A model generated the notes under the pieces. The model worked only from the letters and a program-made list of their open reading frames with translations. It was not told the DNA's origin and made no database searches. 64,000 nucleotides of DNA from Chrysogorgia sp. JL179-B06 (taxonomy: Eukaryota > Cnidaria > Anthozoa > Scleralcyonacea > Chrysogorgiidae): positions 124,001-188,000 of the forward strand of contig JAYKKM010000124.1 in assembly GCA_035772405.1 (NCBI GenBank), given 5' to 3'. Shown one piece after another: positions 1-64,000 of the stretch (position 1 is the first letter of the stretch; each line of letters opens with the position of its first letter). The translations under genes and the position numbers were made by a program.

Positions 1-202
1 AAATTACTTAAACAATTATTGTGCATATTCTTATCAAAATTATGATAATTAAGAACAAATTATTTTTTCTTTTATTAATAATTATTAGATCATATAAAAA
101 TGGTTTCCTTAACATTTAAAACATCAAAAAATCATGTTAAATTAATTTCTTTCAATAAAATCTCTTTACTTGTTTCAATGAATTTTATGCGATACTGGAA
201 GC

Positions 203-1863
203 ATGATAATATATGAAGCAGATATTCAATATTTCAAAAACATATGTCTTAATTCAAGAAAATTAAGAGTCCAGATTTCTACCAACCCATACAATAAATT
301 TGGAATAAAAGTTGGAGAAAGTGAAAAAAGATCATGAACTCATTCACTTCCTAAAGTAGCAGAATTAATTGGTGAAATTGCGGGCAATAAACGTAAAATG
401 CTAATTGAGTTTAATATACCCGCTTCAAAGAAAAAATAGATTTTATAGTTTTAGGTAAAAATAGAAATAAAAAACCTTCAACCTGAATACTTGAACTTAA
501 GTAATGAAATGATATAACAGAAAAAGCATGAAATGAATTTAGGATTGGCAAGTATATAGTTTCCTAGATAAAGAGAAACTAGCTTTAAAAATAAAAGAAC
601 ATACTTACATTAAAGATGGGCAATCTGCTCTTGAATTTTTTAAATCAGCAAAGTGATCTCCTTCTAAGCATTTTAAAGAAATAGTAGAAAGTTAATTTAA
701 AAACCTGAAATTACTTGGAAGTCAAAAAATAATATTTAATAAAATTCAGAGATTCATTCAATCATATAACAAAGAAAATAAAATGACATTTATTATTTCT
801 AGAGCTCCACATTCTGGCAAAACCATTGTTGCTTTTAAATTATTGATGCTAATGATAAAGGATTTAAATCTTAATATTCAATTAGTGGTCCCTGGACAAG
901 AACTACGCGAAGCTATTAGGCATGGTCTTAAAGAAAGTGTCTTAACAGGAGGAATTTCTGGTTCAAATGTATGAAAAGATAATGAATCAGCAACTATTGA
1001 TGAGGCTCATAAAGCAATTGGAAGGGATACTGGTAAAATTAACTACCAAAGAATGTACAAACAATTAAGATTTGTAATTATATTTATAGATAATGACCAA
1101 GTTATTAATAAAAAGGGAATGAAAAAAGAAGACATTATAAAAATTGCTAAAGCAAATAAGCACAATGTTTATTCATATAATCTAGAAGAGAATTTTAGAA
1201 AGGCTGGAGAAAGGGTTTTACTTGATTGAATTGACCATGTTATATATCGTAAAGAAACAATTAATAATGGTTTTAAATACAACCAGGAAAAACATGTTAA
1301 TAAATATTTAAAATATAAGCTTTATGGATATAATGATGTAAATACATTTGCTAAAACATCCTTTGAATATCATCAAGAAAATAATAGTACTAGATTTTTG
1401 TTATTTTGACATAAACCTTTTTATATAGGACCAGCCGATAAAAATGGTAACATTCCCTTCCATATTAAAATAGGTAATTATAATTTTACCTGAAATCCCA
1501 ATGAAGAATGATGAAGTAAACAAATTATTGCTGATAAGAATACATATCATAATGAAATAAAAGAATATGCTAATGATCGCAAGATGTTTTTAACAGGAAC
1601 CCCTAAGCCAGAAAAGTACTGACTTTTGAAAATAATGAAATTGTTTTTCATTGCTAGGAACTTGCAAAAGAAGTTAAAAGTTTTCCAACCTGAGCACCAC
1701 CTTCCAAATCAAAAGATGTTATTATCAAAAGCATTTATAAATTGAATAAAAAATTCTTTTTAAAGAAATTAAAAGTGATGTTGACTAGAGAAACAAAGTC
1801 AACACATGTTTTTGCTGAGGATAAAGCTCTAAATAATGATTTACTTAATGCCCTAAAAAATTT
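203..1863 (+). pseudogene. DUF2075-type ATPase/helicase with N-terminal nuclease-like domain, broken
   Basis: The N-terminal part reads like the front of DUF2075 proteins: a Trp-containing 'SWTHSLPK' segment, then 'IEFNIPASKK', 'IDFIVLG' and 'WILELK', a PD-(D/E)XK-like pattern. A Walker A-like 'HSGKT' lies near 813, 'DEAHKAIGR' near 1000 and 'LLTR'-type C-terminal residues near 1780. The frame is lost at about 439 (TAG after the Lys run), at a TAA where the family has Gln (about 503), and again near 1730. All TGA codons fit Trp. It is a decayed copy in an accessory region next to a recombinase. Family assignment is from motif pattern only. Confidence 0.6.
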
Positions 1864-2583
1864 TATAAATATCTACATCTTCACTTTTTTTCTTAATATA
1901 AGAAGCTGTAGTTTCAATATTAGAGTGGCCCATTGATAAAGAAATGTCATAAATAGAAGCACCCTTGGAATAACAATACTTTGTATAACCCCTCCTAAAC
2001 ATATGAGGAGTGGTTTTTTTATTTAAAGGCAATTTCAAAATTCTTTTATATAAATTGCGATATTGAAAATTAAATAGTCTGCCCTTGATTTTTTCAGTAT
2101 AACTTGCAAGTTCAGAGCAAAGTCAATTTGACATCTTTACAATTCTTTCTTTTTTGCCCTTACCATATATTTTAATATGGTTGTGATAAATGTCAGCTCC
2201 TTTAATACTTAAAAGCTCTTCTGATCTAATTCCAGTTTCAAATAATAACCTTATTATTAATCGCATCTGAATTTTTGTTTTACAGTTTTGGTTAATCTTT
2301 TTAAGAAGATCATTATATTCTTGAAAGGTGCTATAGTCTTTAACTTTTTCTTCCCCTAAAGAAGGGTGAGTTCATGTTTTCTATCATCTTTAAGAAATTC
2401 ATAATAGCTTTTAATAGCAGAGACAATAATTTACATTGGATTATTAGAATAATCAGGAAGTGATGTGTATAACTTTCTGTAATCTAAGTCATAATATTCA
2501 AGTTTCATGGCATATTTGTTGTATGTAATAATAGTTTTTGAGCAAAATCCTTGGATTTTTTTTAAATAATCTGGATATTTCAT
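1853..2583 (-). pseudogene. Tyrosine recombinase (XerC/D-like), broken
   Basis: Core catalytic residues are visible: Arg in 'ETGIRSEELLS', Lys in 'GKGKKERIVK', His-x-x-Arg in 'HMFRRGYTK', His in 'GHSNIETT' and the Tyr nucleophile in 'TASYIKKK'. The N-terminal SAM-like part starts at the ATG at 2581-2583. A TAA replaces the Gln codon that the second, truncated copy (15481-15678) keeps, and the frame shifts near 2370. It lies 17 bp from a 26-bp inverted repeat, so an enzyme of this type is a reasonable candidate for inverting that segment. The family includes the mycoplasma surface-antigen recombinases. Confidence 0.75.
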
Positions 2584-2599
2584 ACAAAAGAATGATAAA

Positions 2600-2729
2600 A
2601 AAAATACAGATAACCATTGTTTACTGTCCCATTAAATACACCTTTCAAGGGAAATTATACTACTTATACTACCTTAAATAGTATTAATTTTTAATATTTA
2701 TGTAGTAAACAATGGTTATCTGTATTTTT
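2600..2729. repeat. Perfect 26-bp inverted repeat around a 78-bp promoter-like segment
   Basis: The left arm (2600-2625) and right arm (2704-2729) are perfect inverted copies, with core ACAGATAACCATTGTTTACT. The 78-bp spacer holds a TATAAT box facing the recombinase gene (minus strand, 2652-2657) and TATACT boxes in the other direction. The right arm contains the ATG (2712) of the methyltransferase gene. The layout suits a site-specific inversion switch; recombination itself is inferred. Confidence 0.6.
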
Positions 2730-3400
2730 AAAGTTTTTGCAGGAATTGGCACACAAAATAAAGTCATTAAAAATATTAGAGAGTGTACTAATTCAGCATT
2801 TAAAATTGTTAAAACTAGTGAATGAGATGTAAGGACCATAATGGCACGCTCACAAATTCATAAAAAAGAAGAATTTTTAAAAATTCATGAAGATGTCAAA
2901 AAATGGGATATAAAAAAATAGATAACTATCTTTTATCCAAAACTTTTTCATTAGATTCAAAGAACCTTCTAAAATTTGTAGAAAACCTCTTGATTTTAAG
3001 TCCCACCTAATAGCAGCCAATAAAGTCCCCAATATTTGTCCAGACATTCGGCATGTAAAAGGTAAGGATATAAAAAATATGGATCTTGTAACATATTCTT
3101 TTCTAGGTCAAGGGCTTTCTAGTAACTAACACGGGGAAGAGAGGTAAAGGAATAAACAAAAATGCAAATTCTCCATCTAATTTTATTTAAGAAATATACC
3201 CAATATTAGATGATGCTAGATCTAAAAAAACTACCCAAATATCTACTAATGGAAAATGTACAAAATTTAATTGGTGTTAACCACGCAAAGGATTACATGA
3301 AATGAAAGAATGTCCTCAAAAAATTTGGATATATTACATATACAAAAGATTAAGGCAGAAGGTAAATGGTTTTAAAATGAAAAAAACATTTATTAAAAAT
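2712..3400 (+). pseudogene. DNA cytosine-5 methyltransferase, broken
   Basis: The N-terminus 'KVFAGIGTQNK' is the AdoMet-binding motif I of m5C methyltransferases. 'DLVTYSFLGQGLSSN' near 3090 matches the motif IV region, but the catalytic Pro-Cys of PCQ is replaced by Leu-Gly. 'LLMENVQNLIGVNHAKDY' (in more than one frame near 3240) matches motif VI. Stops occur at 2919 and later. The start codon lies inside the right arm of the inverted repeat, so expression or the N-terminus could depend on orientation. A shorter second copy is at 15803-16010. Confidence 0.65.
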
Positions 3401-3627
3401 CAACTTATAAATAAAAAACAATAAAAATCATCAAGAGATAATAAAAAAAAGATAAATGATTACAAAAGTTTAACTATAAATAACAGTAGTAAGTAATATT
3501 TAGAGGTTAAGGATAGGGCAATAAATCCTTATGAATTAAAAATACAAAAATTGATGGCATTAGCACTTTAAAAACAAAATAACATATTCTATGATAGGTT
3601 TTATTAAAAAAATTGGAAGGAAGAACA

Positions 3628-5493
3628 ATGAAAAAAATTAACAAACACATCTTTTGTACTTTAACACTTATATCTAGTACATTTGTACCTTATTTAACTA
3701 TTAATGTAAAGATAGACACTAATTTGCCAAGAGCAAAAACATGAACAGAAGATTCAGGAAATATAAGTAGTGGTTATCTTGGTTTTATGTTTGAAGATAG
3801 CTGACACAATTTATGATCAGCTGGACAAGGCACTGCTCTTCAAAAATATGACTATGGTACTCACACATGAGAAACAAGTGATGACATTGCCGGAAATCTA
3901 AGCGATGGTACTGGTGGTTTTATGTTTCAAGATAGTAAGGGCCGTTTATGATCAGCTGGATATGGGACTACTCTGCAAAGATATGACCATAGCACTAGCA
4001 GGTGAGAAACGGGTAATGCAATTAGTGGAAATCTAAGTGATGGTGCTTTAGGTTTTATGTTTGAAGATAGCAGACGCAATTTATGATCAGCTGGAAATTT
4101 GAGAGCTCTTCAAAAATATGACCATAGCACTAGCAGGTGAGAAACGGGTAATGCAATTAGTGGAAATCTAATCAATGGTGCTGGTGGTTTTATGTTTGAA
4201 GATAGCAGACGCAATTTATGATCAGCTGGAACTGACACTGCTCTTCAAAAATATGACCATAGCACTAGTAGGTGAGAGACAAGTAATGACATTGCCGGAA
4301 ATCTAAGTAATGGTTTTAATAGTTTTATGTTTGAAGATAGCCGACGCAATTTATGATCAGCTGGAACTGGCACTGCTCTTCAAAAATATGACCATAGCAC
4401 TAACAGGTGAGAAACGGGTAATGCAATTAGTGGAAATATAAGTAGTGGTTATCTTGGTTTTATGTTTGAAGATAGCTGACACAATTTATGATCAGCTGGA
4501 AATTTGAGAGCTCTTCAAAAATATGACCATAGCACTAGCAGGTGAGAAACGGGTAATGCAATTAGTGGAAATCTAATCAATGGTACTGGTGGTTTTATGT
4601 TTGAAGATAGTAAGGGCCGTTTATGATCAGCTGGATATGAGACTACTCTGCAAAGATATGACCATAGCACTAGCAGGTGAGAAACGGGTAATGCAATTAG
4701 TGGAAATCTAAGTGATGGTACTGGTGGTTTTATGTTTCAAGATAGTAAGGGCCATTTATGATCAGCGGGATTGAACACTCCTCTTCAAGTAATGTATAGT
4801 GACAAGGATATAGCAAGTGTTATAGCCTTAATTCAAGCAAATACTGGAATGACTAAAATTGCTATTGGTGAAATTTTACCAATACTTACAAGTTCAAACA
4901 CACCATTTGATGCTGCTGCTTTAAGTTCACTAGGCACTGGTGGAACCTTTCCAACTAACATTAGAGACACAACCTTAACTTATGCTCATGGAGGCATTAC
5001 AAGTAATGGAAATCTCGAAGTAACAGTAACCATTGTTAAGAATGGAGAATCCGCTACTGCAAGTTTTACTATAGCTGTGAGTGACATAAATTTTGCCAAG
5101 GTACAAAAAGAAGCAAACAAGTTTGAAAATTTTAGTTCAACTGATAGTCTCAACTCTGTAGCAGCAATTTTGCCTCAAAATATAGAAGATGTTAAAACAC
5201 AATTTGAGGCAATAACTGGTTATAAAGCCCCTAACCTAACTGATGGCTATAGCATTGCCAAGATAATTGTTAAAACAGCTTTAGATCCTAAAACAAAAAA
5301 AGTGGTTTATACTGTAACTATAAGTGATACTAATAGTAACACTGCAACTAAGGATATTGTTGTTACCTTTGCTGTCACTCAAGATAAAGGTTTATCTGGA
5401 GAAGTGATAGCAGGCATTACAATCGGTTCTATTCTTGGGGTGAGTATATTAGGGTTTTTAATATACCATCTTTTTAAAAAATTAAAAAAATAA
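3628..5493 (+). CDS. Repeat-rich surface protein (propeller-like repeats, Lipoprotein_17-like domain, C-terminal anchor)
   Basis: 621 residues with many TGA Trp codons. There is a signal peptide (about residues 1-30, 'MKKINKHIFCTLTLISS'), then eight tandem units of about 45 residues with the pattern GFMFEDS..NLWSAG....LQKYD..T..WE...I.GNL. These resemble two-component-regulator propeller repeats, so a beta-propeller is inferred. Residues from about 385 resemble the Lipoprotein_17-like domain seen in mycoplasma variable surface proteins ('TPFDAAALSSLG', 'LTYAHGGITSNG'). The C-terminus is a membrane helix followed by FKKLKK, so the protein should be anchored with its bulk outside. Its 5' region is shared with 14728 and 16076. 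Confidence 0.75.
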
Positions 5494-5947
5494 AAATAAA
5501 ACATTAATAATTTTTAAAAATATGCAATCAAAATAAATGTTGCATTACTGTTAAATAAAAAGAGTGTTTTTAAATACTAGTTGTATAACAATTTAAATCA
5601 TATATTCATTTATTGTTTTTAAATTAAAAAAAATCAGCATATATAGTTTAATAGGAAGCCATTTTGAGGAGTTCCTTTTTTGTTCTAAAAAATTATTTTA
5701 TTATATAATTAAGCACTTAAAAATAAGTGCCCCTTTTTAAAAACAAAATGATTGAATTACATATAATGAAATCACTTTTGTAAAGTGATAGAACAATAAC
5801 TTTTTGCTATCACAAATTTTAAAATTAGATTCTAAGATAACCCAAAATCTCAAAAATTAAGTTTTTGTCAATATTCATGCTAATTTTTTATTAATTATTT
5901 TAAATAAACAGATATGATTTAATTAGTGAAATGATATAATTATTATT
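5494..5947. other. Intergenic, hairpins only
   Basis: No gene is seen. A hairpin GCACTTA/TAAGTGC followed by a T-run near 5714-5740 could terminate the surface-protein transcript, and a second stem ATCACTTT/AAAGTGAT lies near 5769-5788. A TATAAT box is at 5935-5940. Confidence 0.4.
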
Positions 5948-6028
5948 ATGAAAAATAATCAAAACTTTATTTATATTAAGGGAGCAAAACAAAATAATTG
6001 TTTAACACTTAAAAAAAACAGAAAGTAG
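5948..6028 (+). pseudogene. uvrA N-terminal remnant
   Basis: A 26-codon ORF begins with 'FIYIKGAKQNN' close to its start, which matches the conserved UvrA opening (IxIKGAxxxNL). The frame is then lost. A TATAAT box lies 8 bp upstream of the ATG. It may be a chance short ORF, but the match and its position at the N-terminus support a remnant. Confidence 0.35.
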
Positions 6029-6083
6029 TTTTAATTATTATAAATTAACAAAAATATTTCAACAAAAATATTAGAATTATTAT

Positions 6084-6581
6084 ATGGATAAAATAAAATT
6101 TAAAAACAAGACATTGAAATTAATAGGAAAATTTGATATAGAAAATAAAACTCTTAATTTTAATGGCATTAATAAAATGGGAAAAGAGAAAAACATTACT
6201 GACTTTGGAGATAAAGTCAAGGTCTTATCATTTGTTCCTAAACTAAATACTTCAGTATGTGACAATCAAACTAAAGAAATAGCAAATCTTGCTAACAAAT
6301 ATAAAAAAATTGCATTTATAACAATAACAATGGATGATGTGAAAAAAATTAGAGATTGATGTGGTGCTCACTATCTTGAAAATCTTGATATTTTATCTGA
6401 TAAAAAACTAAAAGAAATTTCTAGAATAACTAATTTATTAATTAAAAAACTAAATATTTTTGCAAGAGGCTTTGTTGTTTTAGATAAAAAAAATAAAGTT
6501 ATTAATCAATTATTCAAAGAAGAGATAACAGATTATCCTAATTTTGAAGAACTTGAAAAAATAATAAAAAATTCTTCTTAA
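6084..6581 (+). CDS. tpx: Thiol peroxidase (Tpx)
   Basis: 165 residues, an atypical two-Cys peroxiredoxin that reduces hydroperoxides in the cytoplasm. The peroxidatic Cys sits in 'PKLNTSVCDNQTKEI', which matches the Tpx motif PSLDTxVC. The likely resolving Cys is in 'IRDWCGAHYLENL' (the W is a TGA codon). Length is normal for the family. It is a single gene with no coupled partner and no obvious Shine-Dalgarno site. Confidence 0.88.
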
Positions 6582-6637
6582 TTACATTATTCAAATTGTT
6601 CATCATTGTTTGCAAATATTTTGTTGCAACATTTCTA

Positions 6638-7099
6638 CTAAATTTCTATTTTTGTATATTTATAAACTATAAATTTATTAAATGTTTTATGGATCTCTTC
6701 TTTATAATGTGTTAAATCTAACTTTAAAAAAACATCTCCTTCATAATTTTTTTTAATAATTGAAATATAAATTGTATCTGCTTTTTTATAAAATTGTTCA
6801 TATATGGATTTGCCACCAGCAATAAAAATTACATTTTTGGATTTTCTAAAATTGTCTTCTATATATTTAAAATCATTAATTGTTTTATAACCAGAATTGC
6901 TTCTTTCATGTGAAAGAACTATAATTTTTCTTCCCTCAAGTGAAACTGGCAATGAATTATAAGTATTTTCACCCATAAGAAGATATTTACCCATAGTCAT
7001 ATTTTTAAAAAAATATAATTCCTCTTTAATATTTCATGGTAATTTATCACCCTTGCCTATTAAGCCATTTTTGTTCATTGCTACAATTAAATTTATCAT
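6638..7099 (-). CDS. folA: Dihydrofolate reductase
   Basis: 153 residues. It opens with 'MINLIVAMNKNGLIGKGDKLPW', a DHFR N-terminus with the catalytic-loop Pro-Trp (Trp encoded by TGA). It continues with 'MGENTYNSLP' and 'VIFIAGGKSIYEQF', the family's NADPH-binding segments. The start at 7099 lies 1 bp after the thyA stop, so the two are a coupled operon. The enzyme regenerates tetrahydrofolate after the thymidylate synthase reaction. It is slightly short for the family but complete. Confidence 0.9.
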
Positions 7100-7100
7100 G

Positions 7101-7967
7101 TTATATTGCCACTTCCCCTTTAATTGATGGTCAAGGATTATAGTTTTTTATCATGATATCATCATATGTAAAATCTAATATATTTTTAATTTTTTCATTA
7201 AGTATAAGTTTGGGTAATGATTTTGGTTTTCTTTTTAATTGTTCATTTATTTGTTCTATATGATTAAGATATATATGGGTATCCCCTGTTGTATGAATAA
7301 ATTCATTTATTTCTAATTTAGTAATCTGAGCAATGAAATGTGTTAAAAGGGCATATGAAGCAATATTGAATGGAACTCCTAAAAAAACATCAGCTGATCT
7401 TTGATATAAAAGTGTGGACAACTTGTTGTCTTTTACATAAAATTGAATAAATGTATGACATGGTGGTAACAACATTTCCTTTATTTTAGATGGATTCCAA
7501 GCACTTATTATAATTCTTCTTGATAATGAATTTTCCTTTATGGTTTTAATTGCATCTTTTAATTGATCAATACCATTTCAATCCCTTCATTGCTTTCCAT
7601 ACACTGGACCAAGATTGCCATGTTTTTTAGCAAATTCTTTTGAATCCTTAATTTTTTTAGCAAATTCGGTAATTGTTTCACCATTAAAATCACTTGTTTT
7701 TTTAAAAACCGCATATGGTCACTCATTCCAAATTCTAACATTATTATCCACAAGATATTTTATATTAGTTTCACCTTTAATAAACCAAAGAAGTTCATGA
7801 ACAATGGATTTAAAATGCACTCTTTTAGTAGTAAGTAATGGAAAACCTTTTTTTAAATCATATCTTGTTTGAGAACCAAACAATGATATTGTGCCAATTC
7901 CTGTTCTATCCCCTTTTTTTGTACCTTTTTCTAATACATTTTTAAGCAAATTCAAATATTCCACCAT
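7101..7967 (-). CDS. thyA: Thymidylate synthase
   Basis: 288 residues, full ThyA length. It starts '[15 protein letters not shown]' with 'KGDRTGIGT' and '[14 protein letters not shown]'. The catalytic Cys is in '[12 protein letters not shown]', followed by '[21 protein letters not shown]' as in all ThyA. It methylates dUMP using methylene-tetrahydrofolate. Internal TGA codons encode conserved Trp residues. The operon continues into folA with a 1-bp gap. Confidence 0.95.
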
Positions 7968-8147
7968 AATATAAAAATTATATTCTATATAATTATGTAT
8001 TCATGATAAAAAAAAATAACCACTTGTAAATTGTTTAAAACCAATTACTTAATAATAAATGTGTATTAAAAAATACAATTTTTAACTTAAAAGAATAATG
8101 TGTGTTTTTATTAAATGCTAAAAACAAGCAATATATACTTGATTATT

Positions 8148-8595
8148 TTACTTAAAACAATCCTTAAATTTATTTATTTTTTCTAAAGTGTCTTTTATCT
8201 CACTTGAAGATGCAATATTTATTATACCTTTTGAAATTATATTTCTTGTTCTTTCATTGATAGAAATACAATTTTTACCATCTTCTGTTAATCTAAAATC
8301 TCATTTTTTTGTCTTTCTTATTTCTTAACTTAGAAATCATATTTAATAAAGTTCCTTTTGATACACCTAAAATCACTGCAATGTCTTTTTCTAACATACT
8401 TGGATTTTCATAAATAACATCAAGATATAAAAACATTAAAGAGATTATACTTATTTTATTTTCTGCTAACTTTGCTTTTTCATATCTTCCTATTGTGCTT
8501 AGCAACTCAGTGATACAAAATAAAATACATTCTTGCCCTTGGATTTTAATTTCATATACTTGAATTCTATCTAATTTTTTAAAATTATTTTTATC
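8148..8595 (-). pseudogene. MarR-like winged-helix regulator, truncated and frameshifted
   Basis: A helix-turn-helix-like segment 'LEKDIAVILGVSKGTLLNMISKLR' is followed, after a frame change in an A-run near 8310, by 'WDFRLTEDGKN', the wing pattern of MarR proteins. No good start codon is present upstream: an in-frame stop precedes the readable part. It is therefore probably N-terminally truncated as well as frameshifted. Confidence 0.4.
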
Positions 8596-8810
8596 TCCAA
8601 CTTTTTTTAATTATGTGAAAATCTAGAAATTTTATAATAATTAAAAAATCTAAATTTGTGTATTGAGAAAATATTAACAATTACTTGTATTTTTATTTTA
8701 AAATAATTATCTTTTTTAAGATTAATTTCATTTTTTATTCAACATATTTTAATACCGGTTTATTAAATTATAAAAATATTCATCAACACTTTTTGCAATT
8801 GTATAAATAA

Positions 8811-9719
8811 TTATTTAATCAAAATACCATTAGCAAATTTTTCAATATCAACAAAAACCCTAATACAATCAACTTCTTGAATTGGTTCATGGCTCATATT
8901 ATCATATTGAATATGTTTTACATTTTTATTAAATTCTTTGTAACTAAGATATAGTTTTTTAACAAGTTGTCCATTATTACTTGAAATATCATCACCACCA
9001 TTAATAAATAGTATTGGTAATTTGTCACTTGTTTTTTTAACAACTGATTTTGTATTCATTTTTTTTATAAACCATAAAAAATCTGCAAATGTTTTGTTTT
9101 TAAATTCATATTGAGATAATGGTGAATTAATAAATAAATCAACTTTTTTTTGATTGCGAGAAAGTCAGGAACCCTTCGACTTATCATTGTATTTAACACT
9201 TGATTGATGATTTATTAAATTTTTAAGTAATTTACCATTTGTTTTTCCTTTAAATATTGAAATAGTTTGTGCTAATATAACTACAAAGAATAGTTTGAAA
9301 TATGAGAAATTAGTAGTACCACAACAAATATAACCATCTACATTATCAAATTTTGAAAGATAAATCCTTGTAATATAAGACCCCATAGAATGACCAAAAA
9401 GAATCACTTTTTTTTCAAAGTTGCTTTTTTTTACTATTGAAATCAAGGTATTAATATCGCTAAAATGACTTTGTTTAGAATTTCCAACAAAATATCCAAA
9501 ACTTTTATTTAATTTCCCAGTGTGTCCATGGCCTCTAAGATTAATAATGTATGAACTATATCCTCTTTTTTGCAAATAGGTAGCTATTTCATGATAACGA
9601 TCAGAATATTCATGTTTGCCATGAATAAAAATAAATACTTTTTTAATTGTTTGTGCTTCAAAATAATCATAAATAATTTTTCTATCATCATAATTAGATT
9701 TAAATTCTAATCTTTCCAT
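8811..9719 (-). CDS. Alpha/beta hydrolase (lysophospholipase-like)
   Basis: 302 residues in one frame with Trp-coding TGAs. 'VFIFIHGKHEYSDRY' forms the oxyanion strand, 'VILFGHSMGSYI' is the nucleophile elbow (GHSMG, Ser nucleophile), 'ILFINGGDD' supplies the acidic residue and 'NMSHEP' the His. It resembles monoglyceride lipase/lysophospholipase L2 type serine hydrolases, which are common in mycoplasmas for scavenging host lipids. Cytoplasmic, with no signal peptide. Substrate is not known. Confidence 0.75.
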
Positions 9720-9864
9720 TTTTTCCTTTATGTATTCATTTTAACATTAATAAAAAATATTTTTTAGATATATCTACAAGTGATTTTGCATTGCTGCAAC
9801 AATTAATGTACTAGTATTGACAATTATAAAAATCAAGATGAAATTTATTTTTTATGTTTTGAAA

Positions 9865-10332
9865 TTACATTCTATGAAAAATAATGTTAAATATCTTTTT
9901 GTTTTTTATCTCAAAAGTTAAATAGCCATTGCCTTCGGGTCCTCTTGAAAAATTAGTAGATCCTGAGCATAAAATTTTAGAACCGTTGATTGTATCATTT
10001 CTAAAAATATGAGAATGTCCATGAATGATAAGATCATAACTTTTATTTTTTAAAATTTTTACTATGGGTTTATGTTGTGTAAAAACATATATACCTCTTG
10101 TGTGGCCATGGAGAATAAATGTTTTCAAGCCATTCAAATTCACTTCTATTTCTTCTGGATCACAAAAATCATCATTATTACCTGAAACAAAATATGTAAA
10201 TCTCTTTTTAAGTCACTCTTCATTTTTTTGTGAATCTCCTGTATGTATTGAAATATCAAAAATCTCATTTTTCAATATTTTATCAACATTTTTTTCAAAA
10301 CTATGGTTATCTGATATTACCAGAACTTTCAT
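9865..10332 (-). CDS. Metallophosphoesterase, YfcE/MJ0936 family
   Basis: 155 residues. Metal-binding motifs are in order: 'VLVISDNHS' (D-x-N/H), 'IHTGDS', 'VSGNNDD' (GNxD), 'FILHGH' and 'IIHGHSHI' (GHSH). This is the compact phosphodiesterase family, often called YfcE. It overlaps the 3' end of the uvrC fragment by 26 bp. Natural substrate is not known. Confidence 0.85.
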
Positions 10333-10741
10333 AAAAAATCTCCTTAATTTTCTTTGCTACATTTGGTGAAACGCTTTTTTCTAATTCTAATAATGATGCA
10401 TTATAAATATTTGCATAACTTTTAAAATAATTAAGAAGCTTTTCTTCAGTTTTTTTGCCAATGCCTTTTATAGAAACAAGAATTCCTTCAAGTGAACTTT
10501 TTCTACGATTTATATGATATGTTTTTGCAAATCTATCAACTTCAATTTGCATTTCAGCAAGAAAAAATCACAAATTGTTATCAGTCACTTCAATAATTAA
10601 CCCATTTTCATCCAAAAGTTGTTTAGTCTTATGCTTTTCATCTTTTACAAGACCCACAACTTTAATTGAAGATGAAACTATTTTTTTTGCAACATTAATT
10701 TGAGCTTTGCCACCATCAACAATTAATAAATCGGTAATTAT
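10307..10741 (-). pseudogene. uvrC: uvrC 3' fragment (UvrC C-terminus)
   Basis: The fragment encodes 'DLLIVDGGKAQINVAKK', the UvrC RNase H-like endonuclease core, and 'HINRRKSSLEGILVSIKGIGKKTEEKLL', the C-terminal helix-hairpin-helix. It is cut off at 10741, where an IS1595-like element begins. No uvrC sequence was found on the far side (14060 onward), so most of the gene is missing here. The excinuclease C function is lost unless another copy exists. Confidence 0.8.
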
Positions 10742-10771
10742 CCCTTAAAGGGAAAAGTTTTTTTATACATT

Positions 10772-10798
10772 AAAAAACCCTTATTTATTGGGTTTTTT
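10772..10798 (-). terminator. Intrinsic terminator of the transposon operon
   Basis: Stem AAAAAACCC / GGGTTTTTT with a 9-nt loop (10772-10798); the stop codon of the last small ORF lies in the loop. It ends the transcript just before the left inverted repeat. Confidence 0.7.
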
Positions 10799-10897
10799 GT
10801 ATTTTATTGCTCTTTTTAATAATTCTTTAAATGGTATTGGTTTAATTTTGTGTTTTTGAAAAGGTTCATACTTTGAGGATGTTTTTTTATTTTTCAT
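10781..10897 (-). CDS. Small basic protein, last gene of the transposon operon
   Basis: 38 residues beginning 'MKNKKTSSKYEPFQKHK'. The start overlaps the stop of the upstream gene by one base (TAATG), which suggests coupled translation, and the stop falls in the terminator loop. The protein is strongly basic. No family is recognised. Confidence 0.45.
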   Translation of the reverse strand: MKNKKTSSKYEPFQKHKIKPIPFKELLKRAIKYKKPNK

Positions 10898-11629
10898 TAA
10901 AAATTCCCCTTTATTAAATGAGATATTTTTTTAATATAATCTTCATAATTATTTATTATTAATGCATTTTGTTTTTTATTAAAGTTGATTTCTTTAAATT
11001 CTAATTCAATATTTTTATCATTATTTGACTTAATAAAGAAACTTCTATGTTCTTCCTTTGTTTTTTCACTAAAACATTCGTCCATATTATTTTTAATTAT
11101 TAATATCAATGTTTTTGAAGGTATATGAGACATTTTATTTGGATCATCATAATTCAATTTTAAATATGATTTTAATTTATTTTCATCAATATTATCCATT
11201 TTGTTGATTTTTTGCAATTTTCCCTTTCCTTTTCAATCAGGTATTTTGTGCGGGAATATAATGATTTGAAAATATAAATAACTTTCACTTCTAATATTGG
11301 CTGTTTCACCTAACATATTTTCAAAATAATTATTTTTGTTTTTGAGATATGAATTAGTGGGATTTTTCACAGCAACACCCCCCAATAATCTTTTTTCCTT
11401 TTTTAATAATTATATCAACTCTTTTGTCAAAATATTTGCCTTCAATTTTTTCTTCTTTACCGGTAGTTTCTTTTGTTATAACTGAATATTCAATCCCTAA
11501 TGTTTGTTGTATATCTCTTGCTATTTGGCCATATATTAAATCAACTTTATGTGAACTTCTATTATTCTCTTGACTTGAATTTACAAACACAAGCATTTCT
11601 AAATATTTCTTTAAAAAATTTTTATTCAT
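10897..11629 (-). CDS. Probable type II restriction endonuclease (one frameshift)
   Basis: The first part 'MNKNFLKKYLEMLVF' leads to 'YFDKRVDIIIKKGKKIIGG', which could be the D...xK metal-binding hairpin of a PD-(D/E)XK enzyme. The frame changes in a G6 run near 11380, after which the protein continues without stops to 10897. The start overlaps the end of the adenine methyltransferase gene by 8 bp, the usual place for the partner endonuclease. Function is inferred from position plus this weak motif. Confidence 0.5.
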
Positions 11630-13118
11630 TTTGCCCTTTGTTCAAATGATAATTTAGATATTTTTCCAATTTTTTTGAAGAAAAAAAATAATATTTTCCG
11701 TTTTTTTCTTTGTTTAAACTTTTTATATAATTTATGAAATTTTTATTCATAATAATATCTACTATTTTTTGTTTGTCATATGACTTATAAATTATATAAT
11801 AACCGCTATAAACAGGAAGACCTTTTTTGATAAATTTTAGTTTAATAGATTTTTGATTACAGAATTTATGCATATTCTATCTTTACTTATATCTCTTATC
11901 CCTTGGGTTCTGGCAAACTCATATCACTCTTGACCTCTCAAATCTCTTTTTAGCAGTTTGTATTTATTTTTAATAAGTTCCTTTTCTCTTACTAGATAAT
12001 TTTTCAAACTCTATTAACTCCCCTTTATTTCCATAAGGAAAGAATATTTTAGATCATTTGCCTGTTGAAATTTTATAAACTTCTTTAACATTTTTTCCTT
12101 CTAAATCTTTGTCTATAAAAAATGAATCCAAATTAGTTGATATTCCATTTTTCACTGAAACACTACTCTTTTTATTTTCGTTTATTTTTTTAAATACATT
12201 AATATTCTCTTGTGAACCAAAATAAAAAATGTTATGCAAAAAGAATTCATAATTATTATATTTTATTTTTTTAGAAATTTTATTACCATCATAATAGCTA
12301 AAATTCATTTTGGTTGTTATTTTATTGTTATTTAAAAAAGTTATAGCTGTATATGTTGTTGCATTAGTAAAGGGATTATAATGACCTAAATTTAGTATCT
12401 CATCAATTAGATTTTTTTTAAAAAAATGTTTTCTTAAAATAAGACCTGCTTTTGAATTAAAAAATGAATTTGGCGAAATATAAATTAATTTTCCAGTTAA
12501 ATTTAACATTTTCATACCTATTTCAAAAAATATTAAATATAAATCCGTCATTCCTTTGTTTGATAGTATAAATTTTTTTTAAAATTTTTATCCATGTGGT
12601 GAATTCTTATGTATGGAGGATTGCCTACAACAAAATCCATATTATTATTAAATTGACTAACATTTGTTGTATCTTTGTTTAATATATTTCAATTAATATC
12701 TTTAATTTTGTTTTTACTTAGAATTTGATTTAGATTCTTAATTGCAAAATTATAAGATTTCTTTGATAATTCTACACCATGAATATATTTTTTTAAATGC
12801 AATTCGACATTTTTAATTGTTTTATATTTTTTAACATAAGATTTAATATATCTTTCAACTATTTTTTTCAAAAAAGATCCATCTCCACAAGAATTATCAA
12901 TTATGTGTTTTTCTAATATATTATCTTTATATCCAAATTCTATCAAGCATAAAATTAACTAATTTTTCAGGTGTATAAATTGCTCCATTTTTCATTTTAT
13001 TTAACTTGTTATTTTTAAAATCTTGTTTAAAAACATTTTTATCTTGTGGATTATCGTTTCATCCTAAATTTTTAAGTTGTGAATAAATTTTAGTCTCAAC
13101 ACTTCTTTCATTTGTCAT
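11622..13118 (-). CDS. N6-adenine DNA methyltransferase of a type II R-M system (several frameshifts)
   Basis: The front reads 'MKNGAIYTPEKLVNFM', then 'IIDNSCGDGSFLKKI' (motif I region) and 'GNPPYIRIHHM' (catalytic NPPY). 'TDLYLIFFEIGMKML' and 'KLIYISPNSFFNSKAG' follow, as in TaqI/type IIG-like enzymes. The tail 'WYEFARTQGI' and 'LPVYSGYYIIY' is the target-recognition end. Frame breaks lie near 12940, in an A8 run near 12575, near 11990 and near 11855, mostly homopolymers. The start is 1 bp after the transposase stop, so transposase and methyltransferase are co-translated. Confidence 0.75.
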
Positions 13119-13119
13119 T

Positions 13120-14007
13120 TTATACTCTCCTAATCAATTCTTTAAACAAAACCTTATCTTTGTTATTTAGTCTAAAAGTAAATTCATTTACATAAGATTG
13201 TAATCACTTTTTACTTAGTCTTATATAAGTGCCTTTAATGCTTCTTTTAAATACACTTCAAAAGTTTTCAATCCCATTTGTTGATATATTTATATTCATA
13301 TTATCTATTGTATCAAATCTAGCATATTCTCTTTGACTATGATTAATTTTTTTATGTTCTCAATATCCTTCTTCTCAAATCTCTTTATAAGCAGGTAATT
13401 CATCAGTAATAATTAAACTATTCATTACAATATGATTATAAATATTTTTAAACAATGTTTTCTTTTTAGTATTTTTTTCAACATTAGCAACTAATTTACC
13501 ATTTCTTGCTTTCATTCCAACAATAGGAACTTTATCAACAAACCCAGTCTTTGATTTTTTATCTCAATGTTTGTTTTTTTCAATTCCACCAATATAAGCT
13601 TCATTCATTTCGACAATCCCACTAACAACTTCAACATCTTCTGCCATCAAAGTTCTTATTTTATTTGCCATTCTTCAAGCAGTTTTATATGTAACCCCTA
13701 GTTGTCTTTCTAACTCTTTTGCAGAAACCCCATTCTTTGAAACACTAAATAAAAACATAGTATGAAACCATGAAGTTAATGGAGTTGATGATTTATAAAA
13801 TATTGTATTAAAAGTTAATGGTATTTTATGTTTGCAAGTTGTTATATATCTTTTTCTTTCTCATTCTAAATAAAATTTAACACTTATGTGACCACATTTT
13901 AAACAGCATTTTAAGTTTTTATGATTATTTTCATATAAATATTCTAAACATTTTTTTTCAGTATTAAATTCATTTTTTAAATCTTTTATTGTGTATTTTT
14001 GTTTCAT
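13120..14007 (-). CDS. IS1595-family (ISXO2-like) DDE transposase
   Basis: 295 residues, apparently intact. There is a zinc-ribbon-like N-terminus ('LKCCLKCGH'), then 'VEMNEAYIGGIEK' (D/E motif region), 'IVGMKARNGK', 'LIITDELPAY' and a C-terminal 'GIENFWSVFKRSIKG', as in ISXO2-like transposases. A GAGGAG Shine-Dalgarno site precedes the ATG at 14007. The family moves DNA by cut-and-paste, and some members are known to carry passenger genes. A decayed relative lies at 55330-55875. Confidence 0.85.
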
Positions 14008-14059
14008 AATAATTCTCCTCTTTACTAACTAAATTATACCATATTTTTCCCTTTTAAGG

Positions 14060-14727
14060 TATAATTACCCTTTATTATTAATGCCAATCTAATTACTCTA
14101 TAGTGTGGCTAATTTCTATTCACATCTTAGACTTGATCCTTGTTTTTACATTCAACAACCTTTTGCATTAATCCGCCCCTTTGTAAAAACTAGGGTTTAT
14201 TTATATAAAAAAACTAACTAAAATACTTGACTAAAAATTGAGTTGAGGGTTGATTGTATAAATAATGATATCTAACTGTTATGTTTAGTGTGTTTTTATA
14301 CTCCGTGCATAGCTAAATTTTATGATGCTTTAACAAGAATATGATGATTTTAAATAGGTAATTTTTAGTAATTTATCACCTTCATTAAAAAAGGTGTTAA
14401 AATTATTGTGAATTCATTATTAATAAAACATAAAAAAAGATTAGGGCAGAAGATAAATGGTTTTAAAATGAAAAAAACAATTATTAAAAATCAACTTATA
14501 AATAAAAAACAATAAAATATAATGAAAAGATAATAAAAAAAAGACAAATAATTACAAAAGTTTAACTATAAATAACAGTAGTAAGTAATATTTAGATAGT
14601 TAAAGGTGAGAAAATAAATCCTTATGAATTAAAAACACAAAAACTGATGGCATGAGCACTTTAAAAAACAAAATAACACACACTATGAAAGGTTTTATTA
14701 AGATAAAAAAATTAAAAAATGAGAGCA
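14060..14727. other. Intergenic, start of a duplicated surface-gene leader
   Basis: 14060-14430 holds nothing I can identify. 14440-14727 is a diverged copy of 3350-3627, the leader upstream of the first surface-protein gene, including the shared stretch AACTATAAATAACAGTAG. Confidence 0.5.
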
Positions 14728-15385
14728 ATGAAAAGAATTAACAAGCGCATCTTTTGTACTTCAACACTTATATCTAGTACATTTCTACCTTATTTAACTA
14801 TTAATGCAAAGAGAACAACTAATACTCCATGAGTAAAAAAATGAGCAGAAGATCTAGGGAATCTAAAAAGTTGGTTTTCGTGGTTTTATGTTTGAAGATA
14901 GCAGGGGGAATTTATGATCAGCTAGAAATGGCACTCCTCTTTAAAAAATAGATAATGATAAAAATAAAGACAATGTCGTTAGTGCTAGAACTACAATTAA
15001 AGCAATTGTTGGAATGACTAAAATTACTGATCATGAAATTATACCAATCCCTGCAGGTTCAAGCACAACTCTTAATGTCACTGCTTTAAAAAACCCGGCG
15101 ATATGACCAACCCCTTCCAACTAACACTGGAGGTACAACCTTAACTTATTTTCATGGTGGGCTCACCTAGTGATGGCAATTTAAATCCATTACTAAGAAT
15201 GGCATAACTGCTTCTGCAAATTTTAACATAGTTGTTAGTGGCATGGATTTTGCCAAAGCTAAGACCAAAGTACAAAGGAAACACACAAATTTAAAAACTG
15301 GTATTCATCTGATGGTGTTAATTCTAGAACACACATTTTATTTTAAAATATAGAAAATGTTAAAACATAATTTGAGGCAGGGACA
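14728..15385 (+). pseudogene. Surface protein of the 3628/16076 family, broken
   Basis: It starts with the same signal peptide as the 3628 gene ('MKRINKRIFCTSTLISS') and keeps one propeller-like unit ('FMFEDSRGNLW'). It then jumps to a decayed Lipoprotein_17-like region with several stops and frame changes. It ends abruptly at about 15385, where the sequence no longer matches the family. It is a truncated donor-like copy. Confidence 0.65.
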
Positions 15386-15480
15386 ATAAAGAATTTTAGA
15401 TAAAATAAGTGCATTTAAAAATCAATATGGTAAAAATGGGTATGAAATTTTTGAAAATTTAAAATTAAATAATGTTGTAA

Positions 15481-15678
15481 TTAATGATAAAAATGCCTAT
15501 AGCTTTTAATAGCAGATATAATAATTTGCATTGGATTATTAGAATAATCAGGAAGTGATGTGTATAACTTTCTATAATGTAAGTCATAATATTCAAGTTT
15601 CATGGCATATTTGTTGTATGTAATAATAGTTTTTGAGCAAAATCCTTTGATTTTTTTTAAATAATCTGGATATTTCAT
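15481..15678 (-). pseudogene. Tyrosine recombinase N-terminal fragment
   Basis: 65 codons starting 'MKYPDYLKKIKGFCSK', nearly identical to the start of the recombinase at 1853-2583. It keeps the Gln codon ('NNPMQIIISAIKSY') that is a stop in the first copy. The fragment ends at a junction with unrelated sequence near 15500, so all catalytic residues are missing. Confidence 0.7.
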
Positions 15679-15694
15679 ACAAAAGAATGATAAA

Positions 15695-15824
15695 AAAAAT
15701 ATAGATAACCTTTGTTTTCTGTCCCATTAAATACACCTTTCAAGAGAAATTATACTACTTATACTACCTTAAATGGTATCAATTTTTAATATTTATGTAG
15801 TAAACAAAGGTTATATGTATTTTT
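15695..15824. repeat. Second inverted repeat around a 78-bp promoter-like segment
   Basis: Arms 15695-15720 and 15799-15824 match with three mismatches, and the spacer is again 78 bp and closely related to the one at 2626-2703. Both arms carry AACCTTTG where the first locus has AACCATTG in both arms, so the arms have changed together. The TATAAT-type box and the neighbouring genes are arranged as at the first locus. Confidence 0.6.
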
Positions 15825-16010
15825 AAAGCTTTTGCAGGAATTGGTGCACAAAATAAAGCCATTACAAATATTAGAGAGTGTACTAATTCAGCATTTAAAA
15901 TTATTAAAACTAGTGAATGAGATGTAAGGGCTATATATGGATGCTCACAAATTCATAAAGATGTCAAAAAATGAGATATAAAAAAAATTTATCGGAAATC
16001 TATTCATAAA
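15803..16010 (+). pseudogene. Cytosine-5 methyltransferase N-terminal fragment
   Basis: It reads 'FKAFAGIGAQNKAI' and then 'FKIIKTSEWDVRAI', the motif I-II region of an m5C methyltransferase, closely related to the copy at 2712. It lacks the ATG seen there and ends at a TAA near 16010. The surface-protein gene starts 65 bp further on. Confidence 0.6.
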
Positions 16011-16075
16011 TAAAAAACAATTAAAGATAATAAAAAAAAGACAAATGATTACAAAAAAATTAAAAAGGGAGAGAA

Positions 16076-17692
16076 ATGAAAAAAATCAACAAATGCATAT
16101 TTTTTACTTTAACACTTATATCTAGTACGTTTTTACCTTCTTTATCTATTAATGTAAAGACAAAAACTAATAATCCAAGAGCAAAAACATGAACAGAAGA
16201 TTCAGGAAATATAAGTAATGGTTTGGGTGGTTTTATGTTTGAAGATAAAAAGGGCAATTTATGATCAGCTGGACATAGCACTCCTCTTCAAAAATATGAT
16301 TATAGTACTAGCATGTGAAATGCAGATGCTAAAATTAGCGGAATTCTAAAAAGGGGTGTTGGTGGTTTTATGTTTCAAGATAGAAGGGGCAATTTATGAT
16401 TAGTTGGACATAACACTCCTCTTCAAAAATATGACTATAGTACTAGCATGTGAAAGACAAGTGATGACATTTCCGGAAATCTAAAAAAGGGTGATGGTGG
16501 TTTTATGTTTGAAGATAGCAAGGGCAATTTATGATCAGCTGGATGAGGGACCACTCTTCAAAAATATGACTATGATACTAGGACATGAGACTCAAGTTCT
16601 CAAACTAGCGGAAATCTAAACAATGGTCAAGCTGGTTTTATGTTTGAAGATAGCAAGGGCCATTTATGATCAGCGGGATGTGGCACTAAACTTCAAGTAA
16701 TGTATAGCAACAAAGATGTAGCTAGTGTTATAGCCTTAATTCAAGCAAATAGCGGAATGGCTAAAATTGCTACTGATAAAATTTTGCCAATACTTACAAG
16801 TTTAAACACACCATTTGATGATGCTGCTTTAAGCTCATTAGGAACTGGTGGAACCTTCCCAGGTCTAAGGGACACAACCCTAACTTATGCTCATGGGGGT
16901 ATAAGCACTGATGGTGATTTAACTATTACTGTAACCATTACTAAGGGAGAAACAATAGCAATAGCAATATTCAGAGTAAAGGTATCTGGAATTGATGCTG
17001 CAGATAAATTAGCTATAAATGAAGTTAAGAACGCAATTATAGCCATCTCAAGTGTGTCTAAAGATGCTGCTACTGATATTCCACTAAAATCTAATGCAGT
17101 TTTTAATGTTGCTGCTTTTAAAGCACTTGGTGGAACTGATAGAACCTTTCCAACTAACATTAGAGACACAACCTTAACTTATTCTCATGGGGGTATTACA
17201 AGTGATGGTAATTTAGAAGTAACAGTAACCATTGCTAAGGGAAGAGCAACTGATGTTGCAAGTTTTACTGTAGCTGTGAGTGGCATAAATCTTGCCAAGG
17301 TAAAAAAAGAAGTAAACAAATTCAAAAACTTTAATTCAACTGATAGCGTGAATTCTAGAGCAGCCCTTTTACCTCAAAATATAAAAAATGTTAAAACACA
17401 ATTTGAGGCAATAACTGGTTATAATGCTCCTAACTTAACTGATGGCTATAGCATTTCCAAGATAATTGTGAAAACAATTCTAGATGCTAACACAAAAAAA
17501 GTGGTTTATATTGTCACTATAAGTGATACTAATAGTAACACTGCAACCAAAGTTATTGTTGTGACCTTTGGTGTCTCAAAAGATGAGGGTTTATCAGGAG
17601 GAACAATAGCAGGCATTATAATCGGTTCTATTCTTGGGGTAGGTATATTAGGGTTTTTAATATACCATCTTTTTAAAAAGTTAAAAAAATAA
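16076..17692 (+). CDS. Repeat-rich surface protein, second intact copy
   Basis: 538 residues. The signal peptide ('MKKINKCIFFTLTLISS') is followed by four units of about 45 residues of the GFMFEDS.GNLWSAG type; the copy at 3628 has eight. Two Lipoprotein_17-like domains follow ('TPFDDAALSSLG' and 'AFKALGGTDRTFP'), then a membrane helix and a basic tail. Start chosen at the ATG after GGGAGAG. An inverted-repeat switch lies 250 bp upstream, so phase-variable expression is plausible. Repeat number differing between copies fits antigenic size variation. Confidence 0.75.
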
Positions 17693-18189
17693 AACATTAA
17701 TAATTTTTGAAAATATGCAAACAAAATAAAATTTTAGGATTGAAACACTTAAAAACAATTTGATGAAAATATTGTTCCTTAAAAAATGATTTACCAATTC
17801 TTATGGATTTATACAATCATTTAAGAGATGCTTAACAAGTAAAGCATTTTTCATTTATTTACACTAGAAGAATTTAATATTTTATAGCTCTTTGGAGTAT
17901 TAGTAGGACTAAATATTTTTTTCTTTATTATTTACTTTTATTTTAAAGAAAGACTTATTTATTGATATAACATATGCTTTAACATTTTTACGATCATTAA
18001 TTGTTGTGATGGTAATTAATAAATCATATGGATTAAGTCCATTTATGACTTTGGAACTTGTAATGGTTTGGTCTTTAAGGCTTGGATTATTTTTGCTTAT
18101 AAGAATTTGCAAAACCAGGTTGATCATCGATTGGATAAAATATGTAATTCATTTATAAAATTTGGAATTTTTGTATACTTCAAGCTTTA
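17693..18189. other. Intergenic, no supported gene
   Basis: A 72-codon minus-strand ORF (17909-18127) has no recognisable motif and ordinary AT-rich codons. I do not call it a gene. Confidence 0.3.
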
Positions 18190-18560
18190 ACAGCATGATT
18201 TGTCAATATGGAAGCATATATTAATATGGTTAATCCAATCAATAATTTTAAATACTATTAATTTCTATTTTATGTTCTTTGCATTAGGATTTCTGATTTT
18301 TGAAACAACTGCTGATCTTTAAAAGTTTAATTTTACTCAAAAAACACAAGAATTTAATTAAAAAAGGTTTATGAAAAATTGCACACCATCCAAATTACTT
18401 TGGTGAAATAGGTTTTTGAATAATGCTAACAATTTGTGTTCTTATTAATAAAATTTATAAACATATTAATTTAATAGCTTTAATTGGATCCTTTTATATA
18501 ATTTTAACTCTATATAAAATATCTAAAAAATGCCCCAACCATTATTCCTTTTTTGGCAAA
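18190..18560 (+). pseudogene. DUF1295 (steroid reductase-like methyltransferase-fold) remnant
   Basis: Broken frames contain 'FLIFETTADL' and 'GLWKIAHHPNYFGEIGFW', matching the DUF1295 pattern (E..AD.QK ... GLW..SRHPNYFGE). The Gln-Lys after the Asp is damaged and stops interrupt it. It was a membrane protein of unknown substrate. Confidence 0.5.
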
Positions 18561-18688
18561 AAAAGGATATAAAAAATATTGAAAAAAATAAAACAAAAAT
18601 GTTATAGTACATTTGCATCAAATAAATTTATGATTACATAAGAGTTTTTAATGTATAATTTTTTTACATTTATTTAAAGAGGAGAAAA

Positions 18689-18949
18689 ATGGCAAACATT
18701 AAATCAAAGAAAAAAAATATTAAAAAGATTGTAAAGCAAACAGAAAGAAATCGTGCTATCAAATCTTCAACTAGAAAAGCAATTAAAAAGGCAAAAGAAG
18801 CAATCTCAAACAAAGATAAAGATGCTACAAAAACAATATCTTTAGCAAAAAAAACTATTAATAATGCAGTTTCAAAAGGAGTGTTTCATAAAAATAATGG
18901 TGCTAGAAAACAAGCAAGACTAGATGCTTTTTATGTAAAAAATAAATAA
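18689..18949 (+). CDS. rpsT: Ribosomal protein S20
   Basis: 86 residues, Lys-rich, with 'MANIKSKKKNIKK' at the front and 'VSKGVFHKNNGARKQARL' near the end, typical of bS20, which binds 16S rRNA. It has a TATAAT box at 18654-18659 and an AGAGGAG ribosome-binding site. A strong terminator follows at 19000-19025. Confidence 0.95.
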   Translation: MANIKSKKKNIKKIVKQTERNRAIKSSTRKAIKKAKEAISNKDKDATKTISLAKKTINNAVSKGVFHKNNGARKQARLDAFYVKNK

Positions 18950-18999
18950 ACAAAATAATAAAAAGCATTATTTATTTAATACAAATTATAATTTATTTT

Positions 19000-19025
19000 A
19001 CACAAAGTGAACACTTTGTGTTTTT
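19000..19025 (+). terminator. Intrinsic terminator after rpsT
   Basis: Perfect 10-bp stem ACACAAAGTG/CACTTTGTGT with a tight loop, followed by TTTTT. The opposite strand lacks a good T-run. Confidence 0.85.
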
Positions 19026-19108
19026 CTATATAAATTTAAATATAAAAACAACTAAAATACTAGTTATCTTAATTTTTATTGTTGAATTTGTCTGGTATCA
19101 AGGATATA

Positions 19109-19185
19109 TGGTGGAGAATACCGGTTTCGAACCGGTCACCTCCTACGTGCAAGGCAGGCGCTCTGCCAAAATGAGCTAATTCCCC
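19109..19185 (-). tRNA. tRNA-Ala(UGC)
   Basis: Acceptor GGGGAAT pairs with ATTCTCC before an encoded CCA. The anticodon loop CTTGCAC carries TGC, and the T-arm is CCGGTTCGAAACCGG. It lies directly downstream of tRNA-Ile, with which it is probably co-transcribed. Confidence 0.95.
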
Positions 19186-19186
19186 A

Positions 19187-19263
19187 TGGTACGAACGGAT
19201 GGATTTGAACCATCGACCTCACGATTATCAGTCGTGTGCTCTAACCTACTGAGCTACGCTCGC
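19187..19263 (-). tRNA. tRNA-Ile(GAU)
   Basis: Acceptor GCGAGCG pairs with CGTTCGT using two G-U pairs. The anticodon loop CTGATAA carries GAT, the T-arm is GATGGTTCAAATCCATC, and CCA is encoded. One base separates it from tRNA-Ala. Confidence 0.95.
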
Positions 19264-19299
19264 ATAATAAGATGCAAGATCTAGCACCGCAATATTTTA

Positions 19300-19692
19300 T
19301 TAACGTTTTGAGAATTGTCTTGCTTTTCTTGCTTTTCTAAGACCTGGTTTTTTACGTTCTTTAATTCTAGCATCCCTAGTAATCATTTTTGTTGCCTTAA
19401 GTTCCTTGCGATAATCATCTGAAATTTTAAGAAGTGCTCTTGTGATACCCAGTCTTATAGCCCCGGCTTGACCAGATAATCCACCACCCTTAACATTAAC
19501 ATTTATATTAAATGTTCCTTTTGTTTTAGTAATAACTAATGGTTGTTCAGCATCTTGAAAAAGCAAACTTGATATTAGATACTCTTCAGCTTTACGTTTA
19601 TTAATTATAAAATCACCATTACCAGGTTTTAAAGTTACTCTTGCTATCGATGATTTTCTTCTCCCCAACCCCCTATAAAATAGTTCTGCCAT
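19300..19692 (-). CDS. rpsI: Ribosomal protein S9
   Basis: 130 residues. 'YRGLGRRKSSIARVTLKPG' and the basic C-terminus 'KKPGLRKARKARQFSKR' (reaching into the ribosomal P site) define uS9. The start is 3 bp after the rplM stop, the standard L13-S9 operon. Confidence 0.97.
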   Translation of the reverse strand: MAELFYRGLGRRKSSIARVTLKPGNGDFIINKRKAEEYLISSLLFQDAEQPLVITKTKGTFNINVNVKGGGLSGQAGAIRLGITRALLKISDDYRKELKATKMITRDARIKERKKPGLRKARKARQFSKR

Positions 19693-19695
19693 TAT

Positions 19696-20128
19696 TTAAC
19701 CTCTAATTTCCTTGGCTTTTGTGCCATTTGTTTGTGCTCTTTCACTTGCATATACAATATAAATTTTGAAACTGCTTTCTTCCTAGTTTTGTGTGGGGCA
19801 ACATCCCTTTTATTGCTTTTTCTAAAATTGCTAATGGTTTTTTCTTTCTTAATGTAGAAGCATTAATTGATTTTAATCCGCCAGGATATCCAGAATGAGA
19901 ATAATAAATTTTATTTTTTTCCTTGTTTGCTGATAAAACAACTTTATCTGCATTAACTATTATAATGTTATCACCCATATCAATATTAGAAGTAAATGTT
20001 GGTTTTGTTTTACCCCTTAAATGACTAGCAGCTAAAGTTGCAACTTTACCAACAATTTGATCACTGGCATCAATAAGAAGTCATTCTTTTTTTACATCTT
20101 TATTTTTTAAAATTGTGGTTTGTCTCAT
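19696..20128 (-). CDS. rplM: Ribosomal protein L13 (one-base frameshift near its end)
   Basis: It starts '[20 protein letters not shown]' and keeps 'LRGKTKP', '[12 protein letters not shown]' and '[16 protein letters not shown]', as in uL13. One extra T near 19757 shifts the frame to an early stop; dropping it gives a normal C-terminus ending next to rpsI, 143 residues in all. L13 is essential in bacteria, so a real loss is unlikely. This is evidence for indel errors in the sequence. Confidence 0.93.
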
Positions 20129-20270
20129 GTTTTTCCTTTAAATTGTTACTTGAATTATTACTTAAAAATGGAACTTTTAAGTGCTTTTACATTATATCAA
20201 AAAAAATTCAAGTTCATAATTTAAAACCTTGAATAAATTAATGGAAAATATAAATAAAAAGTCTTTAAAT

Positions 20271-22115
20271 TTAATTAATCTTAATTATTTTTTCAATTCT
20301 ATCTTTTAGATTTTCTTTGTCTAATTTAAAATGTTCATAGACTTGATCACCTGGAGCAGATAATCCAAATGTATCAATTCCGATGTTGTGTTTTGCATAT
20401 TTTCCAAGTCCAAATGTTGTTGCTGCTTCAATTGATATAGCTTTATTATAATTATAATTGATTTTACCTTTTAAATTTGAGATTGAAATAACATTTAAAT
20501 TAAGTTCTTTTCCAATTTTAAAAGCATTTGCTAGTTCAGAACCTGAAGCTAGTAATGTTCAATCACTATCATTTTCAAGTATTTTATAAATTCCTTTCTT
20601 AATTTTTGTTTTTGATGTTGCTGTTAGCGACTCAATATTTTGGCGAGTCAAAGCAATTACTGTTGGAGTTCTTTTAGAATTCAATGCTATTTCATATGCT
20701 CCAATCACTTCTTTTTCATCAGCTGGACGAATAAAATTAACATTATTAATAGAACGAACTAGTGCTGTTTGTTCAATTGGTTGATGTGTTGGACCATCTT
20801 CTCCAACAAAAATAGAATCATGAGTAAAAACATAAATTACAGGAAGACCCATTAAGGCAGAAAGCCTTAATGCTGGTTTTAAATAATCTACAAACACAAA
20901 AAATGTTGAAACAAAAGGTCTGAAATTAGAATGAACTGCAATACCGTTGGCTATAGCAGCCATTGCAAACTCCCTTACTCCAAAAAGAATATTTCTTCCA
21001 ATTCTATTCTCTGGACTAAAATCTCCGCCCCCTCCTGAAACTTTAGTTGAAACAGATAAATCAGCAGATCCACCTATAAAATTATCCAGTTTTTCATTTA
21101 AATAATTAATTATCTTGCCCGAGGACACTCTTGTTGCTACATTCTTGTCAATTTCTAAATTAATTTCTATTTTATTATTTTTTAGAAGAAAATTATTCAA
21201 TTCATTTGATTTGATAAATAGTTCTCTTGCTTTTTTACTACGTTTAAAAATTGTTTCTTGATAAAAATCTTCAACTTCTTTTGGAACCTCAAAATCTCCA
21301 TATGATCAATTCAATTGTGCTTTCACAACATTAATATCATCTCCTAATGGTGCCCCATGAACTCCAGTGGTGCCTTGCTTTGTTGATCCCTCACCAATAA
21401 TTGTTTTTACTTGAATAAATGATGGTTTATCAGAATTTTTAGCAGCTATAATTGCATCATCAATTGCTTTAACTGTGTTTTTTTCAACTAAAATATAATT
21501 AAAATGGATTGCTTCCATTCGTTTTTGCATATTTTCACTAACCACTTTTTTAACTTCTGTATCTAATTGAATATCATTAGAGTCATGAATGATAATTAAA
21601 TTTTTCAATTTTTGCTTCCCAGCAAATGACATCGCCTCCATAGACACCCCCTCCTGAAGATCGCCATCACCACAAACCACATATGTTTTATGATTTATTT
21701 CCTTAAATCTTGCTTTAAGAGCTTCTTCAGCAACTGCCATTCCAATTGCCATTGCAATACCTTGACCTAATGGTCCTGTTGTAACTTCAATACCTTTAGT
21801 ATGTTTATATTCAGGATGTCCTGGAGTCAATGAATTATATTGTCTAAAATTTTCAAGATCATTTTGAGATATTAACTTTAATAGTCTAAGTTGAGCATAT
21901 AAAAGTGCTGAGCCGTGACCTGCTGATAAAACGAAGCGATCGCGATTAATTCAATTGAGATTAGTAGGATCAAAATTTAAATGCTTTGTAAAAATAGTGT
22001 GCATAATAGGGGCTGCTCCAAGCACAATTCCTGGATGACCTGAATTTGCTTTATTTACTGCAGCAATACCATTTACCTTTAATGTATTAATTGCAAAAGT
22101 ATTTATATTATTCAT
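20271..22115 (-). CDS. tkt: Transketolase
   Basis: 614 residues in one frame with TGA Trp codons. 'ANSGHPG' and 'GHGSALLY' form the front of the thiamine-diphosphate site. 'GDGDLQEGVSMEAMSFAG' is the Mg/ThDP-binding GDG motif, and 'FTHDSIFVGEDGPTHQP' is the transketolase signature of the middle domain. It links pentose phosphate and glycolytic sugars and needs thiamine diphosphate, which ties it to the thiamine operon at 37.6-41.1 kb. It follows efp and a small gene on the same strand. Confidence 0.95.
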
Positions 22116-22126
22116 TATTTTTCTCC

Positions 22127-22417
22127 TCAAATATTATTCGAATGTTGCTTGGTTTTAGCATTAATTAATAATCGTGATTTTTCTTCTAATTCACTCTGAA
22201 TTTTATTAGCAAGATATGCATATTCTATATCTTTATCCTTTTTTATAGTTAACAAAATAATAAAAGCATTATTTTTTGCATCATGTAAAATATTTAATTC
22301 TTTAGTTTTAATATTTTCTTTAATGCTTATAATTGTTTTTAAAACCATTTGCTCATATGCGTAATCCTCAACAAAAAACTTTTTGTTTAAATGATAATTA
22401 ACTTTAACAAAATGCAC
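22127..22417 (-). CDS. Small protein of unknown function between efp and tkt
   Basis: 96 residues with a GTG start (22415-22417) overlapping the efp stop TAG by one base, so it is translationally coupled. An alternating helix/strand pattern is suggested ('NAFIILLTIKK'), with no membrane segment or catalytic motif. I do not recognise the family. Coupling to efp and the position 11 bp before tkt suggest housekeeping. Confidence 0.6.
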   Translation of the reverse strand: MHFVKVNYHLNKKFFVEDYAYEQMVLKTIISIKENIKTKELNILHDAKNNAFIILLTIKKDKDIEYAYLANKIQSELEEKSRLLINAKTKQHSNNI

Positions 22418-22981
22418 TATTTACCTCCTCTTCCAACATATTTCCCATCACTTGTAGAAATTATAATAACATCACCTTCTTTTATAAACATTGGGAACTT
22501 CAAGTTCAAAACCAGTTTTAATTTTCACCTTCTTTTGGGGATTATTTTGAGTATTGCCCTTAACTGCGCTAGGGGCTTCAATTACTTGAACTTCAATGTT
22601 AGTTGGAAGTTCGATATCCAAAATATCATTCTCAAATTGTCTTACTTTAACTTTTTGACCTTCATTTAAAAAATGGATTTCTCATTTTACTTTTTCTAAG
22701 GAAATTTCAATTTGTTCAAAAGTTGTGTCATCCATTAAGATTAAATTTTGATCATCTGAATATAAATAATCCATATCATGCTTAATGATTAGTGCAGGCA
22801 TAACCTTATCGCTACTAATAAATGATTTAAGTGATATTGATCCTGTTCTTAAATTTTTAACCTTAACTTTTATTGTTGCCTGTCCCCTTCCCTGTTTTGA
22901 ATGTTGAGATGTAATGACAACAAAAATATTATCATCTTCCTGAAAGGTTATTCCTGGCTTTAATTTGTTTACATTAATCAT
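22417..22981 (-). CDS. efp: Translation elongation factor P (one-base frameshift near its end)
   Basis: It starts 'MINVNKLKPGITFQEDDN' with 'HSKQGRGQATIKVKVKNLRTG', the KOW-like domain I of EF-P, where Lys/Arg at the loop tip contacts the ribosome. The OB domains follow ('VQVIEAPSAVKGNTQNN'). An extra C in a CCC run near 22489 shifts the frame; the original frame resumes and ends 'SDGKYVGRGG' as expected, about 187 residues. It relieves stalling at polyproline. Confidence 0.92.
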
Positions 22982-23178
22982 TAAATCCCCTTATTATATA
23001 TTAATTATACATCAAACAAAAAACCATCATAATAGATAATATTTTTTGCTTTCATAATTAGTATATTTTTTATCTTAATTTTTTTGTTCATCATTTTTTT
23101 GTGTTTAAACTATAAAAAACCAAATGTAGTAATTTAGTTTTAATTTTATAAAATAAAAACCATAGATGATTAATATGA

Positions 23179-23337
23179 TTATTTTTTTTCTCTATATAAG
23201 GTGTGTTTTCTTAATATAGGATTGTACTTTTTAAGTTCAAGACGATTAAGAGTATTTTTTTTATTTTTTTTAGTTATATATGTCTCATGTCCTGATTCTG
23301 TACATTTTAAAATGATTCCATTCTTTGTTTGTCCCAT
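23179..23337 (-). CDS. rpmG: Ribosomal protein L33
   Basis: 52 residues: '[21 protein letters not shown]' and '[21 protein letters not shown]' are the bL33 pattern. Of the four zinc Cys found in C+ paralogues only one remains, so this is a zinc-independent form. GGAG lies 5' of the ATG. Confidence 0.9.
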
Positions 23338-23519
23338 GATATTTTTCTCCGTTGTTGTTAGTTTTGTTTTTTTAATTATACAAAAAAATGAAGATATAGT
23401 AGTTCAAATAATGAAAAAAGGGTTTTTAAAAATAATTAATGTTCCTAGATATCTAGAGACTTTAAAAAATAAATATTTCTATTGTTGGTTTTTTTATGAG
23501 TTTTTATTAATTTTTATTT

Positions 23520-24215
23520 AAATAACTTTTTAATTTATCTATAGTGAAAATTGAATGATTTGTATTTAATATTGCATTTTTTAATATATCAAATTGATTA
23601 TCTTGAAGTTCATCATTCTCATAAATGAATTTATGAAAAGCATAATATTGTGTGTTTTTAATACCAAATGTCCATTTAAAATCTATACTTTTGCTCGGTA
23701 ATTCATATTTAAAATCTTTTTTTCTCTTATTATATCCCTATCAACAAATAAAGCATCATACCACCATTAGAAAGATTAAAAAAATTTTAACTCCTTTTTT
23801 GTTTGTTTGATGTACTTTGCGACTGTTTTTTCATAAAAAATTTGTTTAGATTAGATCTTTTTGTAAAAATTAATATAGCTATTTTATCATTAGATTGTAT
23901 TCTTTTATCCAAATTCTTTTGGTCTATGTTAAATTTTTTATAGCATATTTCTTAATTGTTTGCCTAAAAACCAGGATTTTTATGTTCTAATAAAACTTTT
24001 GCCATGTTTTCTTTAATGGTCTTCTATTGGATTTTGTCACATTCTAACATAATTGAATCATCCTTTTTATTATACTCAAATAAAATCTTCCTCTGGTCCT
24101 TTCACCTTTTTTCAAATTCCTAAAAGGTGACAAAAATATTTCTTCATTTAATTTTAAAAAATTTGCTAATTTTTCATTTGATAAATACTCTATCTATTAA
24201 TTTTTTAAACAAAAT
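23520..24215 (-). pseudogene. Decayed copy of the R-M module at 55875-57461
   Basis: In several frames it matches the end of the methyltransferase ('IFLSPFRNLKKG' vs 'IFLAPFKNLRKD') and the endonuclease that follows ('YYAFHKFIYEN', 'DNQFDILKNA', 'LKSYLN'). At least six stops or frame changes are present. Order and strand are as in the better copy. It is clearly defunct and lies in a core-gene neighbourhood. Confidence 0.6.
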
Positions 24216-24365
24216 TTTATTTTTATGATTTTACATAAATACATATTCAGTAACTAAATATAAAATCTTTTGATATTTCACTTTTTTTTTTTTTTTGGTA
24301 AAACTATTGAAAAACCAGAGATAAACAATGATATTTAGTATTTGGAAATTGTCAAACTTAGAAAT

Positions 24366-24509
24366 TTATTTATTTTTATTTTTTTTTGGTGCTCTTTGAG
24401 ACAGAGCTGAAGCAGCAGCAGTTTTGCTAGTCTTACTTGTTCTATTATCTCTTAAAACTTTTGAAGCAGCCTTACCAGCTTTTTTACCTGTTTTTCTTTG
24501 TTTTTCCAT
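24366..24509 (-). CDS. Small basic conserved-looking protein
   Basis: 47 residues: 'KTGKKAGKAASKVLRD' followed by 'SKTAAASALSQRAPKK'. Ala/Lys-rich with a repeated SK/AAS pattern that I have seen in short uncharacterised bacterial proteins. The start at 24509 is preferred over 24569 because AGGAAA lies just upstream. Function unknown. Confidence 0.6.
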   Translation of the reverse strand: MEKQRKTGKKAGKAASKVLRDNRTSKTSKTAAASALSQRAPKKNKNK

Positions 24510-24767
24510 TATTTTTCCTTTCCTATTGGTTGAAAAACCAATCAATTTAAAATATCTTCTTAATAGCATTATAACAATTTAGAAATTTTACTTTCAAATA
24601 TTTTAATCATTAGTCCGAAGCAATAACTTTCCATTGTAAAATTCAAAAAGAGGGGTATTGTTAAAGAAAACAAAAGAAGTTATTAGAATAATCCAAAAGA
24701 GTTTTTAAAAACTAATAAATACTTAAATTGTTTGTATTTTTAGTGAATTTCTTAATTTGAATTTTTA

Positions 24768-25604
24768 TTAAATCTTCTTTTTCAACTTTGCTATTTCACT
24801 TTTGTATGGTGCCATGCCATTTATCCATGGAGTTTCAAGAACTTTTATTAAGCCTTTGAATTCTTTTGCATGTACAAATTTTTTAAGAGCATTTGTATTT
24901 ATAAATCCCGTACCAATGTTGGCATGACGGTCTTTTTTTGCAAATAAAGGATTTTTAGAATCATTTATATGTAATGATCTTATATGACTAAGAGTTTCAG
25001 TGTTTTTAAGTTCATTAATAATTGCATCAAAATCATTAACATTATAACCAGCATCTCATGCATGACAAGTATCTAAGCAAATTGCTAGTCGGTTTGAAGC
25101 AACATTATCAATAACAAATTTTAGTTCTTTAAAAGTTGTGCCAACTTCAGTTCCTTTTCCTGCCATAATTTCAAGATGAATTTCAACTTCACTAGTCTTC
25201 AATAAAATGATTTTTAAACTTTTTATTAAAACTTGCAAACTTTCTTGACGTGAAAATTTAGTATAAGCTCCAGGGTGAAGCACAAGTTGTTTTAATCCTA
25301 AGTAATTCATTGTTTTAATTTCACTAATTAAAAACTCAATTGCAAATTGGTGTTTTTCAACACTTGAAGGATTAACAATGTAAGGGGCATGTACCAAAAT
25401 ATTTTCTTTTGGCATTAAATTCATATATTGTTTTTCATATTCATCTAAAAACAATTTTTCTTTGTCAGTTCTTTTTGTATTTTGAGGAGCCCCCAAATAT
25501 ATCATAAGGGCACTGGCATTATAGCTGAGTGCTTCTTTAACTGCTCCTAATAAATAGTTGTTAACCTTGTTAAATGAAACATGAGAACCAAATTTTAATT
25601 GCAT
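24768..25604 (-). CDS. nfo: Endonuclease IV (AP endonuclease)
   Basis: 278 residues. 'LKFGSHVSFNK' opens the barrel. 'ILVHAPYIVN', 'LVLHPGAYTK', 'IHLEIMAGKGTEVG', 'CLDTCHAWDAGYN' and 'IRSLHINDSKNP' provide the three-zinc ligands (His, Glu, Asp) of the Nfo family. It cuts DNA 5' of abasic sites in base-excision repair. It sits 8 bp after the Nif3-like gene in the dnaG-rpoD operon. Confidence 0.95.
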
Positions 25605-25612
25605 AATTATAC

Positions 25613-26368
25613 CTACTTTAAATTGAGAATATTCTTTTTAAAAACTTTAACGTTTTTTCACTTATTTTGAATTTGACTTGCAATATCAAATGTAAATACA
25701 TCTTCTATTGCATGAGATACTTCTACTATTTTAATATTATCATTTAATGCAGTTTGTCATGTCGATCATTTTACATCAGAAACAATAATAAATTCAGCGC
25801 CTTGCTTATGAAGATTAATTATATCCTCTGGAGAACCTGCTCCGGGAAGAAGTCCTCATTTATTATAGAATTTTTTATCACTTATATTAGAATCCTTAAT
25901 TTTTAAATTAAAGTTATCAAATAATATCTTTTTTAATTTTGATTTATTAATTTTTTGTAAGAACAAATGACCATATTTAGAAGTTGAAGAAATGGGTTTA
26001 AATCCAAGATTACTTGCAATTCTAGTTGCTGTTCTTTTTTTTGTTTTATCATAATTTGTATGTAAAGTTAAAACACCAATATTTGTACTTTCAAGACGAT
26101 GAATAATTTCTTTTTTATAAGGCGCTTCATTAATCTCTTGTTCAATATCATCATTAAAAATAAGGGGGTGATGAGTAATTATTAAATTTGCTTTATTACT
26201 AATAGCAAAATTAAAAACATCAATACCTAAATCTAGGGCCACTACAATAACATCAACATTGCTATTTAATGAACCAAAATAAAGTCCTATCTTATCTCAC
26301 TCCTCAGCCACAAGGAATGGATATTTAAAGTTAAAATAATTGACAATATGTTTGGTTTTAACTTTCAT
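25613..26368 (-). CDS. Nif3-like dinuclear metal protein (GTP cyclohydrolase I type 2 homologue)
   Basis: 251 residues. 'AEEWDKIGLYFG', 'IITHHPLIF' (metal-binding HH) and 'LTLHTNYDKT' are hallmark Nif3/YqfO motifs; the C-terminal part has 'GAEFIIVSDVKW' and 'EVSHAIED'. Biological role is unsettled for the family. The start overlaps the rpoD end by 11 bp, the usual mollicute and Firmicute neighbourhood. Confidence 0.85.
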
Positions 26369-27629
26369 TTTCCCTCATAAAATCTTTTAGTAATTTTTGA
26401 TTTTGAGGTTTTCTTAATGTTCTTATTGCTTTTGCTTCAATTTGTCTTATTCTTTCTTTTGAAACTTCAAACAACTCAGCAAGTTCATCCAAAGAATATG
26501 ACTTATACTTATCTCCGTTTTTATCATGACCAATACCATAACGCATTTGAATAATCATTCGATCACGTGAATCATAAACAACTCGATTAATAACATCAAT
26601 TAATAACTTGGAAGCTTCTTCATGAGAAGCATAATCAACAGGATTAACTGATTTTTCATCTTTAACAAAGTCTGCAACAGATGAATCATCTTCTTTTCCG
26701 ATTGGTTTATCAAGAGATATTGGGTCAATATTAATTTTTCTAATGTAACGTACCTTATCAGCATCAAAATCTTCACCAACATGTTTTGAAATTTCATCAT
26801 CAGTTGGAGCTCTTCCTAATTCTTGTTGCAATTCTCTTTCAATTTTAATAATTTTGTTAATTGTTTCTACCATATGAACAGGAACTCTAATTGTTCTTGC
26901 TTGGTCTGCTACTGCTCTAGTTATTGCTTGTCTAACTCACCAAGTTGCATAAGTTGAAAACTTAAATCCCTTTTGATAGTCATATTTTTCAACAGCCTTA
27001 ATTAATCCAACATTACCCTCAGAAATTAAATCAATAAATGAAAGGCCTCTATTTTTATACTTCTTTGCCATATTAACAACTAAACGAAGATTGCGTATAA
27101 TTAATGTCACACGTGACTTGCGACCAATCCATCCTCCGCTTTCTATCTTTTTAGAAATTTCAATTTCTTCTTTCTGAGTAAGAAGCTTTCCATATTTTCC
27201 TATTCAACGCATGTATCATTTAACAATATCATCTGTTTCTGTAAGTTTGTTTTGCATTTCAATATCTAGTATTTCTCTTTTGGAACTAACATTTGATAAA
27301 TCAATTTCCTGCGTATCCTTATAGTCTTTTAAAAAAACTTCCTGAGTACTTGAAATTTTTGATTTATTAAAACCAGGAAGTTCAGCTGAAATATCTTTTT
27401 CAGTAACATTATCTAAATCACCCTCATCTACCTCATTAGCAATTATTTTATTTTTGTACAATGCAGTTAGAAACTCATCATTGGATTCTTCTAAAACTAT
27501 GTACTTATTGTTTGTTAAAATTTTTTCCACTTCTTCTTGTAACAAGTAATTTTTTTTAGATTTTTTTAACTCTTTTTTAAGCATTTCAATAATTGTTTTA
27601 TAAGAGTTTTTCTTTGTAATTGTAGCCAT
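26358..27629 (-). CDS. rpoD: RNA polymerase primary sigma factor
   Basis: 423 residues in one frame. Region 2 is complete ('[17 protein letters not shown]', '[20 protein letters not shown]', '[15 protein letters not shown]', Trp by TGA). Region 3 ('[14 protein letters not shown]') and region 4 with its helix-turn-helix ('[28 protein letters not shown]') follow. It recognises TATAAT-type promoters, in agreement with the boxes seen across the window. The N-terminus is short and acidic, as is usual in mycoplasmas. Confidence 0.97.
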
Positions 27630-29317
27630 CTATTTACCAACCTTTTTCTTTGAAACTTTTGAAAAGAACTTAAATGAGCATTTTCTTCTTCCTCAGTTTT
27701 GGAATCCATGATTTTTTTTCTTGTACTTTTAAGTGTTTTCTTTTTAAAATCAATATTTATATACTCAATAACATCATCTAACTCGTCTTTGCTACTAATT
27801 ATAGCACTATCATCAATTTGCTTATCAATTTTTATTCAATCATTTTTTAGTTGTTGTGCCTTTACTTTGTCTTTTTTGCCAGAAACTAAATATTTAGCAA
27901 TTTTAATGACAATGTTATCATAAAAATGAACTTCATCAAATTTCAAATGCTTCAGAAGTTCAGGTTTGTTAACAAGCGATTTAATTAAAACATATGAATA
28001 ATTAATTGGCTTTTGCTTAATAATAAATTCATTTTTCTTATTAACATTTCTTTCCTTATAACTTTGTTTTTTAATCTTTGAAACATAATTTAGGATTATG
28101 TTCTTAGATAAATTAAAATCAGTTATTAACTTATTAACATAAAAATCTTTTTCAAGCTCATCACCATATTTTAAATAATTGCCAAACTCTTGCAAAAAAG
28201 CTTTAATACCATTAGGATCATCTAAATTATGTTGTTTTTTTAAAAAGGCATAAATAAAAAAATAAACATTCATCTTGTTGCTAACAATTTCTTTTAATTT
28301 ATTCTCACCTTCATTTTTTAATATTTCATCTGCATCTTTTGCTTCTTCACTATAAATAACCTTTACTCTAATATTATTTTTAATAAGTAAAATTATTGAT
28401 TTAAGTGTTGCTTGAATTCCTGCCTTGTCAAAATCGAACATTAAATTTACTTGCTTATTTTTTAAAAAATTAATATGATGACTTGTTAAAGAAGTACCCA
28501 TAATTGCAACACTATTTGTAATATTTATTTTATCCATAGCAATTACATCCATAAAACCCTCATTAATATAAATCTCCTTTGTTTTATTAATGTGATCAAT
28601 AGCATTATTAATGTTATAAAATATCTTGGATTTCTTAAAAACACTTGATTCAGCAGAATTAATATATTTTGGGCCCTTACCAATAATAATTCTTCCTGAA
28701 AAACCAATGGTATCTCCAAACTGATTAAGAATAGGAAACATGATGCGATTTTTAAAAAAATCTTTTTCATATTCATTTATTAATGAAGCATTAATAAGGG
28801 TTGCTTTATCAAATCTCTTAGCAAGCAAAAATTTAACTAGACCTTCACTTGGTGCAAAACCAATCCTATATCTTTCAATATCCTTATTTGTAATTCCGCG
28901 TGAATTTAGATATTCATAAGCATTAGTGCCTGATTCAATTGTTAAATTATATTGAAAAAAATCTCTTGCCTCATTCAGTGTGTCAATAATTTGTTTTTCC
29001 TGCTCACTAAATCTTGGTTTAATAATAAAATCATTTTTAATATCTAGACCTAATTTGCTTGCTAATTTTAAGACTGCTTTATTAAAACTTATTTTTTCAT
29101 ATTCAGCAACAAAGAATATAACATTTCCGCCTTTATTGCATACAAAACATTTAAAGATTTTTTTACTACTAGAAATGGAAAGAGAAGGATTGTTGTCTTC
29201 ATGAAACGGGCAAAGAGCTTGATAATTTTTTCCTTTTTTTAAAAGTTCAAGATATTCTCCAATTATTTCAACAATATCTAATTTATCAATAATTGTTTGA
29301 ACATAATTACCTGTCAT
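27566..29317 (-). CDS. dnaG: DNA primase
   Basis: About 583 residues as read. Zinc finger 'CPFHEDNNPSLS...CFVCNKGG' (CHC2), catalytic N-lobe ('YRIGFAPS'), then the TOPRIM domain with 'YINEGFMDVIAM' and 'NLMFDFDKAG'. It makes RNA primers with the replicative helicase. The literal frame overlaps rpoD by 64 bp; a shift of one A near 27645 would instead stop right before the rpoD ATG, so the last residues are uncertain. Confidence 0.93.
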
Positions 29318-29929
29318 TATACCTCCACAATTGCATAAAAATTATACTTTAAAATCATAATTTACATACTTGCATATTTTAAATAAAGATTATAAAAAGG
29401 GTTTTATAAAAATAAACAAGAATGTAAAATCTTTGATAAATAACTTCTCATTAAAAAAATAAGATAATATTGCATTCTCTTTATATACCTCTTCAAAAGA
29501 AGACGTTTTACTATCTTATGCAAATTTTTGAATAAATATTTTTAATAACTACATTTGTAAAACAATTTCAATAATAAAACTTAAATTAGGATCTATTTTT
29601 GTTCTGTTAATATTTTGCAAGCATTAACTCCTAGTTAGTTTTTTTATTATTAATACCACTATTTATTATGTTTTGCACATTACTGCTAGCATCTTTACAA
29701 ATTAAAGTGTCACATAGATAAAATTATATAAAAAGATAATTATATTTATCCATTATTCTAAATAAAATGGATAAAAACCATAAAAAGATATTAAGACAAA
29801 ATAAAAAAACTATATTCTTTGATAAGAATGTAGGATTTATTTTTATATTAATTATTTTTTATTACATAAAACTATTTATCTTAGTAGTTCTTCTCCAGAG
29901 ACAATTGTATTGTCATAAATTTAGGATTA
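29318..29929. other. Intergenic, no supported gene
   Basis: AT-rich. A 63-codon plus-strand ORF (29767-29958) is dominated by Lys/Ile/Phe and has no motif; it is not called. Confidence 0.3.
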
Positions 29930-32900
29930 TTATCCTTTTGAAAGACCAGTTTTTGTAAAGACTTTATCTTTTCCATGATTTCTAATAGTTAATACAATCT
30001 TACCTTCCAAATCATTAGGTTCAATTGTTATATCACTAACAACAATTAACTTTCCATTAGCAATAGTTAATTGTTTATTGAGTGCTTCAATTAATTTAGC
30101 TTTAGTCACTTTTTTTGATGCTACTGATGGTAATTCAACTGTGCTATAAAAACTATCAAAATAATTAATTGCCAATGCCTGCACTGCATTCTTAGTAATA
30201 GTTCATTTATCATATTCAGCTTTTAAAATTACTTGTGGGGTTAATTTGATGATAATATCATCTTTATCTCCAGGATTTGTTACATTTTTTAACATTAGCG
30301 TTTATCCTAAATAGTCTATCAGCTTTTTTAAGATCTAATACTAAAACAACATCTTGTTCATTTTTATTTTTAAAGTTTATAGTTATAAGTTGTGTAACTG
30401 GTGTAGCTATAATTTTTGTAGCTGGTTTAGCAACCAGAAATGCTATATAGACAATACGTTTTGGTTTATAAACAATTGTTTTATCTTCAAGATGAGTTAA
30501 TCTTGATGAACCATCTTGTGGTAAATTTTTTGTGTTTTCATAAGATATTTCAATTTATAATACTTTTCATGGATAGCTAAATTTTGCAAAATTAAAAATT
30601 TATTTGTTTTTTTAAACATATGGTTTCCAGATCAATAATATGTTTGTGATTTATAATAACCATTTAATTCTGGAGCAACATTATTATAAATAGCAATTAT
30701 TTTAGAACTTAAATTAAATGATTTATATTGATACGTTATATCATGTACAATTACCTTTGAAGTTGATACAAATGCACCAAGTGTTTTCATTTCTACTTGA
30801 ATTCTAATTATTCCAGAAGAATCATCTAGTTCTGCTGAAATTACATATGTTGAAGTAGCAGCTAGTCCAGTAAGATCAATGCCAGTTTCTTTTTTAAGAG
30901 ATATCGCATCCTTAATACGAGCTGCAATGGTAGATACTTTAACAGGGGAATTTATTGCTTTTCCAGTTTGTAGTTTAGTTTTAAGTGCTTCTAAATTAGT
31001 TTTTTGAATTTCATTTTGCTTAGCTACATCAATTCCAGCAACACTCACAGTAAATGTTGCTGTTACTCTTGCTGTGCCCTTAACAATTTTTACAGTAACA
31101 GTTAAATCACCATCAATTGTAATGCCCCCATGGGAATAAGTTAGGATTGTGCCCCTAGTATTGCCTGGGAAGGTTCCAGCAGTTCCACCAAGTGCTTTAA
31201 AAGCAGCAACATCAAATGGTGTGTTTGCAGCTACTACTGGAATATCAACACTAGAAGTTTTTTTCACTCCAGAGATTGCTTCAATTAAAACTTTAACATT
31301 ATCTACATCCACTTTATCTAAACTATTTTGTACCTCAGTATCAATGGTAGCATCGCTCTTATGGTTAATAGTGTGAGCAACCGCAACTGAATTTAGAACT
31401 GTTGCACCACTCGTTGTCATTATTACACTAATAGTAATTACTCCAGTATCTTTATCTCCATTTGCTGAAATTACATATGTTGAAGTAGCGGCTAGTCCAG
31501 TAAGATCAATGCCAGTTTCTTTTTTAAGAGATATCGCATTCTTAATACGAGTTGCAATGACCCTCACTTTATCAGCATCATTTATAACATTACCACCAGT
31601 TAGCTGCGTTTTAAGTGCTTGTAAATTATCAGTCTGAATTTTATCTTTCTTAGCTGCATCAATTCCAGTAACACTCACAGTAAATGTTGCTGTTGCTCTT
31701 GCTGCACCCTTAACAATTTTTACAGTAACAGTTAAATCACCATCACTTGTAATGCCCCCATGGGCATAAGTTAGGATTGTGCCCCTAGTATTGCCTAGGA
31801 AGGTTCCAGCAGTTCCACCAAGTGCTTTAAAAACAGCTTCATCAAAAGGTGTGTCTGCAGCTACTAGTGAAATAGCAACATTAGAAGTTCTTTTCACTCC
31901 AGTTATTGCTTCAATTATAGTTTTAATACTACCTGCATCTGTATTATTTTGTACTTCAGTATCACTCTTATGGTTAATATTGTGAGCAACTTGTGGTGAT
32001 TTTGGAACTGTCGCACCTCTTGTCGTCATTATTACACTAATAGTAATTACTCCAGTATCTTTAGCTCCACTTGCTGAAATTACATATGTTGAAGTAGCGG
32101 CTAGCCTAGTAAGATCAATGCCAGTTTCTGTTTTAAGAGATAGCGCATTATTAATACGGACTGCAATGACCCCTGCTTTATCAGCATCATTTGTAACAAT
32201 GCCCGCAGTTAGCTGCGTTTTAAGTGCTTGTAAATTATCAGTCTGAATTTTATTTTTCTTAGCTACATCAATTCCAGTAACACTCACAGTAAATGTTGCT
32301 GTTACTCTTGCTGTGCCCTTAACAATTTTTACAGTAACAGTTAAATCACCATCACTTGTAATGCCCCTATGGGAATAAGTTAGGATTGTGCCCCTAGTAT
32401 TGCCTGGGAAGGTTCCAGCAGTTCCACCAAGTGCTTTAAAAACAGCTTCATCAAAAGGTGTGTCTGCAGCTACTAGTGAAATAGCAACATTAGAAGTTCT
32501 TTTCACTCCAGTTATTGCTTCAATTATAGTTTTAATACTACCTTGCATCTGTATTATTTTGTACTTCAGTATCACTCTTATGGTTAATATTGTGAGCAAC
32601 TTGTGGTGATTTTGGAACTGTCGCACCTCTTGTCGTCATTATTACACTAACAGTAATTACTCCAGTATCTTTAGCTCCACTTGCTGAAATTACATATGTT
32701 GAAGTAGCGGCTAGCCTAGTAAGATCAATGCCAGTTTCTGTTTTAAGAGATAGCGCATTATTAATACGGACTGCAATGACCCCTGCTTTATCAGCATCAT
32801 TTATAACATTACCACCAGTTAGCTGCGTTTTAAGTGCTTGTAAATTATCAGTCTGAATTTTATTTTTCTTAGCTACATCAATTCCAGTAACACTCACAGT

Positions 32901-34553
32901 AAATGTTGCTGTTGCTGTTGCTGCGCCCTTAGCAATGGTTACAGTAACAACTAAAGTACCATCAATTGTAATGCCCCCATGGGCATAAGTTAGGGTTGTG
33001 CCCTTAGTAATGCTTGGGAAGATTTTGTCAGTTCCACCAAGTGCTTTAAAAGCAGCAACATCAAATGGTGTGTTTGCAACTACTAGTGAAATAGCAACAT
33101 CAGAAGTTTTGTTCACTCCAGTGATTGCTTTAATTATAGCTTGAATACTATTTACATCATCTACTTGATTTTGAGTTAAGAATCCTGAGATTGTAAATTC
33201 TTTTGAACTAGATCCAATATTCTCGATAACAATTTTTAAGGAACCATTAACATTATTAGGAACTAATTTTATGTTAGAAGTTGAAACTGCATCTTTAATT
33301 TTGTTCCTAAGGGAAACATCAGTAAAATCAGTTTCAAATTTTGCATGAATTATACCAAGAATTGCAGCTTTATTGTCATATGCACTTGGTAAAATTTTGG
33401 AATTTTTAATACCATCAAAACCATTTGCATTTATAGGGTTTATAATTTCTCATGCTTTATCTTTATAAGTAGCAAATCCACCTAACTCCAGGAATTTAAC
33501 TAAAGGAGTTACACCTTCTACTGCTTTAAAAATAACCTTTACTCCTGATCCATCAGTTTGCTTTGTTGATACTTTAACACTACCAATTGTAATACCTGTT
33601 GGGGTTTTTCCATCAAATTCAATATCAGCAATCTTAATCTCATCAGCTGTTTTGAATTCTGACCCATCCTTAATTTTAATTTTATAATCTTTAATGTGGG
33701 AAAAATTGACATTTTTTGTATCCTTATAAGTTTTATAATTAAATGTAATTGTGCCAGGAACAAAATCTCCAGAAGCTTTTAAGTCATCTTCTTTAGTAAA
33801 TTTAATATGAGCATCTAAATCACCTTCTATAATAGTAGTACCAGATACTAATGAAATAATATACTTTTTAATGGCCCTTAGTGCATCAGAATTTTCATCT
33901 TTATTTGCATTATAATTAGAGAAAGCACCTTTATTTGGAATAGCTTCTGTAAATGCAAAAAATAATTCAAGCATTTTATACTCTTTAACTTTAAAACCTT
34001 TTGTAAGTTCCTTAGAATTAGAAAATGATCTTCCTTGATTAAATGCCCCATGTATGAATTTGTCTTCAAAAATTGTATATAAAAATGCAAACTCATCTTG
34101 TGCAGCATCAATTTTATTTGCAGGTCAATCTGAATATTTATCATCTTTTGATACATTTTCATTGGATTTTAACTTAAACACAAGAAGTAGTTGCTTAAGT
34201 GCATTACTATCTTCTCCTTCATAAATAGAAATTTGATAACTATCTTTATTATCAAAAATATATCCACCAAGAACAGTTGCTGCAACATAACGATCTTTAA
34301 TTGCATCAGTTAAAGTGTCAATATCTTCATCTTTTTTAACCTCAAGTCCGTATAGTTCCATTGTTTTATTTTTAGCAACTTGTTTATCTTTTGCTGCAAC
34401 TATTTCCGCAACTAAAGATTTATAATAACCTGCTTTTTTGTTGTCATTACTAAATTTCTCATTTAAAATAGGGACTAATATAGCAGTTAATGTTCCAACT
34501 GTTGTAGCTGCTATAAGTCCACCAATAAGAATTGTTTTACCTTTTGGCGTCAT
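29930..34553 (-). CDS. Very long repetitive surface protein, disrupted by frameshifts
   Basis: It starts 'MTPKGKTILIGGLIAATTVGT', a signal anchor without a lipobox Cys. A unique domain of about 450 residues follows, then at least four alternating module pairs. Module A has 'TPFDVAAFKALGGT' and 'LTYAHGGITIDG' (Lipoprotein_17-like); module B has 'ETGIDLTRLAATSTYVISA'. One A+B pair is about 203-210 residues and the pairs are nearly identical. An extra T near 32545 breaks the frame relative to the sister repeat; stops near 30500 and 30290 damage the 3' end. Total coding potential is about 1,500 residues. It resembles the modular variable surface proteins of mycoplasmas. Confidence 0.65.
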
Positions 34554-34941
34554 TTTAACACCCCTTTTCTTAGATATAACCATTATACCTGATAATGTAT
34601 CAAAATTATCATTACATGTAAAATTTTGGTGTTCACTTCAATTAAATAATCTATTGAAATTTAGACTTTATAATAAAATTTATAAATTTTTGAACCTAAA
34701 ATTACATACTCAAACTAAATATAACACTATTATAATTACAACATTATTAATGATATAAAATGTGACTTCCTAGTATCTTTGAAACCAAATCATGTAAAAT
34801 TTCCTAGCTGTTGTCCAGTTTGATAATTTTAAATTTTACACCTAGCAAAAACTATATAATTTTAGTGAAAATAGTTGATGAATCTAAATTACATGGAAAA
34901 GCATTGTTAATAGGTAACAACAAGATAATTAAAATATTAAT

Positions 34942-36775
34942 ATGATAAAAAGATTTAAAGAAATATCTATAAACATTATTTTTAAATCTAAACAAACTAA
35001 CCTATCAAATGAATTAGATTTTAGTAAGCATTTTACTGTTAAAAATATGTTGTTTAGTTATAAATTTTGAAAAGTTCAAGAATCCGCTTTGTATAAAGTT
35101 GTAGAAAAAAAGATTGACATTTAAAAAAATAAAATTAAGGATATTAGAAAAAATATAAATAAAGGTATGTCAAGGAAATTTAAATTTTAGTTAATTTTAG
35201 TAATTATAATCATGATGTTTACCAGCTTTTTATAACTAGTTATACAAAAAAATGGAAATGTAGAAAAATTTCAATGGACAGACAAGAAGGACAAAAAAAG
35301 ATGATCAAACAATTTATAGTAAACATTTTTTTAGGTGATAGATAAAAGAGATGAGATTGATTTTGAGTTAAGATATTTAAAAAATTCGCAATTAGATTTT
35401 AAAGAAGGAATAACACAATCTAATAATAACAAAATTATGCTAACTCCAACTTTTTATTTCTAAAAATGCTACTAGAAAAACTAGTTTATTAAAAGCAATT
35501 GACCTTGCTTATTCAATAAATTCTATTGACAACATTTTTGCTATTTTTTTGGAGAATTATAAAAGCAAATTAAATAAAATGCTGGAATATACAAATAGAT
35601 TTTTATCACTTTCTAATTAATAAAAAAAATAAAGTCTTTAAAGCGGAGATTTTAAATTATAGTTAAATAATTTATAAGAAAACATGGCTGTTAAATTGGG
35701 TTTGAAAAAAATGAAGAAAATAAAATTAAATTAAAAGGTGATGATTGTGAACACAAAAATCTGATTAATAGAATTAATACCATCATGAATTATCAAAAAA
35801 ATGATTGCTAGAATCCTTTGAAAAATCAATGGCTATAAAAAAGAGTTATATAAAAAACAATTTTTCAACTACTCTTAAATCAGAAAATCATCCAATTTTT
35901 TTAAACATTGAATTTTCAGGTAATTCTAAAAAACAATTCAGATTGGTCAAAACATAGTTTTTAATGATAAAAAAGCTAAATTTTTAGATTGGATAGGACA
36001 AAATAAAGAAAAGCATAATAAATGGTGATTGGTTTTGTAATTTTCACAATTATCTTGAAAATACTATTATAGTACCTTGAAAGTAAAATATCAGAAAAAA
36101 ATAATGAGAAAAATACATTTAGATATGACTAAATTACAAAAAAAGAATCAATATAGTTATCATTCTATGTCTAATAATTCTTGCTCTCTAAAAACTGATA
36201 AAGCTCATTTTTATTCTACATTAATTGATGATTCTAAAATTAGATCTTCTTTTGATAGAAGAATATCAACAAGAAGAATGGACACAACAACATTTAATCA
36301 TTATAAAAATAAAGAACAAAAATACTTTAGTACTCATACCTTTAAAAACCTTATATCTTTTTATAAAATTTGCACCTATAAATAATCTGCTAAAATTAAT
36401 AGATGAAGATGCTTCCCATTTAGAAAAACATAAAAATGGAGATTATGTTCATTTGAAATAAAAGAAATAGTTAAAATCATTTAATACCCTTTCATTTGGA
36501 ACCATTAAAATAATGTACATTTTAGAAAAAATTTCTTTTGCTATTAAAACCGGTACTAGTAGTATTGTTTTAATTGATGAAATTAAAAATGGATTAAATT
36601 GATCATTAATAAATCTTTTATCGACTGTTATTGCTAGTAAATTGATCAACAAAAAAATATTCAAATCATTTCTACAACACATACTCCACTAGTTTTTTCA
36701 TCAAATATAATAAATCCCCAAACAACCTTTATTTTTAATGATAGTTCTTTTATAAGAGTAGGAGTGTAAAAGAAG
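34942..36775 (+). pseudogene. AAA_15/OLD-type ATPase, decayed
   Basis: Pieces in all frames: a degenerate Walker A 'SKNATRKTSLLKAI' near 35460, a middle segment 'RRMDTTTFNHYKNKEQKYFS' near 36280, Walker B 'IVLIDEIKNGLN' near 36568 and an H-loop 'STTHTPLVF' near 36670. It is the same type as the better-preserved ATPase at 60181-61705. Many stops show it is dead. A second decayed reading region (36776-37510) follows on the same strand, as expected for a partner gene, but I cannot name it. Confidence 0.55.
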
Positions 36776-37644
36776 TAATTAAAGGAACTGAAGATTTAAA
36801 AAAGATTTTTATTCCTAAGAATTATTTTAATCCTACATTTTGAGAAAATTGTGAATTTGATAATGTAGAACAGGGAGATGTCATTAAAACTGAAACTATT
36901 GGTGGTTTTAACATATTCAGAATCATAGATTCATTAGAAAATGAAAAATGGGTAAAATAAAACTTACGTACATCGGTGTTCATTTAAGAAGTTGTGTACC
37001 ACAGGAATGCGAAGAAAATATTTTCATGGAAATCCATAAAAATTCTAGTAAAAAATGCCCAATAAAATGACTGAAAAAGAACTTGAAGATTTTTATCCAT
37101 TTGCAATCCTAAGCATTCTTAAGGCAATAAAAAAATATCTTATTGCTAAAAAAATAGATATTGGTTTTTACAGCAATAGTTAAAAATATTTTTGAAAAGC
37201 AAACTATAAAATTTAAAACAAAAAAAATGCAAGAGAATATTAATACAATTTATAATCTCAAAATTAAAATTTAAGTTATAAATGTTAATAAACAACCAGG
37301 ATTAGTAAGCAAAACTGATAAGGCTTCTTTATTTAATAATAGAGTCAATAGCCCACATGTTATAAAATTTAATAAGATTAAAAATACTCTTGGCAATCCG
37401 TTAGCAAGATTTTTAAAAGTAACTGCAATTGACATAGACTTTAATTATGACAATGTCTTAACAATAAAACTAATAAGTATAAATAAAAAGGCAAATCATA
37501 AATAGCATTTATGCATAATTTATTTAGTGCAATCCCAAACTTTATAAAAAGTCTTACAAATACAACTAGATGTTTATATGACTAAAACTCAAATATTAGT
37601 ACCATGTTATAGTTTTTAAAATATCTTAAAGTATTAAACTCATA
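36776..37644. other. Decayed coding sequence, unidentified
   Basis: Plus-strand readable pieces ('IFIPKNYFNP', 'NTLGNPLARFLKV') suggest the remains of the gene downstream of the ATPase. No motif supports a family. Confidence 0.3.
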
Positions 37645-38247
37645 TTAATAATTGTTCTTAATAGCTTGTTGTAAGTCCGATATAGCTTTTTGGGGAGAGG
37701 TGGCATTTAATAAATATGAAGACAAAGCAACATATTTATAAAGTTTTATATTTATATTATTTATGTTTATATTATTTATTCCTCCGATTATTGCAATTTC
37801 ATTTGTTAATTGATTTATTTTGTGAAGGGAATCTAGTGGAAAAAAATTTGCATTCTTTTTGGTTGATGTTGGGTAAATGGCACCCACTCCAATAAGGTTT
37901 GCTCCATTTAAAACTGCTTGTTTTGCTTCTTTATAATTACTAACTGAAATCCCCATATGAAGGTTTTTAAATTTTTTTCGTAATTGTTTATGATTACCAT
38001 CTTTTTGTCCTACATGGAAACCATCACATTTTATTTTATCCAATAAATGTACTCTATCATTAATAATAAATTTTACTTTATATTTACTAGCAATTTTATA
38101 AATTTTATTTGCATTTTTTATAAAATGTTTATCTAGAGATTTTTTATCCCGAAGCTGAATAAACCCAATTTTTAACTTGGCGTATTTCTTTATTATTTTT
38201 AAAGAATTTTTGTGAAAATTTGTTACTAAGTAAATATTTTTATTCAT
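37645..38247 (-). CDS. thiE: Thiamine-phosphate synthase
   Basis: 200 residues from the ATG at 38247. 'IGFIQLRDKKSLDKHF' binds the pyrimidine, 'FIINDRVHLLDKI' and 'GFHVGQKDGN' are core ThiE motifs, and 'GVGAIYPTSTKKNA' and 'AIIGGINN' bind phosphate. It couples HMP-PP and thiazole phosphate to thiamine monophosphate. It overlaps the thiM stop by 8 bp and is the last gene of the riboswitch-controlled operon. Confidence 0.95.
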   Translation of the reverse strand: MNKNIYLVTNFHKNSLKIIKKYAKLKIGFIQLRDKKSLDKHFIKNANKIYKIASKYKVKFIINDRVHLLDKIKCDGFHVGQKDGNHKQLRKKFKNLHMGISVSNYKEAKQAVLNGANLIGVGAIYPTSTKKNANFFPLDSLHKINQLTNEIAIIGGINNININNINIKLYKYVALSSYLLNATSPQKAISDLQQAIKNNY

Positions 38248-38947
38248 AATTTTTAACAAAATTGTACATTTGTGAATATGAAACCATATCTTTTGTATAT
38301 AATTTTTCCCCCATTTTTTTCATTATTTTAGAAGCTAAAAGAGCAGCTTCAAAGGGTTTCATTTCTGTAATAAGAGCACCCACAAGTGAACTCAGCATGC
38401 AACCTATACCTGTTGTTAATGTCATTGCTAGATTGCCCCCTATATTTTCTTTTAAAAGTTCATTATTTATTATTAGATCCTTTTTACCTGTTACAAATAC
38501 AGTTGTTTTAAAATGTACTGCAATTTTTTTAAAATTATCAGTGACAATATCTTGAATTGAGCTATCAACACCATGGGATGCCACATCATTTACTAATGAC
38601 ATAATTTCAGAAGCATTGCCTCTAATAATTACAGGATTTTTTTGAGCAATTTTTCTTGAAAGCCTTGTTCTAAAGGCACTAGCTCCAGAACCTACTGGAT
38701 CAAGAATAAAAGGAACATGATTTTTATTTGCAAATTTAATTGCTTTAAAAATCAACCTTGTTTGTTTTTTATTAACAGTCCCTATGTTTATAGTCAGTGA
38801 TTTACTAATTTTTATCAAATCCTTTATATCCTTAATGCTTTTGGACATAACAGGAGATGCTCCAGCTGCTAATACAATATTAGCACATTGGTTTGCTGTT
38901 ACTTCATTAGCTATATTAAGAGCAATGCATTTATTTTTTAGTATCAT
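38240..38947 (-). CDS. thiM: Hydroxyethylthiazole kinase
   Basis: 235 residues. 'NEVTANQCANIVLAAGASPVM' is the ThiM substrate-binding front, 'FILDPVGSGASAFR' the Asp-Pro-Val-Gly segment, 'IIRGNASEIMSL' and 'GIGCMLSSLVGA' the catalytic GxGC loop. It phosphorylates salvaged thiazole. Start chosen at 38947, which has AAAGGA upstream; it overlaps the thiD end by 17 bp. Confidence 0.95.
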   Translation of the reverse strand: MILKNKCIALNIANEVTANQCANIVLAAGASPVMSKSIKDIKDLIKISKSLTINIGTVNKKQTRLIFKAIKFANKNHVPFILDPVGSGASAFRTRLSRKIAQKNPVIIRGNASEIMSLVNDVASHGVDSSIQDIVTDNFKKIAVHFKTTVFVTGKKDLIINNELLKENIGGNLAMTLTTGIGCMLSSLVGALITEMKPFEAALLASKIMKKMGEKLYTKDMVSYSQMYNFVKNYE

Positions 38948-39740
38948 ATTTATCCTTTCAAAAATGATTAATAGGTCCACTACCTTTGCCTATATTTAAA
39001 TTATTTATAATTCCCTCATGAACATAATGAATTCCTGCTTTTATTGCCTTATTAAGATCATTTTGTCTAACTCAAAAAGCAACAATTGATGAAGATAATG
39101 AACAACCAGTTCCATGAGTGTTTTTTGTTTGAATTCTTTCCTTAACTACTTTAGATATTGGGCCACCCTTTTTCAATGAAAACATATCATAAATTAATTT
39201 CGATTTAAGATGTCCACCTTTTAATAAAATTTTTTTAAATCCCATTGTTTGTAAATCTTGCAATGCCCTAGTCATAGCATGGATGTCCTCAATCTTTCGA
39301 TTTAAAATTAAACCTGCTTCTGCTATATTAGGAGTAAAAAGAAGGTCCATTTTTGAAAACAAGTGAATAAATGTTGCAATGCTTTTTTTATCAAGTAAAG
39401 AAGCATTAGTTTTTGAAACCATAACCGGATCAAGAACAATTTTAGTTGGAGGTAATTTACTTACAAATTCTGCAACAATTTTGATAACCTCATCATTAAA
39501 AAGAGCACCAATTTTAATACCACTAATTTTATAATCATCAAATAAACATTCTAGTTGCTGGGTGATCATTTGTTTACTTGTAATCTCAATTTTTTTTATA
39601 ACCTGTGAATTTTGGGCTGTTAGCCCCGTTATAACGCTCATTGCAAAAACCCCATTAGCTTCCATTGCCTTAATATCAGCTTGAATCCCTGCTCCACCAG
39701 AGGAATCAGAACCTGCAATTGTTAAACATGTTTTTTTCAT
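38931..39740 (-). CDS. thiD: HMP/HMP-phosphate kinase
   Basis: 269 residues. 'CLTIAGSDSSGGAGIQADIK' is the ThiD signature, with 'DPVMVSKTNASLL' and 'THGTGCSLSSSIVAF', the anion-hole/catalytic Cys-adjacent motif. It makes HMP-PP for ThiE. Its ATG overlaps the stop of the upstream fusion gene (ATGTAATG), so the two are tightly coupled. Confidence 0.95.
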
Positions 39741-41017
39741 TACATCACCTGATCAAAGAACTTTTTCTCAAGAACCAGTGTTCTTTTAAAAATTCTTTGG
39801 CACTTTCATTTGTCTTTGGAATTCATTTGTTTTCACTTGTTATATACCAGTTTGGCAATTTCATCAGCACTATCAAAAAAATCTTTTGAAGTATATATTG
39901 CAATCCACTCCTGATACACATCACTTGTTTTAATAGAAATAATGTATTTACCTAAATAAGCATATCCAATAAAGCAAGCAATGAGAGCAAAAAAGAGATA
40001 ATTATAATTACCAGTATTTGCCGTTTTCATAGTAAATTCAATGTAAGCCTTAGTTTGCTTTGATATTTTAATATCTTTGATAGTCTGAATTTTATATTTA
40101 TGGCGATATTTTAATTCTTCATCAATAATTAGTGTAACTTGCTCATTTGCAAATTTTGCTTCATTTTTATTAGTAGTTAATAAAGCAAGTTTTTCTCAAC
40201 CCTTTTTATAACTATGAAGATATACAATATCTTGAAGCATATATTCATTAAATGCTGCTTTTTTTAATTTCCCATTTGCTATTTGTTTAGCAAACTTATG
40301 CCTTGTATAAGCTTCTCATTGTTTTAGCATTTTGCTTTTAATGACCTTAACAAAACCCAAATCATCTTCATAGGAATTGTGTTCACTTTGTTTTAAAATA
40401 TGAGGAAGAGCTTTTACTAAAGGAATAAATACTAAAATGGCACAAATAAGTTGTCCTGATGCCATTGTACTGTTATATACAAATGAGTATAAATAAATCC
40501 CATAAGGTGTTTTGTCTGCATAATAACCTCAAACTAAAAAACCAGAAATAAAAGTTAAGACAAAACCCATAATGGTAGTAAAAATAATAAATAAAATTCC
40601 CTTAGTAATAGAATGCATTTTTTTTATTTTTGTAGTCCATTCACTTAAATAATAACCAATAACAATTGCTAGAAAAGCAGCACCTATATAATCAAGTAAA
40701 ATGGAGATTAAAATCCCTCATCATGAATAGACTGCCACTGGCGGAAACATAGTACCAGGGTGTAAAATTAAAACAACAATAATACTTGCAAGCAAATTTA
40801 AAAATGCACCTAAATAAGAATTATGGCGATATGAAATAACAACAACTAAAACAAATGATATGTTGATAGCACCTCCCTCAGGAAAGATTTTTGAGAGATA
40901 AACATTAAAAATAGTATTTAAAGCAATTATTAGACCTAAGATAACACCACTTTCTGTTATTAGAGTAATATTATTTCGGGTATCTCTATGTTTTAATATT
41001 TTTTTATTTTTCATCAT
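39740..41017 (-). CDS. ThiT-TenA fusion: ECF thiamine transporter S component joined to thiaminase II
   Basis: 425 residues in one continuous frame. Residues about 20-208 are a six-helix S component with ThiT-like features: 'IFPEGGAINIS', 'LDYIGAAFLA', 'GIYLYSFVYNSTMASGQLI'. Residues about 222-397 are TenA: 'KQWEAYTRHKFAKQI', 'FNEYMLQDIVYLHSY' and 'FFALIACFIGYAYLG' with the catalytic-type Cys348, then 'YQEWIAIYTSKDFF'. TenA hydrolyses thiamine or its breakdown products to release HMP. Joined to the transporter, the enzyme would act at the membrane on incoming substrate. Start at ATG 41017, just after the riboswitch terminator. Confidence 0.85.
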
Positions 41018-41022
41018 ATAAA

Positions 41023-41054
41023 ATAAAAAACCTCCATGCCTAACAGAGGTTTTA
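41023..41054 (-). terminator. Riboswitch expression-platform terminator
   Basis: Stem AAAACCTC/GAGGTTTT around a 10-nt loop with a following T-run, placed between the TPP aptamer and the ATG at 41017. It should form when the ligand is bound. Confidence 0.8.
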
Positions 41055-41059
41055 AATAA

Positions 41060-41154
41060 AAAGCAAGCTCCCAACGCAAGTATTAACTTGATCTGGTAAT
41101 AAGAGTGCCTCTCAATTAACTACAATAGCTAATGCCCCTGTCTTGTTTATTATA
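41060..41154 (-). promoter_or_regulatory. TPP riboswitch with its promoter
   Basis: Minus-strand aptamer elements in order: CAGGGGCATT, TTGAGAGG, ACCAGATCAAG, TTAATACTTGCG and TTGGGAGC. These are the conserved THI-box segments (GGGG, CTGAGA, GAACCTGATC, TAATACCAGCG, AGGGA). A TATAAT box (41149-41154) sits about 8 bp upstream of the first aptamer bases. It controls the four-gene thiamine operon. Confidence 0.9.
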
Positions 41155-41316
41155 TAAAATTACAAATTTTTTATAGTTAAAAATTATAAACATTAATGGT
41201 AAATTAAAAACTTGCCTCATAGCATTTTATAAAAAATGCTTTAATGATGACATTGTAATGCTTTGTAGTGTGCCCCTCATTATACATTTTGGGTAAATCA
41301 CTTATATATATGTGCC

Positions 41317-41359
41317 TATGTGGCAGTGCTACCTAATACTTATGTGGTAGTGCTACCTA
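41317..41359 (+). promoter_or_regulatory. Tandem palindromic operator upstream of the DUF4143 gene
   Basis: Two 19-bp direct repeats, TATGTGGYAGTGCTACCTA, 24 bp apart and differing at one base. Each centres on a near-palindrome GGTAG-TG-CTACC. They lie immediately upstream of TATAAT (41366-41371) and cover the -35 position. A repressor or activator site is inferred. Confidence 0.5.
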
Positions 41360-41395
41360 TTATGTTATAATAGTTATAGTACAAGAGAGGAATTA

Positions 41396-42664
41396 ATGAT
41401 GGAAAGGTTAATAAGAAATATTTCAGATAATAATTTATCAAATATAACAGTAGCAAGTGATTTTAAAAATCGTCATGTTGCTAATTATAAAGATGGCAAT
41501 ATAGCTTTAATTGGTATGAGAAGACTTGGTAAAACTGAATACTTAAAATATAGATTCACTATTTCAAAATTTAATAAAAAACAAGTGTTTATTTATAAAT
41601 TTTGATAACCCAAGACTTAATTTTATAGATTTTAGAAAAAAAGAAAATAAACAAAAATTTATCAATTCATTAATGATGATTCTAGAACTTGGAGAAATAA
41701 AACTAGTTTTATTTGATGAAATACAGCATGTACAAAATTGAAGTTTATTCTTAAAAAGTCTAATTGATGAATTCCTTAATGTATCCTTTGTTGCAACAGG
41801 AAGTGATGCTATGGAACTTAGCAAATCTTCTGAATATGGAGTTGGGCGTTTTAGCATTAAATACATTGGAGTATTTACATATCTTGAATTTAAAAAATCA
41901 TATCCAAACAAATCATTTTATGATTATATTAATTATTATTCTTTTCCACTAGGAAAAAAATTTGATTTAGAAAGTCGGTATGAAGCTGTTATTGAAAAGC
42001 AAATCAGAATATCAAACATAAAAAAAATTAATATTGAAAATGTTTTAAGAGTAATTGCTTTAAATCCAGGAAGTAAATTAACAAGAAATAAAATTGCTAA
42101 CCTAGTTTTGCAAGAAAGTGATGCAACGCCTGATTCAAAACAGGTTAATAATATTTTAAATTTTTTAATTAATTCCCATCTTATAATTTCCATTGCTGAT
42201 AAATATTCACAAGAAAGAAAAAATAAAAAAACAATATACACTTTATATCCTTTGGATTGAAACATGTATGCCTTTTTTTCAGAAATAAAAAAATATGAAA
42301 AACATCCTTCTAAAATTATCAAAACAAATGAAAATAAAAAAATACCTACTTCAGGATTTATCTTTGAAAATATGATTATTGCTAATGTTTTTTCAATTCT
42401 TGATAGTCACTTACTTAAAAATAGTTTATTTAATAAAATATCAGATCCTGATCTTGACTTCATTCTTAATGATGAAGGTTTTGAAATAAAAAGTTTTGAT
42501 GTTTTAAATGCAAGTGAAGAATTTAAAATTCAAATTATAAAAAAAGCTAGAGCAACAAAGCAACAATTATTCATGATGGAAAAACGAATACTTTGGGTGG
42601 TATCAAATTTTTAAACTGAATTGAATTTTTAAAATCTATTAAAAAAACAAATTTAACAAAATAA
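41396..42664 (+). CDS. DUF4143/AAA_14-type ATPase (two frameshifts)
   Basis: Walker A 'ALIGMRRLGKTEYL', then after a frame change (extra T near 41590) 'INFDNPRLNF', Walker B 'IKLVLFDEIQHVQNW' and 'FVATGSDAMEL'. A winged-helix-like part and the DUF4143 C-terminus ('FIFENMIIANV', 'FEIKSFDVL') follow. The last frame change near 42590 restores a C-terminus to 42664. The family consists of lone ATPases common in mollicutes, with unsettled function. Shine-Dalgarno GAGAGG is present, with the tandem operator upstream. Confidence 0.75.
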
Positions 42665-42690
42665 TGCAATCACTTTTATCTAAGTTTACT

Positions 42691-43681
42691 TTAATATTCT
42701 ACTGTTTGCAATAATTTGTCTACAGAAACAAATGAAATCCTTTTATTAGTTTGATCATGGAGTTCATCAAAGTATTTATCCTTATTATCATATAAAAAAG
42801 TTTGTGAATCATTATCATAAAATTTAAAAAAGATTTCAAAATCATGATGCTTAATCCCGTATTTATTTAAATAATCTTTTATGATGGCTATAGAGTATTT
42901 TTCAATTGCAATTTCATCATTTATGCTTTCATAAAAATGAATTAACTCATGCACTAAAGAAACTAATCATCTATACTCCCTTTTGAACATATCTGATAAA
43001 AATATAAATCTTGTATTTTTTTTCTTGAAAGAAACACCTTTTACAAGTGATTTTGAAATATAAGGACCATTTTCAACTATTATTCCTCGATTTCAAAGTT
43101 CTCCTTTTATTTTTGTAATTCGTTTATTTATGTTTAAATGGGAAAAAAAGATATCTAAAACCTTTTTATACACAGTAAGTTTTGATGATTTTTTAAATGT
43201 GTTGGAATTAGAATTAATCTTTATATTTTTTATACATCAAAATTATCCAGAATTTAGCAAGAGAATTGTCTTTATATTTTGAAAATGACAAAGAAGAATT
43301 TAAAATAAATTTTTTTAAATTTTTAAAAGAATTTCCTTCAGTATTTTTTCTAATAATACTAATTTTAGAAAAATCATCCAACAATTTAAAATCTTCAACA
43401 TGATTTGCTATTTCTAACTCTTCTTCATTATTGGTATCTAAATCTTTTAATCTATTATAAGTTGTAAATAGAAATGCTTCATCATTTTTCAAATCATCCA
43501 AAACCATAGAAAGTCTTCTAGAACGTTCAAAAGAAATAGCTTCTTTACCATTTATTAAATTTGATAAATTTATTTCATTTATTTCAGTTAGCAAACTTAC
43601 TTCTTTGGATGAATAATTGTTTTTCTCAATATGTAATTTTATTATTTCTCCAACAATTATTGCTGCTGCTGATTGAACCAT
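42691..43681 (-). CDS. HTH-ImmA/IrrE-like protein, antitoxin of TA module A (one frameshift)
   Basis: The N-terminus has an XRE-type helix-turn-helix region ('SLLTEINEINLSNLINGKE'). The C-terminal part has the zinc metallopeptidase motif 'LVHELIHFYE' (HExxH), as in ImmA/IrrE. The two halves are separated by one base in an A6 run near 43225. The gene starts 3 bp after the upstream HigB-like gene. Copies B and C at 47055 and 57906 share this fused layout. The fused HTH would neutralise or autoregulate; the role of the peptidase is inferred. Confidence 0.65.
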
Positions 43682-43684
43682 ATT

Positions 43685-44002
43685 TTACCCCTTTTTATAA
43701 TCATGATCATGAATTTTTACTATTGTTATTTTTTCTATTGAGAGAAAATCCTTTTGATTATTATATTGAAAATTTACTCTTCAGGATTTATTTAATCTAA
43801 ATTTACCAATATTATTATAACCTTTTAATTTTCGAATGTCAAGCCCTATGTGTTTAGATGCATTGCCTATATTTTTTGATACTGATAAAAATTTTTTACA
43901 TTTAACAAATTGTCTGTATAAATAAGATTTATATTCTAATTTAAACCTTTCTTCATCATTACAAACATCTCTTAACTTTTTATCCTCATATTTTATAATC
44001 AC
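43685..44002 (-). CDS. HigB/RelE-like toxin, TA module A
   Basis: 105 residues, basic, with the small RelE-fold pattern: a helical front, then a C-terminal basic/aromatic strand region and 'KIHDHDY' near the end, like the HigB tail with its catalytic-site His. Members cleave mRNA at the ribosome. It is the first gene of the pair and is intact here, while the equivalents in copies B and C are broken. It lies 280 bp from the CRISPR array, divergently oriented. Confidence 0.6.
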
Positions 44003-44160
44003 TAATACCTTTCTTTTTTATTAATATTTATATTAGGATTATAGCATAAATTAATCAATATTATTTAATGAGTGCATAAGCTCCATTTGCAGACTTAATT
44101 ATGACTTGATTTTGTTTAATAAGATAAAAATTTTGAAAATCGAATTTTTTTTAAACTACG

Positions 44161-44252
44161 AAAAAATTGCTTTTATTTAATAGCAAAATCCAAATAACTT
44201 TTACATAATCTAAAAGTTTCTTAATAATTATGAATAGTGATAGTTCCAAAGC
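44161..44252 (-). ncRNA. Possible tracrRNA-like or array-trailer RNA next to the CRISPR array
   Basis: Positions 44237-44252 (plus strand GTGATAGTTCCAAAGC) match the end of the reverse-complemented repeat at 13 of 16 bases. All three differences are transitions, two of which still allow G-U pairing with the plus-strand repeat. On the minus strand this is followed by a perfect 7-bp stem (44196-44218) and a TTGCT/AGCAA stem (44167-44186) with a T6 run. This order (anti-repeat, stem, terminator) recalls tracrRNA, but could be only a degenerate repeat and a terminator. Confidence 0.35.
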
Positions 44253-44265
44253 TAATAAAAAAATG

Positions 44266-44271
44266 TATAAT
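44266..44271 (+). promoter_or_regulatory. -10 box just before the CRISPR array
   Basis: A perfect TATAAT, with TG directly in front, ends 9 bp before the first repeat, placing a plus-strand start at about the first repeat base. No clear -35 is seen, as is usual in mycoplasmas. Confidence 0.5.
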
Positions 44272-44280
44272 TAGTTTGAG

Positions 44281-44778
44281 GTTTTAGAACTATTACGTTT
44301 AGTACTAGTCCAAAACCATTTTGGCAATTAGTACATTGACATTTAAGTTTTAGAACTATTACGTTTAGTACTAGTCCAAAACTGTTAGCTAAATTATTAA
44401 TCTGTGTTTTTAGTTTTAGAACTATTACGTTTAGTACTAGTCCAAAACTCAACATCGTTGTAGACAAAGCCTTGCTTAGTTTTAGAACTATTACGTTTAG
44501 TACTAGTCCAAAACTTTTCTGTTAAAGCAATTTCGGTTGCTTGTGTTTTAGAACTATTACGTTTAGTACTAGTCCAAAACGATGAGTTGATTGCAGATAT
44601 TTCGTTACTTGTTTTAGAACTATTACGTTTAGTACTAGTCCAAAACCAACAGATATATTTGTACTTGTGCCTTCAAGTTTTAGAACTATTACGTTTAGTA
44701 CTAGTCCAAAACCGTTTATCTTTGTTAAATACCTACTAATTAGTTTTAGAACTATTACGTTTAGTACTAGTCCAAAAC
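44281..44778 (+). CRISPR. CRISPR array: 8 repeats of 36 bp, 7 spacers of 30 bp
   Basis: Repeats at 44281, 44347, 44413, 44479, 44545, 44611, 44677 and 44743 are identical. They begin GTTTTAGAACTATTAC and end TACTAGTCCAAAAC. All seven spacers are exactly 30 bp and different from each other. The repeat is nearly palindromic: GTTTT/AAAAC ends, then a 6-bp stem, one mismatch, 3 bp and a 5-nt loop, folding best as the minus-strand RNA because GGAC/GUUC then pairs with G-U. 36/30 spacing and a whole-repeat hairpin suit type VI-B; the GTTTTAGA start also resembles type II repeats. No degenerate end repeat fixes the direction. Confidence 0.97.
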
Positions 44779-44800
44779 ATTAAATATTGAAAAAATAAAT

Positions 44801-44825
44801 AAACCACTCTAATGTGAGTTGGTTT
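44801..44825 (+). promoter_or_regulatory. Hairpin between array and effector gene
   Basis: Stem AAACCA-CTC / GAG-(T)-TGGTTT, 9 bp with one bulge, overlapping the -10 box of the effector gene. It could end array transcription or act in the effector leader. Confidence 0.4.
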
Positions 44826-44841
44826 ATGATATTATTTAATT

Positions 44842-46774
44842 ATGGATAATAATAAAAATGAAGATAATAAATATCTCCTATACCTATACACTGGTATAGC
44901 TTTACTTAATGCAGTGACATATACAAAAATTAATTATAAAAAGGAAAAAGATATTGAAATAAAAGAAACTAACTTTGAAAATCATTTTGAATTAAATGAT
45001 AATTGAAATTCATTATTGAATAAGACAAACAAAAGAAAAGATAAATCAGCTGAAAAATCAGTTAAAAAAGAATGAGAAAAATCTCTTGCTCAATATATTA
45101 ATTTATTAAGAAATTTTTATTCTCATTCAGAAGCAAATAAAATTTATAAAGAAAATAAAAAAAAACTAGAAGAATTCGAGAAAAATTAAAAAATGACTAT
45201 TTAATGAAATAATTGATGGGATGAACCAAAATTTATTCAAAGAATTTAAAAAATATGAAAAAAGAATTTTGTTCACTTGCTTATTTTTAAATAAATCAGA
45301 AATTAAAGATCTTATTAATCAAATAAACATCAATTATAAAAATACTTTTACAAATACACTACTTATACTTGAAAAATCTAGATGACATAGAAAATATGGC
45401 TTTGTACAAACAAATGTGTATACAAGAGAATCAATTTATGATAAAGTACTAAATTACTTTAAAAATTTTAATGATGTAAAAAATCACAAAAATGCATTTA
45501 TTAAAATAGGTATATCATTGCTTAATTATAAATATAAAAATGATAATATTAGGTTTAAAAGATTAAAAAAGCATGAAAAATATTTAATTCATTTTTCAAT
45601 TATTATTAAAGATAATAAAATACTTAATGAAGGTGTTATTAATTTTGAAAGCTTAAAATATTTATTACTAAGTCAATGAAGAAAAAGCTTTAAAAAAGAT
45701 TATTTATCCTATAAAAAAAGAAGAAGTGCATGATATTTCCTAAACAATCATTACTGGAAAATAATAATTTTGAATCATTTAAACATAGATATAGTCCAGA
45801 TTCGCAAAATAGGGATTCGACATTTATTAAAAACTCTAAATAGAGTAAATTGGCTAGTTGCTAATAGTGATGAGGATGATTCCTTTAAATTACATCAAAC
45901 TTGATTTGAACTTTTATTTCAAACTTTAAATCTTGAAAATATTCAATTTCTTAATTATGATGAGAAACTAAAGGATATGTTAAACAAAATGCTTAACATA
46001 AATACTAAGGATAATAATTTGACAACAGATCAATTGAAAAACTCTATTAAAGAATATATATTATTAAAAATTGATTCAAAAGATAAATTTGAGGCATTAA
46101 TACACAAAAATCCATTGGGGACTTCAGAAACTATTGGAGAAATCCAGGGTACAAAATATATTAAATGAAAATTAATTATGAAGGCAAAAGAATTTTCAAA
46201 TTATGAATATGATAGGGAATTGTTTGATTTTCAAAATTTAAAAAATAAATCTCCAAATGAAAGAAAAGAGTTAAATATTAAAAAACTTTTTTTAGCACCA
46301 ATAGCAATGTTTTTTATTAATCATTTTAAAGATGTTACAAAAAGAACAACCAGAACAATCGATGAGACTTTTTGTAAAAAACAAAATATAGATATTTTTA
46401 ATGACAAGCAACTAACCTATATATTCAAAGATAAAATACCTAGTGATAAAAACGAAATTAAAATTATTGATAAAGAAACTCACAAAGAGTTTAAATTAAC
46501 AAACTTTAAACCAGAAGATATGCACTATATTATTAATTCAAAACTATTTATTGCATTTAAAGATCTATTTCAAATAAATGAAATTACTAAAATGACTTGA
46601 AAGCAAATACTTAATGAAATAAGTAAATATACTACAAAAGAAATAGATATTATCAAAAAAGTGTTTCCTTGAGACACAAGGAAAAATGACCATTATAAGT
46701 ATAGAAATTATATTGCTCATAGAAGTCTAAATTTATTTAGAGATTATGAAGAATTTAAAAAAATTGCATATTAA
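44842..46774 (+). CDS. Compact Cas13b-like type VI CRISPR effector (one-base frameshift)
   Basis: About 643 residues after one extra A in an A5 run near 45182-45186; otherwise a single frame with TGA as Trp. HEPN RX4H motifs occur near both ends: 'INLLRNFYSHSEANK' (R90/H95) and 'KYRNYIAHRSLNLF' (R621/H626). This terminal placement is the Cas13b layout; in Cas13a, c and d the first HEPN is internal. The 'LRNFYSH' context resembles Cas13b HEPN1. Known compact Cas13b proteins are about 770-800 residues. It begins 63 bp after the array, with a TATGAT box at 44825-44830 and no Shine-Dalgarno site. Expected role: RNA-guided RNA cleavage in anti-phage defence. Alternative: a HEPN abortive-infection RNase beside an unrelated array. 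Confidence 0.75.
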
Positions 46775-46854
46775 TGGAGAATAAAGTGTATTAACTATTT
46801 TTTACCATAATAACCATAAAAATTGCATTTTATTTTAACCTGACCCCTGAAGTA

Positions 46855-46880
46855 AACTCCAAAAAAGGAGTTTTTTTAAT
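46855..46880 (+). terminator. Intrinsic terminator after the Cas13-like gene
   Basis: AAACTCC/GGAGTTT stem, A6 loop and T7 run. The same hairpin occurs at 57614-57637 in the duplicated segment. Confidence 0.7.
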
Positions 46881-47054
46881 CTTCTAATTTGGGGTTATGA
46901 CACTTCTAATTCAATCAATGGGATAAAAATCAATTTAAGAGATAATAATTAGAATTAGAAATGGGGTTATGAACTCATCTAATAATAAAATACATTATAT
47001 TAAAAATATTTTATCACTTTGATAAAATATTAATTTTTATTTTTAAATATAATA

Positions 47055-48017
47055 TTATTTTTGAGCTGTTTCCTTGAACAAGCTGTCATAACTACCAAAA
47101 TGTATTCTCAATTTTGTTTTTTGATGTAACTCATCTCATTTATTTGGATATTCTTTTTGTAAATGATATATTTTCATTGCTAGTTCAAGTTCTTCATGTT
47201 GTTTTTTGTATTTTTGTAAATAAGTTTTTATATTAATTAGCTACTTTATCATTATGATCATTAAAATCATTGACATAATAATGAAATAACTCATGAATTA
47301 AGGTAAAAATATATTGATACTCTCTCTTCTGCTTGTCATTTATAAATAAAAATTTTTGTTTTTTTCTTGTAAAAGTTGCCCCATTAATTGTCGAATCGGG
47401 AATGAAAGGTTCGTTCACCAGAATAATTCCATGTTTATCTAAGAAATTAAACAAATTTTTAATTCTAGTCTCTAACTCCTTCTCATTAATAATTATATCT
47501 AATACCCCTTTTAAAATGGTGGGTCCACTAGATTTTTTAAATTTTCCTATTGATATTCTATGTCCGTGTTTTTTCAAGCAAAGCTTAGTCATAAATAAGC
47601 TAATGGCTTATCTTTATATTTACTAAATCCACTAGAAACCTTTTCAAATTCCTTTTTTCTATCATTTATTTGATTTGCATTTAAAAACTCTGAGGCCATT
47701 TTTAAAAGAGTTTCCTTAGAATATAAATTAAATCTTTCAATTTTTTCTAAAAATAAAGCTATTTCATTTAAACCTTTATCATTTTTTCTTTTTAATAAAT
47801 TTTCTTCTTCAATTTTAATTTTTAGTAAAAAAGTCTCAGGAAGTCCTAAAGCTTTTTCTATTTTCACAATTGTTTCATATTTAGGCTTTTTCTTACCCGT
47901 TAGAATATCTGAAACAATTTGATTAGAAATATTTGCTTTTATAGCCAACTCCTTTTGACTAATATTTTTTGCTTTTATTTTGTTTTTTATAATATCTTCA
48001 ACCATTTTAATATTCAT
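47055..48017 (-). pseudogene. HTH-ImmA/IrrE-like protein, TA module B
   Basis: An intact XRE helix-turn-helix part ('ISQKELAIKANISNQIVSDI') is followed by the peptidase part ('FTLIHELFHYYVNDF', HExxH). Frame breaks fall at an A6 run near 47570 and an extra T near 47232. Copy C is in frame at both places, so this copy differs by small indels only. Either sequence error or mild decay. Confidence 0.65.
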
Positions 48018-48321
48018 GAGGATGAATTTTAGTAATAATTATTTCCTTAACACCAACCAATAACATTAGTAGTAGTTTTAAATTCTATTCGATATTTTTT
48101 ATTTAATCTTAATTTTCAGGTATTATAAGTACCTTTTTTTCTTCCAATTTTTAAACCTACAAAATTAGTTATGCATTCTTGTAAATTTTTTGATATAAGG
48201 ATTTGTCCTTTTACCTTTTGAAATTGTTTATAAATTTCACTACTATATTTCAAAACAAATTGTTTTTATCTTCCAATTTGTTTTTAAGCTTTAATGTTGG
48301 ATATCCTATATTCATCCACAT
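48007..48321 (-). pseudogene. HigB-like toxin gene, TA module B, broken
   Basis: HigB-type segments are readable only in separate frames, with stops in at least three places; the start ATG is at 48321 after GGAAAGGAAA. The gene order toxin then HTH protein is the HigBA order. Broken in the same way as copy C, so inactivation probably preceded the duplication. Confidence 0.5.
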
Positions 48322-48430
48322 TTCCTTTCCTTTAACTAATTAATTATATATTTGTTGCTAACATATAAAACTTAATTTTTATTAAATTAAAAAATAAGGA
48401 TAGGTTTCATGCAACTTTTCCATACTTTCA

Positions 48431-48777
48431 TTAATACCTTTTTTCATTTTTCTTTGGCATTCTTCTAATACAACCAATAGTTTTTTTATTTATAAAAATC
48501 AAATTATCTATTCTTGTTAATTCAACATATACTTCTTCACCATTTTTTAAAATAACAATAGTATCATGTAAATCACTTGAGGTTTTTACACCTTTGTATT
48601 TGTAGAATAAATCATCTTCATTATATCTGCTATAAGTTTGGAATAATTCAGTAAATTTATTATATTGTCTAACTTCATTTTTATTTGGAATATTAAAATT
48701 ATAAATAAAAATGATAAGTCAAATGGGTTAATCCAAGAAAATAAATGACATTCTAGTTCAAAACAGGAATTATTCAT
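48431..48777 (-). pseudogene. Unidentified small protein, frameshifted
   Basis: The 3' part ('VILKNGEEVYVELTRIDNLIF', 'TIGCIRRMPKKNEK') reads as a plausible protein; the start at 48777 is in another frame. No family recognised. Confidence 0.35.
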
Positions 48778-48950
48778 TGTAAAATTTTAGAATGAGAAAT
48801 ACCATAAAAACAAAAATAATATATTTAAGCAAAAGAATAGTTGAACTTAATAAACTTGAAACAAATATAAAATTTCTTAATGTTTTACTCTAATTTTTTT
48901 ATAATTAATAAGAACTTACAACTTTAAAATGACACAGAAGAAAGGAATAA

Positions 48951-49544
48951 ATGAAAACAATTCACATTATTTCACAAAATCACAAAGCTTTTATTTGTCA
49001 AAATTGCAAAAACAATGTTGCTAATCAAACAGGGTATGTCTCATATAGTAATATAGAGTTGTTTACTACTTTACTTTGTCCATTATGTGGTTTTTGAAAT
49101 ATATATAAAAAAAACTTTAAACCTATTTTGCCAGAACAAAAATATTCAAAAGAAATAAAAAATTTAGATGGATCAATTTTAAAAATTTACAATGAAATAC
49201 AAGATATGGCAAATCAAAATAGATGAAGATTAGTTATATTGTTATCCCGAATATTAATCATGCATTTATCAGTAAAACAAGGAGCTAAAGAAAATCTATC
49301 TTTTAAAAAATATGTTAAATACTTGGAAGATAATAATTTAGTCAACAAACATTTATTAAAATTGATTGATAAAATTAGGGATAGAGGTAATGAATTAAAT
49401 CATGAAATAGAATCTTATGAGGAAAAACAAGATGATGAGATTGAAAAAGAAGGTAAAATATATATAGATGTAGTTCAAGATGTTTTAGATCATATTTTTA
49501 AGTATAAACATTTATTAGATGAAAAGAATTCAGAAAATAAATAA
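48951..49544 (+). CDS. Zinc-ribbon DUF4145-like (HEPN-type) protein
   Basis: 197 residues, one frame. 'FICQNCKNNV...LLCPLCGFW' gives two CxxC pairs about 30 residues apart, a zinc ribbon. The C-terminal helical part has 'IDKIRDRGNELNHEIES', the R...NxxxH pattern of DUF4145/HEPN proteins. Such proteins are frequent in defence islands, often beside restriction enzymes. Function not known. Confidence 0.6.
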
Positions 49545-50269
49545 AAAAATTATTCAATCAAAAACTTTATTAAATATTTATTTGCACAATCTTGTTATGT
49601 GAATAACAAAAATACAAGTATATTGAATTAATAATGATGAATAAAAAGAATATTTAAAAATTTTTATAAAAAATATATTAAACAATTGCTTAATGTTGAA
49701 TTTATAAAATTAAAATATGTTTTAAAAATAATGGAAATAAAGTTTTATGCATATGATTTAGATGGATTTGCAATTTTTGAATATGCGAACATTACAAATG
49801 ACTCTATTTTATTATAAATTTTACTTATAAAAATTACATCTAAAATAATTAGAAAAAAATATGAAAATATTTTAGATAAAAAACTAGTTTATTAATCCAA
49901 TGGATTGCTCAAATATTAAAGTAGTTTAATAATTAACTGTAATAAGTAAACAATATCATTGTCAATTACATCATTTTAAATTATATAAATATAACTTTAG
50001 TAACATCTTTTTTATCCGTATATTTACAATTTACAATATAAATAATAATAAATTTAGAAATAAGTAATATTTTTACTGATTCCTTAAGTTTTTCAATTCT
50101 TTTATTTTTTCGTTTTCTTCATATTAAAAACACGAATCATTAAGATCAAATTATGTAAAAGTCACTTGGATCTGTTCCTGTTATGGACTTAATTTTAATG
50201 AGAGTCTTATTTTTATAGTTTATATTATAATTAATTTGATAGATTTTAATTATTAGTAAGGATAAAAAA
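49545..50269. other. Intergenic with a DUF91/NucS-like remnant
   Basis: Positions 49640-49800 (+) read 'YIKQLLNVEFIKLKY' and 'FYAYDLDGFAIFEYANIT', which align with the better-preserved DUF91-type sequence at 51277-52210 (minus strand). The rest holds no supported feature. Confidence 0.4.
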
Positions 50270-51109
50270 ATGGATAAATGAATACGTTTTGAGAAAACTT
50301 ATTTATCACTTACTGAGTTGCTAAAAATAATACCAAAAAATAATTGGTTTAAAGAAGCAACAAAAGAAACAATAAAAAAAATAAGATTTTCAATTAAAAA
50401 AGATTTAAAGTTTAAACCTCAAATTAATCCATCATTATTTGGAACTTTTGGAGATAATTACATAGCATATAAAATTAATAAAAGAGAATATTTTAATAAT
50501 TGTAGAAAATCATGAGGATGATTTGGTGTTTTTAGTCATTTATATAAGAATAATAAAGATACATATAACAAAATTTGACAAAAAATGCAAGATGAAAGTA
50601 TTAATTTAAATTGAAAAGATTTTATAAATATTACCAAATCTATTGTTTATTATAGAAGTGGAGTTATTGTTGAAAATATTAATGAGCAAGCATTTATTGA
50701 AGATGCAAAAAGATTTGATGTACTAGTAACTAAACAAATCAAAAAATATATTAAAACAAAAAATATTGTAATAAATCCTGTTTTTGGTTCATGAGAATCT
50801 GGAATAGCAGCTGATGGAGATTTAATAATGGATAATAAATTAGTTGAAATAAAATGTTCTAGAAACCAATCTCTAAAAGTCGAATATTTAAGACAATTAA
50901 TAGGATATTTTGCATTAAATAAATGTTTAGAGTATTTTAAGCAAAATTATTATAATATTCATAATACGTTTATTTATTGAAATCCGTTTTATGATATTTT
51001 TTATGAATTTAATATTGAAGAAAATGAACTTCAAGAATACAGTAAAAAATTTAATTCTTTAAGAGAATTATATGTTAATAAAACGAAAAAAAGAAAAGAT
51101 CAAAAATAG
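50270..51109 (+). CDS. PD-(D/E)XK-type nuclease domain protein
   Basis: 279 residues in one frame. 'ESGIAADGDLIMDNKLVEIKCSRNQS' has the D-x(n)-ExK core of the PD-(D/E)XK superfamily, followed by a helix 'LRQLIGYFALNKCLEYF', as in restriction- and repair-type nucleases. The N-terminal 130 residues are Lys/Asn-rich and of unknown fold. It stands alone between nuclease remnants, and the GTAAGGA ribosome-binding site is good. A defence role is inferred from context. Confidence 0.6.
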
Positions 51110-51276
51110 AATTATTTTATGCAAATGCAATTTAAAAAATAAGTATCTACACTTTTCTATTTAAACTAGATTTAATATAAAAACTACTTCTTTTTTTAGT
51201 TTATAGCATTATTAAAAATAACAAAAACAAGAATGAGGTAAATTTATAAAAACAAAAAAATAATGCACATATTAAA

Positions 51277-52210
51277 TTAGTTATTTATTAAATCATATGC
51301 TTCATGAATTAGTTTTATTACCTCAATCTATTTTTTTGATAGAAGAAACCTTGTAAAAACCTGGAAGGTATTTCAAGTTCCTGTGCCTGTTTTATCTTCT
51401 GTGTCTAAATGCTTAATTTCCTTTGGTAATAAGTATGTGAATTTTATCTTTATAGAATATAAATTCATCAAATTTATTTTTTGCTTTTGCAAATCCATAA
51501 TCTTTTTTATACACCATTTCACTTTGATCAAAATCATTAAAAATATATTCATATACTTTATCAAATAGATTTTTCATTTCTTTAGAAGTTGCATTATATC
51601 TTTTTGCATTAGCTTCATACTTTGCACCACTAACATTTGAGATAACATATTCATCTTTTGGACAATTCACATCATTTACTCTTGGAATGCCAATAGAATC
51701 ATTTGGATTTTTTTTAATATGACCATGATTTAAATATTCTTGAAGAAAAGTCTATTTTTCATAAAAACTAAATTTATATAAATCAATATTTTGTAAAAAT
51801 GGAGTTGAAGCTATTGTTAATTTATTGAAATTGTCAGCTATTAAAATCACTCTGACATTTAATCAACAATTTTTTTACCTTTAATATCTAAAATAATTTT
51901 ATATGCTTTTTCTCAGTTATTTTGAATATGGTTTTTATAAAATAATGCTCGCAATGAAACAAAATCCTTTGTACTATGTTATATATTCAATAATTATAGG
52001 TCTAAAATCTACATCAAATACAAAGGTATCAATTCTACCACTTTCAAAAGCATATTCTGTTTCTATAAATTCAGCATCTAATAATTGCTTTAAATGTTTT
52101 TCATAAAAATTCTAAACATCCTTTTCAATAAAATTGTTGTCACTACTTATCTTGTTAACTTTATCATCTTCAATTCTAAATATTTGTGTTTTTGTTATTG
52201 CTATTAAGGA
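51277..52210 (-). pseudogene. DUF91/NucS-like endonuclease family protein, broken
   Basis: 'FRIEDDKVNKISSDNNFIEKDV', 'KQLLDAEFIETEYAF' and 'SGRIDTFVFDVDFRPIIIEY' match the N-terminal nuclease-like domain of DUF91/DUF5655 proteins (RID...IIEY). The middle is broken at about 51985 and 51760, and the C-terminal helical part (51413-51670, 'YNATSKEMKNLFDKVYEYI') shifts frame again near the end. Probably once a lone defence or repair nuclease. Confidence 0.55.
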
Positions 52211-52344
52211 ATTTATATAAATTGATATTTATTTTATTTGTTATTTTTACATTACAAAAAAATATTTATACTTATATCAAAACAATATAAAAAGGATCCA
52301 TGAATCCTTAGAAATAAATTATTTGTAATAAATTTTTTCTTGCT

Positions 52345-53538
52345 TTATTCCTCTTTCTTTTTAATTTCCTTTCATAAATTTATATTTTCTGTAAACTTAA
52401 TTTCATCATAAAATGATGTCTCTAAAACCTTGTTATAAACAAAATGTCTAGTTGATAATTTTTGAGCTTTTGGAGTTGCAAAAAATCTTTTATTTTTTGC
52501 TATGTTATATTCTGAAAACATATATAAAGGTTCTAGATTTTTTGATTGCCCAAGAAGCTTAACACACATTTTGCATCCACAATAATTATTCAAATAATTA
52601 TCTTTTGAATTCTTAAATTGTGAGATTTCAGTCATAAACTCCTCAAAAGTATGTCTTACATGTTCTATTGGTGAATATACTTTATTAACCGGCAATCCTC
52701 CGCCTATTGGTAAAATGTTTCTTTCTTCTCCATAACCAAATGCATTAATTCACTTGTTTATTTTAATATCATTATCTTGGCAAATAATCATTTGTGAAAA
52801 ATTAGCATATCTAAAACTAATGTTTTTAATATTGTTTTTAATAATTTGAGTAATTATTTCATTAAAACCTTTCTTTTTATTTATATTATTTTCAATTCAA
52901 ACAATGACTTCAGATCCATTTTGTTTTTCACTAATAATTTTGATCATATCAATGTAATTTTTACTTGAATATGATTTCTTATCAATATATAGAGGAATAA
53001 CATCAAATTTTTGGATAGAAAGTATATTTTTATTACGCTCAATAAATTCTTCTTCTTGGGGAATAAATTGAGGAGCCATAAAACAATTTTTTATTTTTGG
53101 ATCTTTTAAAAATTTCATAAATGTAGATTTTATTTTAACCCCATTTATTTCAAATTCTAATTCTTTGATTTTTTCAAGAACTTTTTTTATATTCATTGAT
53201 GATATTTTAAAAAAGTCATACAATGTTTTCTTGTGATCGACTAAAGATACTTCTTTGTTCAAAATGTCTAATGAATAACTTTTAAGCATTTTAACAATGG
53301 AAGGTTTGATAAAGTTACCCTCATTAGTTCTATTCATCTGATGTTTCACTTGAGTTTGAAGAACATAAATCATCGGATCTATTAATGTATGATATCCATA
53401 TCCAATGATTTTTTCTTTAATATTTCTCTTATTGTGAGCAAAGACATTTCCATTTAAAATAATACCATCAATCACATCTTTAAAAACACCCAACTCAGAT
53501 GAATCTCTAGATGTGTAAATAAAATATTTTTTAACCAT
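52345..53538 (-). CDS. Unfamiliar TIM-barrel-like protein with a C-terminal Cys cluster
   Basis: 397 residues, intact. Alternating strand/helix segments: 'KKYFIYTSRDSSE', 'LIDPMIYVLQTQ', 'CFMAPQFIPQ', 'KFDVIPLYID', 'GSEVIVWIEN', 'NISFRYANFSQM', 'FGYGEERNILPIGGGLPVNK'. The last ends in a glycine triplet suited to phosphate or nucleoside binding. 'NYCGCKMCVKLLG' (CxCxxC) with a later His recalls the zinc site of tRNA-guanine transglycosylase/DpdA proteins, but spacing differs, so this is only a hint. The ATG overlaps the stop of the upstream gene (ATGGTTAA); last gene of a three-gene operon. Confidence 0.5.
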
Positions 53539-54376
53539 TTAAAACCCTTCTAGAAAACTTTGCATCATAAAATGGATTTTTAGTTAAATTATCAAAGTCT
53601 ATGTTTTTAATATTATCTCCATAAAAGAAAAGATTGATATTATTAATTTTTGCTTCTCTCCTTCATTTGTGAACAGTTTTAACATTAAATGGTTTTTTAG
53701 TAAAAGCAATTAGATGTTTATAATACAATTTTTGCTTTAAAAGTTGATGAATAATCACTTTATTTGGTCTTAATTTTACTTCTATTGCAACTTTATCTAG
53801 GTTTGCTAAAGTAATAATAATATCAGAAATTCCTGAAAAGATATCCAACTTGTTTTCTAATTTTCTTTATTTTTAAAATTGTTTTTAAGTCTTTCGATAT
53901 CTTGTTTTGAAGTTCACATTCAGTCATAATCACCCTTCTCATAAATTATATCTTCAATGATAATTGATTTTTTTAAATCTTCCTTATAATAATTATAAAC
54001 ATACTTCAACATTTTATTACTATCATTATCATAAAAATTTTTACAAATCCCTTTAAAAAAAGATACATCAATAGTTGAATTTGATTGTTCTATTTCTTTG
54101 AATAATTTATTACCCCAATTTGTTAATTTATATCCATCTGTTTTGTTATCTAAAATGCATTTTCTAGATAATAATGTATCAATAATATCTCAAATTCTTT
54201 GACTATAAGGCCCAAAGTTATGAGGTTTAAAAAAATCTTTTCTAAATAATCCTTTGCCAATTTCCTTTTCATAAATATAAATTAATTTTTGAATCTTAAG
54301 ATTTTTTACTATATTTAGTGTTTTTAATAGATAATAAAATTAGATATACTATATTATCAATATCTATATTACTCAT
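53531..54376 (-). CDS. Middle gene of the three-gene operon: helical N-terminus plus nuclease-like C-terminus (frameshifts)
   Basis: The start overlaps the upstream stop by 8 bp and has a strong GGGAGGTG site. After one frame change in an A3 run near 54323, 'LKIQKLIYIYEKEIG' and 'FKPHNFGPYSQRIWDIIDTLL' resemble DUF4065/Panacea-like proteins. After another near 53870, 'SDIIITLANLDKVAIEVKLRPNK' has the EvK core and a preceding Asp that could be a PD-(D/E)XK site. About 275-280 residues overall. Function unknown; the coupling suggests one system with its neighbours. Confidence 0.45.
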
Positions 54377-55010
54377 GGATCACCACCTCCCTTATTGCTC
54401 CTTTTCTTATTTTTATTAATTTTAATTTTACAATGTCATAAGAAATAATTCAAATTCTTTGTTTTGGAATTAATTTAGTATAAAAATGAATTCTTGAAGA
54501 TTTTATTGCAATTGAATATATTCTGCTATTATTAAAAATTTCTACAATTTTAAGTGTTTTTATATATTTTTCTTTTTTTGATGGAATACTAATTCTTGCA
54601 TCAATGTGATCCACAACTTTTTCCATGTTAAAATCAAATTTTTCTTTATTCTCATTAAGTGCATCCACTATATATCTGCGATTTGAAATAATATCATTAA
54701 ATTTATCTGAAAAATGATCATATTGTGGACCGGAAAATTCTTTTGGCTCAGTATAAATCTTAATATCTAATTTTAATTTAGACATTTTTAATGAATATCT
54801 CAAACACTCATAAAATAATAAGACCAAACCTGATATTGCAGTAATTCATATTGTTATTCAATTTGCTTGATTACCTATTTTTTTAGAAATTGTAGGTACC
54901 AAAGTACAAATAATTAGTATTATCATTAAAATCAAATAAATAATGAACAAAATTGTTCTTAAGTGTGAATATCTATAAGTAAACATAGTTTCTTTGTATT
55001 TTTTTAACAT
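54369..55010 (-). CDS. Two-helix membrane protein, first gene of the three-gene operon
   Basis: 213 residues in one frame. Two membrane helices near the N-terminus ('TILFIIYLILMIILIICTLV' and 'AISGLVLLFYECL') are followed by a cytoplasmic domain of about 140 residues ('YTEPKEFSGPQYDHF', 'VVDHIDARISIPSKKEKY'). No family recognised. A membrane protein coupled to a nuclease-like protein recalls abortive-infection layouts, by inference. Confidence 0.55.
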
Positions 55011-55329
55011 ACTAATTTCCTTTGTATACAATTTTGAATCTTTTTACTTTTTATCAAATTATACACTTTATCGTAACTTTTAAAAAGAAAAAAATGATGA
55101 TAGAACTTTTTAACATACTCCTTCAGGTTACAATAATCAAGTTTCATTTTTAAGAACTAATTGGATTTTTTACTTAATGCTATTTATCAACATTTTATAA
55201 TTATAAAATATGACTAACTTTGGAGATTTAAATTTTTGTTTAATTTACTCTATTTTAGATAAAAGACTAATAATATTTTCATTGAGTTTATTTTAAGTGT
55301 TTATTAATTGGAATATTTTTTTAGTAACA
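55011..55329. other. Intergenic
   Basis: No gene. A run TTAAAAAGAAAAAAATG near 55078 loosely resembles the IS1595-like terminal repeat at 14044-14059. Confidence 0.25.
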
Positions 55330-55875
55330 AAAAATCAATTGAATTTTAATTTCATATATCCATTTTGATATTGCTTTTATTGAGGTCCCTTAGGTATCTA
55401 GCGACATCAATGATTTTTAAAAACACTTTTTTAATTACTCTGATACTATCTTTGTTTTTCGCAATATTATCCCTTTTTAAATTTTACAATGGGAATTATT
55501 GCTTTGAATTGACAATAAAATATAATGAAAAAAAATTCTATAAAAAAATGTTTATAAATTATATAGACATGATAACTTAATAATTATTGATGCATTACCT
55601 ACATACAAAAATATTCAAGAAGATGATTATTGAAAACACAAAAAATTAATCATAACAAAAGAAAATATACTAGAATCAAAGAGATTAATAATGTTAAATT
55701 AAGTATTTGCGTAATTAGTATCAAAAGTTTTGGATTTGTGTTTAAGTGCAGAATAAAAGAAAACTTATGTTAGGTTAAGTAAAAAATGAATGCAATCTTA
55801 TGTTGATAAATTTATATTTATGCAAAAATATAAAAATAAAATTTGGTTTAAAAAATGGGTAGGTGAAGTGTAAAA
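55330..55875 (+). pseudogene. IS1595-family transposase remnant
   Basis: In mixed frames: 'IIIDALPTYKNIQEDDYWKHKKLI' (vs 'LIITDELPAYKEIWEEGYWEHKKI' in the intact copy) and near the end 'TYVRLSKKWMQSYVDKFIF' (vs 'TYIRLSKKWLQSYVNEFTF'). Several stops. It lies directly before an adenine methyltransferase, the same order as in the 10.7-14.06 kb transposon. Confidence 0.65.
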
Positions 55876-56818
55876 TGTCAAAAAAAATAAAATGAGGACA
55901 ATTTTTTACTAAATCTAATCCGTTTTTAAATATAGTTTTTGAAGATTGATTTATAGAAGCAATGCTTTTTTCAAATAATAATGTTATTTTAGAACCTTTG
56001 TTGGAAATGAAGACATCATAAATTTATTAAAGCAAAAATATGATATATCATATAAAGGTTTTGATATTGATCCAAAAAACAAAAAAACTATAAAAAGAAA
56101 TACATTAAAAAATTATCCAAAAAATTATGATATCGTAATAACCAATCCTCCATATTTAGCAAAAAATTCTGCTACTAGAAAAAATATTCCTTGAATATAT
56201 GATGGTTTTGATGATTTATATAAAGTATCCCTAAATAAAATGTTAGAAAATAATCAATATGTAGCAGTAATTATTCCTGCAACATTAATAACTAGTGGGT
56301 TATTTCAAGACAGGTTATCTGACTATATTTTGTTAAATTTCCCTATGTTTAAAGATACTAACACTCCTGTTTGTTTGGCATTATTTAAGAAAAATAATAG
56401 TAGTGATTTTAGGATATGAGAATTAAATGATGAAAATAATATTAAATTTATAAATACATATAACACTATAAAAGCCGATATAAACTTAATATTGAGTATG
56501 AAAAAAAATAGAGTTATCAAATTCAATGATAAAAAAGGAAAGTTTGGTATTTTAGCAACAGATAAAAGCACAAAAACAATTAAATTTGTATATGGAAAGG
56601 AAATACCAAAAAATAAAATAAAAAATACAAGTAGAAACATAACAAGGTTTTCTATAAATGATAATATACCTTTGCATTTATTAAATGAAAAATTAGCGAT
56701 TTTTTTTGAATTAAATGGAGAAATATTTTTAGCACCTTTTAAGAATTTAAGAAAAGATGGAAGATATAGAAGAAGACTAGATTTTAATACAATAAAAAGG
56801 ATGGTTCAATCATGTTAG
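55875..56818 (+). CDS. N6-adenine DNA methyltransferase (one frameshift)
   Basis: It starts 'KIKWGQFFTKSNPF', with 'ILEP' and then, after a missing T in a T3 run near 55995, 'VGNEDIINLL' (motif I region). 'DIVITNPPYLAKNSATR' is the catalytic NPPY. 'YVAVIIPATLITSGLFQDRL' and a target-recognition part follow, about 314 residues. The stop overlaps the next ATG (ATGTTAG), so the endonuclease gene is coupled. A decayed homologue is at 23520-24215. Confidence 0.75.
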
Positions 56819-57461
56819 AATATGAAAAAATCAGAAGAAAAAATGTTAAAGAAAATATGACAAAAGTTTTAAAAGAATATAAAAATCCTGACTTTCAAGA
56901 AAAAATTAGAAAATATGCTGAAAAATTCGATATAGATCAAAATAGTTTAGAGAAAAGAATAAAATCTAACGATAAAATAGTTATATCAATTTTTGCAAAA
57001 GATCCATCAAAACAAAATTTTTATGAAAAAACAGCAGCAGAATATATCAAACAAATAAAAGGAGTTAAGGATTTTCATAATCTCCCTAATGGAGGTCAAA
57101 ATGCTTTATTTATTAATGAAGATAAAATAATAAAAAAGAAAAATTTTAATGGTAAATTGCTTAGTAAAAGTATAGATTTTAAATGAAAAATTTAGTATTA
57201 AAAACATGCAATATTATGCTTTTCATAAATATATTCATGAAAAATGGAGGGGCTCAAGACAATCAATTCAATGATGTGTTGATATCTATAAAAGTTGCAA
57301 AAAGTATAAATAGTAAAGCTATTCATAAAATTTTATTTATTTGTGATGGCAAATATTTTACAAATATTAAATTAGATATATTAAAAAAAACAATATCAAA
57401 TAAAAATCATTTAGTTTTAACAATAGATGAGATAGAAAGCTATTTGAATGAAAATTCATAA
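56812..57461 (+). CDS. Probable type II restriction endonuclease (two frameshifts)
   Basis: The readable front has 'EKTAAEYIKQIKGVKDFHNL' and 'NALFINEDKIIKKK'; the end has 'GGAQDNQFNDVLISIKVA' and 'KILFICDGKYFTNIK' before 'LVLTIDEIESYL'. 'YYAFHKYIHE' lies in a third frame near 57200. The two A5 runs at about 57187 and 57240 account for the changes. The conserved parts recur in the decayed copy at 23.5 kb. Endonuclease role is inferred from coupling to the methyltransferase; 'FICDGKYF' could be the active-site strand. Confidence 0.55.
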
Positions 57462-57905
57462 TAAAGAAACAATCACTTTTATTCAAAAAAATTAAATAAT
57501 TACTTTATAAAAGTAATGGTCATTTGAGCAAAACATAGTAAAAACACATAAAAAATAATCACTTTTTTTATTTTAGGAATTGTAATTTATTTTAAACTGA
57601 CCCAAAAAAAGGAGACTCCAAAAAAAGGAGTTTTTTTAATCTTCTAATTTTGAATTATGACCCTTCTGATTCAGTTAATGGAATGAAATTCAATTTAAAA
57701 GACAACAATTAGAATTAGAAATTGATTATGAACTCATCTAATAATAAAATACATTATATTAAAAATATTTTATCCAAATGATCAAATATTAATTTGTGTT
57801 ATTCTAAACATTAAAACTAAATTTTCAAAATCAAATTGTTGTAAATATTTTTGCTTAATTTTTTTGCAAAAATTTAATTAAACTATTTTGAAAATAAATA
57901 TATTA

Positions 57906-58873
57906 TTATTTTTGAGCTGTTTCCTTGAACAAGCTGTCATAACTACCAAAATGTATTCTCAATTTTGTTTTTTGATGTAACTCATCTCATTTGTTTGGAT
58001 ATTCTTTTGGTAAATGATATATTTTCATTGCTAGCTCAAGTTCTTCATGTTGTTTTTTGTATTTTTGTAAATAAGTTTTTATATAATTAGCTACTTTATC
58101 ATTATGATCATTAAAATCATTGACATAATAATGAAATAACTCATGAATTAAGGTAAAAATATATTGATACTCTCTCTTCTGCTTGTCATTTATAAATAAA
58201 AATTTTTGTTTTTTTCTTGTAAAAGTTGCCCCATTAATTGTCGAATCGGGAATGAAAGGTTCGTTCACCAGAATAATTCCATGTTTATCTAAGAAATTAA
58301 ACAAATTTTTAATTCTAGTCCCTAACTCCTTTTCATTAATAATTATATCTAATACCCCTTTTAAAATGGTGGGTCCACTAGATTTTTTAAATTTTCCTAT
58401 TGATATTCTATGTCCGTGTTTTTTTTCAAGCAAAGCTAGTCATAAATAAGCTAATGGCTTATCTTTATATTTACTAAATCCACTAGAAACCTTTTCAAAT
58501 TCCTTTTTTCTATCATTTATTTGATTTGCATTTAAAAACTCTGAGGCCATTTTTAAAAGAGTTTCCTTAGAATATAAATTAAAATCTTTCAATTTTTTCT
58601 AAAAATAAAGCTATTTCATTTAAACCTTTATCATTTTTTCTTTTTAATAAATTTTCTTCTTCAATTTTAATTTTTAGTAAAAAAGTCTCAGGAAGTCCTA
58701 AAGCTTTTTCTATTTTCACAATTGTTTCATATTTAGGCTTTTTCTTACCCGTTAGAATATCTGAAAACAATTTGATTAGAAATAATTTGCTTTTATAGCT
58801 AACTCCTTTTGACTAATATTTTTTGCTTTTATTTTGTTTCTAATAATAATTCTTCAACCATTTTAATATTCAT
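57906..58873 (-). pseudogene. HTH-ImmA/IrrE-like protein, TA module C
   Basis: The peptidase half, including 'HELFHYYVNDF', is in frame with the middle of the protein here ('WLALLEKKHGHRISIG'). The helix-turn-helix half has frame changes near 58582 and in 58765-58790. Relative to copy B it has small insertions in runs. Most likely inactive as written. Confidence 0.6.
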
Positions 58874-59180
58874 TGAGGATGAATTTTAGTAATAATTATT
58901 TCTCTTAACATCAACAATAACATTAGTAGTAGTTTTAAATTTCTATTCGATATTTTTTATTTAATCTTAATTTTCAGGTATTATAAGTACCTTTTTTTCT
59001 TCCCAATTTTTAAACCTACAAAATTAGTTAATGCATTCTTGTAAATTTTTTGATATAAGGATTTGTCCTTTTACCTTTTGAAATTGTTTATAAATTTCAC
59101 TACTATATTCAAAACAAATTGTTTTTATCTTCCAATTTGTTTTTAAGCTTTAATGTTGGATATCCTATATTCATCCACAT
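58863..59180 (-). pseudogene. HigB-like toxin gene, TA module C, broken
   Basis: The same damaged HigB-type sequence as copy B, with further single-base insertions. No full-length frame. Confidence 0.5.
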
Positions 59181-59230
59181 TTCCTTTCCTTTAACTAATT
59201 AATTATATATTTTTTGCTAATATATAAAAC

Positions 59231-59846
59231 TTAATTTTTATTAAATCGAAAAACAGAGAAGGTCCTAAATTCATTAAAAAATCAAATTTATGACATAAAT
59301 ATAAAATAATTAATATTGCAAATTTTGTGTAAATAAAATTTTTATTCTATAAATAATAAATTTTCAGTGTTGTCATTTCATATTAACATAAAAAAATTCT
59401 AATTTCTTAATTATTGATTTTTTTTTGTTTATTTTTAAATTTTCCAAGATTAAAAATGATTAACAATTAATTATTAAATTTAACATAAATATAATACATC
59501 TATAAAAATATTCATTATGATTAAAATTCTTTTATCTTTTTTTCTTTTTTGCTCCTTACAATTTTTCATTATTTTTAATATAACTTTGAATTATTATGTT
59601 CTTTTAAGTAAGTAATATTCATGTTTTCAGTATTATTATATATTTGAAAATTTAAAAGTATGTTTTAAAATTAATTTGGATTTTTACAGCCATTTAAATC
59701 ATTTCATTTAACTGAATTTAAAAAAATATTATTTGCTTTTCATAACAAAAAAATATAAAATTATTTAGAATTTTTGCACAAAATAAAATATAGTTTCAAT
59801 TTTTATATAGAACTCATGATTTAAAATACTTACATTTGCATAATTC
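59231..59846. other. Intergenic, very AT-rich
   Basis: No ORF with protein-like character and no clear hairpin beyond AT noise. I see nothing in it. Confidence 0.3.
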
Positions 59847-60167
59847 CTAACCTGTTTTTTTAATTAAATCAATTATAGTTGCAGAATCTGTATCAATATT
59901 TATCCCCATTCTAATATGATATGATTCATTTCCCAAAGAATTTATTTTTAAAATAAAATTCATTTTATTTCTAATATTTTTTTCATGAAAACTAAAAGAT
60001 TTTAGATGATGAGAATCCTTAGATGTATCATTAAAAATAATAAAATCAAGTTTTTTTAAACTATCTTGAGTGTGATTCTCTAAATCAATATCAACAATTT
60101 TTTTTATAAAAGGTAATATAATTTTATATTTTTTATCTATAAAATCCCTTTTAAAAATTAAAAGCAC
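59847..60167 (-). CDS. Small protein paired with the AAA_15-type ATPase
   Basis: 106 residues from a GTG at 60165-60167, with AAAAAAAGG upstream, 13 bp after the ATPase stop. It shows an alternating strand/helix pattern ('LDFIIFNDTSKDSHHL', 'SYHIRMGINIDTDSATIID'). No family recognised. Position suggests the effector or accessory partner of the ATPase. Confidence 0.45.
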   Translation of the reverse strand: MLLIFKRDFIDKKYKIILPFIKKIVDIDLENHTQDSLKKLDFIIFNDTSKDSHHLKSFSFHEKNIRNKMNFILKINSLGNESYHIRMGINIDTDSATIIDLIKKTG

Positions 60168-60180
60168 CCTTTTTTTAATT

Positions 60181-61705
60181 TTAATTAGTAAATTTAATGT
60201 TTTCTTCCTCTAGTTTGTCATTTAATTTTCCGAGTTTATAAAAAAAGAAAGTTTGAATTAAAATGAATGGCAAAAAATATGCTAATGCTTCTTGAGTAAT
60301 ATTATCTAACTTGCAACTAGAAAATTTTTTTTTAGTTTTAAACTTCATATTATTTATGTTAAAAACATCGCAAATGTTGTTTGCTTCTTGTACTATTTCA
60401 TCGAAATTTATTTTTTTTGTCAAATTTCACTCTCTGAAAAATTTGTTTATAATTTGTCTTATTACGTGATTTGATAAGGTTGATTTTTTTGTAGAATTTT
60501 TTGAAGCTCAAAAGATATCACTATAATAATTTTTACTTTTAATCATAGCCAAAATATCTTCTGTTCTTTTTGAGTTTCTTTCAATATTTTTAATATTAAC
60601 AAAGTTATTATTTTCTTCCATAAAAACATTTTTTGGAGTTACTATTTCTCTTTCTGCTATTAAAGGATTATGAGTAGTTAAAATTATTTGAGCATTTTCT
60701 TTGTTAACTTCAGGATCTGAATATAAATTTATTAATAATTTTATAATTGAAAGATGAAGCCCATTTTCAATTTCATCAATAAGCATTATTCCACCATGTT
60801 CAAATAATTTTAGTGATTTTGGCAAAAATTTCAATGAATTTTTGGGTTCCAAAGGATAAAACATTAGGATTAATGGGTCCAAATTTTTATCTATAGAATT
60901 TTAAATAAATATTAAAAGCTTTGCTTTCATTATCAAAATCAATGTAACTAATATTTGGATCAAGTTTTTTTAATAAAAATACTATTTCCTTTACTCCTAT
61001 TTTATTAGAAATTGCATTTATATAATAATTTGTTAAATTTTTAACATTAATTTCACCTATTTTTGTAATGGGTTCAACATCTCTGAATAAAGCATCTGCA
61101 TTTAAATCTTTACTGTTAAATTGACTAAAAAAATCTATTTTCTCTAGTTTGGAATTAATTTCATTTATCATTGAATTAGGTGCTTTTGAAGCTGGATTTT
61201 CAATTTGTAAGGAATTTAAAATATATTTTATATCTAAAACATTTCCATTAACATTTAATACAAAAGAACTTTTAGATATTTCTAGACTAATTTCTCTATT
61301 TTCAGTTAACTTCATGGAAATTAAAGAACTTTCAGAGCCTGCAAATTTTATTTCTTTGTAAAGATTTTCAACAACGAAATCTCCTGCTTGGATTTCATGA
61401 TCTTTTCAATTATATTGTTCATCTACTTTAATAGAAGTCATACTTTCATGTTCACTTCTATAAGTCTCTATTTCCTTAGTGATAGTTCTTGATTTATAAA
61501 AAATCATATTTCTTATAAATTTTTCTTTTTGTAAAAACATAAAAATAAAACTTAATGCCTTAATAAAACTAGTTTTACCTGCGGCATTTTTAGCTAAAAA
61601 TAAAGGAGATAATGCCAAGGCATTATTTGCCTCCATTATAATTTGGTTTTCTAATATCTTTTCTTCTTGTATGTTCTTTAATGAAAAATCAACATTTAAA
61701 TTCAT
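60181..61705 (-). CDS. AAA_15/AbiEii-like ATPase (two lesions)
   Basis: About 507 residues. Walker A 'LFLAKNAAGKTSFIKAL' near residue 42, a signature region 'VLSFGTQKFIEIF', Walker B 'GGIMLIDEIENGLH' and H-loop 'ILTTHNPLIAE'. A stop at about 60898 and a frame change in an A4 run near 60825 interrupt it; otherwise the frames join. ATPases of this type work with a second protein in several anti-phage systems. The decayed locus at 34942-36775 is related. Confidence 0.65.
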
Positions 61706-62476
61706 TTATTCCATATATATTTTTAATTTTAATTTGTTTAATCATTTTTTATCTCCTTCATTATACTAAAAATACAAAAAATTTGTGTTTTAATTTTAAA
61801 ATTAAAAATAGTAAGTTAGAATTTAATATTTTTTACAACAAAATATTATAAAAACAATTATCATTAATAATAAATTTCTATAATTTAAAAAAAATGTATT
61901 CATATAAAAAAAATAATTGAAAATATTTGATTATAAAATTAGTTTACTATTAATTTTCAAAAGCATTTAAAAACATATATATTATATTTTAAACCCAAAA
62001 CAAAATTGAAAAAATTACATGTTAATGTTAATAGAATGAATCAATTATAAACAAGCATTTGTATTGCATTTTGAATATACATTTATACAATAAAAAAATA
62101 AAAAATACAAAGCTAAATGCATTTTAAAATATATCAGTTTGGAAGAATTGAGTGCAATAAATAAACTAATTAAGAATACTTTTATTCCTTTTTAAATATA
62201 AATTTCAATGGATTAAGCATGATTAAAAATTTCATCAATTACATATTATAAATGGTAAAAATAAATATAAGTGCTCTCATTGAAACAAATCAATCAAATT
62301 ACATGACCAAAAACTTAAAAAACACAATACTTAATTGTAATGAATACAATAAATGACAAATAACAAAAAATAAAAAACTTTGATATTCATTTCCTAAATG
62401 TGTATGATAAAAATTATATCTTTCCAAATGAAACTGTAATTTATTTTATTTATAATGAGAAATAATATAAAAAACT
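61706..62476. other. Intergenic, very AT-rich
   Basis: No supported gene. A short plus-strand stretch near 62250 ('NGKNKYKCSH') could be noise or a zinc-finger remnant; I cannot support either. Confidence 0.3.
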
Positions 62477-64000
62477 TTACTTACTCATAAGTAATAAATA
62501 CTGAATTTCTTCTATAATCTTTTCTCTTTCTATTTTTCATCTAAGTTCAGTAATTCTATATATTGGTGAATACCCTTTGGCTTCAATAAACCTTTGTCTC
62601 TCAAAGTCTTGCACTTGTTTTTCAAATCCCGAGTGGTATCTATATCCATCAACCTCAATGCCCAATAAAAATCCTTTACTATCATCTATTATTGCTAAAT
62701 CTATTCGATATGAACCAATGACAAATTGGGTTGTAATGCGTGCCTTATCAAATACTTTTATTTCCTTTCTTAATTGATCATAAGCTTCTTCTTCAAAACC
62801 AGATTCAAATGTTTCAGTTTTTTTTGCTAGATTCTAAGGAGATTCTCTTTCGATCTTTTGATTTTTTTTCAAGATAGGCAATTTCAATCTCTAAAAAACC
62901 CTGATGGAATTATTAGAAATTCTAGGAAATTCATTTGCACATATTGATTTTAAAACAATCATTTTTCTTTAGCCCTAGAAAATAGCAACATTTAAAGCAT
63001 TTACTACCCTCTGGTCTAGCAACATATGTAGACCCTAAATGTGCGCTCTTATCATAAGCTACTGACACTATAACAAGATCAGCTTCATCACCTTGAATAT
63101 TTTCCAAATTTCTTAAAACTACTTTTCCATCCTTTATCATATCCATAATTGGAAAGTAGATTTCATTACTATAAATAAGAGCTTCAACATATTGTTTTTG
63201 GGTAGAGTTTAGTGTTAAAAGAATGATTTTTTCATAATCAGAAACTTTTATTCTAAAAGAATATCTAGCATTTTTTCTGCCTCTTTTTTATTGATTCTCT
63301 GTTCCCATTTGCCGTTAATGTTGAAAATTTTTATTGCTTCATAATTAATGTAATCTTTATGATCAATAACATCTAATTTGCCTTTATAAAATTCTTTTGA
63401 TGAAAAAAGCATTAAATCAGATAATTTAGAGCGATAATTTTTAGTTAACATGTATTCTCTAGATTGTAAACCCTTATTATAAGCAAATTGCAGTAGAGAA
63501 CTTACATCTCCTTCATACTCATTATCAAGCTTTGTGTTATCACGGACACTAAAAAAATTAGAAGGTTGCATTTGCTGATTATCTCCTGATATTATGGATT
63601 TATTAGCAATGAATAAAAACGGAAATGCTTTCTCAATGTGTAATTGTGATGCTTCATCAAAAAATGGCATAATCATACTTAAAATTCATATCAATTGTAT
63701 TTGCTAAGGTTTGCGGGGTAGAAATAAATACATCAAACAAATCGATAATTACTTTTTTGTAAATATTGACAAATTTATATGGAATCCTGAATCCTGATTG
63801 ACAGTTTTTTATAAAAGTTTTAATTTGCTTACTTGATCCCTCTTTTGCTTGTAGTGTTTTTAATCTCTTTCTAAATCTTTGTGCTAGTACAACTTCTAAA
63901 TAACCTTCATCATCACTATTAAAAATATTTCTTTTTGTAGCAAAAGTTTTTTCTATGTTTACTAGATCATCAATTTTTAACAAAAGTTTTATATTAGAAA
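62477..64000 (-). CDS. SF1 helicase with C-terminal restriction-endonuclease-like domain, partial (frameshifts)
   Basis: The 5' end lies beyond the window. Visible: Walker B 'YAIFDEASQLHIEKA' (across a T-run frame change near 63660), 'IISGDNQQMQPS' (motif III), 'LTKNYRSKLSDL' (motif IV), 'LENIQGDEADLVIVS' (motif V) and 'VAISRAKEKMIVL' (motif VI, frame change near 62995). The C-terminus has 'SYRIDLAIIDDSKGFLLGIEVDGYRYH', a Vsr/MTES_1575-type nuclease core (D...ExD/HxxH). AAA_11/AAA_12 helicases with this nuclease tail are common in mycoplasmas. Ends at TAA 62477-62479. Confidence 0.75.

Follow-up and report, generated by a model that had tools for sequence, protein, structure and literature searches.

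Does a CRISPR array next to a gene with two RNase-type motifs form one RNA-guided system with it, and if so, of which type? We analysed such a locus in a 64,000-nucleotide stretch of DNA (the window) from the assembly of Chrysogorgia sp. JL179-B06 (GCA_035772405.1, contig JAYKKM010000124.1). The host of the locus is a wall-less bacterium (mollicute) sequenced together with an animal-sized genome. The first-pass annotation had read the locus as a miniature type VI-B-like system. Judged from its sequence, we consider it fairly probable that the locus encodes an RNA-guided RNase of Cas13 grade (type VI-like), a compact single protein that has its own array and borrows type II-A adaptation. The effector probably belongs with the RNA-targeting Cas13 enzymes as a small, new relative; the label 'Cas13-like' is supported, while 'type VI-B' is not established.

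Array, leader and spacers

The array of 8 repeats of 36 bp and 7 spacers of 30 bp was recovered as first annotated, with a constant period of 66 bp, and its last repeat indeed ends 63 bp before the ATG at 44842. Since 8 of 8 repeats are identical, the array is not decaying. With up to 3 mismatches allowed, the 781-Mb assembly contains 8 copies of the repeat, each of them in the array, and 0 on the opposite strand. Its ends read GTTT...AAAC. Folded as RNA, the opposite strand of the repeat is more stable (-9.5 versus -6.1 kcal/mol), which counts against the proposed type VI-like reading.

Table 1 Features of the locus (positions in the window).
Feature	Position	Strand	Basis or remark
TATAAT, possible -10 box of the promoter for the array	44266..44271	+	read in leader sequence
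TTTGAG leader end abutting first repeat	44275..44280	+	also at Cas9 array, there ATTTGAG, the group 1 motif of type II-A
CRISPR array	44281..44778	+	36-bp repeats (8, identical) and 30-bp spacers (7, all different)
Hairpin between array and gene, possible array-transcript end	44799..44827	+	fold of 44779-44841
Effector gene, N-terminal piece	44842..45189	+	115 codons, table 4; 46% identity to P0001
First RX4H motif RNFYSH (R90/H95 of N piece)	45109-45126	+	motif scan
A-rich stretch holding frame change	45170..45189	+	both frames open
Effector gene, C-terminal piece	45191..46774	+	527 codons as used (45191-46771); 33% identity to P0001
Second RX4H motif RNYIAH	46703-46720	+	motif scan
Terminator-like hairpin and T run, 3' of gene	46854..46873	+	terminator scan

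The TTTGAG at the leader end has a frequency of 0.00048 of positions in the window. Including the preceding base, the junction GTTTGAG-GTTTTAGA agrees at 6 of 7 positions with ATTTGAG next to a GTTT repeat, the leader-end motif of type II-A group 1 (in the available part of PMC5382924). The same TTTGAG-GTTTTAGA start is found at a Cas9 array of the assembly, and this junction is, as far as sequence can tell, a type II-A integration signal. The TATAAT upstream of it corresponds to the -10 promoter consensus; a promoter scan of 44000-46900, in which matches were at chance level (23 found versus 24.0 expected), did not list it. Between array and gene, the fold has a minimum free energy of -13.6 kcal/mol (z -3.8; 1 of 200 shuffles equally good). 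The terminator scan of 44000-46900 did not list this hairpin; it returned 3 sites with hairpin and T run, versus 0.3 expected from shuffles.

All seven window spacers are pyrimidine-rich in the crRNA sense, compared to a 23/22/3 split among 48 Cas9 spacers, and seven randomly drawn Cas9 spacers would all be pyrimidine-rich with P 0.0037. Mann-Whitney comparison of both spacer sets gave 0.099 for purines and 0.023 for A-T, a bias that rests on 7 spacers, and a codon-based strand test gave P 0.67. The strand bias is only a hint at crRNA-guided RNA cleavage. No protospacer was found in phages (57 records, the 20 listed all at E 2 or worse) or plasmids (4 records, E 2 or worse); the contig DNA examined yielded one match at 7 mismatches and none nearer, and viral contigs 0 matches to three degenerate peptide-type patterns.

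The effector gene and its resemblance to Cas13b

The effector had been annotated as a single gene of 643 aa, a reading that crossed a change between two frames (within 45170-45189) unremarked. Translated with table 4, the frame that starts at 44842 runs for 115 codons to a stop at 45187-45189. The frame of the C piece is open from 45170 through to its stop, which ends at 46774, and has its first listed ATG at 45221; both frames are long only with TGA read as Trp. Two essential genes in the window, rplM and efp, have similar frame breaks, and as a living cell should not tolerate these, the assembly appears to contain indel errors. Because these genes are broken likewise and the homologue P0001 (718 aa) is intact over the matching stretch, the break in the effector gene is probably an assembly indel, too.

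P0001 was the sole homologue in a protein search with the C piece, for which the 8000 candidates with most words in common were scored. A search with profile A1 (7999 candidates, E up to 10) again found it alone. As a single query within the window's own assembly, it matched at the window locus only. No encoded homologue was found in viral contigs or, by pattern search, among 589 stretches of GTDB contigs. Alignment queries run without a positive control found none in 320 genomes of the order to which Mycoplasma sp. ATU-Cv-703 belongs, or in 395 genomes of its class, a set overlapping the former. The effector family is known from two proteins; a single homologue, available as protein alone, counts against the type VI-like reading.

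Both RX4H motifs of the first-pass annotation, at R90/H95 and near the C-terminal end, were confirmed. P0001 contains exactly two and each window piece one, in aligned columns near the two ends, and when seven Cas13b proteins are aligned with them by MAFFT, both share columns with the Cas13b motifs. From the motifs alone, the protein has the two HEPN RX4H motifs of type VI effectors. But is it a Cas13b? All Pfam and NCBIfam models stayed below their cut-offs, and the PADLOC matches, of which the strongest weak one was PDC-M38B (E 0.0098, N piece), included no Cas13 model; none of the three collections gave an Abi family match. A significant Cas13b profile match was not obtained, P0001 being absent among the 120 listed of 276 matches; these 120 measure 922-1175 aa. 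HMM-HMM comparison by hhalign, the check originally suggested, aligned two short stretches with Cas13b (E 0.029 and 0.055); these, the two best of four, correspond to the N-terminus and LFLxK and come in order.

Scored jointly for three ordered Cas13b blocks, P0001 reached 19.2 (N-terminus 14.6, HEPN1 10.8, LFLxK 7.0; z 5.4), against null maxima of 5.9 (300 shuffles) and -14.4 (54 control ORFs). The window pieces reached 5.6 (HEPN1 15.0, LFLxK 10.3, N-terminus -5.8; z 4.5), with a null maximum of -4.0 in 300 shuffles. Since the blocks were selected after P0001 had been viewed, the block P values are optimistic. Taken singly, the N-terminal value was reached by 3 of 5000 shuffles for P0001 and 2119 of 5000 for the window protein (control ORFs 0/155 and 24/155), the HEPN1 value by 102 and 12 of 5000 (control ORFs 0/155 and 0/155) and the LFLxK value by 98 and 11 of 5000 (control ORFs 2/155 and 1/155). 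The ordered motifs are thus detected jointly, and the window protein passes two of three single blocks; its N-terminal block is at shuffle level, which counts against the type VI-like reading. The lid and central blocks (DMLNEL, RHxDRF) were at shuffle level in P0001 and the C piece (898-2532 of 3000), except for DMLNEL in the C piece (103 of 3000), at an out-of-register place. The Cas13b HEPN2 block scored 17.4 bits at the first motif of P0001 and 7.1 at the second (its second-best place), and missed the second motif of the C piece. Of the claimed Cas13b resemblance, the N-terminal part stands by hhalign and block tests, and the lid and central region falls away; with no model at cut-off, such E values and these blocks at chance, membership of type VI-B is not upheld.

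An N-terminal Cas13b HMM, built from eight rows with one incomplete, was tried and rejected. Residues 1-190 of P0001 scored 8.6 bits, above all 2000 of their shuffles, but 6 of 2000 shuffles of the window N piece exceeded this value; within P0001, solely the first 190 residues gave a score. In the ranking of 4455, full-length P0001 came 4454th, the C piece 4449th and the window N piece 864th. AlphaFold predictions from a 3-row alignment (mean pLDDT 36.6) and from 10 rows including Cas13b (41.7) were too poor for a fold test and were dropped. Foldseek against the PDB gave 37 matches, best E 0.069, with no Cas13 among them. These ranks, models and matches count against the type VI-like reading, as do the split gene, the lack of a family model at cut-off, the lid, central and HEPN2 block results and the failure to find a protospacer.

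A resident type II-A locus and rival readings

The lineage had been called a Cas9-bearing one, and another contig of the same assembly does carry a type II-A locus with cas9, cas1, cas2, a csn2-like gene and a tracrRNA, most likely from the same bacterium as the window array. Its array comprises 50 exact repeats in the same 36/30 geometry. The two repeats differ, with 20 of 36 positions identical in the same orientation and 26 of 36 in reverse; the closer match in reverse counts against the type VI-like reading. The anti-repeat at the Cas9 locus matches the Cas9 repeat with a score of 58 (null maximum 39.5). The scan that found it detected no anti-repeat above the null for the window repeat in 144 kb (C124, 104 kb; C420, 40 kb), and beyond the array this repeat was matched nowhere on C124 or C420 with up to 3 of 22 mismatches allowed. 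With 63 bp to the gene, a unique repeat and a Cas9 that has its own array and anti-repeat, the array was not found to belong to another effector. Genes for cas1 and cas2, which Cas13b loci often lack, were absent from the seven adjacent ORFs that were searched; the locus is surrounded by HTH/peptidase-like pairs and a HigB-like gene below cut-off.

Such surroundings would suit chance neighbours in a defence island: a HEPN abortive-infection RNase that uses no guide and, next to it, an orphan array of type II-A kind, either a relic or one served in trans. The type II-A leader junction, the GTTT...AAAC repeat ends and the lack of a matching Cas13 model point the same way, as does precedent in the available part of the Cas13an study (PMC12165695), where 2 of 12 clusters with intramolecular HEPN dimers adjoin arrays and Cas13 is derived from HEPN genes associated with defence. 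We nevertheless regard this as unlikely: the sole Cas9 found serves its own 50-repeat array with an anti-repeat mismatched to the window repeat, the array is not decaying, the effector has Cas13b-type N-terminal motifs in order, and only 63 bp separate array and gene.

The frame change would also fit a once-functional type VI-like system with an effector that is now a pseudogene. This appears quite improbable, given the comparable breaks in rplM and efp, which argue for assembly indels, a remaining gene that is open for more than 527 codons and retains both motifs, and perfect repeats. Use of the window array by the resident Cas9, with the HEPN protein as accessory, would explain the common geometry and leader junction, but is very improbable in view of the limited repeat identity in the same orientation and of an anti-repeat fitting the Cas9 repeat, with none found for the window repeat. 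The first-pass annotation had named crRNAs bound by a Cas9 encoded elsewhere as an alternative; that Cas9 exists, and its tracrRNA fits the other repeat.

For the favoured compact type VI-like system, we infer guide binding, RNA cleavage, collateral activity and adaptation in trans. The array would be transcribed from left to right from the leader, giving crRNAs of spacer then repeat, and the 643-718-aa protein would bind and mature them without tracrRNA. Upon pairing with a phage transcript, both HEPN motifs would form one composite RNase cutting target and bystander RNA. Cas1-Cas2-Csn2 of the type II-A locus would insert new spacers via the common TTTGAG-GTTTTAGA junction.

Place among known systems

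Type VI-B systems have a 36/30 repeat/spacer geometry, which the window array matches. Further likeness to type VI-B (Cas13b, Cas13bt/X/Y) lies in an RX4H motif near each end, a single effector beside the array and the same order of N-terminal motif, RN-x3-H and LFFxxLFLxK. The window family differs by its size (643-718 aa versus ~800 for Cas13Bt in the available part of PMC9554183), the absence of detectable central/lid similarity and of an HMM match, the type II-A-like leader junction and the mollicute host. Geometry and missing cas1/cas2, initially taken as marks of type VI-B, do not single it out, as the geometry recurs in the resident type II-A array and Cas13an shares both. By the portion of PMC12165695 at hand, Cas13an effectors measure 429-577 aa, with 36-nt repeats, 30-nt spacers, no further cas genes at the locus and type II cas1/cas2 in trans in 4 of 10 genomes. 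A very compact effector with two HEPN motifs, the 36/30 array and the local absence of other cas genes resemble Cas13an; compared by published description, the lengths of 643 aa (across the break) and 718 aa (P0001) lie outside its range, placing the window family between Cas13an and Cas13bt/e-i (740 aa and up).

With type II-A, the array shares the TTTGAG leader end, GTTT/AAAC repeat ends and 36/30 geometry, and the assembly also contains a type II-A locus; it differs by a distinct repeat, no matching tracrRNA found and an effector other than Cas9. AbiD/AbiF abortive-infection RNases, proposed relatives of Cas13 ancestors (PMC12165695, same portion), also carry RX4H RNase motifs, but are not CRISPR effectors, and no Abi family model matches the window protein. 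For Mycoplasmatota, the available part of the 2025 classification (PMC12669027) gives type II as dominant and leaves type VI unmentioned. We tentatively suggest, with somewhat less than even confidence, a separate compact type VI lineage of ~640-720 aa in a mollicute host that fills the size gap between Cas13an and Cas13bt. Lacking adaptation genes of its own, it would persist because its leader junction is copied from the resident type II-A locus, whose Cas1-Cas2-Csn2 would thus write spacers for an enzyme that targets RNA.

If it works, this compact type VI system of a mollicute would bridge the Cas13 size range from end to end. It would also make directly testable whether, as proposed, cas1-less Cas13 systems borrow type II adaptation, since two arrays of one genome have a common leader-repeat junction and different effectors. 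A natural RNA-guided RNase of 640-720 aa would, if true, be of interest for RNA-editing work.

The effector gene and its intact homologue

The gene beside the window's CRISPR array was initially described as a single compact effector of 643 aa, a length that turned out to span a frame break. Read with genetic code table 4 (TGA as Trp), the frame from the ATG at 44842 reaches a stop at 45187-45189 after 115 codons, and the homologous rest of the gene occupies a different frame, open from 45170 up to a stop codon whose last base is 46774, with 45221 as the first listed ATG. As both frames overlap at 45170-45189, the frame change is located within this stretch. Both parts are referred to as N piece and C piece, the latter comprising 527 codons in all comparisons. 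In the same window, rplM and efp, both expected to be indispensable to a living cell, change frame close to their C-termini (near QFQNLY and FELEVP, respectively). Since indispensable genes are broken, the assembly probably carries indel errors, and an assembly indel is a more likely cause of the effector frame break than a real mutation.

Among 5.8 billion proteins, with the best 8000 candidates scored, the C piece found one match, P0001, an intact homologue of 718 aa from a single 13,487-bp contig; the alignment covers 97% of the query at 33% identity (E = 2.7e-54). Identity to P0001 amounts to 46% over 115 columns for the N piece and 33% over 539 columns for the C piece. P0001 has exactly two RX4H motifs and each window piece has one, in identical alignment columns: RNRFSH (P0001) and RNFYSH (window) near the start, RNAIIH and RNYIAH near the end. 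The first-pass annotation was thus right in placing one such motif near each end. A further protein search with a profile of P0001 and the window effector yielded no homologue besides P0001, and none was encoded in viral contigs.

Features in the window (bare coordinates) and on contig C420
Feature	Location	Remark
CRISPR array	44281-44778	repeat starts 44281, 44347, ... 44743
N piece	44842-45189	first RX4H motif
C piece	45191-46771	second RX4H motif
rplM and efp, frame-shifted	19703-20128 and 22421-22981	fitting C-terminal end readable in neighbouring frame
HTH gene and small gene, left	42691-43681	small gene alike by eye, without any match
HTH gene and small gene, right	47233-48017	small gene matches peptidase M78 (PF06114)
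HigB-like gene	43685-44002	below cut-off
DUF4145-like protein	48951-49544	RGNELNH; E = 9e-5, just below cut-off
Long repeat-bearing proteins	3613-5493, 16076-17692, 29930-34583; C420 stretch L023, 6357-7148	probably surface proteins
thiE, thiM, thiD and transporter/TenA-like cluster	37645-41074	assigned by eye
Type II-A locus	C420:16094-25032
Cas9 array	C420:19665-23003
tracrRNA anti-repeat	C420:25000-25032	minus strand

Kinship with Cas13

Neither Pfam nor NCBIfam contains a model that reached its cut-off for the window pieces or P0001. In PADLOC, the N piece weakly matched the candidate family PDC-M38B (E = 0.0098) and P0001 had no match, and PDB sequences gave none apart from one chance hit (E = 1.6). 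Our Cas13b comparison set consisted of 276 proteins found with a Pbu/Psp alignment, 14 of which, from the 120 listed, were aligned, plus one from a viral contig. In the viral-contig record L035, a 1138-aa Cas13b precedes an array with a period of 65 bp and 17 copies in register. Comparing the profile of P0001 and the window effector with the 14 aligned Cas13b, hhalign returned four local alignments, the best two in the right order: an N-terminal stretch (P0001 6-61 vs Cas13b 16-74, E = 0.029) and LFFIMLFLNKSELIDLKKDL vs LFFVSLFLDKKDAIWMQKKL (E = 0.055). A MAFFT alignment of P0001, the pieces and seven Cas13b placed both RX4H motifs in Cas13b motif columns.

We further applied ungapped blocks taken from six Cas13b proteins (N-terminus, HEPN1, LFLxK, DMLNEL, RHxDRF) with order required, picked after the N-terminal resemblance had been noticed. 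P0001 scored 19.2 bits, whereas none of 300 shuffles exceeded 5.9 and none of 54 ORFs from this bacterium exceeded −14.4; linking the window pieces with X gave a score of 5.6 (maximum −4.0 in 300 shuffles). All positive scores of P0001 fell within the first three blocks, those of the window protein in HEPN1 and LFLxK only (N-terminal block −5.8). Taken singly in the order N-terminus, HEPN1 and LFLxK, P0001 values were matched or exceeded in 3, 102 and 98 of 5000 shuffles and window values in 2119, 12 and 11; among 155 control ORFs, 0, 0 and 2 reached the former and 24, 0 and 1 the latter. In P0001, the HEPN2 block preferred the first motif over the second; in the window protein, it missed the second one. 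With a Cas13b N-terminus HMM, residues 1-190 of P0001 obtained 8.6 bits and outscored all 2000 of their shuffles, but low ranks resulted for the full-length protein and the window pieces. AlphaFold models were unusable, and Foldseek with the second of these models found no Cas13. Judged from sequence, the effector thus combines Cas13b-like motifs near the N-terminus with two RX4H motifs, similarity of the remainder being undetectable. The proposed Cas13b-like nature holds for the former motifs, but not for family models at cut-off or for the lid and central blocks, which did not match above chance. In the text available of PMC12165695, neither HMM nor Foldseek comparisons significantly link Cas13an to other Cas13, so that such divergence has precedent in the field.

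The array and the machinery serving it

Exactly as first described, the array consists of eight identical copies of GTTTTAGAACTATTACGTTTAGTACTAGTCCAAAAC and seven spacers of 30 bp, all different. At up to three mismatches, the repeat occurs eight times in the 781-Mb assembly (522 contigs), every time in this array. A type II-A locus is present on C420 (292,053 bp), where cas9 is one open frame encoding 1174 aa with 16 TGA codons (TIGR01865, E = 7.4e-142; sole match in the assembly, 43 of 74 candidates scored). Behind it lie 50 exact repeats GTTTTAGAGTAGTATCATTCTTATGTGTTCTAAAAC and one copy with an extra base, followed on the opposite strand by a 224-aa gene, cas2 (TIGR01573) and cas1 (TIGR03639, E = 3.5e-92). 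The 224-aa gene has no family match; from gene order, we take it to be csn2-like. The tracrRNA anti-repeat scores 58, compared to a maximum of 39.5 in six shuffled repeats.

This Cas9 might also employ the crRNAs of the window array, an alternative already raised by the first-pass annotation. However, both repeats share only 20 of 36 bases in the same orientation, and a scan of 104 kb of C124, the contig carrying the window, and 40 kb of C420 gave no anti-repeat for the window repeat that scored beyond the null (best 34.5; null 29-36, six shuffles). Nor was one found on either contig outside the array at up to three mismatches in 22 bases, a filter which the Cas9 anti-repeat would, by reading, pass with two mismatches; on other contigs the pattern had 13 matches vs 11 for a reversed-pattern control. 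As the repeats differ and no matching anti-repeat was found, use of the window array by Cas9 appears unlikely. Adaptation is a different matter: the six bases before the first window repeat, TTTGAG, equal those at the Cas9 array (GATTTGAG followed by GTTTTAGAG), occur at 0.00048 of window positions and are absent at the other end of the array. In the available text of PMC5382924, 87 of 167 type II-A loci have a leader ending in ATTTGAG, and adaptation at S. thermophilus CRISPR1 is shown to require this motif. The window array thus bears a type II-A signature at its leader end, and since the junction is common to both arrays, the simplest reading would be that the II-A Cas1-Cas2-Csn2 fills both. 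Cas13an loci, too, are described without cas1/cas2, and in 4 of the 10 genomes encoding Cas13an, type II cas1/cas2 are present in trans (PMC12165695, available text).

With the leader junction at its left end, the array would be transcribed on the + strand, yielding crRNAs with the spacer first and the repeat after, an order reported for Cas13b and Cas13an in the sources as available. Contrary to this, the window repeat folds better on the − strand and best matches the Cas9 repeat in reverse (26/36, reached by 0 of 20,000 end-preserving shuffles), a match that stands despite the same orientation given to both repeats by the leader junctions. A stable hairpin (z −3.8) lies between array and effector gene. 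In crRNA sense, pyrimidines exceed purines in 7/7 window spacers (−2 to −8); the balance of 48 Cas9 spacers (one 97-base piece omitted from 49 inter-repeat stretches) is negative in 23, positive in 22 and zero in three. Seven random Cas9 spacers would all be negative with P = 0.0037, and P values of a Mann-Whitney comparison between both sets were 0.099 (purines) and 0.023 (A minus T). As the coding strand of 12 window ORFs is purine-rich (55%), this bias hints at crRNAs antisense to mRNA; a codon-based strand test favoured neither strand.

HTH and small genes flank the CRISPR locus on both sides. DUF4145 is presumably of the HEPN kind, and the DUF4145-like protein may therefore be a second HEPN-type protein near the locus.

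Host lineage and place among compact Cas13

Judged by its 781 Mb, the assembly is probably that of a eukaryote, with a bacterium co-sequenced. C124 comprises 422,099 bp (window: 124001-188000), and window genes are long only if TGA encodes Trp. The one bacterial-type rpoB above cut-off in the assembly lies on C124; further matches, short fragments on C96 and C391, were taken for eukaryotic exons. Given this single rpoB and the common TGA code, C124 and C420 (714 kb in total) most simply represent one mollicute genome. Stretches similar to the repeat-bearing proteins were seen by eye on both contigs, and the putative thi cluster is unexpected in a small mollicute genome. The nearest named RpoD is that of Mycoplasma sp. 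ATU-Cv-703 (58% identity; GTDB contigs, six loci from 87 stretches), which also has a Cas9 match with at least 23 repeats of mostly 66-bp period in the same locus. An alignment query without positive control found no effector homologue in 320 genomes of its order or 395 of its class.

Type II dominates in Mycoplasmatota according to the available text of the CRISPR classification, and among the open-access papers listed, judged by title and abstract opening, none describes a type VI system native to a mollicute. With 643-718 aa, the effector family of the window and P0001 differs in size from Cas13an (429-577 aa, PMC12165695), Cas13Bt (~800 aa) and Cas13e-i (740-1300 aa), as far as given in the source texts available. 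The window locus would represent a variant within type VI.
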